A DNA stretch of 64,000 nt from assembly GCA_036874045.1 (NCBI GenBank), contig CM072343.1, forward strand, positions 6,344,001 to 6,408,000, written 5' to 3'. This document shows, one piece after another, positions 1 to 64,000 of this stretch (positions are counted from its first letter, which is position 1; each line of letters starts with the position of its first letter). The notes under the pieces were generated by a model, which did no database searches, had not been told where the DNA came from, and worked only from the letters and a program-made list of their open reading frames with translations. The position numbers and the translations under genes were made by a program. The stretch comes from Cymodocea nodosa. Lineage: Eukaryota > Streptophyta > Magnoliopsida > Alismatales > Cymodoceaceae.

Positions 1-1191
1 GTCTATTAAGGTTCTTTCTAAAATGGTATTTCCTATGGTGCATGATATAATAGGGATTCCAGGATCAGATAACTTTTTAGGAATTTGTGGCAGAAATAGG
101 GAACTACTTTGCTCAACTAAAAAGACCTTTCTAAGAACTTTTCGCTCTCTTTTCTTAGTACACCAATCATTCAAAAATTTAGCACAAGGTGGCATTTTCT
201 GCAATAGATCTAACAAAGGAATGTTAACTTGTACTTTTTCAAAAATTTCCCTAATTTTTTCTTGTTTTTCAAGTATTGTTTGTTGTAATCTTTCAGGATA
301 GGGTGCTAAAGATTTTGATTTCAAAGATTCTTTTTCTTTCATTTGATTTGTTTGATCATTTTTAGCTTCATTAGCAGATTCAGATTGTTCTTTAGTGATT
401 TCTAGATTTTCAACTATTACATTTTCCTTATCATTTTGATTTTTACTCTTATCGACCTTCATATCATTTTCATTTTGAGTTCTTGGTGGTATATCAGTTC
501 TAGATCTTAATGTTACACAAACATCTTCTAGATTTTCATTACTCTTATGATGTTTTTGTATATCATTTTCATAATTATGATCTTCAATTGTTTTTAGTTT
601 TAAAGTGCATTCTTTAAATTCTCTTGCATTCATATTTTCTTTTGGCTGTGTATTTTGCAAATTATGTAGGTTTATAACATTATAATTTTCATTGTCCTAT
701 TGCATAAGTTGTATTCTCATTGTATATTCGTCTAATGCTTTTAGTTTTCTTTCTAGATCATCTAATTTCATTGCACTCAATTTTTGATCAATTTTCATTA
801 TGGTTTTTTCAGTTTCGTAAATTATATCCTTGTTAGGTTCTGAATATGCTTCCTTATAATTTAATTGGTTGACTTCTTGTTGCTGACACATAAAGTATTC
901 CAGTTTGTCAAGGTTTTGCTCTATACTACGCTCTATTCTGTCATACCTATCCCAAATTTTCGTGTCTCTCAACATATTACACATTCTATACTAACCATCA
1001 GTTGGGTAAACTATAGGATTCTCATACTTGGCTCTATTATATTGAGGATAATTTATTTGTTGTTCATGGGATCTAACCATCTATAAACGTCTTAGTTTCA
1101 AACAGTTAGAAATGTTATGTCCTTCAAAATTGCAGAATTCACATATGCTAATTACAGGTTTTAGAAATCTTTGAGCATAAGCATATGCCAT
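1..1191 (-). pseudogene. gag nucleocapsid/spacer and start of protease, element A
   Basis: The start chosen is the ATG at 1191, which B also has. The first residues (MAYAYAQRFLKP) are followed by a CCHC-type knuckle beginning CEFC, then a long Lys/Glu/Asn-rich, probably coiled-coil spacer, and then the segment leading to the protease. The LRSG-type motif that precedes protease in plant gypsy gags is present in B near 11010 and altered here. No capsid domain lies between the PBS and the zinc knuckle. Nonsense codons and small indels break the frame, for example upstream of the intact stretch 697-984. The product would have been the nucleocapsid part of a Gag-Pol polyprotein acting in virus-like particles. 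It is not functional as it stands. Confidence 0.82.
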
Positions 1192-1280
1192 ATTCTCAAT
1201 TATAGAAGAAAACACACAACTTTGGCTATTAAAACAAAACAACTCTAACAGTTGCTTATATCAATTCAATTCAATTCAAT

Positions 1281-1298
1281 TACTCGGCAGCGGTGCCA
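1281..1298 (-). other. primer-binding site, tRNA-Asp type (mutated)
   Basis: On the minus strand this reads TGGCACCGCTGCCGAGTA. The matching sites in C and B fit the complement of the 3' end of plant tRNA-Asp(GTC). The differences here are transitions. Minus-strand DNA synthesis would have been primed here. Confidence 0.85.
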
Positions 1299-3554
1299 TA
1301 AAACTTGTTTGTGTTTTCCCAACACTACACCAGAAAAACTTGGATTTGTTACTTCTGTTTTTACTTAGTTAATTTATCTTTATGCCTATTCTTTCTTTTA
1401 GAAGTAAACAAACAACCTTTAATACAATTTAGATATTAATTCCAATTTGTACTTTAACTGCAAGTGCATAGTGTCTATTGTATCAGTGTGCAAGTACAGG
1501 TCGATCTCATAGGGAATTGCTGAAAAGTTTAGAACTGTTCGTTTGTTAACAATCAAATTTATATATTCAATAAGCTCTCCGTTGAATTACAGTTAACTCA
1601 ACGGATAAAGTTCGTTGAGTTATGGCTAACTCAACAGACTAACCTCGTGGACTTAAGTTAACTCCACGAGCCTGTCTTTTCTTTTTACTATTGCTATTTA
1701 CAGAGGAATTCGGCCAACCATTGAGCGATTCCACGGATTGTAAATAACATCAATTAAGCTCTTTAATGTTAGTAAACATTGGATTTATCATTATGCAATA
1801 CTAACATTCAGATAATTCAAACAGTAACCATTAAAATCTTTAAGTCTTTTGAACGAACCAATTTAAGTAAACTGTAAAACTAAAACAAACATAAAAAAAT
1901 TACAACACTGACAAAGATAACATTAATCATGATACAACACAAACAATACAACACTCAAATACAACATACAAACATAGATAAATTGTTTTTGGTATTTTTG
2001 TTTTAATATGAACATGGAAATGGGCGAAAGGTGAAATGTAAAGTAATCTCATTCGATAGTAAATACTTCCGACACTACTTGCAACACGATTACACCACTG
2101 AAAATTAAACCACTTACAATTCTGTCTCCTCTCCCTATAGAATTGTGAGTCCAGAATTGCAAGATAATCTTCTCTTCAACATACAGGCATCAACCCGAAG
2201 CCAAGGAAAAAGCTTTACGATCTCCTGAAATATGAGTCGGCGCTTGGTGAAAATGGCTTCCCTTCCCGCGACGCAATCACTCCTTACAATGGTTGTCAAG
2301 CACTATGTTTGGCTTGGAATCGTCCTGACATCAAGAAAGTATTCTCACAGACCTTCGATGGTTCGTGATTATGGTGGATATGGTGGTGGTAACGATGGTT
2401 GGTGTGATACTTTGGAGAATTGCCAATACTACCAGCAGAAAACTCGGTGCTCCTCCTCTGTATACACTAGTTGTCCATCGATCACACCCACACTTCTTTT
2501 TCTTCTTTTCTTTTATATTTCTTCAGTAGTAACTGCTTTTGCTTGAATGATCGGTTGGATTTCCTTCATTCATATCAATGGCGATGATTTCTTCTCCTTG
2601 CGCAATACATGCAATCGTGGTTTTTCTTCCAACTGTCTTGTTTCTGCAACCGCTATAGTGGCATATTGGAAAATAAATAGTTCGTGGAGTTACAGATAAC
2701 TCAACGAACTTTCTTCGTTGATTAACTATAAAACACATACATAAATTTAAGTAGTCGATGCTTAGGTGCATTTCAGATACTTATAAACTTAACTATTCGA
2801 TGCTCAGATGCATTTCGGATACTTATAAACTTAACTATCCGATGCTTAGATGCATTTCGGATAATTACAACTAACTCACCGATATATAACTTAAGTAAAT
2901 CTACCAAATCTCGACACGTGTCAGTAGCAGTTTAATAATAAAATACCCATTTCGGAGAGTTACAGGTCTAACTATCCGATGCTCAGATGCATTTCAGATA
3001 GTTATAGCTAACTCACCGAAAATCCACTTAAGTCACTTTACCAAAACATAACACGTGTCCACAGCTATTTTATAAATAAAAAGAGATTTCAGAGGGTTAC
3101 ACATATAACTGTCTGATGCCCAGCTGCAATTTCAGATAGTTAGAGATAACTCACCGAAAGTTCACTTAAGTCATGTATTTATGGTTTTGACACGTGTACT
3201 TTAGGAAATAATAAAATATTCTGTCAAAACATAACTATTCGGCAATATAAACATAACTATCTGATATGTTCAGTCTATTAAACTTAACTGTCTGAAATAT
3301 GTTCGGTATGTTAAACATAACTGTCTGAAATATCAGAAAATTTAGATACTTAAGAATTTCACAGCCTGACTCTTATCGACAATTCAAAAATGTACTAAAT
3401 TGACATTAATTCCCCAAAATTAAGCAGATTCTTCAATTAAAGCATATAATAGTACAATTATAACATAATGGCTTAATTCTCATATGATAAGCTAAATATT
3501 ATGCAATTAACCATCATTTAACCGTTAATAATATGCACCTTTTCATTCTAAACA
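1299..3554 (-). repeat. 5' LTR of element A (about 2.25 kb)
   Basis: The LTR starts with TGTTTAGAATG at 3554 and ends a few bases before the PBS. It aligns with the LTRs of B, C, D and E. The U3 part (about 2690-3340) contains imperfect tandem units of roughly 130-140 bp. Each unit has a CACGTGTC box and inverted-repeat arms (TAACTATCCGA/TCGGATAGTTA type). Extra units explain why it is longer than the LTR of B. The 3' LTR is outside the window. Confidence 0.88.
2510..2517 (-). promoter_or_regulatory. LTR TATA box, element A
   Basis: TATAAAAG on the minus strand, at the same LTR position as in B, C and D, followed by an A/G-rich leader. It probably sets the start of the genomic RNA about 30 bases downstream. 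Confidence 0.65.
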
Positions 3555-6500
3555 CTGATCAACATCACCTGCAAAATCTGAATCAAAATATCCAGCCATA
3601 CTACAGTTATGTTTAACACCATAAATCAGTCCTACATCAGACGTGCCCTTCAAGTACCTAAAGATCCTTTTCACGGCCTGCCAATGACTCTTCCTAGATT
3701 TGACATAAATCTGCTTACAATACTAAGAGGGTAAGCAAAATCCGGATGAGTACAAACCATGGCATACATAAGACTACCAACTACCTGTGAATATGGAACT
3801 TTCTTCATGTACTCCTTTCAGATTGCGTTTGAGGTGCCATAGCAACTGATAATCGCAGGTTCCTATCGTAGGGCGTTCCAATGGCCTTGTTTAAAGCCAT
3901 GCCAAACCTGCTCAAAATCTTCAGAACATAATTGTGCTAATGGAGAAATAATCTTCCAATGTTCCTGTCACGATAAATCTCCATCCTAAGGATTTTACGT
4001 GTCGGTCCTAAATCCTTCATTACAAATTCAGATTTCAATGTGTCTTTCAAAACCTGTATTTCATTGACATCTTTGGCTGCAATCAAAATGTCATCCACAT
4101 ACAAGAGCAAGTAAACAAATTCTTCTTTAATTTGTTTAATATAGACACATGAATCAAAACTACTTCTATCAAAACCAACATCAGTGATAAAAGAATCAAA
4201 TCTTTTATACCACTGCTTGGGAGACTGTTTCAGCCCATACAAAGATTTCTGTAGCTTACAAACGAGGTCTAATCTACCTCTTTTTGCAAAACCTGTTGGC
4301 TATTCCATCTAGATGTCCTTATCTAAATCACCATGCAAGAAAGTTGTTTTCACATCCAACTATTCAAGTTCTAAATCCTTTACTACAACAATTGCCAAAA
4401 GGACTCGAATGGAGGTGTGTCTAACTACCAGAGTAAAGACTTCATTGAAGTCCACACCCTCCTTTTGTGAAAACCCTTTTGCTACCAATCTTGCCTTGTA
4501 TTGTATTCCAAGGTTGCCTTGCGTTCTTGATTTCCTTTTGAACACCCATTTGCAACCAACATCATTCCTATCTTTGGGACGTTTTACTAACTCCCAAGTC
4601 CTATTTTTATGCAAAGATTGTAGTTCTTCTTGCATAGCTCCCAACCTATGTACGGCTTCTGGTCCGCTAATGGCAGCATCAAAACTAGGTGGGTCAGCAT
4701 CCTCCACCTCACCAACTACCTGTAGGGAAAAAGCAACCATATTATTGTAGCCATACCTCTGTGGAGGGTGAACATCCCTCCTAGGATGATCTCTGGCAAC
4801 ACACCTTGAACGTGTGTCCTCAACAAATTCATCTCCTCGATCATCTCCTAAAATCAAACGTTGATCTGTATCAACAGGAACAGACTGATTAGATGTCAAC
4901 GGTTGATTCAAATCAAGCTCCATTTGCTCAGGAGTACTAGGTGGATCCAAAACAGTGGTTTTTCTTTCTTATGCATCAAAGAAACTTCATCAAAGGTAAC
5001 ATCCCTGCTATGAATGACCTTCCTTGTTTCTTTATCATATATTCAATATCCTTTTACTCCCATTCCATATCCCACAAAGATGCCTTCCTTGGCACGTGGC
5101 TCCAATTTACCATGATTCACATGGTAATACGTAGGACATCCAAATACTTTCAATTTGGAATAGTTAGTCGCTTTATCCATCCATACTTCATAAGGGATCT
5201 TGTCGCCAATTGCATTAGATGGCGACCTATTCACCAAATAGGAGGCTGTGTTAATAGCTTCAGCCCAAAAACATTTTTCCAACCTAGCATGAGAGAGCAT
5301 ACACCTAGCTCTCTCCAACAACATCCTATCAAGTCATTCTGCAACTCCATTCTATTATGGAGTTCCCTTGACAATATAATGCTTAGTTATGCCTGCATCT
5401 CTGCAAAAAATGTCAAATTCATTTGAGCAAAATTTTAATCCATTATCTGTTCTCAAGTATTTTACTTTCCTCCCTACTTTGTTTTCAATAATAGCCTTCC
5501 ACTGTTTAAAGTTCTTGAACGCCTCACTCTTATGTTTCATAACGAAAACCCAAGTCATATGACTAAAGTCATCAACAATGGAGAGAAAATACTTAGAACT
5601 TACTAAAGAGGGTTGTTGAGATGGTCCCCAACAATCTACATGGACATAATCCAACTTCCCCTTGGTAGAATGTTCTGCTCTTCCAAAGGAAACACGTTTC
5701 TGTTTCCCATAGATACAATGCCTACATAAATCAATATCTGTAAAGATATGACCATCTAACCTGCTAAGTGTGCTGAGCTTCTACATTCCCTTTAGTCCTA
5801 AATGTCCTAACCTGGAATGCCAAATAACTGACATAGACTGTTGATCACTTATTGTCACAACTGCTGATCCAATGATAGGTTTTCCCTGAAGAATGTATAA
5901 AGGTCCATCCTTGATTCCCTTCATTACTACTAGGGAACCTTTCAAAACATGAAGTTTACCTCCTCCACCTAAAAAACTAAAACCTTTCTGATCAAGAGCC
6001 ATTAGTGAAATAAGGCTTTTGCCCAACCTTGGCACATGTCAAACATCCTCCAAGACTTTGATCGTCCCATCATGCATCCTGAATCTGACAGATCCAACAC
6101 TTGTTCTGTCACAAACATCATTATCTGCTAAAGTGACCTGTCCACCATCTACCTCCTCATATGTATGGAAATATTCTCTATTGGGAGTCATATGATGTGA
6201 TGCACTAGAATCCATAATCCAACTCTGATCGGAGTAGACACTATAGCATACAGTAAGGGAGAAATCACAGTCAGACCCTGAGTCTCCATTTTCAGCAACT
6301 ATTGCATTTCCCTTATTCTTCAATTTAGGACAGTTTACCTTCCAATGCCCCTTTTCCTTGCAATAATTGCAAGTGTCCTTGGAAATTCTACCTCTGGACT
6401 TACTTCTGCCTCTACGCCTATTGTCTCTTCTACTCTGCCATCCTCTAAACTCTGAATGATGCACTGTCAAACCTAATCCACCAGCATCATTGCTACCATG
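3555..6500 (-). pseudogene. copia 1 gag zinc knuckle-PR-INT-RT-RNase H
   Basis: Read right to left. The gag CCHC knuckle (CNYCKEKGHWKVNC) is near 6350 and is preceded by an Arg/Ser-rich stretch. The aspartic protease site DSSASHH is near 6210. The integrase core lies at 5355-5654 and includes DNGLKFCSNEFD. Integrase C-terminal sequence with a SPSNAIGDKIPYEVW stretch is at 5043-5324. A connecting region rich in Pro/Asp and the first RT blocks (CKWVFKRK) are at 4360-4950. The RT YVDD box is in 3937-4242, and the start of RNase H runs down to 3555. Frameshifts and nonsense codons (often TAG) separate these blocks. The lineage resembles Tnt1/Tork rather than Sirevirus, because the VKDLELEQLDVK-type wording differs from copia 2-5. 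Confidence 0.87.
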
Positions 6501-8260
6501 TGTTGAGTATTTTGTTTTGATGATGTGTGCTGAATGAAAATAATCATATTTGCTCAATTACTATTGCTTGTGAAAAGAAATTGAAATCATCAATTAATAT
6601 AGAAAAAGCTTACTAACATAAATACTTGTCTATATTGGATCTAAAGTTAATAACTAGTCGTTTCGTTGCATTAATTTCTCATTTAACTAAACGTTAAGTT
6701 AACGTGTGTTTTTATTGAAAAGCGTGATATGTTTTAAAGTTATATCTTCTGTATCATGATCAGTGCACGTTTAGACAACTCGTTAAGTTAGAGTTTTGTT
6801 TGTATAGAGGTCACGTGAGAACTCGTTAAGTTAGAGGCTTAAAGGTTAAAATAGGTCACGTGAGAACTCGTTAAGTTAGTGAGTACAAGAAGAGACGAAC
6901 TCGTTAAGTTAGTGTTATACATGTGGTGAAATTATAAGTTACGAATGTTGTATTGTATCACGTGAGGTGCACATGTTTAACTCGTTAAGTTAGCATATCT
7001 AAACGCGTTGAGTTGCTATATTGAACACTAAGGCAACGCGTTAGGTTAGCGTTATAAACTTAAGTTATTATTTTTGCACGTGGTAAAATTCTTATTATAA
7101 AAACATTTGTTTATTACTGAATCAGTGAGTTAAGGTTTTTTCAGAGACTTACAGTCGTAACTATCCGAAAGGTAACTTAAGTCATGATTTCAAGTCTTGA
7201 CACGTGTCTCACTAGTTTTATGGTAAAAAGAGTTTTTCGGAGACTTACAACTGTAACTATCCAAAACTTAAACTGTTTTTGGTGAGTTATCGTTTAACCT
7301 TCCGAAAGAAGGGTTAAGCTGGTTTGTTGAGTTAGCGTAACACCACAGACTTAGTTCGTTGAGTTAGCTATAATACTTGTCACGTGAAATGGCACATGAG
7401 GAACTCGTTAAGTTAGAAATGTTAAGTTATATATATATACTTGTGTTACTCGTTTAGTTAACATTAAAGTAACGATTTCTTATTACACTTGATGGAAATT
7501 TTCTTTTGGACGAGAAAGTTTATTTTGCAAGAAATTTTTCAGAGATCTAGGACTAATGATTAAAGAAAATTCGAAATGTAAACGTGGGTCAGAACGTGTG
7601 TATTTCGATGAAGGAAAAAGAAAAGATGTGAAGAAGTGGAAAACTGGTAGTGGTTAAACATGAAGGATATGCATGAAATGAAGATACAGTATAAAAGGCA
7701 TAGAATTCTCGTTGATCAAATAATCCTTGCACACAAAAAGAAAAATCTTTTCAATGATCAAACTATCCCTACACACCAAAAGAAAAATCTTTTTCAGGGA
7801 TCAAAAACACCTCTTCGGGCAAAATCTCTCAAGTGGAAGAAAATTCAGTGAAGCATAAAAAGGTAAGATTTTCGTCATTGAAGATTTGAAGTATCAGAAG
7901 AAAGCAAATTCGGTGAAGCATAAAAAGACAAGATATTCATCACTGAAGAATTGCTGAAGAAGAAAGAAGAAGAAGAAGAAGAAAGATCTCAAACAGGGAG
8001 AAATGTTTTAAATTCCGCAAATTAGTTTTCTCTGTTTGTAGTTATGAAATTGTATAGATGAAATATAGTATCGAAATATAATTGCATCTACAATTTCTAA
8101 GGAGAATTGAATTGTATAGTGTAATTGAAACCTTGAATAAAAATGATTTTATGAAAACAATGTCTCGACTTGTTTTTGAGTTTTAAAGTTTCAATTATAT
8201 TTCAGAAAATATTGAAAATACACAATTCACCCCCCTCTTGTGTAGCCATACGATCCTACA
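6501..8260 (+). repeat. solo LTR of a copia (Sirevirus-type) family, 1760 bp
   Basis: It begins TGTTGAGTATTTTG and ends CGATCCTACA, and is flanked on both sides by the 5-bp duplication CCATG (6496-6500 and 8261-8265). No internal region is present, so this is a solo LTR produced by LTR-LTR recombination. Its end carries the ATTCACCCCCCTCTTGTG block also seen at the end of the copia 2 LTR. The interior (6660-7450) is packed with inverted-repeat motifs such as ACTCGTTAAGTTAG and with CACGTG boxes. The small open frames inside (for example 7660-7851) are not supported as genes. Confidence 0.93.
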
Positions 8261-8340
8261 CCATGTGTAGCCAAATGTCTCAATTCTCGAGAATGAAGAC
8301 TCGATCTTACCTCCTCCAGGATAATAGAATCTTTGCCAAC
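8261..8340 (-). pseudogene. copia 1 gag fragment upstream of the solo LTR
   Basis: The minus-strand translation has a copia-gag pattern (KDSIILEEVRSSL followed by SRELRH). It joins in frame with the gag residues THGSNDAGG left of 6500 once the solo LTR and one CCATG are removed. This segment normally precedes the zinc knuckle in Tnt1-like gags. It is cut on the right by the LTR of B at 8341. Confidence 0.8.
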
Positions 8341-10205
8341 TGTTTAGAATGAAAAAGTGCATATTATTAACGGTTAAATGATGGTTAATTGCATAATATT
8401 TAGCTTATCATATGAGAATTAATCCATTATGTTATAATTGCACTGTTATATGCTTTAATTGAAGAATCTGCTTAATTTTGGGGAATTAATGTTAATTTAG
8501 CACATTTATGAACTGTCGGTAAATTGCAGGCTGTGAAATTCTTAAGTATCCGAAAATGCATCTAAGCATCGGATAGTTATACCTGTAACTCTCCGGAATG
8601 TTATTTTATGTTTAAACTGCTGCAAACACGTGTTGAGAGCTAGTAGATTTACTTACGTTATAACTCGTTAAGTTAGTATAACTACACGCGTTGAGTTACA
8701 TGAAAATACACTAAGGCAACGCGTTAGGTCAGCGTTATAAACTTAAGTTGTTATTTTTGCATGTGTTTTATAGTTAAATCAACGAAGGAAGTCCGTTGAG
8801 TTATCTGTAACTCTACGGACTATATATTTTCTAATATGCCACTATAGCGGTTGCAGGAACAAATAGTTGGAAGGAAAAACCACGTTTGCACGTATCACAT
8901 AGGAATTCAATCGCGTAGGGAGAAAGAAATCATCGCCATTGATTTGAATGAAGGAAATCCAACCGACCATTCAAGCAGAAGCAGTTACCACTAAAGAAAT
9001 ATAAAAGAAAAGAAGAAAAAAAGAAGAAGAGTGTGATCGATGGACGACCAGTGTATACAGAGGAGGAGCACCAAGCTTTCTGCAAACAGTATCGGCGATT
9101 CTCCGAAGTATCACACCAACCATCGTATCACCACCATAATCACCAATCATCAGAGGTCTGTGAGGATACTTGCCTGATGTCGGGTCGATTCTAAGCCAAA
9201 CACAGTGCCTGACAACCACTGTGAGGAGTGATCGCGTCGCGGGAAGGGAAGACATTTTCACCAAGCGCCGACTCATATTTCAGGAGATAGTAAAGCTTTT
9301 AGCCTTGGCTTTGGGTTGATGCCTGTATTCTGAAGAGGAGATCATCTTGCAATTCTGGACTCGCGATTCAATAAGAAGAGGAGATAGAATTGTAAGTGGT
9401 TCAATTTTTAGTGGTGTAATCGCGTTGCAAGTAGTGTCAGAAGTATTTACTGTCAAGAGAAATTACTTTACATTTCACCTTTCACCCATTTCCATGTTCA
9501 CATCAAAACAAAAATACCAAAAACAATTTATCTTTGTTTGTATGTTGTATTTGAGTGTTGTATTGTTTGTGTTGTATCGTGATTAATGTTATCTGTATCA
9601 ATTTTATGATTGTTTTATGTTAGTTTTAATTTTACAGTTTACTGAAATTGGTTCGTACAAAACAACTTAAAGATTTTAATGGTTACTGTTTGAATCATCT
9701 GAATGTTAGTATTGCATAATGATAAATCCAATGTTAACTAGCATTAAAAAGCTTAATTGATGTTATTTACAATCTGTGGAATCGCCCAATGGTTGGCTGA
9801 ATTCCTCTGTAATTAGCAGTATTATAAAGAAGAGACAGGCTCGTGGAGTTAACTTAAGTCCACGAGGATAGTCCGTTGAGTTATCAATAACTCAACGAAC
9901 TTAGCTCGTTGAGTTAACTGTAAATCAACGGAGTGTTTATTGAATATAAATTTGAATTATTCACAATCAAACATTTCTTAAATTCGTCAGTAATTCCCTG
10001 TGGGATTGACCTGTACTTGCACACTGATACAATAGACACTGTGCACTTGCAGTTAAAGTACAAATTGGAATTAATATCTAAATTGTATTAAAGGTTGTTT
10101 GTTTACTTCTAAAAGAAAGAATAGGCATAAAGATAAATTAACTAAGTAAAAATAGAAGTAACAAATCCAAGTTTTTCTAGTGTAGTGCTGTGAAAACACG
10201 AACAA
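8341..10205 (+). repeat. 5' LTR of element B (about 1.87 kb)
   Basis: It begins TGTTTAGAATG directly after copia 1 gag and ends just before the PBS. The 3' edge is uncertain by a few bases: CA at about 10205, or directly at the PBS. It has fewer U3 tandem units than A, C or E. It has a TATA box at 9000. The U5 part near 10005-10065 carries the TGTACTTGCACAC and GTGCACTTGCAG blocks seen in all copies. Hairpin arms at 9874-9883 and 9888-9897 form a perfect 10-bp stem with a 4-base loop. Confidence 0.88.
9000..9007 (+). promoter_or_regulatory. LTR TATA box, element B
   Basis: TATAAAAG, at the same place in the LTRs of A, C and D, about 660 bp from the LTR start and followed by a purine-rich leader. 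Confidence 0.65.
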
Positions 10206-10211
10206 GTTTTA

Positions 10212-10229
10212 TGGCGCCGTTGCTAGGGA
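10212..10229 (+). other. primer-binding site, tRNA-Asp type
   Basis: TGGCGCCGTTGCTAGGGA is complementary to the 3' end of plant tRNA-Asp(GTC) apart from a two-base change that C does not have. This primer is typical of the Athila lineage. Confidence 0.88.
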
Positions 10230-10328
10230 ATTGAATTGAATTGAACTGAATTGAATAGATATAAGCAACTGTTAGAGCTGTTTCATTTTAATAGTCAGAG
10301 TTGTGTGTTTTCTTCTGTAATTGAGAAT

Positions 10329-13300
10329 ATGGCATATGCTTATGCTCAAAGATTTCTGAAACCTTTAATTAGCATATGTGAATTCTGCAATTCTGAAGGA
10401 CACGACATTTCTGATTGTTTGAAATTGAGACATTTACAGATTGATAGATCCCATGAACAACAAATGAATTATCCTCAATATAAAAGAGCCGAGTATGAGA
10501 ATCCTATAGTTTACCCAACTGATGGTCAATATAGAATGTGTAATATGATGAGAGACACTGAAGTTTGGGATAGCTATGACAGACTCGAGCATAGTATAGA
10601 GAAAAATCTAGACAAACTAGAATACTTTGTGTGTCAACAACAAGAAGTCAACCAACTAAACTATAAGGAGGCATATTCAGAACCTAAACAGGATATAATT
10701 TACGAAATTGAAAAAGCTATAAAGAAAATTAATCAAAAATTGAATGCAATGAAATTAAATGATCTGGAAACAAAATTAAAAGCATTAGATAAAAATGCAA
10801 TGAAAATACAAGTTTTGCAACAGGACAATGAAAATTATAATGTTATAAACCTGCACAACTTGCAAAATATACAACAAACAGAAAACACAAATGTAAGAGA
10901 ATTTAAAGAATGCACTTTAAAACTAAAAACAATTGAAGATCATAATCACGAAAATGATATACAAAAACATCATGAAAGTAACGAAAATCTGGAAGATGTA
11001 TGTGTAACTTTAAGATCTGGAACTGATATACCACTAAGAACTCAAAATGAAAATGATATGAAGGTGGACAAGAGTAAAAATCAAAATGATAATGAAAATG
11101 TAATAGCTGAAAATCTAGAAATCACTGAAAAATAATCTGAATCTGCAATTGAAGCTAAAAATGATCAAACAAATCAACTGAAAGAAAAAGAGTCTTTGAA
11201 ATCAAAATCTTTAGCACCCTATCCTGAAAGATTACAACAAACAATTCCTGAAAAAAAAGAAAAAATAAGAGAAATTTTTGAAAAAGTACAAGTTAACATT
11301 CCTTTCTTAGATCTATTGCAGAATATGCCACCTTGTGTTAAATTTCTGAAGGATTGGTGTACTAAGAAAAGAGAGCGAAAAGTTCTTAGAAAGGTCTTTT
11401 TAGCTGAGCAAAGTAGTTACCTATTTCTGCCACAAATTCCTAAAAAGTTATCTGATCCTGGAATCCCTGTTATATCATGCACCATAGGAAATACCATTCT
11501 AGAAAGAACCTTAATAGACATAGGTGCAGGTATAAATGTTATGCCAAGTGATATATTTGCATCCTTAGGATTAGAAGGCTTAACTCCTACTAGTACGGTT
11601 ATTCAATTGGCTGATAGAAGTATAAGATACCCTAGAGGAAAAATAGAGGATGTCTTAATTAAAATCAAGAATTTTATATATCCTATTGATACTGTAATTT
11701 TGGATTCCCAACAAATTAAGCATAAAAATAGTGATACATCTTTAATTTTGGGAAGGCCATTTTTAGCAACATCAGGGGCTATTATAAATTGTAAAACTGG
11801 AGTAATGAAATTAGCATATGGTAATGAGGATACTCAATTAAATATTTTTAAACCAGAAAGGTTTGAGGAGTTAGAAATGTCCTTACATACCATAGACTTT
11901 TTAGAGGATGAAGGAGATATGTTAGATGATGTGATTCAAGAAGAATTAAATAGGCAAATCAATTTTGAAACTTTAGAAGAAAGTGAAAGCATAAATATAG
12001 AAGGAGATCAGGAAGAAATTAATTTAAAAAATGATGATGTTCAATTAGGAGCTCTAGCTTCTGATGGGCAGCATTTAGAATTAAAACCTTTACCTCCTGA
12101 ATTAACCTATATATTTCTGGAAGATAAACGGACCTATCCAATCATTATTGCTTCAGATTTGAAAGAGGATCAAATAGCTAAATTAAAAGAGGTAATAAAA
12201 AGTTATAAAGAAGCAATAGGATGGACTATGACTGATATAAAAGGGTTAAGTTCAACTTTATGCTGTCACCACATATATTTAGAAGAGAATGCTAAACCTG
12301 TTAGAATTCCTGAGAGGAGATTAAATCCAAACTTTAAGGAAGTAGTCAGGAAGGAAATAGTTAAATGGTTAGATAATGATATAATATATCCGATTTCTGA
12401 TAGCTCGTGGGTTAGTCCAATCCATGTAGTTCACAAGAAATCAGGATTAACAGTTATTAGGAATGAAAGTCAAGACTTGATACCTACTAGAATTCAATCA
12501 GGCTGGAGAGTATGTATAGACTATAGAAAGTTAAATGTTGTGACTAGGAAAGATCATTTTCCCTTACCTTTTATAGATCAAATGCTGGAAAGATTAGCAG
12601 GGCAAGAATATTTTTATTTCCTAGACGGGTATTCTGGGTATAATCAAATTCTAGTAGCATTAGAGGATCAAGAGAAAACAACTTTCACCTGTCCTAATGA
12701 AACTTATGCTTTTAAAAGAATGCCATTCAGATTATGCAATGCACCAGCTACCTTTCAAAGGTGTGTGCAGGGCATATTTACTGGAATGACTAATGAATTT
12801 TTAGAAATATTTATGGATGATTTTACTGTATATGGCAACTCATATGAAGTGTGTTTAAGCAATTTAGACCAAATATTAAAATGCTGTGTGGAAAAAAATC
12901 TGGTTTTAAATTGGGAAAAATGTCACTTCATGGTTAAACAAGGAATAGTCTTAGTGCATGTTGTTTCTAAAAAAGGGTTGGAAGTAGATAAAGCTAAAAT
13001 AGAAGTAATTTCTAATCTACCAGAACCTAAATCAGTAAAAGATATTAGATCATTTCTAGGACATGCTGGTTTTTATAGAAGATTTATTAAAGACTTTAGC
13101 AAGATAGCTAGACCTTTAACTAATCTATTAAAAGATGTTCCATTTAACTTTGATAAAAATTGCAAGGAAGCATTTTTTAGACTTAAGACTAGCTTAATTT
13201 CAACTCCTATAATTCAAGCACCTAATTGGAACCATCCATTTGAAGTAATGTGCGATGCTTCTGATTTTGCTGTAGGAGTAGTGTTAGGACAGAAAATAGA

Positions 13301-14975
13301 AAAATCTCCTAGTGTGATTCATTATGCAAGCAAAACCTTAAATGATGCTCAAGTTAATTACACAACTACTGAAAAAGAATTATTAGCTGTTGTGTTTGCT
13401 TTAGAAAAGTTTAGATCATATTTGATTGGAGCTAAAGTAATAGTATACACGGAGCATTCAGCTCTAAAACATCTAATAAAGAAAAAAGAAACTAAACCTA
13501 GATTGATCTGATAGATATTATTATTGCAAGAATTCGATCTAGAAATTAAAGATAAAAAAGGTTGTGAGAATGTAGTAGCAGAGCATTTATCAAGATTACA
13601 AATAGAAAAATCAAATATTGAAATTAAGGATAATTTTCCTGATGAACAGTTAATGACCATCAACACAATGCTTTGGTATGCAGACATAGTTAATTACTTA
13701 GTTACTGGTTTAACACCTAAGGATTGGAATAGACAGGATAAGAAATTGTTTTTCTCAAGAGCAAAATATTACTATTAGGAAGACCCTTACTTATATAAGA
13801 AATGTCGTGTTCTGGTTTTAAGGAGGTGTGTTCCAGAAACTGAATATTCGAGCATATTGTCTTTCTGTTATGACCAAGCTTGTGGAGGACATTTTGGTTC
13901 AGGGAAAACTACTGCAAAAATTCTGCAATATGGGTTTTATTGGCCAACACTATTCAAAGATGCTCATAAATATTGCTTAAGTTGTTTAAGATGTCAACAA
14001 ATAGGAAGAATATCAAAGAGGAATATGATGCCTCTTAATCCTATTGTTGAGGTTGAAATCTTTGATGTGTGGGGAATAGATTTTATGGGTCCATTTCCTA
14101 TATCTAATCAATTTAATTACATATTGTTGGGAGTGGATTATGTATCTAAATGGATAGAAGCTATTCCTACAAAAACTAATGATAACAAAGTGGTAATACA
14201 ATTTATAAGAACAAATATATTTGCCAGATTTGGAATACCTAAAGCTATTATCAGTGATAGAGGAACTCATTTCTGTAATAGAAGTTTTGAAGCCTTAATG
14301 AAGACATATGGAGTAAATCACAAAATTGCAACATCATATCATCCGCAAACAAGTGGACAAGTAGAAAGTGCAAACAAACAAATTAAATTAATCTTGGAAA
14401 AAGTAGTAAGTCCTACTATAACAGATTGGGCTAATAGATTGATTGATGCACTTTGGGCTTATAGAACTGCTTATAAAACGAGCTTAGGTATGTCACCTTT
14501 TAAGCTAGTATATGGAAAAAGTTGTCATTTACCTACTACAATAGAACATAAAGTTTATTAGGCATTAAAAACTCTGAACACTAATTTAAATCAAGCTACT
14601 GAAAATAGGAAAATGCAACTAATTGAATTAGAGGAATTTAGAAATGAAGCTTATTCAAAGACTATAAGAGAAAAAGAGAAAATGAAATTCTAGCGTGATA
14701 GAAAAATTATTCCTAAAAACTTTGAAATAGGACAAGAAGTATATCTTTATATGGCTAGACTCTATAACCATCTAGGAAAATTAAGATCTAGATGGGCAGG
14801 ACCTTACATAGTTCGAAATGTTTATCCTTATGGAGCTATTGAAATTGAAAATCCTAAAAATCAGAATATATTTAAAGTAAATGGACAAAGACTTAAACCT
14901 ATTCTGAAAACACCAAAAAGCTTCTTTGGAATTATAGAAGAAATCAGAGTAGAGGACTACTCGAGTTTTACTTAG
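10329..14975 (+). pseudogene. element B gag(NC)-pol: zinc knuckle, PR, RT, RNase H, INT
   Basis: One reading frame of 1548 codons from the conserved ATG at 10329 (the upstream ATG at 10251 is not shared with C). Order: zinc knuckle CEFCNSEGHDISDC, coiled-coil spacer, TLRSG motif near 11010, protease with catalytic DIGAG at 11517, RT with FMDD at 12810-12821, RNase H to about 13620, then integrase with DDE residues (GIDFMGPF, IISDRG, SGQVESANK) and a C-terminal GPY-type segment. The only damage is six nonsense codons: TAA 11132, TGA 13509, and TAG at 13512, 13776, 14559 and 14691. Comparison with C shows they replace Gln, Arg and Trp codons by transitions. The first His of the integrase zinc finger is Tyr here. 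There is no capsid domain. Confidence 0.93.
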
Positions 14976-15132
14976 TAAGAAATCAGTTTTTATGTTTATA
15001 TATATATATATATAAAAAAAAAAATTTAAAATATATATAAAACATAAAAATAGTTGCGGTTCAACCGACTGGATCCATCAGTATGGACGGAAAATTAAAA
15101 AAATATTTAGGTCTAACCGAAGCGTAGCATCG
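14976..15132 (+). other. spacer after INT with conserved inverted motifs, element B
   Basis: A TA-rich stretch is followed by a block (15057-15132) containing TTCAACCGACTGGATCCATC and a GTCTAACCGAAG-like arm. The same block recurs after INT in C (about 61245-61355) and E (about 21410-21560). No coding potential is seen. Confidence 0.6.
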
Positions 15133-15579
15133 ATTCTCACGTGACCTATTTTAAACTTTAAGCCTATAACTCAACGAGTTCTCACGTGACCTATTTTAAA
15201 CTTTAAGCCTATAACTCAACGAGTTCTCACGTGACTTTTTTACAAATAACACACTAACTTAACGAGTTGTCTTTAACATGCACTATACATGATATAGAAA
15301 ATATAACTTTAAAACATATCATGCTTTACAATAAAAATACACGTTAACTTAACGTTTAGTTAAATGAAAAGTTAGTATAATGTAACAACTAGTTATTTAA
15401 CCTAGTATAATCTTAGATCCATTACAAACAATTATTTATATTAGCACACTTTTTCTGTATTAATTAATGTTCTTAATTTACTTTCACAAACAATAGTAAT
15501 TGAGTAAATATGATTATATTCATTTAGCACACATCATCAAAACAAAATACTCAATAATCTCCCCCTTTTTTATGATGAC
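15133..15579 (-). repeat. 5' part of a 3' LTR plus polypurine tract, solo-LTR family
   Basis: On the minus strand a polypurine tract (15557-15579, AAAAAAGGGGGAGAT) is followed directly by an LTR starting TATTGAGTATTTTG at 15556. It aligns with the first several hundred bases of the solo LTR at 6501. It breaks off at about 15133 against element B. This is therefore the remnant of the 3' end of a minus-strand copia. Confidence 0.82.
15134..15223. repeat. 45-bp direct tandem repeat with CACGTG
   Basis: Two almost identical 45-bp units (15134-15178 and 15179-15223), plus the start of a third, each carrying TCTCACGTGACC and CTCAACGAG. The solo LTR has a related pair near 6800-6870. Confidence 0.8.
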
Positions 15580-15593
15580 AAAAAATCATATTA

Positions 15594-16063
15594 AATTACC
15601 TCTCCCCCATACCTACATTTTGCATTGTTCTCAATGTAAAAGATTTGACAATAAATATGGTAATTGTAGCAGGCATGAATACAATTTCGTTGACTTAGCA
15701 CCTAACTCAACGAATGAGTTTAAATATAAATTCAAGATAAGTAATCGATTACATACCTTGTTTCGTTTGTATCTCCTTCTGCATATTCCGATTTTTGATT
15801 CTGAAAAACTTTTCATTCACAGATAAAAGCAGAATATATAACAAAATAACAGTTAACAGATATTTATAAATCATTGTCTTGTGTGGAACCCAGGCTCCTA
15901 TGCCTTTGGTGGCTCACAAGCAAGCTAGTTGGTTTCCCAACACAGATACCAACAAACTGGATTGATATATATATATATATATTTATTATAAAATAAACTA
16001 AAACTAAAATTTTTCTAAAAGTAAATGCAGAAAACACACACATTAAAAGCACAAAATCACAGC
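15594..16063 (-). other. 3' flank of the F-box gene with conserved block and polypurine tract, E
   Basis: It is shared with D (49480-50070). In element orientation it holds a TA repeat, a strongly conserved block (about 15885-15950, containing GAGCCACCAAAGGCATAGG), a donor-like AAG/GTATGT at 15757/15756, a CGTTGAGTTA motif, and ACATTGAGAACAATGC followed by GGTATGGGGGAGAGG. A GAGGACAATG block before a G-rich tract is typical of the 3' end of plant gypsy elements. No convincing ORF is present. Confidence 0.6.
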
Positions 16064-17200
16064 TTAAGAACATGATTGAAAAGTAAAAACAAATGGAATA
16101 AATGTGTTGGTCCAAGCAAACTTTTTAGGCATAATTCTTCTTGCTATTAATTTTGTTTTAATGTAGTTCGTGTTCCTTCTTAATTTGTAAACTTGCAATA
16201 TATTATCAATGCTAAATACAAGTGTATTACCATTAATGAAATGAAATGCAGAAAGGAATCCTTTTCGGTTCTAGGATAATGTAATAGTTTCTATTTCTAC
16301 ATCTATTTCAATATATTCCTCTTCCTACTTCCATTCATTTATGTCTTTCATGATCCATATTTGAAATTTCATCAACTCATCCCACCATCTTATCAGACAT
16401 AAAGTAGGATCATCATATTCATTATACTACATCCCTATTTGAATTTTATCAAATTCTATAGATGGTGGTTTAGCTATTTCTCTTGGTATAGGCAAAATTT
16501 CTATATATTCATCATAACTATCTATGCTTACTACGTATAAATCAGATCTAAATGCAACTGATATATCTGTGACTAGATATATATATCCATCAAGTATGAC
16601 GTGCATGCTGTTAATTAATGATTTCTGTCCTAGATATATCATAGTGTTTTCAATCCAAGATCTATTTAGAAAATTATACACACTCAAGTATAAATCTTCA
16701 TCCCATTTTCCTGTAGGTCTCTAGTAATATAATTTTTCAGGAATGGTCAAATTTTTATCAGAAAATATTGAAGCCGACCCACAATTTTCAGTTGGTACTT
16801 CATGTCTATTAGGTCTTCCTATATTCCATTCTTCTCTTATGATAGGATTTCTGATCAAAATATCAGGTAATAGAATTGCATACCTTGGTTTGGTCCTGTA
16901 TATAATTAATCATTCATCCATCCCCATAATATGATCTATTCCTTCTAATGTATTGGGTGGAATTCCAGTAGTTTCTTCCATATTCAGATATTCATGGCTA
17001 ATTGAACTATGATTAAATGACTTCCATATGAATCCATCTCTAATCTTAGTCATTTTTGCAGCTTGTAGTCCATGAAAATATTTTTCTCTAACACAGTCTT
17101 TAATTTCCTTTGATACACAACACAACCTACATAGATCTTTAGCTGACAAGTTACTTAGTACTTCCCTTAGTGCGTCCAGCGGTAATTGTATCAATTCCAT
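16064..17200 (-). pseudogene. F-box protein gene carried by element E
   Basis: A colinear frame of 378 codons from the ATG at 17200. The N-terminus has an F-box (residues about 5-45: LPLDALREVLSNL, KDLCRLCCVSKEI), which in plants binds SKP1 in SCF ubiquitin ligases. The remainder resembles an F-box-associated substrate-recognition region, with a Trp-rich segment (LIRWWDELMKFQIW) near residue 270. Intronless, and without indels relative to the copy in D (50071-51162). Nonsense codons: one TGA (16910-16912) and several TAG, of which codon 160 (16721-16723) is TAG in both copies. It lies 186 bp downstream of gag on the same strand. It was probably captured from a host F-box gene; the F-box call is firm and the C-terminal family is uncertain. 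Confidence 0.85.
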
Positions 17201-17386
17201 TTGTTAATTCTATATAACATAAACAAAAATTTTAATAGAGACAATAATTAACATAACTATTGCACACTCTCGTGGAGTTAGGGCATAACTCAACGAACTA
17301 AGTTCGTTAAGTTAAGGACTAACTCTACGATACTATTAACTACAAATAAACTTATATATATATATAGTTACTTCAGTTATACTGCT
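17201..17386 (-). promoter_or_regulatory. gag/F-box spacer with inverted repeat, E
   Basis: Contains TAACTCAACG (17286-17295) facing CGTTAAGTTA (17305-17314), outer arms of GTGGAGTTA type, and a TA-rich run at 17351-17366. D has the same arrangement at 51230-51300. It may be a promoter or processing signal for the F-box gene; that function is inferred. Confidence 0.5.
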
Positions 17387-18730
17387 TCATTCAGCCACCC
17401 TCCTAGAAGAGGTATCAATTTCATTAACAGTTCTATTGACAGGGTTAGGTATTGCTTGTATTGGCAATCCTCCAATAGGTCTAACTTCCATTGATTCCTT
17501 CTATCTAAGCGGTATGTTTCTATTCTAATTTTGAATTGCAGCATTTCCAAATACAAGATCTAGACGATTGTTTAATTGTTGGATTATCTTTTCTAATTTC
17601 TCTATTCTAGATCATTGTTCTATTAATGCTTCATAACTTATATTCTTGTCATTTATATTTTCTCCTCCTTGGAAATTGTTGTTTCTCCAAGATAAATTCG
17701 GGTGATTTCTCCAATTAGGGTTATATGAATTTCCAAAGTTATCTTTCTAGTTTCTAGCATAAATAATATCTAGATCGTTAATGTTTGCATTCTTTTCTGC
17801 TAGTTTTTAATTTAATGATAACTCTTCTATTTTCTTTGTTAATTTAGTTAATTTCACTTCAAGCATAGTACTTGAATCTATTTCATGCATTCCCCTTGGT
17901 AATATTCTTTTATCTGCAATAACTTCAGCCGAGTTTTCCCACTGTGTAGTTCTTTTTGCAAAGTTTTCTAAATATGCCCATGCTTCTTCACTACATAGTT
18001 TCAGAAATCCATTTTGACAAGTAGATTCTATTAAAGATTTTGTTGAAACATCTATGCCTTCATAAATTATACCTATTAATTGTGCTTTACTCATTGCATG
18101 ATGTGGACATTGAGTTAGTAAATCTTTAAATCTTTCAAAATATTTCCAGAATGATTCACCTTGTTTTTGACTACACATTAATATTTCTTTTTTCTTTTTA
18201 ATCATTTTATGTGTTGGATAATATTTTTCCAGAAAAATAGAGCAAAATTTAGTCCATGTAGAAATTGAATCAAGTGATAGAGTATATAACCATCTCTTAG
18301 CTTTGTCTTTTAAAGCAAAAGGGATATATCTAAGTTTAATAGCATCTATACTCATGTTCGGCATTTTCATCATTTGACAAACTTCGTTAAATTCTCTAAG
18401 GAAATATTAGGCATCCTCTCTTTCTAATCCATGAAAATGTGGCAATTGACTAATATAATTAGATTTCAGTTCAAACCTATCTCCCTCAAAGTTTGGCAAT
18501 CGAATACATGAAGGTTCATCAACTAATTCAAGGTACAGAATTTCTCCTAATGGTTTTCCTACTAGAGCAGCCATATCTATGTTCTCTTTTAAAGAAAGGT
18601 TAGCTACACCCCTAAGGATTTCATTAAAGTCCAATTTAGAAAATGTTTCAGTTTGCCTCTGTGTTGAATACTCCTAGGTAGGTGTTCTTACTAATCGTTT
18701 AATGCTAAGAGAATGAATCCATGTGCTCAT
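17387..18730 (-). pseudogene. Retrotransposon gag (capsid type) without zinc knuckle, E
   Basis: One frame of 447 codons from the ATG at 18730. Residues about 80-200 match the plant gypsy Retrotrans_gag domain (FELKSNYISQLPHF, IKLRYIPFALKDKAKRWLY, then QGESFWKYFERFKDL). A NPNWRNHPNLSW motif near residue 340, typical of Athila-type gags, and a coiled coil follow. The usual CCHC knuckle between capsid and the NPNW motif is absent. Damage is nonsense only (TAA at 18407 and 17807, plus TAGs). The gene lies downstream of pol and the env ORF and just before the F-box gene, not next to the PBS. It would form the particle shell. Confidence 0.86.
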
Positions 18731-19640
18731 AAATAAAATAGCAGATGATTAATTACATACCAGTCTGAAGCTTTCCATTCAGTAAATATTTGTTGACGGA
18801 TGAAGTTGAATCAACTGCTTCTCCTTCCAGTTCCCCAACGCATTCTCCTTTCTTTCAAAAATGCTGGTAACTCGTAAATAACATTCTGTTCTATATATAT
18901 AATGCACATCCATAAAGTAAATAAATCTCGTTGCAAGAACATGTCTTGTAACATGCAGCGTGGTTCCTATTTTTATAGATACGTGTACCACTACTAATTT
19001 CAAATTTTGGTAACCACTAAGCTGACGAAGTTTCATTCGTGGTTAAAAGAATAACCGTTCTGCTTAATCCACGAACTAACCTCGTTGAGTTATTTGTAAC
19101 TCAACGGAACAACATCGGTTACTGTTGCTAACTCCATGGACTAACTTAGATTTAGTCAAACATTTATCCTTTAAGTCCTGTAAAAACTCGAACACTTATC
19201 CTTTAACTTTTCAAGTTTTTGCACCTACAAAACACGTGACTAAACAAAGAAATTTATCTATTCGTTAGTTCTTTTATAAAACTCGAACAATTATCTATCC
19301 ATGCGTATCAAAACTCAAACAGTTATCTAACTATTCGATTTTTCATTACCAAACGCACCTGGAAACCACGTGACAACTTAAAACATTAAAAACACACATG
19401 TAGATAACTTAACTATACAAGTTTTTAACATAAAGTATTCAACAAAAATGAGACGTTAACTATCCAAAAGTTTAACTATCAACGGAGTGACCTTGTATTA
19501 TATTACTGGCCTCGTGGAGTTAAATTTAACTCAACGAACTTACTTCATTGAGTTAACACTTGGCAACCTCTAAGTCTACTCCTCGTAAGTACCTCTATGT
19601 TTTTTCTCTCTCCTACACTCTGCTAACTGAAATAAAGTTA
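18731..19640 (-). promoter_or_regulatory. putative internal promoter and leader for the 3' gag gene, E
   Basis: In gag orientation: inverted-repeat motifs (a perfect 10-bp stem, 19083-19092 with 19097-19106), two CACGTG boxes (19233-19238 and 19367-19372), a TATA box TCTATAAAAATAGG at about 18967-18979, a leader of about 200 bases, then a donor-like CTG/GTATGTAAT at 18761/18760, 30 bases before the gag ATG. No LTR ends and no PBS are seen, so it looks like an internal promoter rather than another LTR. Activity is inferred. Confidence 0.5.
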
Positions 19641-20006
19641 AATACATGTCATTAATGCAACATTCTAATCAAAATTCGTTTAAATTTGAACATTCTATAA
19701 ATATTTAACTTGTAGTTCATTTCATGTTATGCAGAATTTACATTTTACCTTGTAGCATGTAGATATTTTCAAGCATCTATTATTTAATCCTGTCATTCAG
19801 TAAATTGTAAATCTTTTTTAACATTCATGCATAATGTTCCACAAATTATATAACATTCAATATAGTTCATCCATATCATTATTCTAAACACGCATGAAAA
19901 ATATATCTGAAAAACATATGTTCATTCATATGAATAAATTACAGTACAATCAAATCAGATATTTTTCATACAAATATATACAAGTACAAGTAGACAAACT
20001 ATACAA
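19641..20006. other. AT-rich spacer, nothing recognised
   Basis: AT-rich sequence following the env-position ORF of E. Its part nearest 20006 matches the end of element C after 63916, which shows the two elements are colinear there. No gene or repeat is recognised. Confidence 0.5.
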
Positions 20007-21255
20007 TTAGCCTCTATTCCTAAGTTCATCTACTTCCTTCTAGAGTTTTTCTATTTGTTACTCTAATTGTTCTATCCTTTCTACAACTACAATAATGCCT
20101 CCAGAAGGTATAGATACTTCAGTTGCAGCATAATTTCTATATTCTTTCACTGAAATGGTTCTTGATCTTATCCTTTTGGATGTCCATTTCGTGAAATCAA
20201 TACAGTCTACCATCAATATAGGTATCAAATCTCCATAAAATAATTTCTTCTTTGCAGACTTCATTTTGGATAGGAAGACTTGACACCAATTAACTTGAAT
20301 TCTATTCACAACTGCATAAGTGGCCCATTTGACAAATTGACTCAGTTCAATGTCATGGCCCTGTTGTTGGTAGACATTTTTAATCAAAATGTTAGCTATC
20401 ATGTGTGCTTTACCATTTAAATGCTTCAGTCTATTTAATAATGGCACACCAGGATTGATAGCCAAACTGTCCTTGATTTCCTGCTCTGTCCATTCAACGA
20501 TAGTTGTGCTTACCAAAATTTCTTTTCCTTCATTCTTCAATCCAAAAATGTTGTGGAGAAGCTCTAGTGTTATCTGTACATCAGCTTCCTCCATGTTGAA
20601 AATTAATTGTCTTTCTTCTTCTCTTAAATTAGCATAAAAGCAAGGCACTAGATCATCATATATTGCATGACCTTTCTACTAAGAAATAAATTGTAGTAGA
20701 CCCTAGAACTCAAATAATTCTTTGATTTCTTGCATTCTGTCCCAATTTACTGGTCTACTGTATATGATATCATAACCCCTAATCTCTTGGTATTTATTAT
20801 AAGCTTCCTAACTCTAAAAGTGTACTTCATTCAGAACTGTTGCTTTAGTCGGGTCAGGAATGTGACTTTGTTGTTCTAGAGGGGTTTGTTCTTGATCTTC
20901 CTCTTTCATAGGTTGAACTTGAACTTCCTGAAAATGTTCTACAGATTCCTGAACATTTGCTTCTACTTTTGTCTGTGGTGGTGAGTCGACAGAACTCTCC
21001 ACTCTGTCTTGAAGTGTTTCATTAAATTCAATTGAATCTACAAAGTCATTTTTGTCTATATGGCTTTGTTCAGCTTCTTGTTCATTATTTGCTCTTTCTT
21101 CTTCCTCCTAACTACCAATCTGCATTGTCATTGTTCTTTCTGATTCTTTGGCAGATTGGGATGGAGTCACGGGCAATTCAGTTTCTACCCTATTTTCTAT
21201 TTCTTCTTCTTGTACAGGCTGTAGACTAATAACCACATTTCCCGAACCAACTCTT
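20007..21255 (-). pseudogene. env-position 3' ORF, element E (N-terminus deleted)
   Basis: Same protein as in C (61715-63916) but lacking roughly the first 330 codons; the spacer joins directly to the acidic region. The visible order is a Glu/Gln-rich segment (about 20814-21002) and then a conserved C-terminal domain (20058-20648) with LLHNIFGLKNEG, GHDIELSQFVKWATYAVVNR and KKLFYGDLIP. It resembles the 'putative plant transposon protein' family (from memory). The same domain occurs 3' of pol in copia 3 and copia 4. No transmembrane segment is seen, so 'env' refers to position only. It ends at TAA 20007-20009. In-frame stops are present. Confidence 0.78.
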
Positions 21256-21658
21256 GCTCTCTCATTCGTGGAATTACAGATAACTCCATGGAATAAGTTC
21301 GTGGACTTACCTACAATACTCTATTTATTTACAGTTAACTCAATGGAGCTCCAGTATAGACAGATATAATAAAAAATACTTAAGATAATAGTTTTTTTTT
21401 TTCAGTTTTTACTAGTTTAACCAATACTATGTTTTGGTCAGACCGAATTTTTTTCGGTTGAACATACTATGTTTTAGTAAAACCAAATTTTATTTTATTT
21501 ACTAAAAATTAATATAGATTTTTTATGTTCTAGTCATACCGATGGATCTAGTCAGTTGTATCGCAATGATTTTTTTATATTTTATAATTTTTTTAATTTT
21601 TAATTTTAATTTATTTGTTTTTAATAAAAATGAAAATAAAATAAAAACTGATTTCTTA
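21256..21658 (-). other. spacer after INT, element E
   Basis: Noncoding, with A/T runs, the conserved block with GGATCCATCGGTATGACT (minus strand, about 21530-21560) and CGTGGA/GAGTTA inverted motifs at 21264-21345. It matches the INT-env spacers of B and C. Confidence 0.55.
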
Positions 21659-22014
21659 CTAAGTAAAGCTTGAGTAGTTCTCTACTCTTACTTTTTCTAT
21701 AATTCCAAAGGAGCTTTTTGGTATTTTCAGAATAGGTCTAAGTCTTTGTCCATTTACTTTAAAGATATATTGATTTTTAGGATTTTCAATCTCAATAGCT
21801 CCATAAGGATAAATATTTCGAACTATGTAAGGTCCTGCCCATTTAGATCTTAGTTTTCCTGGATGGTTATGGAGTCTAGCCATGTAAAGATATACTTCTT
21901 GTCTTATTTCAAAGCTTTTTGGAATAATTTTCCTATCATAGCAAAATTTCATTTTCTCTTTTTCTCTAACAGTCTTCGAATAAGCTTCATTTCTAAATTC
22001 TTCTAATTCAATTA
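21659..22014 (-). pseudogene. integrase C-terminus, element E
   Basis: The last 100 or so residues of the Athila-like integrase, with the GPY-type segment (KWAGPYIVRNIYPYGAIEI ending FKVNGQRLRPIL). It ends in the same TAG as B and C. The upstream pol is gone: at about 22014 the sequence switches directly to the middle of the LTR. Confidence 0.88.
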
Positions 22015-22016
22015 AG

Positions 22017-22877
22017 TAACCGCTACAGTGGCATATTAGAAAATAAATGGTCTGTGGAGTTACAGATAACTCAACGGACTTGCTTTGTTGATTTAACTAT
22101 AAAACACGTGCATAAATTTAACCATCCGATTCTTAGGTGCATTTCAGATACTTACAAACTTAACTATCTGATGCCTAGATGCATTTCAGATAGTTACAGA
22201 CTTAACTATCCGATGCTCAGATGCATTTCGGATAGTTAGAGATAACTCACTAATATATAACTTAAGTCAATCTTCTAGATCACGACACGTGTCATCAGTA
22301 GTTTTATAATAAAGAAATATTTCGGAGAGCTACAAGTCTAACTATCTGATGCCTAGATGCATTTTGGATAGTTAGAGATAACTCACTGAAAATCCACTGT
22401 CATTCTTCCAAAACATGACACGTGTCATCAGCAATTTTATAATAAAAGGAGATTTTGGAGAGTTACACATATAACTATCCGATGCCCAACTACAATTTCA
22501 GATAGTTAGAGATAACTCACCGAAAGTCTACTTAAGTCATGCATTATGGTTTCGACATGTGTACTACAGGAAATAATAAAATATTCCTTTAAAGCATAAC
22601 TGTTCGGTAATTTAAACATAACTCTTCGGTACATTAAGCATAACTGTTCGAAATAACAGAAAATTCGGATACTTAAGAATTTCACAGCCTGCAATTTACC
22701 GATAGTTTAGAAATGCACTAAATTAACATTAATTCCCCGAAATTAAGTAGATTCTTTCATTAAAGCATATAACAGTGCACTTATAACAAAATAGCTTAAT
22801 TCTCATATGATAAGCTAAATATTATGCAATTAACCATCATTTAACCATTAATATTATGCACTTTTTCATTCTAAACA
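22017..22877 (-). repeat. 5' LTR fragment of element E
   Basis: The first 860 bp of the LTR (TGTTTAGAATG at 22877), including U3 tandem units with CACGTGTC boxes and TCGGATAGTTA arms. It is truncated in the segment AACCGCTACAGTGG before the TATA box. The right side abuts copia 2 gag. Confidence 0.88.
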
Positions 22878-23500
22878 CTCATCAAGTAGTTCATCTGATT
22901 CTGAAGATGAAGCTGTAGCTAACGTGTGTTTTGTAGCACAAGAGGTATGCTCTTCTTCTTCTAGTTCAGAAAATGAGCATGATGAATTAGATATTAACAG
23001 TCTTCTTTCTACTATAGATAATTTATATGTTAAATGTAGAGAATTTAAGAAGGAAATTAGAAGGTTAAATAATTGCTTAGAAGATTCTTTTGTTAAATTA
23101 GAAACAACTATAGTTGAAAATAGAAATCTGAAATCTAACTTGGATAAATATAGTTGTGTTAATTGTGAATTAAAAGAAGAAAATAAAAACTTATTAACTA
23201 CAATGTATGATTTGAAAAATACCATATGTAAATTTAGTCAAGGTCAAAAAGGACTAAATAAAATGATAGGGTCTCAATGACCTAATGAAAATAAATATGG
23301 CCTAGGGTATGCTACACCATAGGAAGTACCTTATTGTGGTGGAATGATTCGATCTTATAGAGATGGCACCACTGTGTTTGCCATCAAAAGAAGATAAGGT
23401 CATATGTGGCTGCCAAAAGGTAATAGATTTAATATTTTAAGGACTAACTCTACTAGACCTAAGAAGATTTGGGTACCAAAAGCCTTAATTTCAGTATAAT
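22878..23500 (+). pseudogene. copia 2 gag C-terminal part
   Basis: Ser/Glu-rich acidic stretch followed by a coiled coil (22924-23280), then PNENKYGLGY and a KKIWVPK motif just before protease, as in Sirevirus gags. Nonsense codons and frame changes from 23278 on. The N-terminal gag was separated by element E. Confidence 0.78.
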
Positions 23501-26500
23501 TTGCAGGATGACAAGGAGCTTCAAGCACGTACAACTAAATGGATTATAGACAGTGGATGCTCAAAGCACATGACAGGTAAGAAAATTTTTCTTGATTCTG
23601 TTAAAAGCTTAAGTTCAGGATCTGTTAAGTTTGGAAATAATGAAAAGTGTAAAATAATTGCAATGGAAAATATTACATCTGAAAATGGTATAATTGAGAA
23701 TGTCTTGCATGTCAATGGATTTAAACAAAATTTATTAAGTGTAGGACAATTATGTGATAAAGGTTATATAGTTTCTTTTACTATTGAAAATTGTCACATT
23801 ATTGATCCAGCTACAAATGAAATAAAATTTACTGGTATTAGAAATTGCTCAATTTATACATTAAACTTTCCATGTGAAAATTCTGCAAGCAATTCCTGTT
23901 TGGTAGCATCTAGTGAAGATGATTGGTTGTGGAATAAAAGACTTGATCACGTCAGTATGAAGACTCTCAGAAAGTTATCCAAGGGTGATCTTGTCAGGGG
24001 ACAACCTAAACTTACATTTAAGAAAGATAGGGTGTGTAGTGATTGTATGCTAGGGAAGCAGAAGAGAACTTCTCTTCACAGCAAAAATGAACTTACCACC
24101 AAAAGGCCATTGGAATTGCTACACTTGGATTTGTTTGGTCCTTCTCAAGTATCAAGTCTTGGGGGTCGAAAATATACCTTTGTTATTGTTAATGATTTCT
24201 CTAGATTAACTTAGGTAATATTTTTGACACATAAAAGTGAAACTTGCAATGAGTTCAAAAACTTCTACATAAGAGTTCAGAATCAGAAGGAACTAACAGT
24301 GAAGAAAATCATAAGTGATCATGGAGGAGAATTTGAAAACTATGAATTTGAAAATCTTTGCAATTCATTTAGAATCCTACATGAATTCTCCTGTCCTAGA
24401 ACTCTAACTCAAAATGGAGTTGTGGAAAGGAAAAATAGGACATTGCAAGAAATGGCTAGAACTATGTTGAATGCCACTGATCTACCAAAATTTCTCTAGG
24501 CTGAAGCTGTAGGAATAGCTTGTCACATTTCCAACAAAACTCACATCAGATCTATGATGAATAAGACACCATTTGAAATTTGGTTTGATAAGACTCCAAA
24601 TATTGGCTACTTTAAGACATTTGGATGCAAATGCTTTGTCTTAAACATTGGAAATGCTATAGACAAGTTTGATGCAAAGTTTGAACCTGCCATACTTGTT
24701 GGATACTCATCTAGAAGCAAAGGTTACAGAGTATATTTTGCTAAAGACAGAAGAGTAGAGAAAAGCATAAACGTTCAATTTGATGAAGATCTGATACATA
24801 ATTTCAAAAATTTGAAAATTGATAGTGACAGTGAAAATGAAAATTTTGAAAAAGATAACTACAAGCAGAAACTCAAATCTCAAGCTTCAGATCAGAATCA
24901 TAATAATAGGTATCAGAATCATAACAATTGGAAGTTCAGATCTGATCATCCTGTGGAACAAATAATTGGAAATATATCTAAAGAGGTACAAACTCGAAGC
25001 AAAGCACAAGATATTTGCATTTTTTGTGCATTTGTGTCAGAAATAGAGCCAAAATCAGTAGATGAAGCCTGTAAGGATACTTACTAGACAATGGCTATGT
25101 AGGAAGAATTAAATCAGTTCCAAAAAAATAATATCTGGGAACTAGTAGAAAAACCTGCAGGAAAATCCACCATTGGAACTAAATGGATTTTCAAAAACAA
25201 ATTAGATGAAGAAGGAAACATACTCAGAAATAAAGCTCGACTAGTTGCACAAGGCTATAATCAGCAAGAAGGTATTGACTATGAAGAAACTTTTGCACCT
25301 GTAGCTAGAATAGAAGTAATCAGAATGTTGCTTACTTTTGAAAGTAGTATGAGGATAAAATTTTTTAGATGGATGTGAAAAGTACCTTTTTAAATGGAGA
25401 AATTTAGGAAGAAATTTTTGTTAAACAACCTCCTAGATTTGAAGATGAAGTCAAGCCAGATCATGTTTACAAACTAAGAAAGGCTTTATATGGTCTAAAA
25501 TAGGCACCTAGGGCTTGGTATGAGAAATTGAAAAAGTTTTTAACTGAAAACAATTTCTCTATAGGCAAAGTGGACAGCACTTTGTTTATCAAAACTTTTG
25601 ACTTGCACATTTTGATTGTATAGATATATGTTGATGATATAGTTTTTGGAGCCACTTTAGAAAAACTCTGTCATGGATTTCAAAATTTGATGAAAAATAA
25701 ATTTGAAATGAGCATGATGGGAGAATTGAAATTTTTCTTAGGCTTACAGATCCATCAAGTGCAAAATGACATCTTTGTCAACCAAGAGAAATATTGTAAA
25801 GAGATGCTAAAGAAATTTGGTTATGAAAACATCAAATCTGCAAATACTCCAATGAGCTCAAGCACTAAACTTGAAATGGATGATTCAAGTGTTGTAGTAG
25901 ATCAAAAGAAATATAGAGGCATGATTGGATCCCTGTTGTATCTTTCAGGAAGCAGGCCAGATATTATGTTTAGTGTATGCTTGTGTGCTAGATTTTAAGC
26001 ATCACCTAAGGAATCTCATTTGAAATCAGTTAAAAGAATTTTCAAATATCTACAAGGCACCAAAGATTTCAGATTATTCTACTCAGCTGACAGTAATCTA
26101 ATATTAACATGCTATAGTGATGTAGATTATGCAGGCAGTAGATCTGACAGAAAAAGTACTAGTGGCACATGCCAACTACTTGGAACTTCATTAATCTCTT
26201 GGTTCAGTAGGAAACAAAACTGTATTGCATTATCTACTACTGAAGTCGAATATATTGCAGTAGGTCTATGTTGTGCTCAAATTCTTTGGATGCAACAAAC
26301 CTTAGCAGACTATAGACTAAAAATTCAGAATACAATTATATTTTGTAATAACAGCAGTGTAATAAGCTTATCAAAGAATACAGTACTTCATTCTAGAGCC
26401 AAGCATATCGAGATCAAACACCATTTTCTGAGGGATCATGTGGAAAAAGGGAACATCTCACTTAAGTTTGTTCCAACAGAAAATAAACTTGCAGATATTT

Positions 26501-26577
26501 TCACAAAACCCTTAAATGAATCAACCTTTAATTATATTAGAAGAAATATAGGCATATGTTCATTTCATGATCTGTAA
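23501..26577 (+). pseudogene. copia 2 pol: PR, INT, RT, RNase H
   Basis: The protease site WIIDSGCSKHMTG is near 23540. The pre-integrase zinc region has CSDCMLGKQKRTS near 24040. The integrase core has HLDLFGPSQ, DHGGEF and NGVVERKNR. RT covers 25090-25760 with YVDD at 25627 and LKFFLGLQIHQV. RNase H lies in 26020-26577 with ADIFTKPLN and the end CSFHDL. Stops replacing Trp (24212, 24497, 25085) and Gln (25100 and 25501, TAG; 25996, TAA) and one frameshift near 25360 break it. Sirevirus lineage. Confidence 0.9.
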
Positions 26578-27010
26578 ATGCTTTCATTTATTATTCCTCA
26601 AGCTCACCATATGGGAATTTGCTTTCTGCTAACATGTACTCGTGTAGGACATACTAGACATCAGTCTTACAGTTTTACAAATATCAGTCACCTTTTTTTA
26701 TAATGACAAAAAGGGAGAGAAGAATATGGAAATTGGAAAAGACTATAAAAATGGAAATTGGAAAAGAATATGGAAAACTTACAGTATTTCTAGCACAGAC
26801 AGAATGAGAAGTATTAAAAAGGGGAAGAAAATCTCAATACACAGACAAGGGGAGAAGACAACACTCAGTTAGGGGGAGGAATTATTTTCTCTTCATTATA
26901 TTCCTTGTAAGTCGTTGCCTTACTTAGTTTCTGTGTGACTGAATATATAGAAACAATCTAGGGAGTGAAATACATGTAAAGGATTTTGTCATTATCAAAA
27001 AGGGGGAGAT
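26578..27010 (+). other. multiple polypurine tracts, copia 2
   Basis: Noncoding stretch with repeated purine tracts: AAAAAGGGAGAGAAG near 26707, GGGGAAG and GGGGAGAAG near 26820-26860, AGGGGGAGG near 26872, and AAAAAGGGGGAGAT next to the LTR at 26997-27010. Multiple tracts are a known Sirevirus trait; the last one primes plus-strand synthesis. Confidence 0.8.
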
Positions 27011-28445
27011 TGTTAGGACCCTAGTATTTTGATAATGCAAAAACCTGTGTGAGATATTGTATTTCACAATGAAGACAATGCAGCTAAAGTTCAGAAGGCA
27101 GATAAACAGAATTAGGTATTTCAGAATTTACTACTATAAAGCTACAAGAAAATTAGATAGTTACCAAACCAAGTATCCGAACGAAAGTTAATTTTCGATA
27201 GGTTACAGGCTTAAGTATCCAAAGAGTAAGGTAGTAGAAATACCATCAGACAGTTAGAAGGATAACTATCTGAATTTACAAAGCCTTCAGAGAGTTAAAT
27301 GATCGAATAATTAAGAAAGATTGAATGATCGAAGAGTTAACTATCTGAAAGCTAAGGGATTTTTCAGTAAGTTAGAAAAGCTAACTATCCGAAACTTAAG
27401 TCATTCAATTACCCACGTGTAGAAATCCAGAACAAAAGACTTAAGTGATTTTTCGGTGAGTTAGAATGCTAACTATCTGAAAAATAGGAATTTTCGGTGA
27501 GTTATAGGTATAACCATCCGAAACTTAAGTCAGTCTATTATGCGCGTGCTGAATTAGATAAAGTAGTCAGAAACTTAACGAAGGATTTCGAATGGTTACT
27601 ATAGTTAACTATTCGATAGTTAATAACAGTTCGGTAAGTTACAACTGTAAGTATCTGATTGAATGACAGCTCATTGTACGACCTTAAATCCTACATGGCA
27701 GAAAGATTTAAATAGTTTTTTGGTGAGTTAAAGATGTTCTTCGGTAAGTTACACATATAACCATCCGAAATCAAAGGGAATCGGAAGGTTGCTCATTGAA
27801 CATCAGACAGAATGGTAACTTACTATTTTTGGGATTGCAACATATCTAGTACAGCAGAAAACATACGTTGGAAGTAAATATGTTTGTTATACTTCTTGGT
27901 ATATATATGAGAAGAATAGAGAAGAAAGGGACATAGAGAGAAAAAATGAATATATCATACTTTGAGCTACACAAAAATTCTAGATACACTCTCAAGGCAG
28001 CAACATTCAAGAATACTCTTCAAGAGTCACTACAATAGAAAAGCTCCCTGTGCATAAACTCTGATAGAAAGTTCAAGCTGTTGGTTCATGAGTTTCAACC
28101 TGAAAACTCACTGTTGGTTGAGAGCTTCAACCTGAAAGCTTGAAGAAAGGTTGGTTGTTGAGCTTATACCTGAAAGCTCTAAGTGTTGGTTCTTGCTTCA
28201 ACCTAAAAGCAAGTGTTGTAAGTACTTGACTACTTAGTGAAGCCCAAGTGTATCTTGGGGGTGGACTAGCCAAGTTGGTGAACCACCTAAAAATTGTTGT
28301 GTGTTCCTTTCTTCTTACTGTTGTGCATCTTATTTAATTTAGTTCTACACTCTATTTAATAGAATCAGTTGATTCTAAATTAAGAGAAGTAAAAATTACA
28401 GACCTTCACCATTCACCCCCCTCTGGTGAGCCTATCAATCCTAAC
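27011..28445 (+). repeat. 3' LTR of copia 2 (1435 bp)
   Basis: TGTTAGGACC to CAATCCTAACA, right after the polypurine tract. U3 (27150-27790) holds palindromes such as TTTCGGTGAGTTA (27492-27504) facing TAACCATCCGAAA (27511-27523). A TATA box (TATATATATGAGAAG) is near 27900. The tail has CATTCACCCCCCTCTGGTG. Confidence 0.9.
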
Positions 28446-28786
28446 AGGGTTAAGTTTTAATTCAACAAACAATTTTGTTGACTTAAGCTTATTTCTATTG
28501 TTTGTGTAAAATTCACCTCTTAGAAGTAAAACTTCTAGAAAAAAAAATTTCAACAACCACAGAATCATCTCCCCTTTTCAATATATGCATTTAAACTCAT
28601 AATCTTCTCCCCCTTTTTGTCATTAATCAAAAAAATCCAAGAGACACATTTATAGCTAAACTTTCTATAAACATTAATAAGAATAAAATCATTTACAGTA
28701 AAATGTATTGTTCAAATAATCAAACAATAAATACAAACATTACATTTTGTATTCAGAAGCAAGTAAACAGACAAATGACAATACAT
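28446..28786 (-). other. polypurine tracts of copia 3
   Basis: On the minus strand AAAAAGGGGGAGAAGA (about 28603-28618) and AAAAGGGGAGATGA (about 28568-28580), in AT-rich noncoding sequence, as upstream of Sirevirus 3' LTRs. Otherwise nothing is seen. Confidence 0.7.
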
Positions 28787-30960
28787 TTATATATTCCTCC
28801 TAATGATATCAATAATAGCATTACAAATTTTATCGCCTAGATGCCTAAAATCATTTCTAATGTCATGCAGCATTGCATCTAAGTCAGGAGGTAGATCGTG
28901 TTGTTGTTGTACTTGATCTGAATAGTTTTGCTATTGTGGTTGGTGTTCTATAATGTCAGGATGTTGTTGTTGTTGCTGTTGTGTTTGCATTGACTGGTAT
29001 TTTTGCAAATCTTTGATACTGAAAGCTCTCATGCCTTTAGTTTCAAAGGGCCAGTTAAATAAAGTTAATTGGTTTGCAAGAATTCGACATACAACATCAT
29101 CAAAAAATAACTTTGAACTCATATGCTGTAGTTGAGAAATGAAAACATCAAACCAATTGATTTGAATTCTATTCAGGAGGCCATAAGTTGCATATAAACA
29201 ACTTCTGTTGACTTTCAAATTATGTCCAACTCTTTGAAATAAATTGGCATGCAGAATATTTGCAATAAACCTTGCATCTGTATTCAGATTTTCCATTAAT
29301 CTCATTTCTGAATATAGATCTAGAATTTGTGATAAAGGCTAAATGTCCCATTCCAACTGTCTAACAATGTCAAATCTTAAAACTTAAAACTTAAAACTTA
29401 AAACACCTTCATTCCTTAATCTTAAAACTTCAAAAATCAATTTAGGAGATAGAGTAAACTCGTGTTGATGTATCTGAGTTGTCAACATATTGTCATTATT
29501 GACCAGATTGTTGTAAAAAGCTGCAATAAGCTCTTTATATTACTTCCATTTTGTTTCAACTGGCAAGAATTGTATTAAGCCTTGAAACTCAAATAGATTT
29601 CTTATTTGCAGTAAACCTCTAAATTTTATTGGTCGAGCATGCAGAATCTAACTTGAAATCAAACTATTGTATTTCTGCAATACTTCCTTAGATCTAAAAT
29701 AAATTGAATTTCCTTGAATGGGTAGTATTCTATACAAAGAAGGTGATACCTGAAGTCTTGATTCAGAATTTAATTCATCTTCAAGAACCTCTTCTTCAAA
29801 ATGAATGTCATTATGTTCCTTTGTTAAAAGATTTTCTTGAAGCTGCTTAGGTAAGCTTGATTTTTCAGCTTTAATAGAGTGAGAAACATTTTCAATATCT
29901 GCCACATTCATAAGTTTAGTTTCTATAGAAAATTCAGAGTTCAAATTTTCCATAAATTCATCAGCCTATGTATCTATCTATAATTCTGCATTTTCTTCAA
30001 CAGATATTTCCATTTGTACATGTTGTGAATTCTCAAACTCTAGTTCTATAGATTCTGAAATAGGTTGATCAACATTAAGCTCTTCTGGAGTCTTATCTTT
30101 TTCAATAGCTACCACTCCAGACAATCCAGCCTCTGAACTAGTTACTGCCTCAATATTTTCAAGGACATCTGCAATAACTTGTTCAATGTCGTCTGCCTAA
30201 TGCTCTAATTGTTCAATTTTCTTATCATCAGGGCTTGAAACTATAAAAAAACTTGAACTAATTTGTTACTTTGATTTCTTTTCAAGTTTTCTAAAAAAAG
30301 AGAATAAAGTCTCATCATCATCATCAGTTTCAATGTGTTTTGAACTGATGAGCATGTCAAATGCACTGTAAGGTACAATGTCTAGACATACATTGTCCTT
30401 TGGAATTAAATCCTCATCTGATTTTTCTTTTTCAACAACATTTGTTTTCTTAGAAACAATTTTTCTAACTCTTCGTCTCTTGTAACAAGTCAACTATTCT
30501 TTTGCTATTGTTGCTATTTTCTTCTGAATTTGTTCCATAAAAATTTTCTGTTTTAATTCTTCAAAGGAACTTTCTATAGCTATTACCTTTCAAAGACTAT
30601 CAACTTTTCTTTAATCTACAACAATATTTGTTTGTTTTTCCTTTGAAAACAAAGGTGTAGGTATTGTAGAGTCATGCTCTTCCTCAAATGATTGTAGTCT
30701 TGTTCCATTGATAGGAATTTGAGGAATTCTATCAGATGAACCTACTCCTTTTTCTAAGTATTGAGCATATTATTTCAAAAATGTTATCTCTGCACATTTC
30801 ATGTGATACTCTCTATCAAATTTACTTCTTATAGCCATATATTGTATACTATCAGCTGTATTGTGAAGTTCTTGTCTAACTTCATCTTTTCAGAAATATT
30901 CTGTTATCTTGAATTCATCAAGAATGATTTCCAAAATCAACTCCAATCGTATATGAATTA
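28787..30960 (-). pseudogene. env-position 3' ORF, copia 3
   Basis: One main frame ending at TAA 28787-28789, open in long pieces (30493-30266, 29953-29648, 29305-28931). The N-terminal half is rich in Lys/Glu/Asp. The C-terminal half carries the conserved domain (ARFIANILHANLFQRVGH, SCLYATYGLLNRIQINW, SKLFFDDVV), then a Gln run from TGT/TGC repeats at 28960-28980. The same domain occurs in gypsy elements C and E. A fourfold 7-bp repeat (29376-29403) interrupts it. No signal peptide or membrane helix is evident. The exact start is not resolved. Confidence 0.7.
29376..29403. repeat. CTTAAAA x4 tandem repeat
   Basis: Four copies of a 7-bp unit inside the decayed env-position ORF, probably replication slippage after the gene lost function. 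Confidence 0.85.
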
Positions 30961-31004
30961 AAACATAACTTTAAAATTAATATAATTAACTCAAGGAGAA
31001 TAAA

Positions 31005-31565
31005 GGAATGTATCTCAAATAAACATTTTCAAAAGTACTAATTTTGATTCAACAAATCAACAATCATATTGGTAGAAACCATATTCAATTCGAAGATATC
31101 TATAATTAATGGAACAACTTTTATCTTTTCAAAACAGTAAATATTGATAAGTTTCTTTAAAAGTTAGTTTGAAGAGCTTGAATCATACAAGAGTTTTCTA
31201 ATGTACCTGTGAAATGAGCTTTCAGTCAATAATCCTAGGTCTGATCAAGACCTTAGGTTGCCAGATTTAAAGAATCCTTTTTCAAGACAACAATCCTAAC
31301 ATACCTATCTACTCAAGTACAAGAGGCTCGTAATCAAACTAATCAAAAAATTCTCAAAGATTTTCACTTTGTAAGCACTTTTTATTTTAAGCACAATATT
31401 TATATATTTTATTAATATAGATGCAATAAAACACAAATCTCATATAATTTTTACGTCTATGATTTTATTGAAAATATGAATCAATTTCAATAAGCTTATA
31501 CTTTTGAGTAGTAGTTTAATAGGATTTACATATAAATTATTCTACAAGTTTAATCAATCAAGTCA
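31005..31565 (-). promoter_or_regulatory. internal promoter/leader-like module, copia 3
   Basis: About 550 bp of noncoding sequence between RNase H and the env-position ORF that aligns well with element D 48533-49088. In element orientation it has a TATA box TATATAAATATT (31397-31408), a purine-rich start, and a leader ending in a donor-like GATAG/GTATGTTAGG (31305/31304). It could drive a spliced subgenomic RNA for the 3' gene; this is inferred. The sequence between it and the ORF shows no other feature. Confidence 0.5.
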
Positions 31566-31859
31566 AACTCATTCTTGATCACATGCACTTTCATTTATCC
31601 ATAGAAAACACTTAATCAAAATTTTACGATTTTAGAGGAATTTAATGTTTTTCATTGACATGGCCATTTAAAATTTTGAAAAACCATTAAACTTAGAAAA
31701 ATAAGTAAAATAAAAAAGATACTACAATAATGTTATAGTAAATGCATAGTATCTTATGTAGTAGTTTAGATATTACTTAAATATTTATGATAAATATATA
31801 ATATCTTTGAGGTAAACAACATCATCAACAATATTTATCTTTTGTAAAGTTTAAGCATT
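31566..31859. other. AT-rich spacer, nothing recognised
   Basis: Very AT-rich sequence between the module and the end of RNase H of copia 3. No gene, repeat or motif is recognised. Confidence 0.5.
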
Positions 31860-34352
31860 TTACACATCACATAGCCTACAAATACCTAAATTTAATCTTA
31901 TGTTGCAGAATGTAGTTTCATCTAGAGGTTTGGTAAATATATCAGCTAATTGATTTTTACTAGACACAAATCCTAATTTAATTTTACCTTTAATTACGTT
32001 ATCTCTTAGAAAATGATGTCTAACCTCTATATGCTTTGCTCTAAAATGTAATATAGGATTTTTGGAAAAATTTATTGCAGAACTACTATCACAATAAATC
32101 TTTGTTGTATCATAAGATAATCCAAAATCTTCTAAAGTTTGCCATATCTACAAAATCTAAGTGCAACACAATGTAGTAGCAACATATTCAGCTTCAATGG
32201 TTGAAAGTGCTATATAGTTTTGCTTTTTACTAATCCATGTCACCAAATTATTTCCTAATAATTGACATGTGTCATTGATACTCTTTCTATCAGATTTAGA
32301 TCCTACGTAATCAGCTTCAGTATATCCTCTAAGATCTATTGAACTATCCTTAGAATAATACAGTGTGAGATTTTTAGTTCCTTGTATATATCTAAATATT
32401 CTTTTAACAGCAATTGAGTGTGATTCTTTAGGATTAGATTGAAATCTAGCATAAGCACACATAGCAAACATAATATTAGGTTTACTAGCTGTCAAATAAA
32501 GTAAAGAACTAATCATACTTCTGTATTTTCTTTGATCTATTGATTTTCCTATGTCATCAATATCTAACTTTAAAGAAGTACTCATAGGAGTTCCTCAAAT
32601 CCTTGTATCATTAAAATTAAATTTCTTAAGCATTTCAATTGCATATTTTTCTTGATTTAAAAATATACCATTATCCATTTGCTTAATTTGAAGTCCTAGA
32701 AAATATGAAAGTTCTCCTATCATACTCAATTCAAACTAACTAGTCATCTCTTTAGAAAATATTTTTATCAGTTTATTAGAAGTTGCTCCAAAGATTATAT
32801 CATCCACATATACTTGAACAACAATCTGATCTTTATCATCTTTCTTGATAAATAGAGTATGGTCTCCTTTTCCCATGATATATCCTTGTTCTACAAGAAA
32901 AGTAGATAACCTTTCATACCACGATCTAGGTGTTTGCTTCAAACCATATAAGGCTTTCTTCAATTTATACACATAGTCAAGATTTTTAATATCTTTAAAT
33001 CCAGGTGGTTGTTTCACATAAACTTCTTCATTAATTAAACCATTTAAAAATGCACTCTTGACATTCATTTGATATAGTTTAAAATCCATAACGCAAGCAT
33101 AGGCCAATAATATTCTAATACTTTCTAACCTAGCCATAGGAGCAAAAGTTTCATCATAATCAAGTCCTTCTTCCTATGTATACCCTTGTGCAACTAATCT
33201 AACTTTGTTTCTTATAACTTGACTAGTCTCATTAGTTTTATTTCTAAAGATCCACTTTGTACCTATTATGGATTGATGTTCTAGTGGAGAGACTAATTCC
33301 CAAGCATCATTTCTGATGAATTGATTTAGTTCATCTTGCATTGCCACTATCCAATTTCATCAGATAATGCTTCTTCTATATTCTTTGGTTCCACCATAGA
33401 AACAAACATATACATACTATTTAAATTTACTGAAGCTCTAGTTTCAACTCCCTCATTAATATTACCAATGGCTTGAGTGATGGGATGTGATGAAGAATAA
33501 CACCAATTTCTATGATTCTCCTCAATATTCTCACCAACATCTAAAGGTACATTACTTTGATCATTAGTTTGATCATTTAAGTTCATATTTTTAATTTTCT
33601 CAGATAAATCTTCAATCTCTCTATTGATCTCTAATTCTTTTGGGAAATTGATCATATCATCATTATTAGCTTTAGATTGAGATTTTCTAAAAGAATTTTC
33701 ATTGAAGCTTACATGAAGGGTTTCTTCAATGGTTCTAGAAGTCTTATTATACACTCTATAGGCTTTATGTCTAGTAGAGTAACCTACAAAAATTCCTTCA
33801 TCCGCTTTGGCTTGAAATTTATCCCTTTTATCCTTAGTGTTAAGGATAAAACACTTATAGCCAAATGGTTTCATATAGGAAATTTTTGGAACCCTATCAA
33901 GTATAATTTTAAAAGGAGTTTTATTAACAAGAGGTCTTAGGTGACTTCTGTTAATAATATAATAAGTTGTATTCACTGCTTCAGCCCAAAGATTTTAAGG
34001 TAAATTATGTTCATTTAACATAGTTCTGGCCATTTCCTGAAGTAATCGATTCTTTCTCTCAACAACACCATTTTGAGAAAGTGCTCTTGGAAAAGAATAT
34101 CTGTGATCAATGCCATGATCTTTACAGTAATTATCTATTTGATCATTTTCAGATTTAGTACCATGATCACTCCTAAGTTTTTGAACAAAGACACTTTGTT
34201 TATTTTGAACAAGATTGTAATACATTTTAAATGTTTCAAAAACTTCTATCTTTGCTAGAAAATATACCCAAGTGTATCTAGAGAAGTTATCTACTAAAAC
34301 AAATACATACCATTTACCACCAAGACTCATGATTCTTGTTGGTCTAAATAAA
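31860..34352 (-). pseudogene. copia 3 pol: INT core, RT, RNase H
   Basis: Integrase core (34330-33995) with RSDHGTKSEN and NGVVERKNR. Integrase C-terminus with a Lys/Asp-rich connecting region (33976-33347). RT (33137-32736) with LYQMNVKSAFLNG, YGLKQTPRSWYERL and YVDD. RNase H (32585-31860) with TEADYVGSKSDRKS, ending ICRLCDV before TAA 31860-31862. There is one frame change near 33140-33350 and several stops. The RT wording matches Sireviruses and the 3' half of copia 4. Confidence 0.88.
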
Positions 34353-35374
34353 TGTTAGGGTAGGTAGTATAGGTGTGGAGTATGCCACAAGAAATCTAGG
34401 TTAAATTGGAAGCTTGTTAACAGTAAGTATCTAGTAGATTTATTTTTCGGTAGGTTATCAAACCTAAGTATCCGAAAAATATAGTTTCAATTGGAGGCTT
34501 TAAGCTAACTATCCAAAAGTCAGAAGATTTCGGAGGGTTATTGGCTGTAACCATCCGGAATGACATAAAGGACACTTAAGTGGACATTCAGACAGTTATG
34601 AAGCTAAGTATTCGAAAGTCAGACACTTAAGTGGATGTTCGGATAGTTAAGATGCCAAGTATCCGAAAAGTAGTGACTTAAGTGGATCTTCTGATAGTTA
34701 GATAGTAACTATCCGAAAATCATAAGTTTTCGGAAGGTTAACGGCAGAACTTTCTGAAATGACTAAAGAGACACCTAAGTGAGTTTTTAGATAGTTAAGA
34801 CAGTAACTATCCGGAAGACATGCAGTTTTCGGAGAGTTAACGGTAGAACCTTCCGAAAGGATAGAGAGAGAGAAGTAAGTGGTTTTTCAGACATTTAAGT
34901 CTATAACTATCCGAAATATCGAACCTCTCCAGACAATTAGCTTGCTACAGTACCGCCCATTACAGAAAATGTAGAAAGAAGAATTTCTTTAGATAGTTAA
35001 GTCTGTAACTATCTGAAATGTTGTAGATTTCGAAAAGATAAGAAGATAAGGCTATGAAATTAAGAGTCCTTTCTCTGTGGATTTATTTCTCTACTGTAAT
35101 GGCTTGAATGTAATTAAAGATTTGTTAACCCTAAGTTGGGTAGTACATAAACCTTTATGATGTTGTAAAACATTGCGGTTGATTGTGTCGAAGCATATAG
35201 AAGAACCCTCAACTCTCTATGGATGTAGGCTATTGTTGAACTACGTAAATCCTGTGTCTTCATTGTATTATTTCTTCCTTTTACTCTTCACTTCCAGTTT
35301 CGATGAGTTAAGAGGTGAGTGTTTCTGAATTGTGCCATAAAAAGTTGACTAAACGATTAGTTTCAATCATAGCA
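34353..35374 (+). repeat. 5' LTR of copia 4 (about 1.02 kb)
   Basis: It begins TGTTAGGGTAGG immediately after copia 3 integrase sequence and ends about two bases before the PBS. The U3 part (34440-35000) is an array of inverted arms such as CGGAGGGTTA facing TAACCATCCGG (34530-34557), with CTTAAGTGG links. The TATA box was not clearly recognised. Confidence 0.82.
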
Positions 35375-35376
35375 AC

Positions 35377-35390
35377 TAGTATCAGAGCCA
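35377..35390 (+). other. primer-binding site, initiator tRNA-Met type
   Basis: TAGTATCAGAGCCA differs by one base from the common plant copia PBS TGGTATCAGAGC. Confidence 0.85.
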
Positions 35391-35411
35391 TAGGTTTTTC
35401 AGTTTAACAAA

Positions 35412-36240
35412 ATGGTAGATGATAGAAAGCTTAGGATTGAGAAGTTCGATGGAAAAGATTTCAGATACTGGAGGTCTCAGATAGAAGACTGTTTGTATCA
35501 GAAGGATCTTCATCAGCCTTTGTTTGGAAGAAAATTAGAGAAGATGGATCAGGAAGAGTGGGAGCTGTTGATAGAAAAGTTCTAGGTCTCGTCAAGTTGT
35601 CACTAGCAAGGAACGTTCATTCAAATGTTGCCAAAGAGAAAACAATGGTTAACTTGATGAAAGCTTTGTCCAACATGTATGAGAAGCCATCAACTGCCAA
35701 CAAGGTATTTCTCATGCGTAGATTATTCAATCTGAAAATGCATGAAAGTGGAAATGTTACAGACCATGTTAATGAGTTAAATACTATTTTGAATCAATTG
35801 CATTCAGTAGATATAGTATTTGATAATGAAATCAGGGCCTTGATTTTATTATCCTCATTACTAGAAAGTTGGCCTCCTGTCATGACTGGTGTAAGTAGTT
35901 CACTAGGTCATGAGAAGCTCAAAATGAGTGACATCCAAGATTTAATTTTGAGTGAGGACATTCGTAGAAAAAGTGATTTGTCAGCTTCAACTTCTGCCCT
36001 TAGTGTTGAAAGTAGAGGGAGAAGTAAATCAAAACAATTTAAATCCAAAGGAAGGACAAAGTCCAAAGGTACTAGTAAAGTGAGATCAAATATCAAATGT
36101 TGGAACTGCAATCAATGGGGGCACTTCAAGTCACAGTGCAAGGCTCCTAAGAAAGACAACAAAGGGAAGGAATCAGAAGGAGTAGGTGCAAATGTTGTCA
36201 CCTACGATTCAGATGATGCCCTAGTATGCTGTGTAGACAA
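35412..36240 (+). pseudogene. copia 4 gag
   Basis: The start is the ATG at 35412, shortly after the PBS. The N-terminus KFDGKDFRYWRSQIEDC is followed by the copia gag helical domain (35558-35950), an Arg/Lys/Ser-rich stretch and a CCHC knuckle (CWNCNQWGHFKSQC) near 36100. One base appears lost near 35570, shifting the frame. It would be the structural protein of a Tnt1/Tork-like particle. Confidence 0.86.
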
Positions 36241-39200
36241 TTCAATTGACTCATGGGTACTAGACTCTAGGAGCTTCATTCCACACTACCTATAGGAAGG
36301 ATTTGTTGCACAATTATCGTGCAACTCCTGTGAAAAAGGTGTACCTAGCTAACAACACAAGTTTGGTTGTGTTGGGAATAGGAGAGGTATACATTAAAAC
36401 AAAATAAGGGATATGGAAATTGCAAGAAGTCAAATATGTTCTTGATCTTGCAAAGCAATTAATTTTCATAAGTTCCCTAGATAATGATGGTTATCAGATT
36501 GCCTTTGGTGCAGGAAAATGGAAGGTAACCAAAGGTGCAAGAATTATTACCTTAGGATAGAGGACTGACACCTTATATTTAACATCGAATCAATATGACA
36601 CTATTGCAGTAGTCAATGATACTGAAGATACTAACTTATGACATAAAAGACTAGGGCACCTTAATGAGAATGGACTAAAAGTTTTAATGGAAAAAGGGAA
36701 AATCCCTAAGCTGAAGAATGTCAATTTAGGGATATGTGAGGACTGCATTGAGGGAAAGCAGAAAAAAGTCAGCTTTGCTAGGACTCCTCATGATCCTAAG
36801 TCATAGAAATTAGAGTTGGTTCACACGGATGTGTGGGGGCTTGCCCCTATCAGTTCTTTAGGAAGTGCTCTCTATTATGTCACCTTCATTGATGACAATA
36901 CAAGGAAAGTATGCGTTTATTTTCTAAAATAGAAATCTGAAGTTTTCCAAGTCTTCAAGAAATGGAAGGCAGAAGTGGAAAATCAGAGTGGAAGAAAAAT
37001 CAAATCCATCAGGTCAGATAATGGAGGAGAATATGATAGCCATGAATTTAAAGTTTACTGTGAGGAGCAAGGGATTAGAAGGTAGAGGACTGTAGCTAGA
37101 ACTCCCCAACAAAATGGAGTTGCTGAAAGGATGAACAAGACCTTGAATGAACGGGCAAGATGCATGAGACTACATGCAGGTTTTCCCAAGTCATTATGGG
37201 TAGAAGCTGTCAATACAGCCGCCTATCTGATAAATAGAGGACCATCTGTCCCAATGGGGCTCAAAAACCCTAAAGAATTGTGGACAGGGAAAGAGGTCAA
37301 CTATGCTCACTTAAAAGTCTTTGGATCCAAGTCATTTGTCCACTTGAATAGTGACAAAAGAGACAAGTTGGATTCAAAATCACAGAAATGTTATTTCATT
37401 GGCTATGGTAAGGATTATTTTGGTTACGGATTCTGGATAGAAGAAACCAAGAAAATAATCTATGCAAAAGATGTCACATTTATTGAATCCAAGATGTACA
37501 AGCATAGAGAAAGTGCAAATGAATAGTAGTTAGAGCTTCAGTCTAAAAGTACTGCTAAGATCAGTCTAGATAATGATGTTGAACAACCTCAAAAGGAACC
37601 TGTAGAAGAAATTCAGCTTCTAGAGGCTGAATATCAAGAACATCTAGATGATCAAGAAGATGAAGTTGTCACTAGACAACTTAGAAGATCTGGAAGAGTT
37701 TCTAGACAACCTGAAAGGTATGTACCATCATTTAATTAACTGTTATTGATGGATGATGGTGAACCTGAAACATATCAGGAAGCAATCTGTGCAAGTGATG
37801 CACACAAATGGGAGTTAGCAATGAAAGAAGAAATGAAGTCCCTAGAGAAGAATAAAACTTGGAAGCTAACTTCATTGTTAAAAGGAAAGAAAACAAGGTG
37901 GGTATTTAGAAACAAAGTAGATCAGGATGGACATATAGTTAAAAATAAAGCTAAGTTAGTTGCTCAAGGTTACAAGCAAGAGGAAAGAATTAACTATGAT
38001 GAAACATTTGCTCCTATTGCTAAACTAGAATTAATACGAATTTTGTTAGCATATGCTTGTTACATGGATTTCAAATTATATCAAATGGATGTTAAGACTA
38101 CTTTTTTAAATGGATATATAAAAGAAGAAGTTTATGTCAAACAACCTCCAGGTTTTGAGGATTCAAAACATCCCAAGTATGTTTACAAGCTTAAAAAGGT
38201 ATATGGCCTTAAACAAGCCCCCAAGTCTTGGTATGAGAGATTGTCTAAATTTCTTATAGAAAAAGGGTATACTATAGGAAAGGTAGATCACACTCTTTTT
38301 ATCAAGAAGGTTGAAAAAGATATATTGGTAATTCAAATTTATGTAGATGACATTATATTTGGAGTAACAAATGAAAAATTAGTTGAGTCTTTTTCGAAAG
38401 ACATGACTAATCAATTTGAAATGAGTATGATGGGTGAACTATCATTTTTTCTAGGCTTACAAATTAAGTAGTTAGAACAAGGTACTTTTATTTCACAAGA
38501 AAAATATACTCAAGATTTATTAAAAATGTTTGGATTAGATAACACTAAAATGAAAAATACACTAATGAGTACTATCACTAAGTTGGATAAAGATGACTCT
38601 GGAAAAATTGTAGATATTAAACAATATAGAAGTATGATTGGTTCATTACTTTATTTAACAGCTAGCCGACCAGATATTATGTTTAGTGTGTGTACTTATG
38701 CTAGATATCAATCTAATCCTAAAGAATCACACCTACTTGTTGTTAAACGAATTTTTAAATTTCTATTAGGAACCATCAATTTTGGATTGTTTTACTTTAA
38801 ACATGGTTCTTTAAATTTAATTAGTTATAGTGATGTTGATTTCATACAATGAAAGTTTGAAAGAAAAAGCATTAGTGTCACTTGTCAATTATTAGGAAAT
38901 TCTTTAGTGTCACAGTTTAGTAAAAAGTAAAATTGTGTAGCATTATCTACAATTGAAGTTGAATATATAACTGTTGTACTTTGCTGTGCTCAAATCCTAT
39001 GGATCAGACAAACTTTAAAAGATTTTAATTTAGCCTATGAACCAACTAAGATTTTCTGTAATAGTAGTTCTACAATAAGTTTGTCCAAAAATCTTGTTTT
39101 ACATTCACGAGTTAAACATATAGAAGTTCGACATCATTTTCTAAGGGATAATATGATAAAAGGAAAAATAGTATTAAATTTTGTTCCTACCATAGAACAA

Positions 39201-39290
39201 TTAGCAAATCTATTTACAAAACCCTTAGATGGGAATACCTTTTCAAAATTATGATTAAAACTTGGTATTTGTAGGTTATCTGATGTTTAA
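36241..39290 (+). pseudogene. copia 4 PR, INT, RT, RNase H (chimeric pol)
   Basis: The protease site WVLDS is near 36256, with a one-base insertion directly after it. The pre-integrase HHCC finger (LGHLNENG, CEDCIEGKQ) and core (HTDVWG, SDNGGEY, NGVAERMNK) run to 37526. The connecting region starts near 37746. From about 37890 the RT is Sirevirus-like ([43 protein letters not shown]). RNase H ends ICRLSDV at TAA 39288-39290. Stops at 38469 and 38850 break the 3' half. Confidence 0.85.
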
Positions 39291-40295
39291 ATTGTACTGT
39301 TCATTATATAATATTTTGGTTTGTTACAATGAAGCTTTAGAATTTAATTTCTTTATATATATAAAGAAAAAAAGAAGGGAAGAGAGATTCAAATCTAAAA
39401 TTGGGGCTTGTTAACCTAGTTTAAGTATGCCATTTGAACTTAAATGAAATATTTAAGGCTTAGCAACCCACTTAAGTCAGCTATTTGGAATTAATGACAA
39501 ATCTATTAGGACTTGACAACCTAATATTAAGTATGCCATAGTTTCTCTTTACTGCATTTATGTAGGGGGAGCAAATAATGAAAAAGAATAGTAAATCTAA
39601 TCAAGTGCAAATATTCTGGAACTTATACTGATAAAGAGTTAGACTCATTCAGTTAGTTTAACATACAATTATGTATTTCACTTAATATCTACTATTTTAT
39701 CTTGCATATAGATAACTAACCATCCGAGTTTTTCGTATCGTTATATTTTATTCTTCTACAAACTCAAATAGTTAGATTTCTCTCTAAGTTTTTGTTTTAA
39801 ATTCTTATATTTTATCCTTTTAAGAAACTCGAATAGTTATGCTTAAGTCTTCAACTTTTTAGCATATCCATCTAAGAAACTCGAATAGTTAACTTAATAT
39901 TATTATATTTTTATCAAAGACCTAAAATATGACAATAACTATTCTAGTTTGTCGTATAATTATGTGCTTTACTACTCATAAAACTTGAATAGTTATCATA
40001 AGTTTTCGAGTTTTCTCATTTTTACTTAGCCAATAGTTATTTTCTTTACACGAACAGTTACGCTAAGTCTTCTACTTTGATAGGTTGTAAAACTTATATA
40101 GTTATTGTAAGCATTTGAGTTATTTATCAGTAACGGATCTTATATTTATGATTTCAATGATTGAATCTGTTTATAAACTCAAAGAGTTATAAATGTTTTA
40201 TTGACAACCTTTCATGTTTCTATCTTGGTAAAACCCTAGTTTCACAATCTTTACTTCCACTAAGTTCTACAGTGAACATCAAAGATTAATCAACA
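39291..40295 (+). promoter_or_regulatory. RNase H-to-env spacer with motif array and telo-box, copia 4
   Basis: Noncoding. It contains many ACTCGAATAGTTA/TAACTATTCGAG-type arms (39710-40200) and a telo-box AAACCCTA (40231-40238), about 58 bases before the ATG of the next gene. Such boxes are known in promoters of plant genes active in dividing cells. A promoter role is inferred. Confidence 0.45.
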
Positions 40296-42923
40296 ATGTC
40301 AGGATGTGGAAGAGGACGTGGTAGAATGACAAAACTGTAGAAAAGAGAGATGGAACTTCAAAAGATAGAAAGTGAGATCAATGACATTTACTCGAGGTAT
40401 ACTTTTTCAAATGAAGTACTACATGAAATTAGAAAAGCTGTTCAAGACGAGAAAAATTTCTATTGGAAATTTATTAGAAACTATGCTAAGACACAGTTTA
40501 GAATAGATTGAACTTTCTACATTACAAATATGGAAAAGAACATTACAACCTAACCCTATGTTTGTTAAAAGTTCTAAACAAGTACTTGAAAAATCAGTAT
40601 AATCTATTACTTATTACAAAAAGAAATAGGGACCAATGATAGAAAATATCAAGAGGGAATTAGAATCTTTGTATTCCCAACATTATTTTCCCCCAACTAT
40701 TTTAGACGAAATATAGAAGTTTATTAATGAACAGAAAACTGCCATTTGGAAAATGGGCCTTCGAAGTGAATGACAAAAAGTTTATCAACTGAAAATGTCT
40801 GAGGTTGAAAGTTTAAAACTCTATATTCCATTATTGCAACCTAGGTATCATGATGAAGGATTGTCAAGACCACAAGTACCTTTAACGGGAGAAATAAAGC
40901 AAACATTAGAACCTCCTAAACATCTTGAGACACTACAAATGTATAGTCGGAAAAAGAAGAAGACAATAGAATATTTTGGACTAACTGTAGGTATACAAGG
41001 TATATTGCAGCTAAGAGAAGAATCTTTGAAAAATGGAAAACTATGTTTCATTGCACAAGCTAGACAGGATTTTGTTTCAAAAATCCTAACAGATGTGACA
41101 AATATCGGATTACAAGCATACACTTTAAGGTATTGTGTCACATTAGTACATAATGTTACTTTTAATACAATTAATAGTTTTTCATATCATACTGCAAGCC
41201 AACATTCTTTTCCTATGGAAATAGAAAATGTAGGAAATTTTGATGATATATATACAAATGATATCAATTATGATGACATTTTTAATGACATAGACACTGA
41301 GTCTATGAATTTTGAAGATATTTCATCTAAAGAGGAATGTATAGATATTTTTCCTCTTACTATATCTCGGATAGAGACTTTTAATTTTTGGTATAGTTGC
41401 TTATACTACATTTTATACATCTGGTTATGTCTGTTTTAGTATACAATATATTTGTTGATAACTATATATATCAACAAAATACAAAGTTACAAATTGAATA
41501 TGACATTGCTGATGTCTCATTTATAGAAATTTCAGAATTACAAAATGATTCTATTACATAGACAGATATAGAACATTCTTTTACATAGAGATAGTTGTTT
41601 AATAGATCACTTATAGAAATAAATGTTACTGATATAGAAGATACTACATTGATTGTTGATAATGATATAGAAATGTTAGTTGCTGATATGTTTGAAGAAG
41701 ATCAAACAGAAGTAGCTCAACATATTATTCATACGACCATACTAGATACTTCAAACATTTTTACAAGTTTTGATAGAAACTCCTCTAGTTCTGATAGATC
41801 TGAACATGAAGATGCTGCTAACAATATTAAAACAAGTCCTAGGTCAAAAAATCATAATAGGAAAATACCTAATTCTGTATAGAATTTAGAAGAAAATACA
41901 TTATTATGGTTCAGAAATAGATCCTATTATGAAAAATTTCAAACATATAAAACTTTCACAATTTTATATTTAAGACTAATTAAGTTTGAAGGGATGGCAA
42001 ACATAAAAGAAATGTTTGAATTTCAAGGCTTGTTGACTCTACTTCCACAATAGCCAAGCCATCTTGTTATACCAAAAATTATAAGTTACTTTTAGTCAAA
42101 CTTAACAATAGCAAATGGTATTCCTGTTTCAAATATACAAGAATTAGATATATATTTAACTCCAAAAATTCTTTATCAAGAACTTGGATTGAAAAATGAA
42201 GGAGTTAAATTATCAAAAAGAAAATAGGTCTATAAATTGGGATGGGACATTAAAAGTTTAGCCAAACATCTGATTGCCAACAATCAAATGAGATTACTAA
42301 ATGATTTAAATGGCCAAGCACGTTTTATTGCAACAATATTGCATGCTTCAATGTTTCAGATGTTTGGTCATATAGTAGAGGTTGGCAGATGCTATCTTTA
42401 TGCTACATATGCATTGATTAACCATATACAGGTGAATTAGTATGATATTTTTGTTTATTATGTTTTAAACTTGCAGAGTAAATTATTTTATGGTGATACA
42501 CTTTTAAGGATTGTGGCAAGTCAAATAGATATTACACCTTGGCCACAGAAAAGATTAAAATCAAGATCTTTCTCTACAAAAGAACTTCAAAAATACCAAG
42601 AAACAAATACACCTATAATTCGATAGCAATAACAACAACAAGATAGGCTAAATTAGTCATAGTAGTAATAGCAATAGTCAAAATAGCTTTCAGAAGAACA
42701 ACAACAATATACAATAGATGAACAACATACAAATATACATATAGATATACATACAGATTTACATATAGATATAAATACAGATTTCTTACAGCAACCATCA
42801 CAAGCTTCACATTCAGATTTAGATCAAGTAGTAATTGATTAGATAAATAGAGTAAGTACAGAAATTGCACAGAAAATTTCAAATACTCTATTAAATATTT
42901 TTCGAAGACAAAGAGGCTTGTGA
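40296..42923 (+). pseudogene. env-position 3' ORF, copia 4
   Basis: It begins at ATG 40296 (MSGCGRGRGRMTK) and ends at TGA 42921-42923. The N-terminus contains a MELQKIESEI coiled-coil start resembling RELQKVESEL in gypsy element C. The middle piece 40795-41439 is open for 214 codons in another frame. The conserved C-terminal domain is at 42237-42610 (GQARFIATILHASMF, GRCYLYATYALINHIQVN, SKLFYGDTLLRIV), followed by Gln-rich and His/Ile/Asp repeat sequence. Frameshifts and TAG stops are frequent. Position matches the env-like gene of Sireviruses; no membrane segment is evident. Confidence 0.72.
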
Positions 42924-43251
42924 ATATACCCAAATTATGTATTACATGATTTATTCATTGTAATTTGTTATCAAAAATTACTTATGTACATAAATTGCAT
43001 TATGTAGACTATTTACTGCATTTAATGTCATACACTTGTTTTCGACAATTCTTGTTTAAAACAAGTTTATTTAAACAGTTTATTCTTATCCATGAAAAGT
43101 TATGCATGTTTAAAAATTTCTTTTTTTGAACGATATATACTTAGCAAATTTTTCTTCCTTACATATTATTTACTTTTTTATAATGCCAAAAAGGGGGAGA
43201 AGAAAGATTATTTGACTTATTAGGTTTTGACATCATCAAAAAGGGAGAGAT
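42924..43251 (+). other. polypurine tracts before the 3' LTR, copia 4
   Basis: AAAAAGGGGGAGAAGAAAG (about 43188-43206) and AAAAAGGGAGAGAT next to the LTR (43238-43251). The rest is AT-rich noncoding sequence. Confidence 0.75.
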
Positions 43252-43530
43252 TGTTAGAAATTTTGTTTTGATGATGAATGCTTTATTAAAGTTTATAAAT
43301 AAGTTTAAATAATATTTTCTAAGTATAATAGTCACGTAATTAAATGTTGACAAGTTATTGGAAAGTTTCATTTAAAATTTCAGATAGTTAACTTTTTGAT
43401 AGTTAGATTTTCAGATAATTAAAGTTTTCAGATAGTTAGATTTCCGGATAGTTAAACTTTCAAATAGTTAACATTTTGATTTAGTCAAAGAGTTATGTTA
43501 AAAACTCGTATAGTTAAGTTATCTACATGT
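43252..43530 (+). repeat. 3' LTR fragment (first 279 bp), copia 4 3' half
   Basis: It starts TGTTAGAAATTTTG after the polypurine tract. GATAGTTA-type motifs recur at 43380-43520. It is cut at 43531 by the end of the copia 5 LTR. Confidence 0.8.
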
Positions 43531-44885
43531 TGTTAGGACCTAATGGCTTACCAAAGGAGGGGTGAATGGTAATATTTAGTTTCTTAAAAGAAATTTTAGG
43601 GATTTAAAAATAAAAGAATAATTAACAAATTAATTCAGCATGCACACAACATAAGAAGATAATGCACACAGGGATTTTAGGTGGTTCACCACTAATGACT
43701 AGTCTACCCCCAAGGGATACTTGGGCTTCACTTAATCTTTCAAGACTTACAAACACTTGCTTTAAGGTCAAAGCAAGAACCAATCAATTGAACTAAGCTT
43801 TCTAATCGTAACTCCAACCAACCTATCTCTAAAGTTTTTAGTTGGTGCACTTTAGTAAACCACTACCTTGAAGAAATCAGAGTTTATTTGTGTGGAGAGT
43901 TCTAGACTTGAATTTTCCTTTTGCAGAAGATTTGATCTTGAAGATTTTCTGTTGTATGTGTGGAGCTTGGTGTATAGATTCGTATATGCAAAAAGCTATC
44001 TATCTTTCTTGTCTACTTATTATATTTATAACCATAAGCATAATGATCATATTTACTTCTAACGGATGTATTCTACTATACTTATTGAATTTGCAGAACC
44101 AAATATGGTAGGTTACCATTTAGGAAGGTGTTTCAAGATAACCTTCCGATTTCCTTTGAATTACAAATGGTTAGTTGTGTAACACTCCAAAGAATTCTTG
44201 TAACTTACCGATAATCCACTTAAGTCCTTTTGCCATGTGAGATTTTAAGTCGTACATGTAGGGTGTCATAAGTTCGGATGCTTGTAGTTGTAACTTACCG
44301 AAATGTTTTTGACTATCGAATAGTTAGCTACAGTAACTCTTTGATTTTCTTCTTCTAAGCTTCTGATTGCTTTCTTATTTCTACATGTGCATAATAGGAT
44401 GACTTAAGTTTTGAATAGTTAAATCTGTAACCTTTCGAAACTTCTTATTTTTTGGATAGTTAGCTTTCTAACTCTTCAAAAATCCTTTTAAGCTTCTGTA
44501 TGGATTTCTACATGTGGGTAATTGAATGACTTAAGTTTCGGATAGTTGGCTTTCCGAACTTTTTGATTTTCTTGAACTTTTGGATAGTTAGTGCCTTAAC
44601 TCTCTGATCATTCAACCAGCTATTTTTCAAACTCTCCAAAGGCCTTGTATTTTCAAATAGTTATTCTTCTAACTATCTGACTGTGTTTCTGTTGCTTTAA
44701 ATTGACTCTTTGGATACATAAGCCTAGTAATTATCTGAAATTTTTGTTTTTCTCTTGCTGCAATTTCTGAACAAACTGTATCGACTAATATACCTTCTGA
44801 TCTTTTGCAGAACTGTCTTATCTATAAAATACAATTTATTTCCTCACATTGATTTTTGCATTATCAAAATCTAGAGGTCCTTTCA
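43531..44885 (-). repeat. 3' LTR of copia 5 (1355 bp)
   Basis: It begins TGAAAGGACC at 44885, next to AAAAAGGGGGAGAT, and ends with a CATTCACC block and GGTCCTAACA at 43531. It is related to the copia 2 LTR. U3 carries arms of TTCGGATAGTT/AACTATCCGA type at 44140-44700. Confidence 0.87.
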
Positions 44886-45240
44886 ATCTCCCCCTTTTTG
44901 ATAGTGGCAAAAACCTTACAATATTTTACAATATTTCTCTCCCTATATAGCTATATAGATAAACGCACAAAGAAGGAATAGGATATAGAAATTGAAATTG
45001 AATTTGCTCAAATTGCTCCCCCTATTTTACTGATTTACTCCCCCTATTTTATTACAGCTTGCTGAAATAATATTGGGTTTTTCTCCCCCTATTTTGCCAC
45101 TTGTCAAAAGGAGTATAAGCTGAAATAATTACATCTGGACAGTTCGTGGCTATCCTGAAATTTGACTAAGTTGCTGTAAAAGAAAAAGGTTAGTAGAACA
45201 AGCTCCTAGTTGTGGGCTTGGAGAGTAAATAAGCATTGAA
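44886..45240 (-). other. multiple polypurine tracts, copia 5
   Basis: On the minus strand CAAAAAGGGGGAGAT (44886-44900), then several AATAGGGGGAG-type tracts near 45015-45100. Sirevirus arrangement; no ORF. Confidence 0.8.
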
Positions 45241-46290
45241 TCATAAATCATACAAAGAATAAATTCCTAAGTTTCGTCTAATATGATTGAATGCAGATTT
45301 AGACAATGGTTTAGTAAAAATATCTGCTAATTCTTCTTTAGTAGAGACATATTCTAAAGAAATATGACCTTTTTCAACATGGTCACTTAGAAAGTGGTGC
45401 CTAATCTCAATATGTTTTGCTCTAGAGTGTAGGATTGTATTTTTGGAGAAATTTATGGCACTACTACTATCATAGTAAATAATTGTATTCTAAAATTTAA
45501 GTTTATAATTTGCCAATGTTTATTTCATCCATAGAATCTATGCACAACATAAACCTGCTGCCATGTATTCAGCTTCAATTGTAGAGAGTGCTATAGAATT
45601 TTGTTTTTTATTGAACCATGATACAAGAAAGTGACCAAGTAGTTGACATGTACCACTGGTGCTTTTTCTATCTGATTCACATCCTGCATAATCTGCATCA
45701 CTGTAACCTGTTAATATTTGATGACTCTGTGATGAATAAAATAAGCCAAAGTCTTTTGTACCCTGTAAATATTTAAAGATACGTTTGACTACTTTTAAAT
45801 ATGATGCTTTTGGAGAGGCTTGATATCTTGCACAGGCACATACACTGAACATTATGTCTGGTTTGTTGGCTATTAAATACAGAAGTGATCCAATCATGCC
45901 TCTATATTTCTTTTGATCTACAGAAGTGCTAGAGATATCTTTATCAAGCTTTTCATTTGAGTTCATAGGTGTATTAGCTTCTTTGGATTTTTCCATACCA
46001 AATTTTAAGAGAATCTCTTTAGAGAATTTTTCTTGATTTAGAAAGATGCCATGCTGTAATTGATGAATTTGTAATCCTAGAAAGAATTTCAATTCTCCCA
46101 TAAGACTCATTTCAAATTCATTCTGCATTAAAATCTAAAAGTCATGACATAGTTTCTCATTTGTGCCACCAAAAATAATATCATCAACATAAATTTGAAT
46201 GTTCAACATATGAGAATTTTCTAACTTGATAAAAAGAGTATTATCTGTAGTTCCTATGTTAAACTGATTTTCAAGAAGGAAACTGTATTG
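45241..46290 (-). pseudogene. copia 5 RT (3' part) and RNase H
   Basis: RT downstream part with a YVDD-equivalent region near 46180 ([12 protein letters not shown] on the minus strand) and LKFFLGLQIHQL. RNase H contains SDADYAGCESDRKST and ends near ADIFTKPLS with TGA at 45241-45243. The frame is largely open (46128-45538), with few stops. Upstream RT is separated by element D. Confidence 0.88.
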
Positions 46291-48156
46291 TTGTGAAAAG
46301 TTAAATCATAAACTTGTTTATACAGTAGTGTTAGAAAACTTGTTTAATTTGTTTTTATGCTTATATAAATAATTACTTTTAGAAGTAAACAAACAACCTT
46401 TCACACAAATTAGATATTAAATCCAATTTGTATTTTTAACTACAAGTGCACAGTGTATATTGTATTTGTGTGCAAGTACAAGTCAATTCCATAGAGATTG
46501 AGTAAGAATTGTGTACTATTTCAATTTTTATATTGGAGTTTATATGTATTCAGTCAAGCAGTCCATTGAGTTACAGTTAACATAACGGACCTAGTTCGTG
46601 GAATTATGGTTAACTCAACAGACTAACCTCGTGGACTTAAGTTAACTCCATAAGCCTACCTTTCTAGTTAAATACTACTATTTATAGAGGAATTCAGCCA
46701 ACTATTGGGCGGTTCCACAGAATGTAAATAACATCAATTAAGCTCTTTAATGTTAGTTAATATTAGATTTATCATTAAGCAACACTAACATTCAAATATT
46801 TCAAATAATAACCATTAAAATCTTTAAGTATCTGGAATGAATCAATTTCAGTAAACAATAAAACTATTTTCTATTTTCTGAATCAAATAAACATAAAACA
46901 TTCACAATACTGACAATGATAACATTAATCACGATACAAAACAAACAATACAACACTTTAATACTAAATGTAAACACAGATAATTTGTAGTTTTTGGTAT
47001 TTTTGTTTTGATATGTTCTTGAAGATGAACGAAAGGTGAAATGTAAAAATCTCTATCGACAGTAAAAACTTTCGCCACTACATGCAATGCGATTACACCA
47101 CTAAAATCTTAATCACTTACAATCTTGCCTCCTCTCCTTATAGAATCGTGAATCAAGAATTGTAAGATGATCTCCTCTTTAGCATACTGGCATCAACCTG
47201 AAACCAATGCTAGAAACTTTACAATCTCCTAAGATATGAGTTGGTGCTTGGTGAAAATGGTTTTCCTTCCCGCAACGCGATCACTCCTCATAGTGGTTGT
47301 CAGTCACCATGTTTGGCTCGGAATCAACCCGACATCAGGAAAGTATCCTCACAAACCTCCAATGGTTGGTGATTTTTGTGGTGGTGTGGAGCTTCAAGGA
47401 ACTTCTGACGCTTCCTGCAGTTAGCGTAGTTCTCTACCTCTACACACACACCTTCTTTGTCTTTCTCCTCTTCTTTTATATTTCTTTCTGTAGTAACTGC
47501 TTCTACTTAGATGATCAGTTGGATTTCCTTCATTCATATCAACGATGGTGATTACTTCTTCATTCCACGAGTCAATTCCTACATGATATGTGCAACCATG
47601 GTTTTCCTTCGACTTTCCTATTTCTGCAACTACTATAGTGGTATATTAGAAAATAGATGGTCTGTAGAGTTATAGATAATTCAACGGACTTACTTTGTTG
47701 ATTTAACTATAAAACACATACAAATAAAGAAATAACTAGTTCAGATATTTTAGATACTTACAAACCCAACTATCCGATGCTTAAATGCATTTCTGATAGT
47801 TAACAGATAACTTACCGAACACTCACTTAAGTCATGCATTATAGTTTCAACATGTGTACTACAAGAAATAATAAAATATTCTTTGATCGTTAAAAACATA
47901 ACTGTCTAGTACATGCAATATAACTCTCCGAAATAATAGAAAATTCGGATACTTAGGAATTTCAAAGCTTGTATTTCACGACAGGTCAGAAATATACTTA
48001 ATTAACGTTAATTTCTTGAAATTATGTAGATTCTTTTATTAAAGCATATAATAGTGCAATTATAACATAATGACTTAATTCTCATATGATAAGCTAAATA
48101 TTATGCAATTAACCATTATTTAATCGTTAATATTATGCACTTTTTCATTCTAAATA
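46291..48156 (-). repeat. 3' LTR of element D (about 1.87 kb)
   Basis: The 5' edge (TATTTAGAATG, first motif mutated) is at 48156, right after a polypurine tract, which identifies it as a 3' LTR. It aligns with the LTRs of A, B and C through U3, TATA and U5. The 3' edge near 46291 is uncertain by about 20 bases, where copia 5 RT resumes. Confidence 0.85.
47473..47480 (-). promoter_or_regulatory. LTR TATA box, element D
   Basis: TATAAAAG on the minus strand, at the same LTR position as in A, B and C. Confidence 0.6.
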
Positions 48157-48170
48157 CTTCCCCCCTACTT
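48157..48170 (-). other. polypurine tract of element D
   Basis: AAGTAGGGGGGAAG on the minus strand, directly adjoining the LTR start, as required for plus-strand priming. Confidence 0.85.
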
Positions 48171-48532
48171 AAATTTTGCTAGTTCCTTAGTAAACTAAGA
48201 TCTAACTAGTTGGTCTTTCTAAAGTTGCTAGAATTAATTCTTCCCTTTTCTTTTCTTCAGAATACCTAAATTAGATTACTATATAGATATTCTATATTTT
48301 TTTTTAGTAATCTATTTTAACATTGTTTTCTCCTCTTTAACTTACAAATATATTTAAACTTATGTAAATTACATACAAAATATAGTAGCATCACATAGGT
48401 GCTAATTATATTATCTTTTTCTTTTCTAACAACTATTATCCTAAATTTTCCAATATGATTTCTAGAATAAATTTCAACTACATACAAATCAAAACACAAT
48501 CCAATTCAATATGATTAAAACAAGTAGAATAA
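48171..48532. other. AT-rich spacer, nothing recognised
   Basis: Between the shared module and the polypurine tract of D. No ORF or repeat is recognised. In copia 3 the env-position gene occupies the corresponding side of the module, so a gene may be missing here. Confidence 0.45.
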
Positions 48533-49088
48533 TGAATTGTATCTCAAATAAACAACTTCAAAAGTCTAATCTAGATTCATACTTCAATAATCTTAGATAA
48601 TAGAAAATATACTTGATTCAAAAGATTTCTGTATTTCACAAAACACTTTTATCCTTTCAGAACAGTATATGCATATTTGTACTTTAAAAGTTAATTTGAA
48701 AAGCTTGAATCATACAAGAGCTTTCTAGTGTACCCATATATCGAGCTTTCAGTTAACAATCCTAAATTTGATTAGGATCTTAGGTTGCCAGATTTAAAGA
48801 GTCCTTTTTCAAGTCAACAATCCTTACATACCTATCTGCTCAAGTACAAAAGGCTCGTGATCAAACAAGTCAATAAACTCTCAAAGTTTTTCTCTCTTTT
48901 TTTCTCTTTTTTTCTTTTCAACACAATATATATATGTATTTCATTAATACAGATGCAATAAAACACAAATATCATATAATCCTGCTTTTATTATTTACTG
49001 AAAATATGAATCCATATCAATAACCTCATACTTTTTCTATAGTTTAATAAGATTTCACATAAATCCTTCTACAAGTTTAATCAATCAA
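48533..49088 (-). promoter_or_regulatory. internal promoter/leader-like module, element D
   Basis: It aligns with copia 3 31005-31565 over its length. In element orientation it has a TATA-like TATATATATT (48926-48935), a GA-rich start region and a leader ending in the donor-like GATAG/GTATGTAAGG (48832/48831). Conserved runs include GAATCATACAAGAG and TTAGGTTGCCAGATTTAAAG on the plus strand. Function is inferred. Confidence 0.5.
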
Positions 49089-50070
49089 ATTAAATGTATG
49101 TTTGATCCTATGTATTACTTTGATCCTATGTATTTCATTTAATCCAAAAATCAACATTTTAGCTCTTTCAGGATTTCAGATAATTTACTGAATTTCAATT
49201 AAGCCTTCTGATTTCTTTCTAAAATTGTGAAACTATTAAACTCATAAAATTCAATAAAAACATAAGATACTATATCCAGATTTGTATTAATAGTAAAATT
49301 TTGTAGCATCTTATCTAAGATTCTAAATATAACATTCAAGTAGTTACAATTCTTAAAAATTTGATAGTCTCAATTATCGGAAAGTTACAGCAAATTCATA
49401 AAAAAAAAAATTTCAATTTTAGTTACCATAGAAATTTGCAGCACCATTCTAATTCCTCTAATTAATAAAATTATTTGGCTTTTAATCTAATTACCTCCCC
49501 CCCATACCTACATTTTGTATTGTCCTCAATGTAAAAGATTTTACAGTAAATACAGTAATTGTTAGCTAGCATGTGTATTGTTTTGTTGACTTAGCACCTA
49601 ACTCAACAAACTTAATTTGTTGAGTTAATGAATAACTCCACGAATTGAGTTTAAATGTAAATTCAAGATAAGTAATCAATTGCATACCTTGTTCTTTTGT
49701 ATCCCCTTCAACATCTTTTGACTTTTGATTCTGAAAAACTTTTCATTCACAATTAAAAGTAGAATATATAACAAAATAACATTTAACAATAAAACATAAA
49801 TTGTTAATTCAGTGTCTTGTGTGGAACCTAGGCTCTTATGCCTTTGGTGGCTCACAAGCAAGCTAGTTGGTTTCCTAAAACAGATACCAACAAACTAGAT
49901 TGATATATTGTTTTTTCTTTTCTTTTCTTTTTATAAAATAAAACAAAAATAAAATTTTTTCTTCCTTTTCTTTTCTAAAAATAAATGTAGATTACACAAC
50001 ATTAAAAGTACAAAATCACAATTTAAGAACATGATTAAAAAGTAGTAACAAATGGAATAAATGTATCAGC
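49089..50070 (-). other. 3' flank of the F-box gene, element D
   Basis: The part 49480-50070 matches E 15594-16063: a block with GAGCCACCAAAGGCATAAG, a donor-like AAG/GTATGC (49688/49687), TTGTTGAGTTA/TAACTCAACAA arms and ACATTGAGGACAATACA before GGGGGGGAGG (minus strand). The part 49089-49480 is AT-rich with no recognised feature. Confidence 0.55.
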
Positions 50071-51162
50071 TCAATCAAACTTTTTAGGCATAATTCTTCT
50101 TACTATTAATTCTATTTTAATGCAGTCTACTTTTCTTATTAACTTGTAAAATTGTAGTATGTTATCAATACTAAATATAAGTGTATTTCCATTAATGAAA
50201 TGAAATGCAGAATAGGATCCTTTTCTATTCCAAGATATTGTAGTTGTTTCTATTTCTACATCTATTTCAACATATTCCTCTTCCCACTTCCGTTCATTTA
50301 GGTTTTTCATAATCCATATTTGAAATTTCATCAATTCATCCCACCATCTTATTAGACATAAAGTAGGATCATCGTATTCATTATACCACATTCCTAACTA
50401 AATTTTATCATATTCTGCAGATGGTGGTTTAGCTATATCACTCAGTATAGGCAATATTTCTATAAAGTCATCATCATAACTATCTATGCTTACTATGTAT
50501 AAATCAGATCTAATTACAACTGATATATCTAACACTAAATATATATATCCATCAAGTATGACATGTATGTTGTTAATTAATGTTTTCTTTCCTAGATATA
50601 TCATAGTATTTTTAGTCTAAGATCTATTTAGAAAATTATACACACTTAAGCATAAATCCTCATCCCAATTTCCAGTTGGTCTCTAGTAATATAATTTTTC
50701 AGGAATTGTCAAATTTTTATCAGAAAATGTTAATGCTGACCCACAATTTTTAGTTGGTACTTCAAATCTATTAAGCCTTCCTATATTCCATTCTTCTCTA
50801 GTGATAGGATTTCTAATCAAAATATCAGGTAACAGAATGGCATACCTTGGTTTGGTTCTGTAAATAATTAATCCTTCATCTATCCCTATAATATGATCTA
50901 TTCCTTCTAATGTATTGGGTGGAATTCTAGTAGTTTCTTCCATATTCAGATATTCATAGCTGATTGAACTACAATTAAATGACTTCCATAAAAATCCATC
51001 TCTAATCTTAGTCATTTTTGCAGCTTGTAGTCCATGAAAATATTTTTCTCTAACATAGTCTTTAATTTCTTTTGATACATAATACAATTTGCACAAATCT
51101 TTAGATAATAAGTTACTCAGTACTTCTCTTAGTGCATCTAGTGGTAATTTCATCAATTCCAT
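50071..51162 (-). pseudogene. F-box protein gene carried by element D
   Basis: 363 codons from ATG 51162 to TGA 50071-50073, colinear with the copy in E without any indel. It has an F-box (LPLDALREVLSNL, KDLCKLYYVSKEI) followed by the same C-terminal region (VILDGYIYLVLDIS, LIRWWDELMKFQIW, INGNTLIFSIDNI). Only three in-frame stops, all TAG: codon 160 (50683-50685, shared with E), 50605 and 50398. The likely former role was as substrate-recognition subunit of an SCF ubiquitin ligase. It follows capsid gag by 209 bp. Two copies with the same flanks show that the gene travels with the element. Confidence 0.87.
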
Positions 51163-51371
51163 CTATTGTGATTCTATATAACATAAACAAAAAATTTAAC
51201 AAAGATAAAATTAACATAGCTACTTACTTACCCTTATGGAGTTAGGTCATAACTCAACGGACTAAGTTCGTTGAGTCAAGTAATAACTCTATGATACTAC
51301 TAACTATAATTAAACTTACATTTTTTTTTTTTACTTACTATATTATACATAGTTACTTTAGTTATACTGCT
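51163..51371 (-). promoter_or_regulatory. gag/F-box spacer with inverted repeat, D
   Basis: TAACTCAACGGA facing TTCGTTGAGT at about 51250-51278, with outer GGAGTTA/TAACTC arms. Same position and pattern as 17201-17386 in E. Confidence 0.5.
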
Positions 51372-52440
51372 TCATTTAGCTTCCCTCCCATAGGAGGTAT
51401 CAATTTTATTAACAGTTCTATTGATAGGGTTAGGTATTGCTTGCATTGGCAATCCTCTAGTAGGTCTAACTTCTATTGATTCCTTCTGTCTAGGGGGTAT
51501 ATTTCTATTCATATTTTGATTTTGAATGGCAACATTTCCAAATATATGATCTAGACGATTGTTTAATTGTTGAATTATCTTTTCTAACTTCTCTATTCTA
51601 GATCCTTGTTCAATTAGTACTTTATAACTTATATTTTTATCATTTATATTTTCTCCTCCCTAGAAATTGTTATTTCTCCAAGATAGGTTCGGGTGATTTC
51701 TCCAATTAGGATTATAAGAATTTCCAAAGTTATCTTTTTGGTTTCTAGCATAAATAATATCTAAGTCATTAATGTTTGCATTCTTTTCTACTAGCTTTTG
51801 ATTTAATGATAACTCTTCTATTTTCTTTGTTAATTCAGTTAATTTAACTTCAAGCATAGTGCTTGAATCTATTTCATGCATTCGCCTTGGCAATATTCTT
51901 TTATCTATAATAGCTTCAACCGAGTTTTCCCACTATGCAGTTCTTTTTGCAAAGTTTTCTAAATATGCCCATGCTTCCTCACTACACAGTTTTAAAAATC
52001 TATTCTGATAAGTAGATTCTAATAAAGATTTCGTTAAAACATCTATGCCTTCATAAATTATACCTATTAATTGTGCTTTACTCATTGCATGATGTGGACA
52101 TTGACTTAGTAAATCTTTAAATCTTTCAAAATATTTCCAAAATAATTCTCTCTGTTTTTGGCTACATATTAATATTTCCTTTTTCTTTTTAATATTTGAT
52201 GGTTGGATAATATTTTTTTAGAAAAATAGAGCAAAATTCAGTCCATGTAGAAATTGAATAGGGCCACAAAGTATATAACCATCTCTTAGCTGTGTCTTTT
52301 AAAGCAAAAGGGATATATCTAAGTTTAATAGCATCAATACTCATATTCGGCATTTTCATCATTTGACAAACTTCGTTAAATTCTCTAAGGAAATAATAGG
52401 CATGTTCTCTTTCTAATCCATGAAAGTGTGGCAATTGACT
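51372..52440 (-). pseudogene. Retrotransposon gag (capsid type), element D, N-terminus missing
   Basis: It starts at the junction with RNase H (52440/52441) at the residues SQLPHFHGLERE, losing about the first 90 residues present in E. The capsid core (MKMPNMSIDAIKLRYIPFALKD), the NPNWRNHPNLSW motif near 51700 and the C-terminal coiled coil remain. It ends at TGA 51372-51374. A small deletion near 52190 shifts the frame. No zinc knuckle. Confidence 0.85.
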
Positions 52441-54337
52441 ATTTTTTAGTAGTTGTATAATTAACTTGAGCATCATTTAAAGTTTTGCTTGCATAATGAA
52501 TCACTCTAGGAGATTTTTCTATCTTCTGTCTCAACATTGCTCCTACAACAAAATTAGATGCATCACACATTAATTCAAATGGATGGCTCCAATCAAGTGC
52601 TTGTATTATAGAAGTTGAAATTAAGTTAGTCTCAAGCTTGAAAAATGCTTCTTTGCAATTTTTATCAAAGTTGAATGGAACATCTTTTAATAGATTAGTT
52701 AAAGGTCTAGCGATTTTGCTAAAATCTTTAATAAATCTTCTATAAAATCCAGCATGTCCTAGAAATGATCTAATATCTTTTACTAATTTAGGTTCTCGTA
52801 GATTAGAAATTACATCTATTTTAGCTTTATCTACTTCCAACCCTTTCTTTAAAACAACATGTCCCAAGACTATTCCTTGTTTAACCATGAAGTGACATTT
52901 TTCCCAATTTTGAATGAAACTTTTTTCCACACAATGTTTTAATACTTGGTCTAAATTGTTTAAACACACTTCATATGAAGTTCCATATATAGTAAAATCA
53001 TCCATAAATATTTCTAAAAAATCTTCAATCATTCTAGTGAATATGCTTTGCATACACCTTTAAAAGGTGGCTTGTGCATTGCGTAATTTGAATGACATTC
53101 TCTTAAAAGCATAAGTTCCATTAGGACAAGTGAAAGTTGTTTTTTCTTGATCCTCTATTGCTATTGGAACTTGGTTATATCCTGAATACCTATCTAGGAA
53201 ACAAAAATATTCTTGCCCTACTAATTTCTCTAGCATTTGATCTATGAAAGGTAAGGGAAAATGGTTTTTCCTAGTCACAACATTCAGCTTTCTATAGTCT
53301 ATACACACTCTCCAGCCTGATTAAATTCTAGTAGGTATCAAGTCTTGACTTTCATTCCTAATAACTGTTAATCCTGATTTCTTGGGAACTAAATGGATTG
53401 AACTAACCCATGAGATATCAGAAATCAGATAAATTATGTCATTATCTAACCATTTCACTATTTCCTTCCTAACTACTTCTTTTAGGTTTGGATTTAATCT
53501 CCTCTCAGGAATTCTAACTAGTTTAGCATTCTCTTCTAAATATATGTGGTGAGAGCATAAAGTTGCACTTAACCCTTTTATATCAGTCATAGTCCATCCT
53601 ATTGCTTCTTTATAAATTTTTACTACTTTTAATTTAGAAATTTGATCATCTTTTAAATCTAAAGCAATAATGATTGGACAAGTTCATTTTTCTTCCAGAA
53701 ATATATAGGTTAATTTAGGAGGTAAATGTTTTAAATCTAAATGTTGACCATTAGAAGCTAGAGCTTCTAATTGAACATTTTCATCTTTTATATAAATTTC
53801 TTCTTAATCTCCTTTTACATTTATGCTTTCACTTACTTCTAAAGTTTCAAAATTTAGTTGCCTATTTAGTTCTTCTTGAATCACATCATCTAGCATATCT
53901 CCTTCATCCTCTAAAAAGTCTATAGTATGTAAGGACATTTCTAACTTCTCAAACTTTTCTAGTTTGAAAATGTTTAATTGAGTATCCTCATTACCATATG
54001 CTAACTTCATCACTCAAGTTTTATAATTTATAACTGCCCTTGATATTGCTAAAAATGGTCTTCCCAAAATTGAAGATGTATCATGATTTTGATGCTTAAT
54101 TTGTTGGGAATCCAAAATCACAATATCAATAGCACATATGAAGTTTTTGATTTTAATTAAGACATCCTCTATTTTTCCTCTAGGGTATCTTATACTTCTA
54201 TCAACTAATTGAATAACAGTCCTAGTGGGGATTAATCCTTCTAATCTTAAGGATGCAAATATATCACTCGGCATAACATTTATACCTGCACCAAGGTCTA
54301 TTAAGGTTCTTTTTAGAATGGTATTTCCTATGGTGCA
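52441..54337 (-). pseudogene. element D protease, RT and RNase H
   Basis: A single frame with nonsense codons only. Protease with INVMPSDIF near 54270. RT from about 53590 with CIDYRKLN and FMDD (EIFMDDFTIYG) near 53010. RNase H ([28 protein letters not shown]) ends abruptly at 52441 and is joined to gag. It is more diverged from B and C than those are from each other. The right end is the insertion point of C. Confidence 0.9.
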
Positions 54338-56373
54338 TGTTTAGAATGAAAAAGTGCATATTATTAACGGTTAAATGATGGTTAATTGCATAATATTTAG
54401 CTTATCATATGAGAATTAAACCATTATGTTATAATTGCATTGTTATATACTTTAACTTAAGAATCTGCTTAATTTTGAGGAATTAATGTCAATTTAGTAC
54501 ATTTCTGAACTGTCGGTAAATTGCAGGCTGTGAAATTCTTAAGTATCCGAATTTTCTGATATTTCAGACAGTTATGTTTAACAGATCAAACATGTTGGAT
54601 AGTTATGTTTATATTGCCGAACAGTTATGTTTTGAAAGAATATTTTATTATTTCCAGAAGTACACGTGTCGAACCATAATGCATGACTTAAGTGAACTTT
54701 CCGTGAGTTAGCTGTAACTATCTGAAATGCATCTGACCATCGGATAGTTAGACCTGTAACTCTCCAAAATGGGTATTTTATTATTAAACTACTGCTAACA
54801 CATGTCGAGATTTGGTAGATTTACTTAAGTTATATATTGGTGAGTTAGCTGTAACTATCCGAAATGCATCTGAGCATCGGATAGTTAAGTTTATAAGTAT
54901 CCGAAATGCACCTGAGCATCAGATAGTTAAATTTATGCACGTGTTTTATAGTTAAATCAACGAAGAAAGTTCGTTGAGTTATCTGTAACTCCACGGACTA
55001 TTTCTTTTCTAATATACCACTATAGCGGTTGTAGAAACAGGACAGTTGGAAGAAAAACCACGATTGCATGTATTGTGTAGGGAGAAGAAATCATCGCCGT
55101 TGATATGAATGAAGGAAATCCAACCAATCATTCAAGAAGAAGTAGTTACTACTGAAGAAATATAAAAGAAAAGAAGAAAAAGAAGTGGGTGTGATCGATG
55201 GACGACCAGTGTATATAGAGGAGGAGCACTGAGCTTTCTACAGACAGTATCGGCGATTCTCCAAAGTATCACACCAACCATCGTTACCACCACCATATCC
55301 ACCACAATGACTAACCATCGGAGGTCTGTGAGAATACTTTCTTAACGTTGGGTCGATTCCGATCCAAACACAGTGCCTAACAACCACTGTGAGGAGTGAT
55401 CGCGTCGTAGGAAGGGAAGCCATTTTCACCAAGCGCCGACTCATATTTCAGGAGATTGTAAAGCTTTTAGCCTTGGCTTCGGGTTGATGCCTGTATGCTG
55501 AAGAGAAGATTATCTTGCAATTCTAGACTCGCGATTCTATAGGGAGAGGAGACAGAATTGTAAGTGGTTTAATTTTCAGTGGTGTAATCGCATTGCAAGT
55601 AGTGTCGGAAGTATTTACTATCGAGTGAGATTACTTTACATTCCACCTTTCGCCCATTTCCATGTTCATATTAAAACCAAAAATACCAAAAACAATTTAT
55701 CTATGTTTGTATGTTGTATTTGAGTGTTGTATTATTTGTGTTGTATCGTGATTAATGTTATCTTTGTCAGTGTTGTGATTGTTTTATGTTTGTTTTAGTT
55801 TTACAGTTTACTGAAATTGGTTCGTTTAAAAGACTTAAAGATTTTAATGGTTACTGTTTGAATTATCTAAATGTTAGTATTGATTAATGAAAAATCTAGT
55901 TTTTACTAACATTAAAGAGCTTAATTGATGTTATTTACAATCTGTGGAATCGCCCAATGGTTGGCCGAATTCCTCTATAAATAGTAGTATTAAAAAGAAA
56001 AGACAGGCTCGTGGAGTTAACTTAAGTCCACGAGGTTAGTCTGTTGAGTTAGCCATAACTCAACGAACTTTATCCGTTGAGTTAACTATAATTTAATGGA
56101 AAGCTTATTGAATATATAAATTTGATTGTTAACAAATGGACAATTCTAAACATTTCAGCAATTCCCTATGAGATCGACCTGTACTTGCACACTAATACAA
56201 TAGACACTGTGTACTTGCAGTTAAAGTACAAATTGGAATTAATATCTAAATTGTATTAAAGGTTGTTTGTTTACTTCTAAAAGAAAGAATAGGCATAAAG
56301 ATAAATTAACTAAGTAAAAATAGAAGTAACAAATCCAAGTTTTTCTGGTGTAGTGCTGGGAAAACATAAACAA
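54338..56373 (+). repeat. 5' LTR of element C (about 2.04 kb)
   Basis: TGTTTAGAATG at 54338 to just before the PBS. U3 has tandem units with CACGTGTC and TCGGATAGTTA arms (54545-54960). Inverted arms of CGTGGAGTTA and CGTTGAGTTA type recur at 56008-56090. The antisense open frame 55238-55444 is shared with the other LTRs. Confidence 0.9.
55161..55168 (+). promoter_or_regulatory. LTR TATA box, element C
   Basis: TATAAAAG, at the same place as in A, B and D. Confidence 0.65.
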
Positions 56374-56379
56374 GTTTTA

Positions 56380-56397
56380 TGGCGCCGTTGCCGGGGA
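56380..56397 (+). other. primer-binding site, tRNA-Asp
   Basis: TGGCGCCGTTGCCGGGGA, a full match to the complement of the 3' end of plant tRNA-Asp(GTC), as known for the Athila lineage. Confidence 0.92.
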
Positions 56398-56493
56398 ATT
56401 GAATTGAATTGCATTGAATGGATTTAAGCAACTGTTAGAGCTGTTTTGTTTTAATAGCTAGAGAGTTGTGTGTTTTCTTCTGTAATTGAGAAT

Positions 56494-59400
56494 ATGACAT
56501 ATGCTTATGCTCAAAGATTTCTGAAACCTGTAATTAGCATATGTGAATTCTGCAATTTTGAAGGACATAACATTTCTGACTGTTTGAAACTAAGACATTT
56601 ACAGATGTTAGATCCCATGAATAACAAATGAATTATCCTCAATATAATGGAGCCGAGTATGAGAATCCTATAATTTACCCAACTGATGGTTAGTATAGAA
56701 TGTGTAATATGTTGAGAGACATGGAAGTTTGGGATAGGTATGACAGATTGGAGCGTAGTATAGAGCAAAACCTTGACAAACTGGAATACTTTATGTGTCA
56801 GCAACAAGAAGTCAACCAATTAAATTATAAGGAAGCATATTCAGAACCTAAAAATGATATAATTTACGAAACTGAAAAAACCATAATGAAAATTGATCAA
56901 AAATTGAGTGCAATGAAATTAGATGATCTGGAAAGAAAATTAAAAGCATTAGACGAATATACAATGAAAATACAAGTTATGCAACAGGACAATGAAAATT
57001 ATAATGTTATAAACCTACATAATTTGCAAAATACACAGCCAATAGAAAATATTAATGCAAGAGAATTTAAAGAATGCACTTTAAAACCAAAAACAATTGA
57101 AGATCATAATTACAAAAATGATATACAAAAACATCATAAGAGTAATGAAAATCTAGAAGATGTATGTGTAACATAAAGATCTAGAACTGATATACCACCA
57201 AGAACTCAAAATGAAAATGATATGAAGGTGGATAAGAGTAAAAATCAAAATGATAATGAAAATGTAATAGTTGAAAATCTAGAAATCACTGAAGAACAAT
57301 CTGAATTTGCTAATGAAGCTAAAAGGATCAAACAAATCAAATGAAAGAAAAAGAATATTTGAAATCAAAATCTTTAGCACCCTATCCTGAAAGATTACAA
57401 CAAACAATACTTGGAAAACAAGAAAAAATAAGAGAAATTTTTGAAAAAGTACAAGTTAACATTCCTTTGTTAGATCTATTGCAGTAAATGCCACCTTGTG
57501 CTAAATTTCTGAAGGATTGGTGTACTAAGAAAAGAGAGCGAAAAGTTCTTAGAAAGGTCTTTTTAGCTGAGCAAAGTAGTTCCCTATTTCTGCCAAAAAT
57601 TCCTAAAAAGTTATCTGATCCTGGAATCCCTGTTATATCATGCACCATAGGAAACACCATTCTAGAAAGAACCTTAATAGACTTAGGTGTAGGTATAAAT
57701 GTTATGCCAAGTGATATATTTGCATCCTTAGGATTAGAAGGCTTAACTCCTACTAGTACAGTTATTCAATTAGCTAATAGAAGTATAAGATACTCTAGAG
57801 GAAAAATAGAGGATGTTTTAATTAAAATAAAAAACTTTATATATCCTATTGATATTGTAATTTTGGATTCCCAACAAATTAAGCATAAAAATAGTGATAC
57901 ATCTTTAATTTTGGGAATGCCATTTTTAGCAACATCAGGGGCTGTTATAAATTGTAAAACTAGAGTAATAAAGCTAGCATATGGTAATGAGGATACTCAA
58001 TTAAATATTTTAAAACCAGAAAGGTTTGAGGAATTAGAAATGTCCTTACATACCATAGACTTTTTAAAGGTTGAAGGAGATATGTTAGATGATGTGATTC
58101 AAGAAGAATTAAATAGGCAAATCAATTCTGAAACTTTAGAGGAAAGTGAAAGCATAGATATAGAGGGAGATCAAGAAGAAATTAATTTAGAAAATGATGA
58201 AGTTCAATTAGGAGCTCTAGCTTCTGATGGGCAACATTTAGAATTAAAATCTTTACCTCCTGAATTAACCTATATATTTTTGAAAGAGAAACGAACCTGT
58301 CCAATCATTATTGCTTCAGATTTAAAAGAGGATCAAATAGCTAAATTAAAAGATGTAGTAAAAAGTTATAAAGAAGCAATAAGATGGACTATGACTGATA
58401 TAAAAGGGTTAAGTTCAACTTTATGCTATCACCATATATATTTAGAAGAGAATGCTAAACCTGTTAGAATTCTTGAGAGGAGATTAAATCCAAACCTTAA
58501 AGAAGTAGTCACGAAGGAAATAGTGAAATGGTTAGATAATGACATAATTTATCCGATTTTTGATAGCTCGTGAGTTAGCCCAATCCATGTAGTTCCCAAG
58601 AAATCAGGATTAATAGTTATTAGGAATGAAAGTCAAGACTTGATACCTACTAGAATTCAATCAAGCTGGAGAGTATGTATAGACTATAGAAAGTTGAATG
58701 CTGTGACTAGGAAAGATCATTTTCCCATACCTTTTATAGATCAAATGCTGGAAAGATTAGCAGGGCAAGAATATTTTTGTTTCCTAGATGGGTATTTAGG
58801 TTATAATCAAATTCCAGTAGCATTAGAGGATCAAGAGAAAACAACGTTCACCTGTCCCAATGGAACTTTTGCTTTTAAGAGAATGCCATTTAGATTATGC
58901 AATGCACTAGCTACCTTTCAAAGGTGTATGTAGGGCATATTTACTAGAATGACTGAAGATTTTTTAGAAATATTTATGGATGATTTTACTGTATATGGCA
59001 ACACATATGAAGTTTGTTTAAGCAATTTAGACCAAATATTAAAACGTTGTGTGGAAAAAAATCTGGTTTTAAATTGGGAAAAATGTCACTTCATGGTTAA
59101 ACAAGGAATAGTCTTAGGGCATGTTGTTTCTAAGAAAGGGTTGGAAGTAGATAAAGCTAAAATAGAAGTAATTTCTAATCTACCAGAACCTAAATCAGTA
59201 AAAGATATTAGATCATTTCCAAGACATGCTGGTTTTTATAGAAGATTTATTAAAGACTTTAGCAAAATAGCTAGACCTCTAACTAATCTATTAAAAGATG
59301 TCCCATTTAACTTTGATAAAAATTGCAAGGAAGCATTTTTCAGACTTAAGACTAGCTTGATTTCAACTCCTATAATTCAAGCACCTGATTGGAACCATCC

Positions 59401-61136
59401 ATTTGAATTAATGTGCGATGCTTCTGATTTTGCTATAGGAGCAGTGTTAGGACAAAAAATAGAAAAATCTCCTAGAGTGATTCATTATGCAAGCTAAACC
59501 TTAAATGATGCTCAAGTTAATTACACAACTACTGAAAAAGAACTATTAGTTGTTGTGTTTGCCTTAGAAAAGTTTAGATCATATCTGATTGGAGCTAAAG
59601 TGATAGTATACACGGATCATTCAACTTTAAAACATTTAATAAAAAAAAGAGAGACTAAACCTAGATTGATCCGATGGATATTATTATTACAAGAATTTAA
59701 TCTAGAAATTAAAGATAAAAAAGATTGTGAGAATGTAGTAGGATCATTTATCAAAATTACAAATAGAAAAATCAAATATTGAAATTAAGGATAATTTTCC
59801 TGATGAACAATTAATGACCATCAACACAATGCCTTGGTATACAGACATAGTTAATTACTTAGTTACTGGTTTAACACCTAAGGATTGGAATAGACAAGAT
59901 AAGAAATTATTTTTCTCAAGAGTAAAATATTACTATTGGGAAGACCCATACTTATTTAAGAAATGTCCTAATCTAGTTTTAAGGAGGTGTGTTCTAGAAA
60001 CTGAATATCTAAGCATATTGTCTTTCTATCATGACCAAGCTTGTGGAGGGCATTTTGGTTCATGGAAAACTGCTGCAAAAATTCTGCAATGTGGGTTTTA
60101 TTGGCCAACACTATTCAAAGATGCTCATAAATATTGCTTAAGTTGTTTAAGATGTCAACAAATAGGAAGAATATCAAAGAGGAATATGATGCCTCTTAAT
60201 CCTATTGTTGAGGTTGAAATCTTTGATGTGTGGGGAATAGATTTTATGGGTCCATTTCCTATGTCTAATCAATTTAATTACATATTGTTGGGGGTGGATT
60301 ATGTATCTAAATGGATAGAAGCTATTCCTACAAAAACTAATGATAACAAAGTGGTAATACAATTTATAAGAACAAATATATTTGCTAGATTTGGAGTACC
60401 TAAAGCTATTATCAGTGATAGAGGAAGTCATTTCTGTAATAGAAGTTTTGAAGCCTTAATGAAGAAATATGGAGTAAACCTCAAAATTGCAACATCATAT
60501 CATCCGCAAACAAGTGGACAAGTAGAAAGTGCAAACAAATAAATTAAGTTAATCTTAGAAAAAGTAGTAAATCCTATTAGAACAGATTGGGCTAATAGAT
60601 TGATAGATGCACTTTGGGCTTATAGAACTGCTTATAAAACGAGCTTAGGTATGTCACCTTTTAGGCTAGTATATGGAAAAAGTTGTCATTTACCTGCAGA
60701 AATTGAACATAAAGCTTATTGGGCATTAAAAACTCTGAACACTAATTTAAACCAAGCTGTTGAAAATAGAAAAATGCAACTAATTGAATTAGAATAATTT
60801 AGAAATGAAGCTTATTCAAAGATTGTAAGAGAAAAAGAGAAAATTAAAATTTGGCATGATAGAAAAATTATTCCAAAAAACTTTGAAATAGGACAAGAAG
60901 TATATCTTTATATGGCTAGACTCCATAACCATCTAGGAAAATTAAGATCTAGATGGGGAGGACCTTACATAGTTCTAAATATTTATCCTTATGGAGCTAT
61001 TGAAATTACAAATCCTAAAAATCAGAATATATTTAAAGTAAATAGACAAAGACTTAGACCTATTCTGAAAACACCAAAAATTTCCTTTGGGATTATAGAA
61101 AAATTCAAAATAGATGATTACTCGAGCTTTACTTAG
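56494..61136 (+). pseudogene. element C gag(NC)-pol: zinc knuckle, PR, RT, RNase H, INT
   Basis: Colinear with B from the ATG at 56494 to TAG 61134-61136, with zinc knuckle, coiled coil, protease (DLGVG for the usual DLGAG), FMDD RT near 58976, RNase H and integrase with the HHCC finger intact (YHDQACGGHF, then CLSCLRC) and the DDE residues. Frameshifts lie before 56700, near 57330 and near 59740. Stops occur at 57174, 57485, 58571, 58931 (TAG for Gln), 59494, 60540 and 60795. As in A and B, the ORF starts about 100 bases after the PBS without a capsid domain. Confidence 0.92.
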
Positions 61137-61714
61137 TAAGAAATCAGTTTTTATGTTTATATATATATAAATAAAAAAAAACACACACACACACATTAAA
61201 ATAACACACATTAAAATATATATATATAAAATATAAAAATCGTTATAGTTCAACTGACCGGATCCATCAGTATGACTGGAACATAAAAAATATGTATATT
61301 AATTTTCGAAAAAAAATTAGGTCTGACCGAAACATAGTATCGGTTAAACCGAGAAAAAAAAAAAAAAAGTTAAACAGAAAAACTATTATCTATAGTAATT
61401 TTATTATTATATTTGTTTGTACGGGGAGCCCATTGAGTTATGCTTAACTCAACGAGCTTACTCCATTGAGTCTTGAGTTAGTCAACGAGTTTATTCCGTT
61501 GAGTTAACTATAACTCAATGGAGTACTGTAGCTAAGACCGCGGATAAAATAGTAATAGTTGTTTCGAGAAATGACCCGATTACCCGCCCAAACTTAGGGC
61601 TTATTTATCTAAAACCTAGGGTTTTGGGGGACATTATTCGGCAAATCATTTAGAATCTAGAATAGTAGAAATCAGAGCTATTCCGTGCTGTTGAGTAACT
61701 CCACAATAACGACA
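61137..61714 (+). promoter_or_regulatory. INT-to-env spacer with inverted repeats and telo-box, element C
   Basis: TA and CA microsatellites (61160-61195), a conserved block with GGATCCATCAGTATGACTGG (61260-61279) and GTCTGACCGAAAC, inverted arms CCGTTGAGTTA (61497-61507) facing TAACTCAATGG (61511-61521), and AAACCTAGGGTTTT (61612-61625), which contains a reverse telo-box about 90 bases before the next ATG. A promoter role for the env-position gene is inferred. Confidence 0.48.
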
Positions 61715-63916
61715 ATGACGCCTGAATTCTGGGAAGATGCAGTAGACATCGCATAATTTCTGAAGGAATCAGAAGAATGGCACACACGTTAGAAGATTAG
61801 AAATACGACGAGAAAAAGAGAGTTACAGAAGGTAGAATCTGAACTTTTTAGATTAAGAAGAATATTAGTAGATCGTGGTATACAAATACCCCAGATAATG
61901 GAGACACGAATCAGAGTAGCAACAGAAATTGCAATTAATAAAGAAAGAAGAATCAGGCCAAACAATGAAGTAGCTCTAAAGCTAATCCAGTGCAAGGCTA
62001 GATTATGGTTCAAAAGGTGCATTGCTGGTCGTGGAAGTTGGGAAATATGGCGGCAGGAACAACAAGAGGCAATTGAAGAACAAGATGAGCCGACTGCTGA
62101 AAGACCTGTTCCTAAGGAACAGCAGCCAAGACCTTCAGTTCCATCATTTAAGCCATTGGCACGAGCAGAAATGATGGGGCCTTCAATTGAAGAAGAGTTA
62201 AAGGAATTTCAAGCACTAGTTCAAGTTGGGAAAAACCAAGGAAAATCAGAAGATATGGCAGTGGCTAAAGCACACCTAGTGTTAGATGCACTTTACAAAA
62301 AGAGGGCTGCAGAAAAGTTAAAAGCCCAATATAAAATCAAAATTGAACAGCATCAAGAAGCTATTGCCAAACCTACTAAGAAATAAGATGAAGTTGGTCC
62401 CTCGAGACTAGTAATTATAGAAAATGTTAAATAAGAAGAGCTAGTACCTGTGGCTCAAAGGCCTGCAGAGCCTACTTTTGTAGATTTAATCTTAGAAGAA
62501 GAAGAGGAAGAACAGACACAATTAATCAGAAAAAGGAAAGGAAAAGAGATAGTGCCTGACTATCAAGAAGAGATTAAATCTGAAGCACCAATAGCAACAG
62601 GGCCTGTGGAGCCAATTTTTATAAACCTGCTATCCAATTTTGAGGAGGAGCAGCAGTAAGAGGAGCAAAGAAAAGAAAAAAATTAGGCTGAAATTAGTTT
62701 GCAGCCTGTACAAGAAGAAATAGAAATTAGGGTAGAAACTAAATTGCCCGTGACTCCATCCCAATCTGTTATAGAATCAGAAAGAACAGTAACAGAACAG
62801 ATTGGTAGTCAAGAGGAAGAAGAAAGAGTAGAAAATGAAGAAAATGAAAGAAGCCATTTGGATAAAAATAATTTCACAGATTCCACTGAAGAGTAAGAAA
62901 CGCTTCAGCAATATATGGAAAGAATTCAAGACAGAGTGGAGAGTTCTGCCGGCTCACCACCACAAATAGAAACAGAAATTCAGGAATCTGTAGAAAATGT
63001 TCAAATGCAGCCTATGTTAGAGGAAGAGCAAGTACAAACCCCTCTAGAACAACAAAGTCACATTCCTGACCCGACTGAAACAACAATTTTGAATGAAGTA
63101 CATTTTTGTAGTCAGGAAGCTTATACCAAATATCAAGAAATAAGGGGTTACGATATTATTTACAGTAGATGAGTAAATTGGGATGGAATGCAAGAAATCA
63201 AAGATCTATTTGAATTCCAAGGTCTACTACAATTTATTTCTCAAGAAAGAGGGCATGTAGTGTATGAGAATCTAGTGCCCTATTTTTATGTAAATTTGAG
63301 AGAGGAAGAAGGAAAATTAATTTCCAACGTGGAGGAAGCTGATGTACAGATAACACCAAAGCTTCTCCACAACATTTTTGGATTAAAGAATGAAGGACAG
63401 AAAATTTTGGAAAGTACAATTGCCGTTGAATGGACAGAACAAGAAATCAATGACAGTTTGGCTATCAATCCTGGTGTGCCTTTATTAAATAGACTAAAGC
63501 ATTTAAATGGTAAAGTACACATGATAGCTAATATTTTAATTAAGAATGTCTATCAACGACAGGGCCATGACATAGAACTAAGTCAATTTGTCAAATGGGC
63601 CACGTTTGCAGTTGTAAATAGAATTCAAATAAATTGGTCTGCAGTTTTTATCTCCAAGCTGAAAGCAGTAAAGAAAAAATTGTTTTATAGAGATTTGATT
63701 CCACTACTGATGGTGGATTGTATCGATTTCACGAAATGGACATCAAAAAGGATCAGATCAAGAACCATTTCAGTGAAAGAATATAGAAATTTTGTAGCTG
63801 CAAAGATAGTTGTACCTTCTCGAGGCATTACAGGAGCTGTAGAAAGAATTAGTCAATTAGAACTTCAATTAGAAAAACTCTAGAAGAAAGTAGATGAACT
63901 TAGGAATAGAGATTAA
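61715..63916 (+). pseudogene. env-position 3' ORF, element C (733 codons)
   Basis: A single frame from ATG 61715 to TAA 63914-63916, with stops but no frameshift. The N-terminal 60 residues are charged with a coiled coil (RELQKVESEL). Residues about 62-224 are basic/helical. Residues about 245-480 are very acidic and Gln/Glu-rich. Residues about 490-700 are the conserved domain (LLHNIFGLKNEG, FVKWATFAVVNR, KKLFYRDLIP, RSRTISVKEYRN). A terminal coiled coil follows. It resembles the 'putative plant transposon protein' family (from memory) and the 3' genes of copia 3 and 4. No signal peptide or transmembrane helix is apparent. Function unknown. Confidence 0.8.
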
Positions 63917-64000
63917 AGTGTATTATTCGTCTACTTGTATAATTGTATGAAAATGCATGATGTATTTGTAATGTAAATTGATTCATATTAATGAATATAA
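63917..64000 (+). other. 3' flank of env-position ORF, element C
   Basis: AT-rich and colinear with E below 20007, so the element continues beyond the window. Confidence 0.6.

Follow-up and report, generated by a model that had tools for sequence, protein, structure and literature searches.

The window analysed here, a 64-kb stretch of DNA, holds five copies (A–E) that we read, with a probability of roughly 0.6, as one Athila-like Ty3/gypsy family whose Gag is divided and permuted. Pieced together from overlapping copies (C, from LTR to env; E, with part of the LTR, the end of integrase (INT), env, capsid (CA) and F-box; and D, with PR-RT, CA, F-box and LTR), the complete element would carry, in order, 5' LTR, PBS, a frame of zinc knuckle-PR-RT-RNase H-INT, an env-position ORF, a capsid frame, an F-box frame, a polypurine tract (PPT) and 3' LTR. 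This gene order is probably new, and we infer how it would work. There is an even chance, in our judgement, that the lineage places NC first in Pol and encodes CA in a separate 3' cistron with an mRNA of its own, followed by an F-box protein that may counter silencing.

Five copies of one family in the window

Self-BLAST of the window, which contains both Ty1/copia and Ty3/gypsy elements, resolved the five copies as members of one Ty3/gypsy family; the relatives with a named organism come from flowering plants, and this content marks the window as plant DNA. Copy A (8341 to ~15109, plus strand) is truncated. Copy B (1..3556, minus strand) comprises a 5' LTR, a CCHC zinc knuckle, the NC frame and the start of the protease (PR), and runs off the left end of the window, while copy C (54338..64000, plus strand) extends from its LTR and PBS through the zinc knuckle, PR-RT-RNase H and INT to env-position ORFs and leaves the window rightward. 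Copies D (54337 down to ~46302) and E (22877 down to ~15594) lie on the minus strand. Read in that direction, D consists of PR, RT, RNase H (its start only), a joint or deletion, CA, F-box, a further 1.9 kb, a purine tract and an LTR; E consists of the first part of an LTR, a deletion, the INT end, remnants of the env-position ORF, a 1.3-kb spacer, CA and F-box. Every copy has stops or frameshifts within its visible part.

Copy C adjoins D in opposite orientation, at a position inside D's protease, and was probably inserted there; D's own 5' end would thus lie outside the window. The remaining PR-RT-RNase H start of D (52442..54337, minus strand), cut by C at 54337, is 90% identical to positions 11476–13376 of A. 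Both D and E are without their 5' coding ends, and none of the five copies in the window combines a zinc-knuckle-first 5' end with a 3' CA.

The LTRs start with TGTTTAGAATG in A, B, C and E, and with TATTTAG in D. The 5' LTR of A (8341..10205, plus strand; 3' end approximate) was delimited by self-BLAST, an LTR profile and its sequence. The 3' LTR of D (46302..48156, minus strand; 3' end approximate), found with the LTR profile, is 78% identical to the LTR of A and 81% to that of C. In E, BLAST and the LTR profile identified the 5' part of an LTR (22017..22877, minus strand), which a deletion joins to the INT end; local BLAST pieces of this LTR are 77–93% identical to A, B and C and 81–82% to D, the end-to-end comparisons (58% to A, 69% to D) being upset by internal repeats.

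Zinc knuckle and capsid at opposite ends

The PBS TGGCGCCGTTGC follows the long LTR in A (10212..10229, plus strand) and in C (at 56380); the exact sequence was looked for in B and not found. We take it to be of the tRNA-Asp type, as in Athila elements. The coding frame downstream in A (10329..13511, plus strand), delimited by ORFs, Pfam RT and RNase H matches, the CCHC pattern and alignment, runs from the zinc knuckle through a spacer, TLRSG, PR and RT to RNase H, with a single in-frame stop (11133–11135). Integrase comes next in two frames (13779..14975, plus strand), with PF00665 and PF17921 matched on 13779–14561 and a C-terminal frame at 14694–14975. The order PR-RT-RNase H-INT is that of Athila-type Ty3/gypsy elements, PR having been assigned through alignment to relatives, with no Pfam protease match.

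An earlier note on this DNA had claimed that the coding frame of A, B and C opens at the zinc knuckle and that no capsid fits before it, and our results bear out both points. The CCHC pattern was found at 10377 (A), 1143 (B) and 56542 (C), and was matched nowhere in D or E. In A, about 100 nt separate the end of the PBS from the first ATG of the frame (10329), and the CCHC lies about 150 nt past the PBS. An alignment of the 5' frame with seven relatives, CA being present in five, began at the zinc knuckle. A capsid profile built from 73 relatives and run on each copy with filters off revealed no hidden 5' CA in A, B or C (best domain scores 3.9, 1.6 and -2.1 bits), the best stretch in A and B being the zinc-knuckle columns of the profile. 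Over the whole window, the same profile placed capsid in D and E only (independent E ≤ 0.1).

The capsid gag of E (17387..18673, minus strand) comprises CA and a C-terminal part, and scored 288.9 plus 52.3 bits with the CA profile in the whole-window search (best domain 288.1 bits in the per-copy run). Its frame, 18673–17387, has several in-frame stops and an ATG (MAALVG) at 18574; a stop-free piece (17807–18406) matches Retrotrans_gag (PF03732, E = 3.4e-20), and the pattern CX2CX4HX4C was not found in this gag. It lies downstream of the INT end and of the env-position ORF, just as the earlier note had described for a capsid-type gag that lacks a zinc knuckle. By eye, a candidate 88-nt intron was seen upstream of it (18760–18673). 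The corresponding gag of D (51374..52441, minus strand; CA profile and Pfam Retrotrans_gag) likewise has no CCHC and is frameshifted, its gag match spanning 51378–52437 and its CA profile pieces scoring 110.5, 107.3 and 49.7 bits (best domain 109.7 bits in the per-copy run). The same note had placed D's gag directly before the F-box gene and the 3' LTR; the order is correct and the LTR belongs to the same family, but "directly" is a loose term, with about 1.9 kb between F-box and LTR.

The model of the 17807–18406 piece of E, built with 27 sequences (pLDDT 87.6, pTM 0.64), is helical and has no strands. The best six Foldseek matches were capsids of Arc, PNMA2 and dArc (probability 0.89–1.00); HIV CA and Copia came next, and Ty3 CA stood in tenth place. 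No Foldseek match to the CA model reached E ≤ 0.001, and the TM-scores of the best six were 0.28–0.37. A sequence search of the PDB returned no capsid, only two unrelated chains (E of 0.035 and 0.081). We regard the predicted match to a capsid fold as supportive only.

The two halves of Gag are complementary, A, B and C holding the parts that D and E are without. The CA match in D and E skips profile columns 268/270–307, which are the zinc knuckle in the relatives' consensus, and it stops at columns 426–428, beside ITLRSGK, whose TLRSG point is kept by the 5' frame. This pattern also bears on another idea, in which the 3' CA is an extra gag copy, complete members keep a 5' CA, and A, B and C belong to a sublineage from which it has been lost. 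D and E have no 5' coding ends, so a second CA could have been present there; however, the 3' CA carries no zinc knuckle, which is what one would expect if that part came from the other half of Gag. A too is without a 5' CA, and its NC dS to B and C (0.24 and 0.19) is close to the dS between the CA regions of E and D (0.24). We consider an extra copy improbable.

Between INT and CA, E retains the C-terminus of integrase (21659..22014, within a frame at 21659–22096, minus strand; 85.5% over 497 columns of 21519–22014 against A 14620–15101) and remnants of the env-position ORF (20010..21230, limits approximate, with an ORF at 20058–20675, minus strand). This ORF, a feature of Athila-type elements, is found in C (61793–63883) as well as in E; E 20043–20750 and C 63173–63880 share 79% protein identity, and the ORF of C has a weak, below cut-off match to PF20167 (22 of 45 bits). 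Two more env-position ORFs, at 28997–29629 (minus strand) and 41979–42596 (plus strand), share 31% and 36% identity with the one in C, and beside them no match was found to the family's RT or INT queries or to the CA profile. The spacer between env ORF and CA in E (18690..20007, minus strand) contains no LTR or PBS that we could find. A piece of it (19391–19480) matches 43447–43534 (82% over 90 columns), about 850 nt downstream of the second of these ORFs (41979–42596), which ties the spacer to the env side. The arrangement env-spacer-CA is seen in E alone, and a 3' CA in two copies, D and E, with different deletions.

Downstream of CA, an F-box frame is present in both D (50065..51162, minus strand; PF00646, E = 7.5e-05) and E (16112..17200, minus strand; PF00646, E = 8.1e-12), at 82% protein identity. 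The two share a TAG after 159 codons (50683–50685 in D, 16721–16723 in E). A search for the source of this gene yielded none among 1630 candidates at E ≤ 0.001. A splice-acceptor-like TTATATAG was noted by eye ahead of the F-box ATG in D and E. In D, the polypurine tract AAGTAGGGGGGAAG (48157..48170, minus strand) borders the 3' LTR. A second purine-rich tract occurs after the F-box on the minus strand of both copies, GGTATGGGGGAGAGG in E (~15600–15620) and GGTATGGGGGGGAGG in D (~49490–49510), the latter about 1.3 kb ahead of the PPT. Part of D's F-box-to-LTR region (48433–49162) is 77% identical to 30901–31635, beside a copia element. A hairpin-like motif (GTTGAGTTA / TAACTCAAC) occurs in 29 exact copies in the window, against 0.68 expected, in the family's LTRs and near its INT/env, env/CA and CA/F-box boundaries and past the F-box (e.g., 9875–9916, 17286–17294, 19084–19105, 49599–49627 and 61445–61506), and also outside the family (e.g., 7326–7366).

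Origin of the 3' capsid gene

The thresholds applied assigned both CA and PR to 47 of the 159 relatives fetched. CA preceded PR in all 47, with a zinc knuckle between them in 37; these are entries of a protein collection, in which the order of separate ORFs is not visible. Among the 73 gag relatives, 45 had the CCHC pattern and 23 had LRSG, and where both were present CCHC came first (10/10). The Athila-type gag order, CA then NC and both 5' of the protease, was not what we found in the window: A, B and C gave no CA match, and CA is 3' of pol (D) or env (E).

In trees of 25 rows, made up of the family plus 24 of those 47 relatives, one and the same clade of nine rows contained the family for CA (support 94/92) and for PR (99/98). 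In the CA tree its nearest neighbours were P0003 and P0005 (a three-row set, 100/99), the clade being drawn as open; in the PR clade P0031 was nearest by path, and the family's place within the clade was open. The family's branch is long (0.74 in the CA tree, 1.0 in the PR tree), making its placement less sure. With CA and PR in a common clade, which we presume to be Athila type along with the family itself, the 3' CA is probably the element's own displaced gag and not one from a distant family.

Substitution patterns were compared between copies. Between E and D, CA has dS 0.24, dN 0.051 and dN/dS 0.21 (0.13–0.36), and the F-box frame has dN/dS 0.32 (0.21–0.47). For the enzymes, dN/dS was 0.33 (0.24–0.48; dS 0.22) in PR-RT of A and D, 0.36 in PR-RT of A and C, 0.54 (0.27–1.20) in INT of A and C, and 0.42 (0.18–1.03) in the INT end of A and E; for the NC frame it was 0.35 (A/C) and 0.32 (A/B), and for env of C and E 0.23, with dS 0.44. 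Differences were in excess at third codon positions in CA (31, 19 and 46; p = 0.003) and env (p = 0.0003); no such excess was detected in the 3' flank of the F-box (p = 0.75) or the spacer between gag and F-box (p = 0.11), and it was weak in the NC frame (p = 0.23 for A/C, 0.02 for A/B, 0.15 for B/C). In the F-box frame, the excess was present before the common stop (10, 11 and 25; p = 0.01) and not after it (p = 0.31). As judged from these codon comparisons, purifying selection is shown for CA and for the first 159 F-box codons. With constraint significant only ahead of the shared TAG, the working F-box product may be 159 residues long.

Around CA-F-box in D and E, neither the LTR profile nor BLAST at a low threshold nor a search for repeats turned up an LTR, PBS or long repeat pair; the repeats found were short (47–65 nt) ones of the hairpin motif. 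A nested element with its own LTRs, which the earlier note had named as one finding that would overturn its proposal, is disfavoured as far as these searches reach. That CA-F-box is an unrelated element inserted into both D and E strikes us as very unlikely: nested insertions do occur in the window, as with C in D, but CA-F-box lies on the same strand in both copies, D's 3' LTR is from the same family, CA and pol have similar dS, and CA and PR share a clade.

A more serious competitor, possible but in our view doubtful, invokes two partners: (i) a CA-less NC-Pol-env element, represented by A, B and C, and (ii) a gag-giving LTR-CA-F-box-LTR element, D and E having arisen as chimeras of the two through template switching. 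When reverse transcription changes templates, orientation is preserved. The two ends of the proposed element never occur in one copy, and in D, RNase H meets CA at 52441/52442, a joint that is a deletion or a recombination. The divergence of E is uneven along its length: dS is 0.44 where its env is compared with C and 0.18 where its INT end is compared with A, so E could be a mosaic. Furthermore, a gag-giving partner has been proposed for Cereba/Quinta of wheat, as far as the parts of that report available to us go (PMC11302176). However, two chimeras with different joints would be required, and such a partner would be expected to retain a zinc knuckle. A gag-only structure, LTR-PBS-gag-PPT-LTR without pol, was not what we observed: in E there is no leader, PBS or LTR upstream of CA, and the spacer piece at 19391–19480 recurs downstream of another env-like ORF; in D, pol precedes CA. 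The LTR of D also roughly tracks its pol. It differs from those of A and C by 19–22%, against 12.5% between A and C, and the pol differences are 9.7% (D/A) and 5.3% (A/C); the LTR ratio of 1.5–1.8 and the pol ratio of 1.8 are what one would predict had the pol and LTR of D moved as one unit.

The proposal that Gag is split into a 5' NC-Pol and a 3' CA, reversing the usual order, is therefore upheld in part. The complementary halves, the 3' CA in both D and E, the single orientation of PR-RT, CA, F-box, PPT and LTR in D, selection on CA, the similar divergence of CA and pol, the shared clade and the failure to find enclosing LTRs favour it; against it, no single copy has both ends.

Possible working and comparison with known systems

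Gag-before-Pol order and the linkage of CA to NC set the ratio of shell to enzymes and couple RNA binding to assembly. If the single family with a divided Gag is real, its genomic RNA would be translated into NC-Pol, and CA, perhaps with the F-box protein, would be translated from a shorter mRNA that splicing or an internal promoter would provide. Shell and enzymes would then be under separate control, which foamy viruses achieve by making Pol apart from Gag. As part of Pol, NC would hold the enzymes to the genomic RNA, and CA would assemble around that RNA. The F-box protein might become part of a host SCF ligase, with a silencing factor as its possible target; among viruses, F-box proteins that suppress silencing exist, polerovirus P0 being one. 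A family with NC on Pol and CA apart would be a natural test of the need for CA-NC linkage, and the possible anti-host function of an F-box gene within that 3' unit would be directly testable.

The family resembles Athila-type Ty3/gypsy elements in its RT, INT, TLRSG-PR stretch, env-position ORF and PBS type, and its CA and PR belong to one clade of relatives that is presumably Athila-like; it differs from these relatives, in which CA precedes PR, in that its CA is 3' of pol or env, has no knuckle and is followed by an F-box frame. TR-GAG elements carry a gag-only coding unit in plants, whereas the CA found here, which is without a zinc knuckle, lies behind PR-RT in D and behind INT and env in E, each time with the orientation of its neighbours.

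Among the matches listed from the open literature, no title or opening of an abstract described CA lying 3' of pol in a Ty3/gypsy element. Separately, nine stretches of viral contigs fitted a pattern, and none was confirmed. In the portions available to us, one review of extra ORFs treats the gag-pol order and the linkage of CA to NC as common to LTR elements and describes env-like and antisense ORFs after pol (PMC7264820), and a plant-wide survey discarded elements with an unexpected domain order as likely mispredicted, while GAG was unidentifiable in 159 Ty3/gypsy elements (PMC6317226). Judging from that part of the survey, families such as this one could be missed by design. Retand clusters offer a likeness in that, according to the sections seen, seven of 63 lacked GAG and two more lacked GAG and AP; they differ in that sense ORFs between pol and the 3' LTR had no known protein domain (PMC11963269).

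Three further systems, each known to us from part of the source cited, separate or reorder the same components. For RLG_Cereba and RLG_Quinta of wheat, Gag is proposed to come from a partner element (PMC11302176); the likeness lies in a Gag possibly supplied apart from the enzymes, but those are two elements, whereas here there is probably one, with CA and NC parted. Foamy viruses illustrate that Pol expressed apart from Gag is workable, the enzymes then needing another packaging route (PMC3705302); there, Pol is made from a spliced mRNA and gag is upstream, while in this family it is CA that would need the extra mRNA, and NC on Pol could, via RNA, be the packaging route for the enzymes. Lastly, Gmr1-type Ty3/gypsy elements have an altered domain order with INT upstream of RT (PMC8220671); in them INT has moved, a split or displaced Gag going unmentioned in the text available to us, whereas in the family described here it is Gag that appears to have been split and moved.
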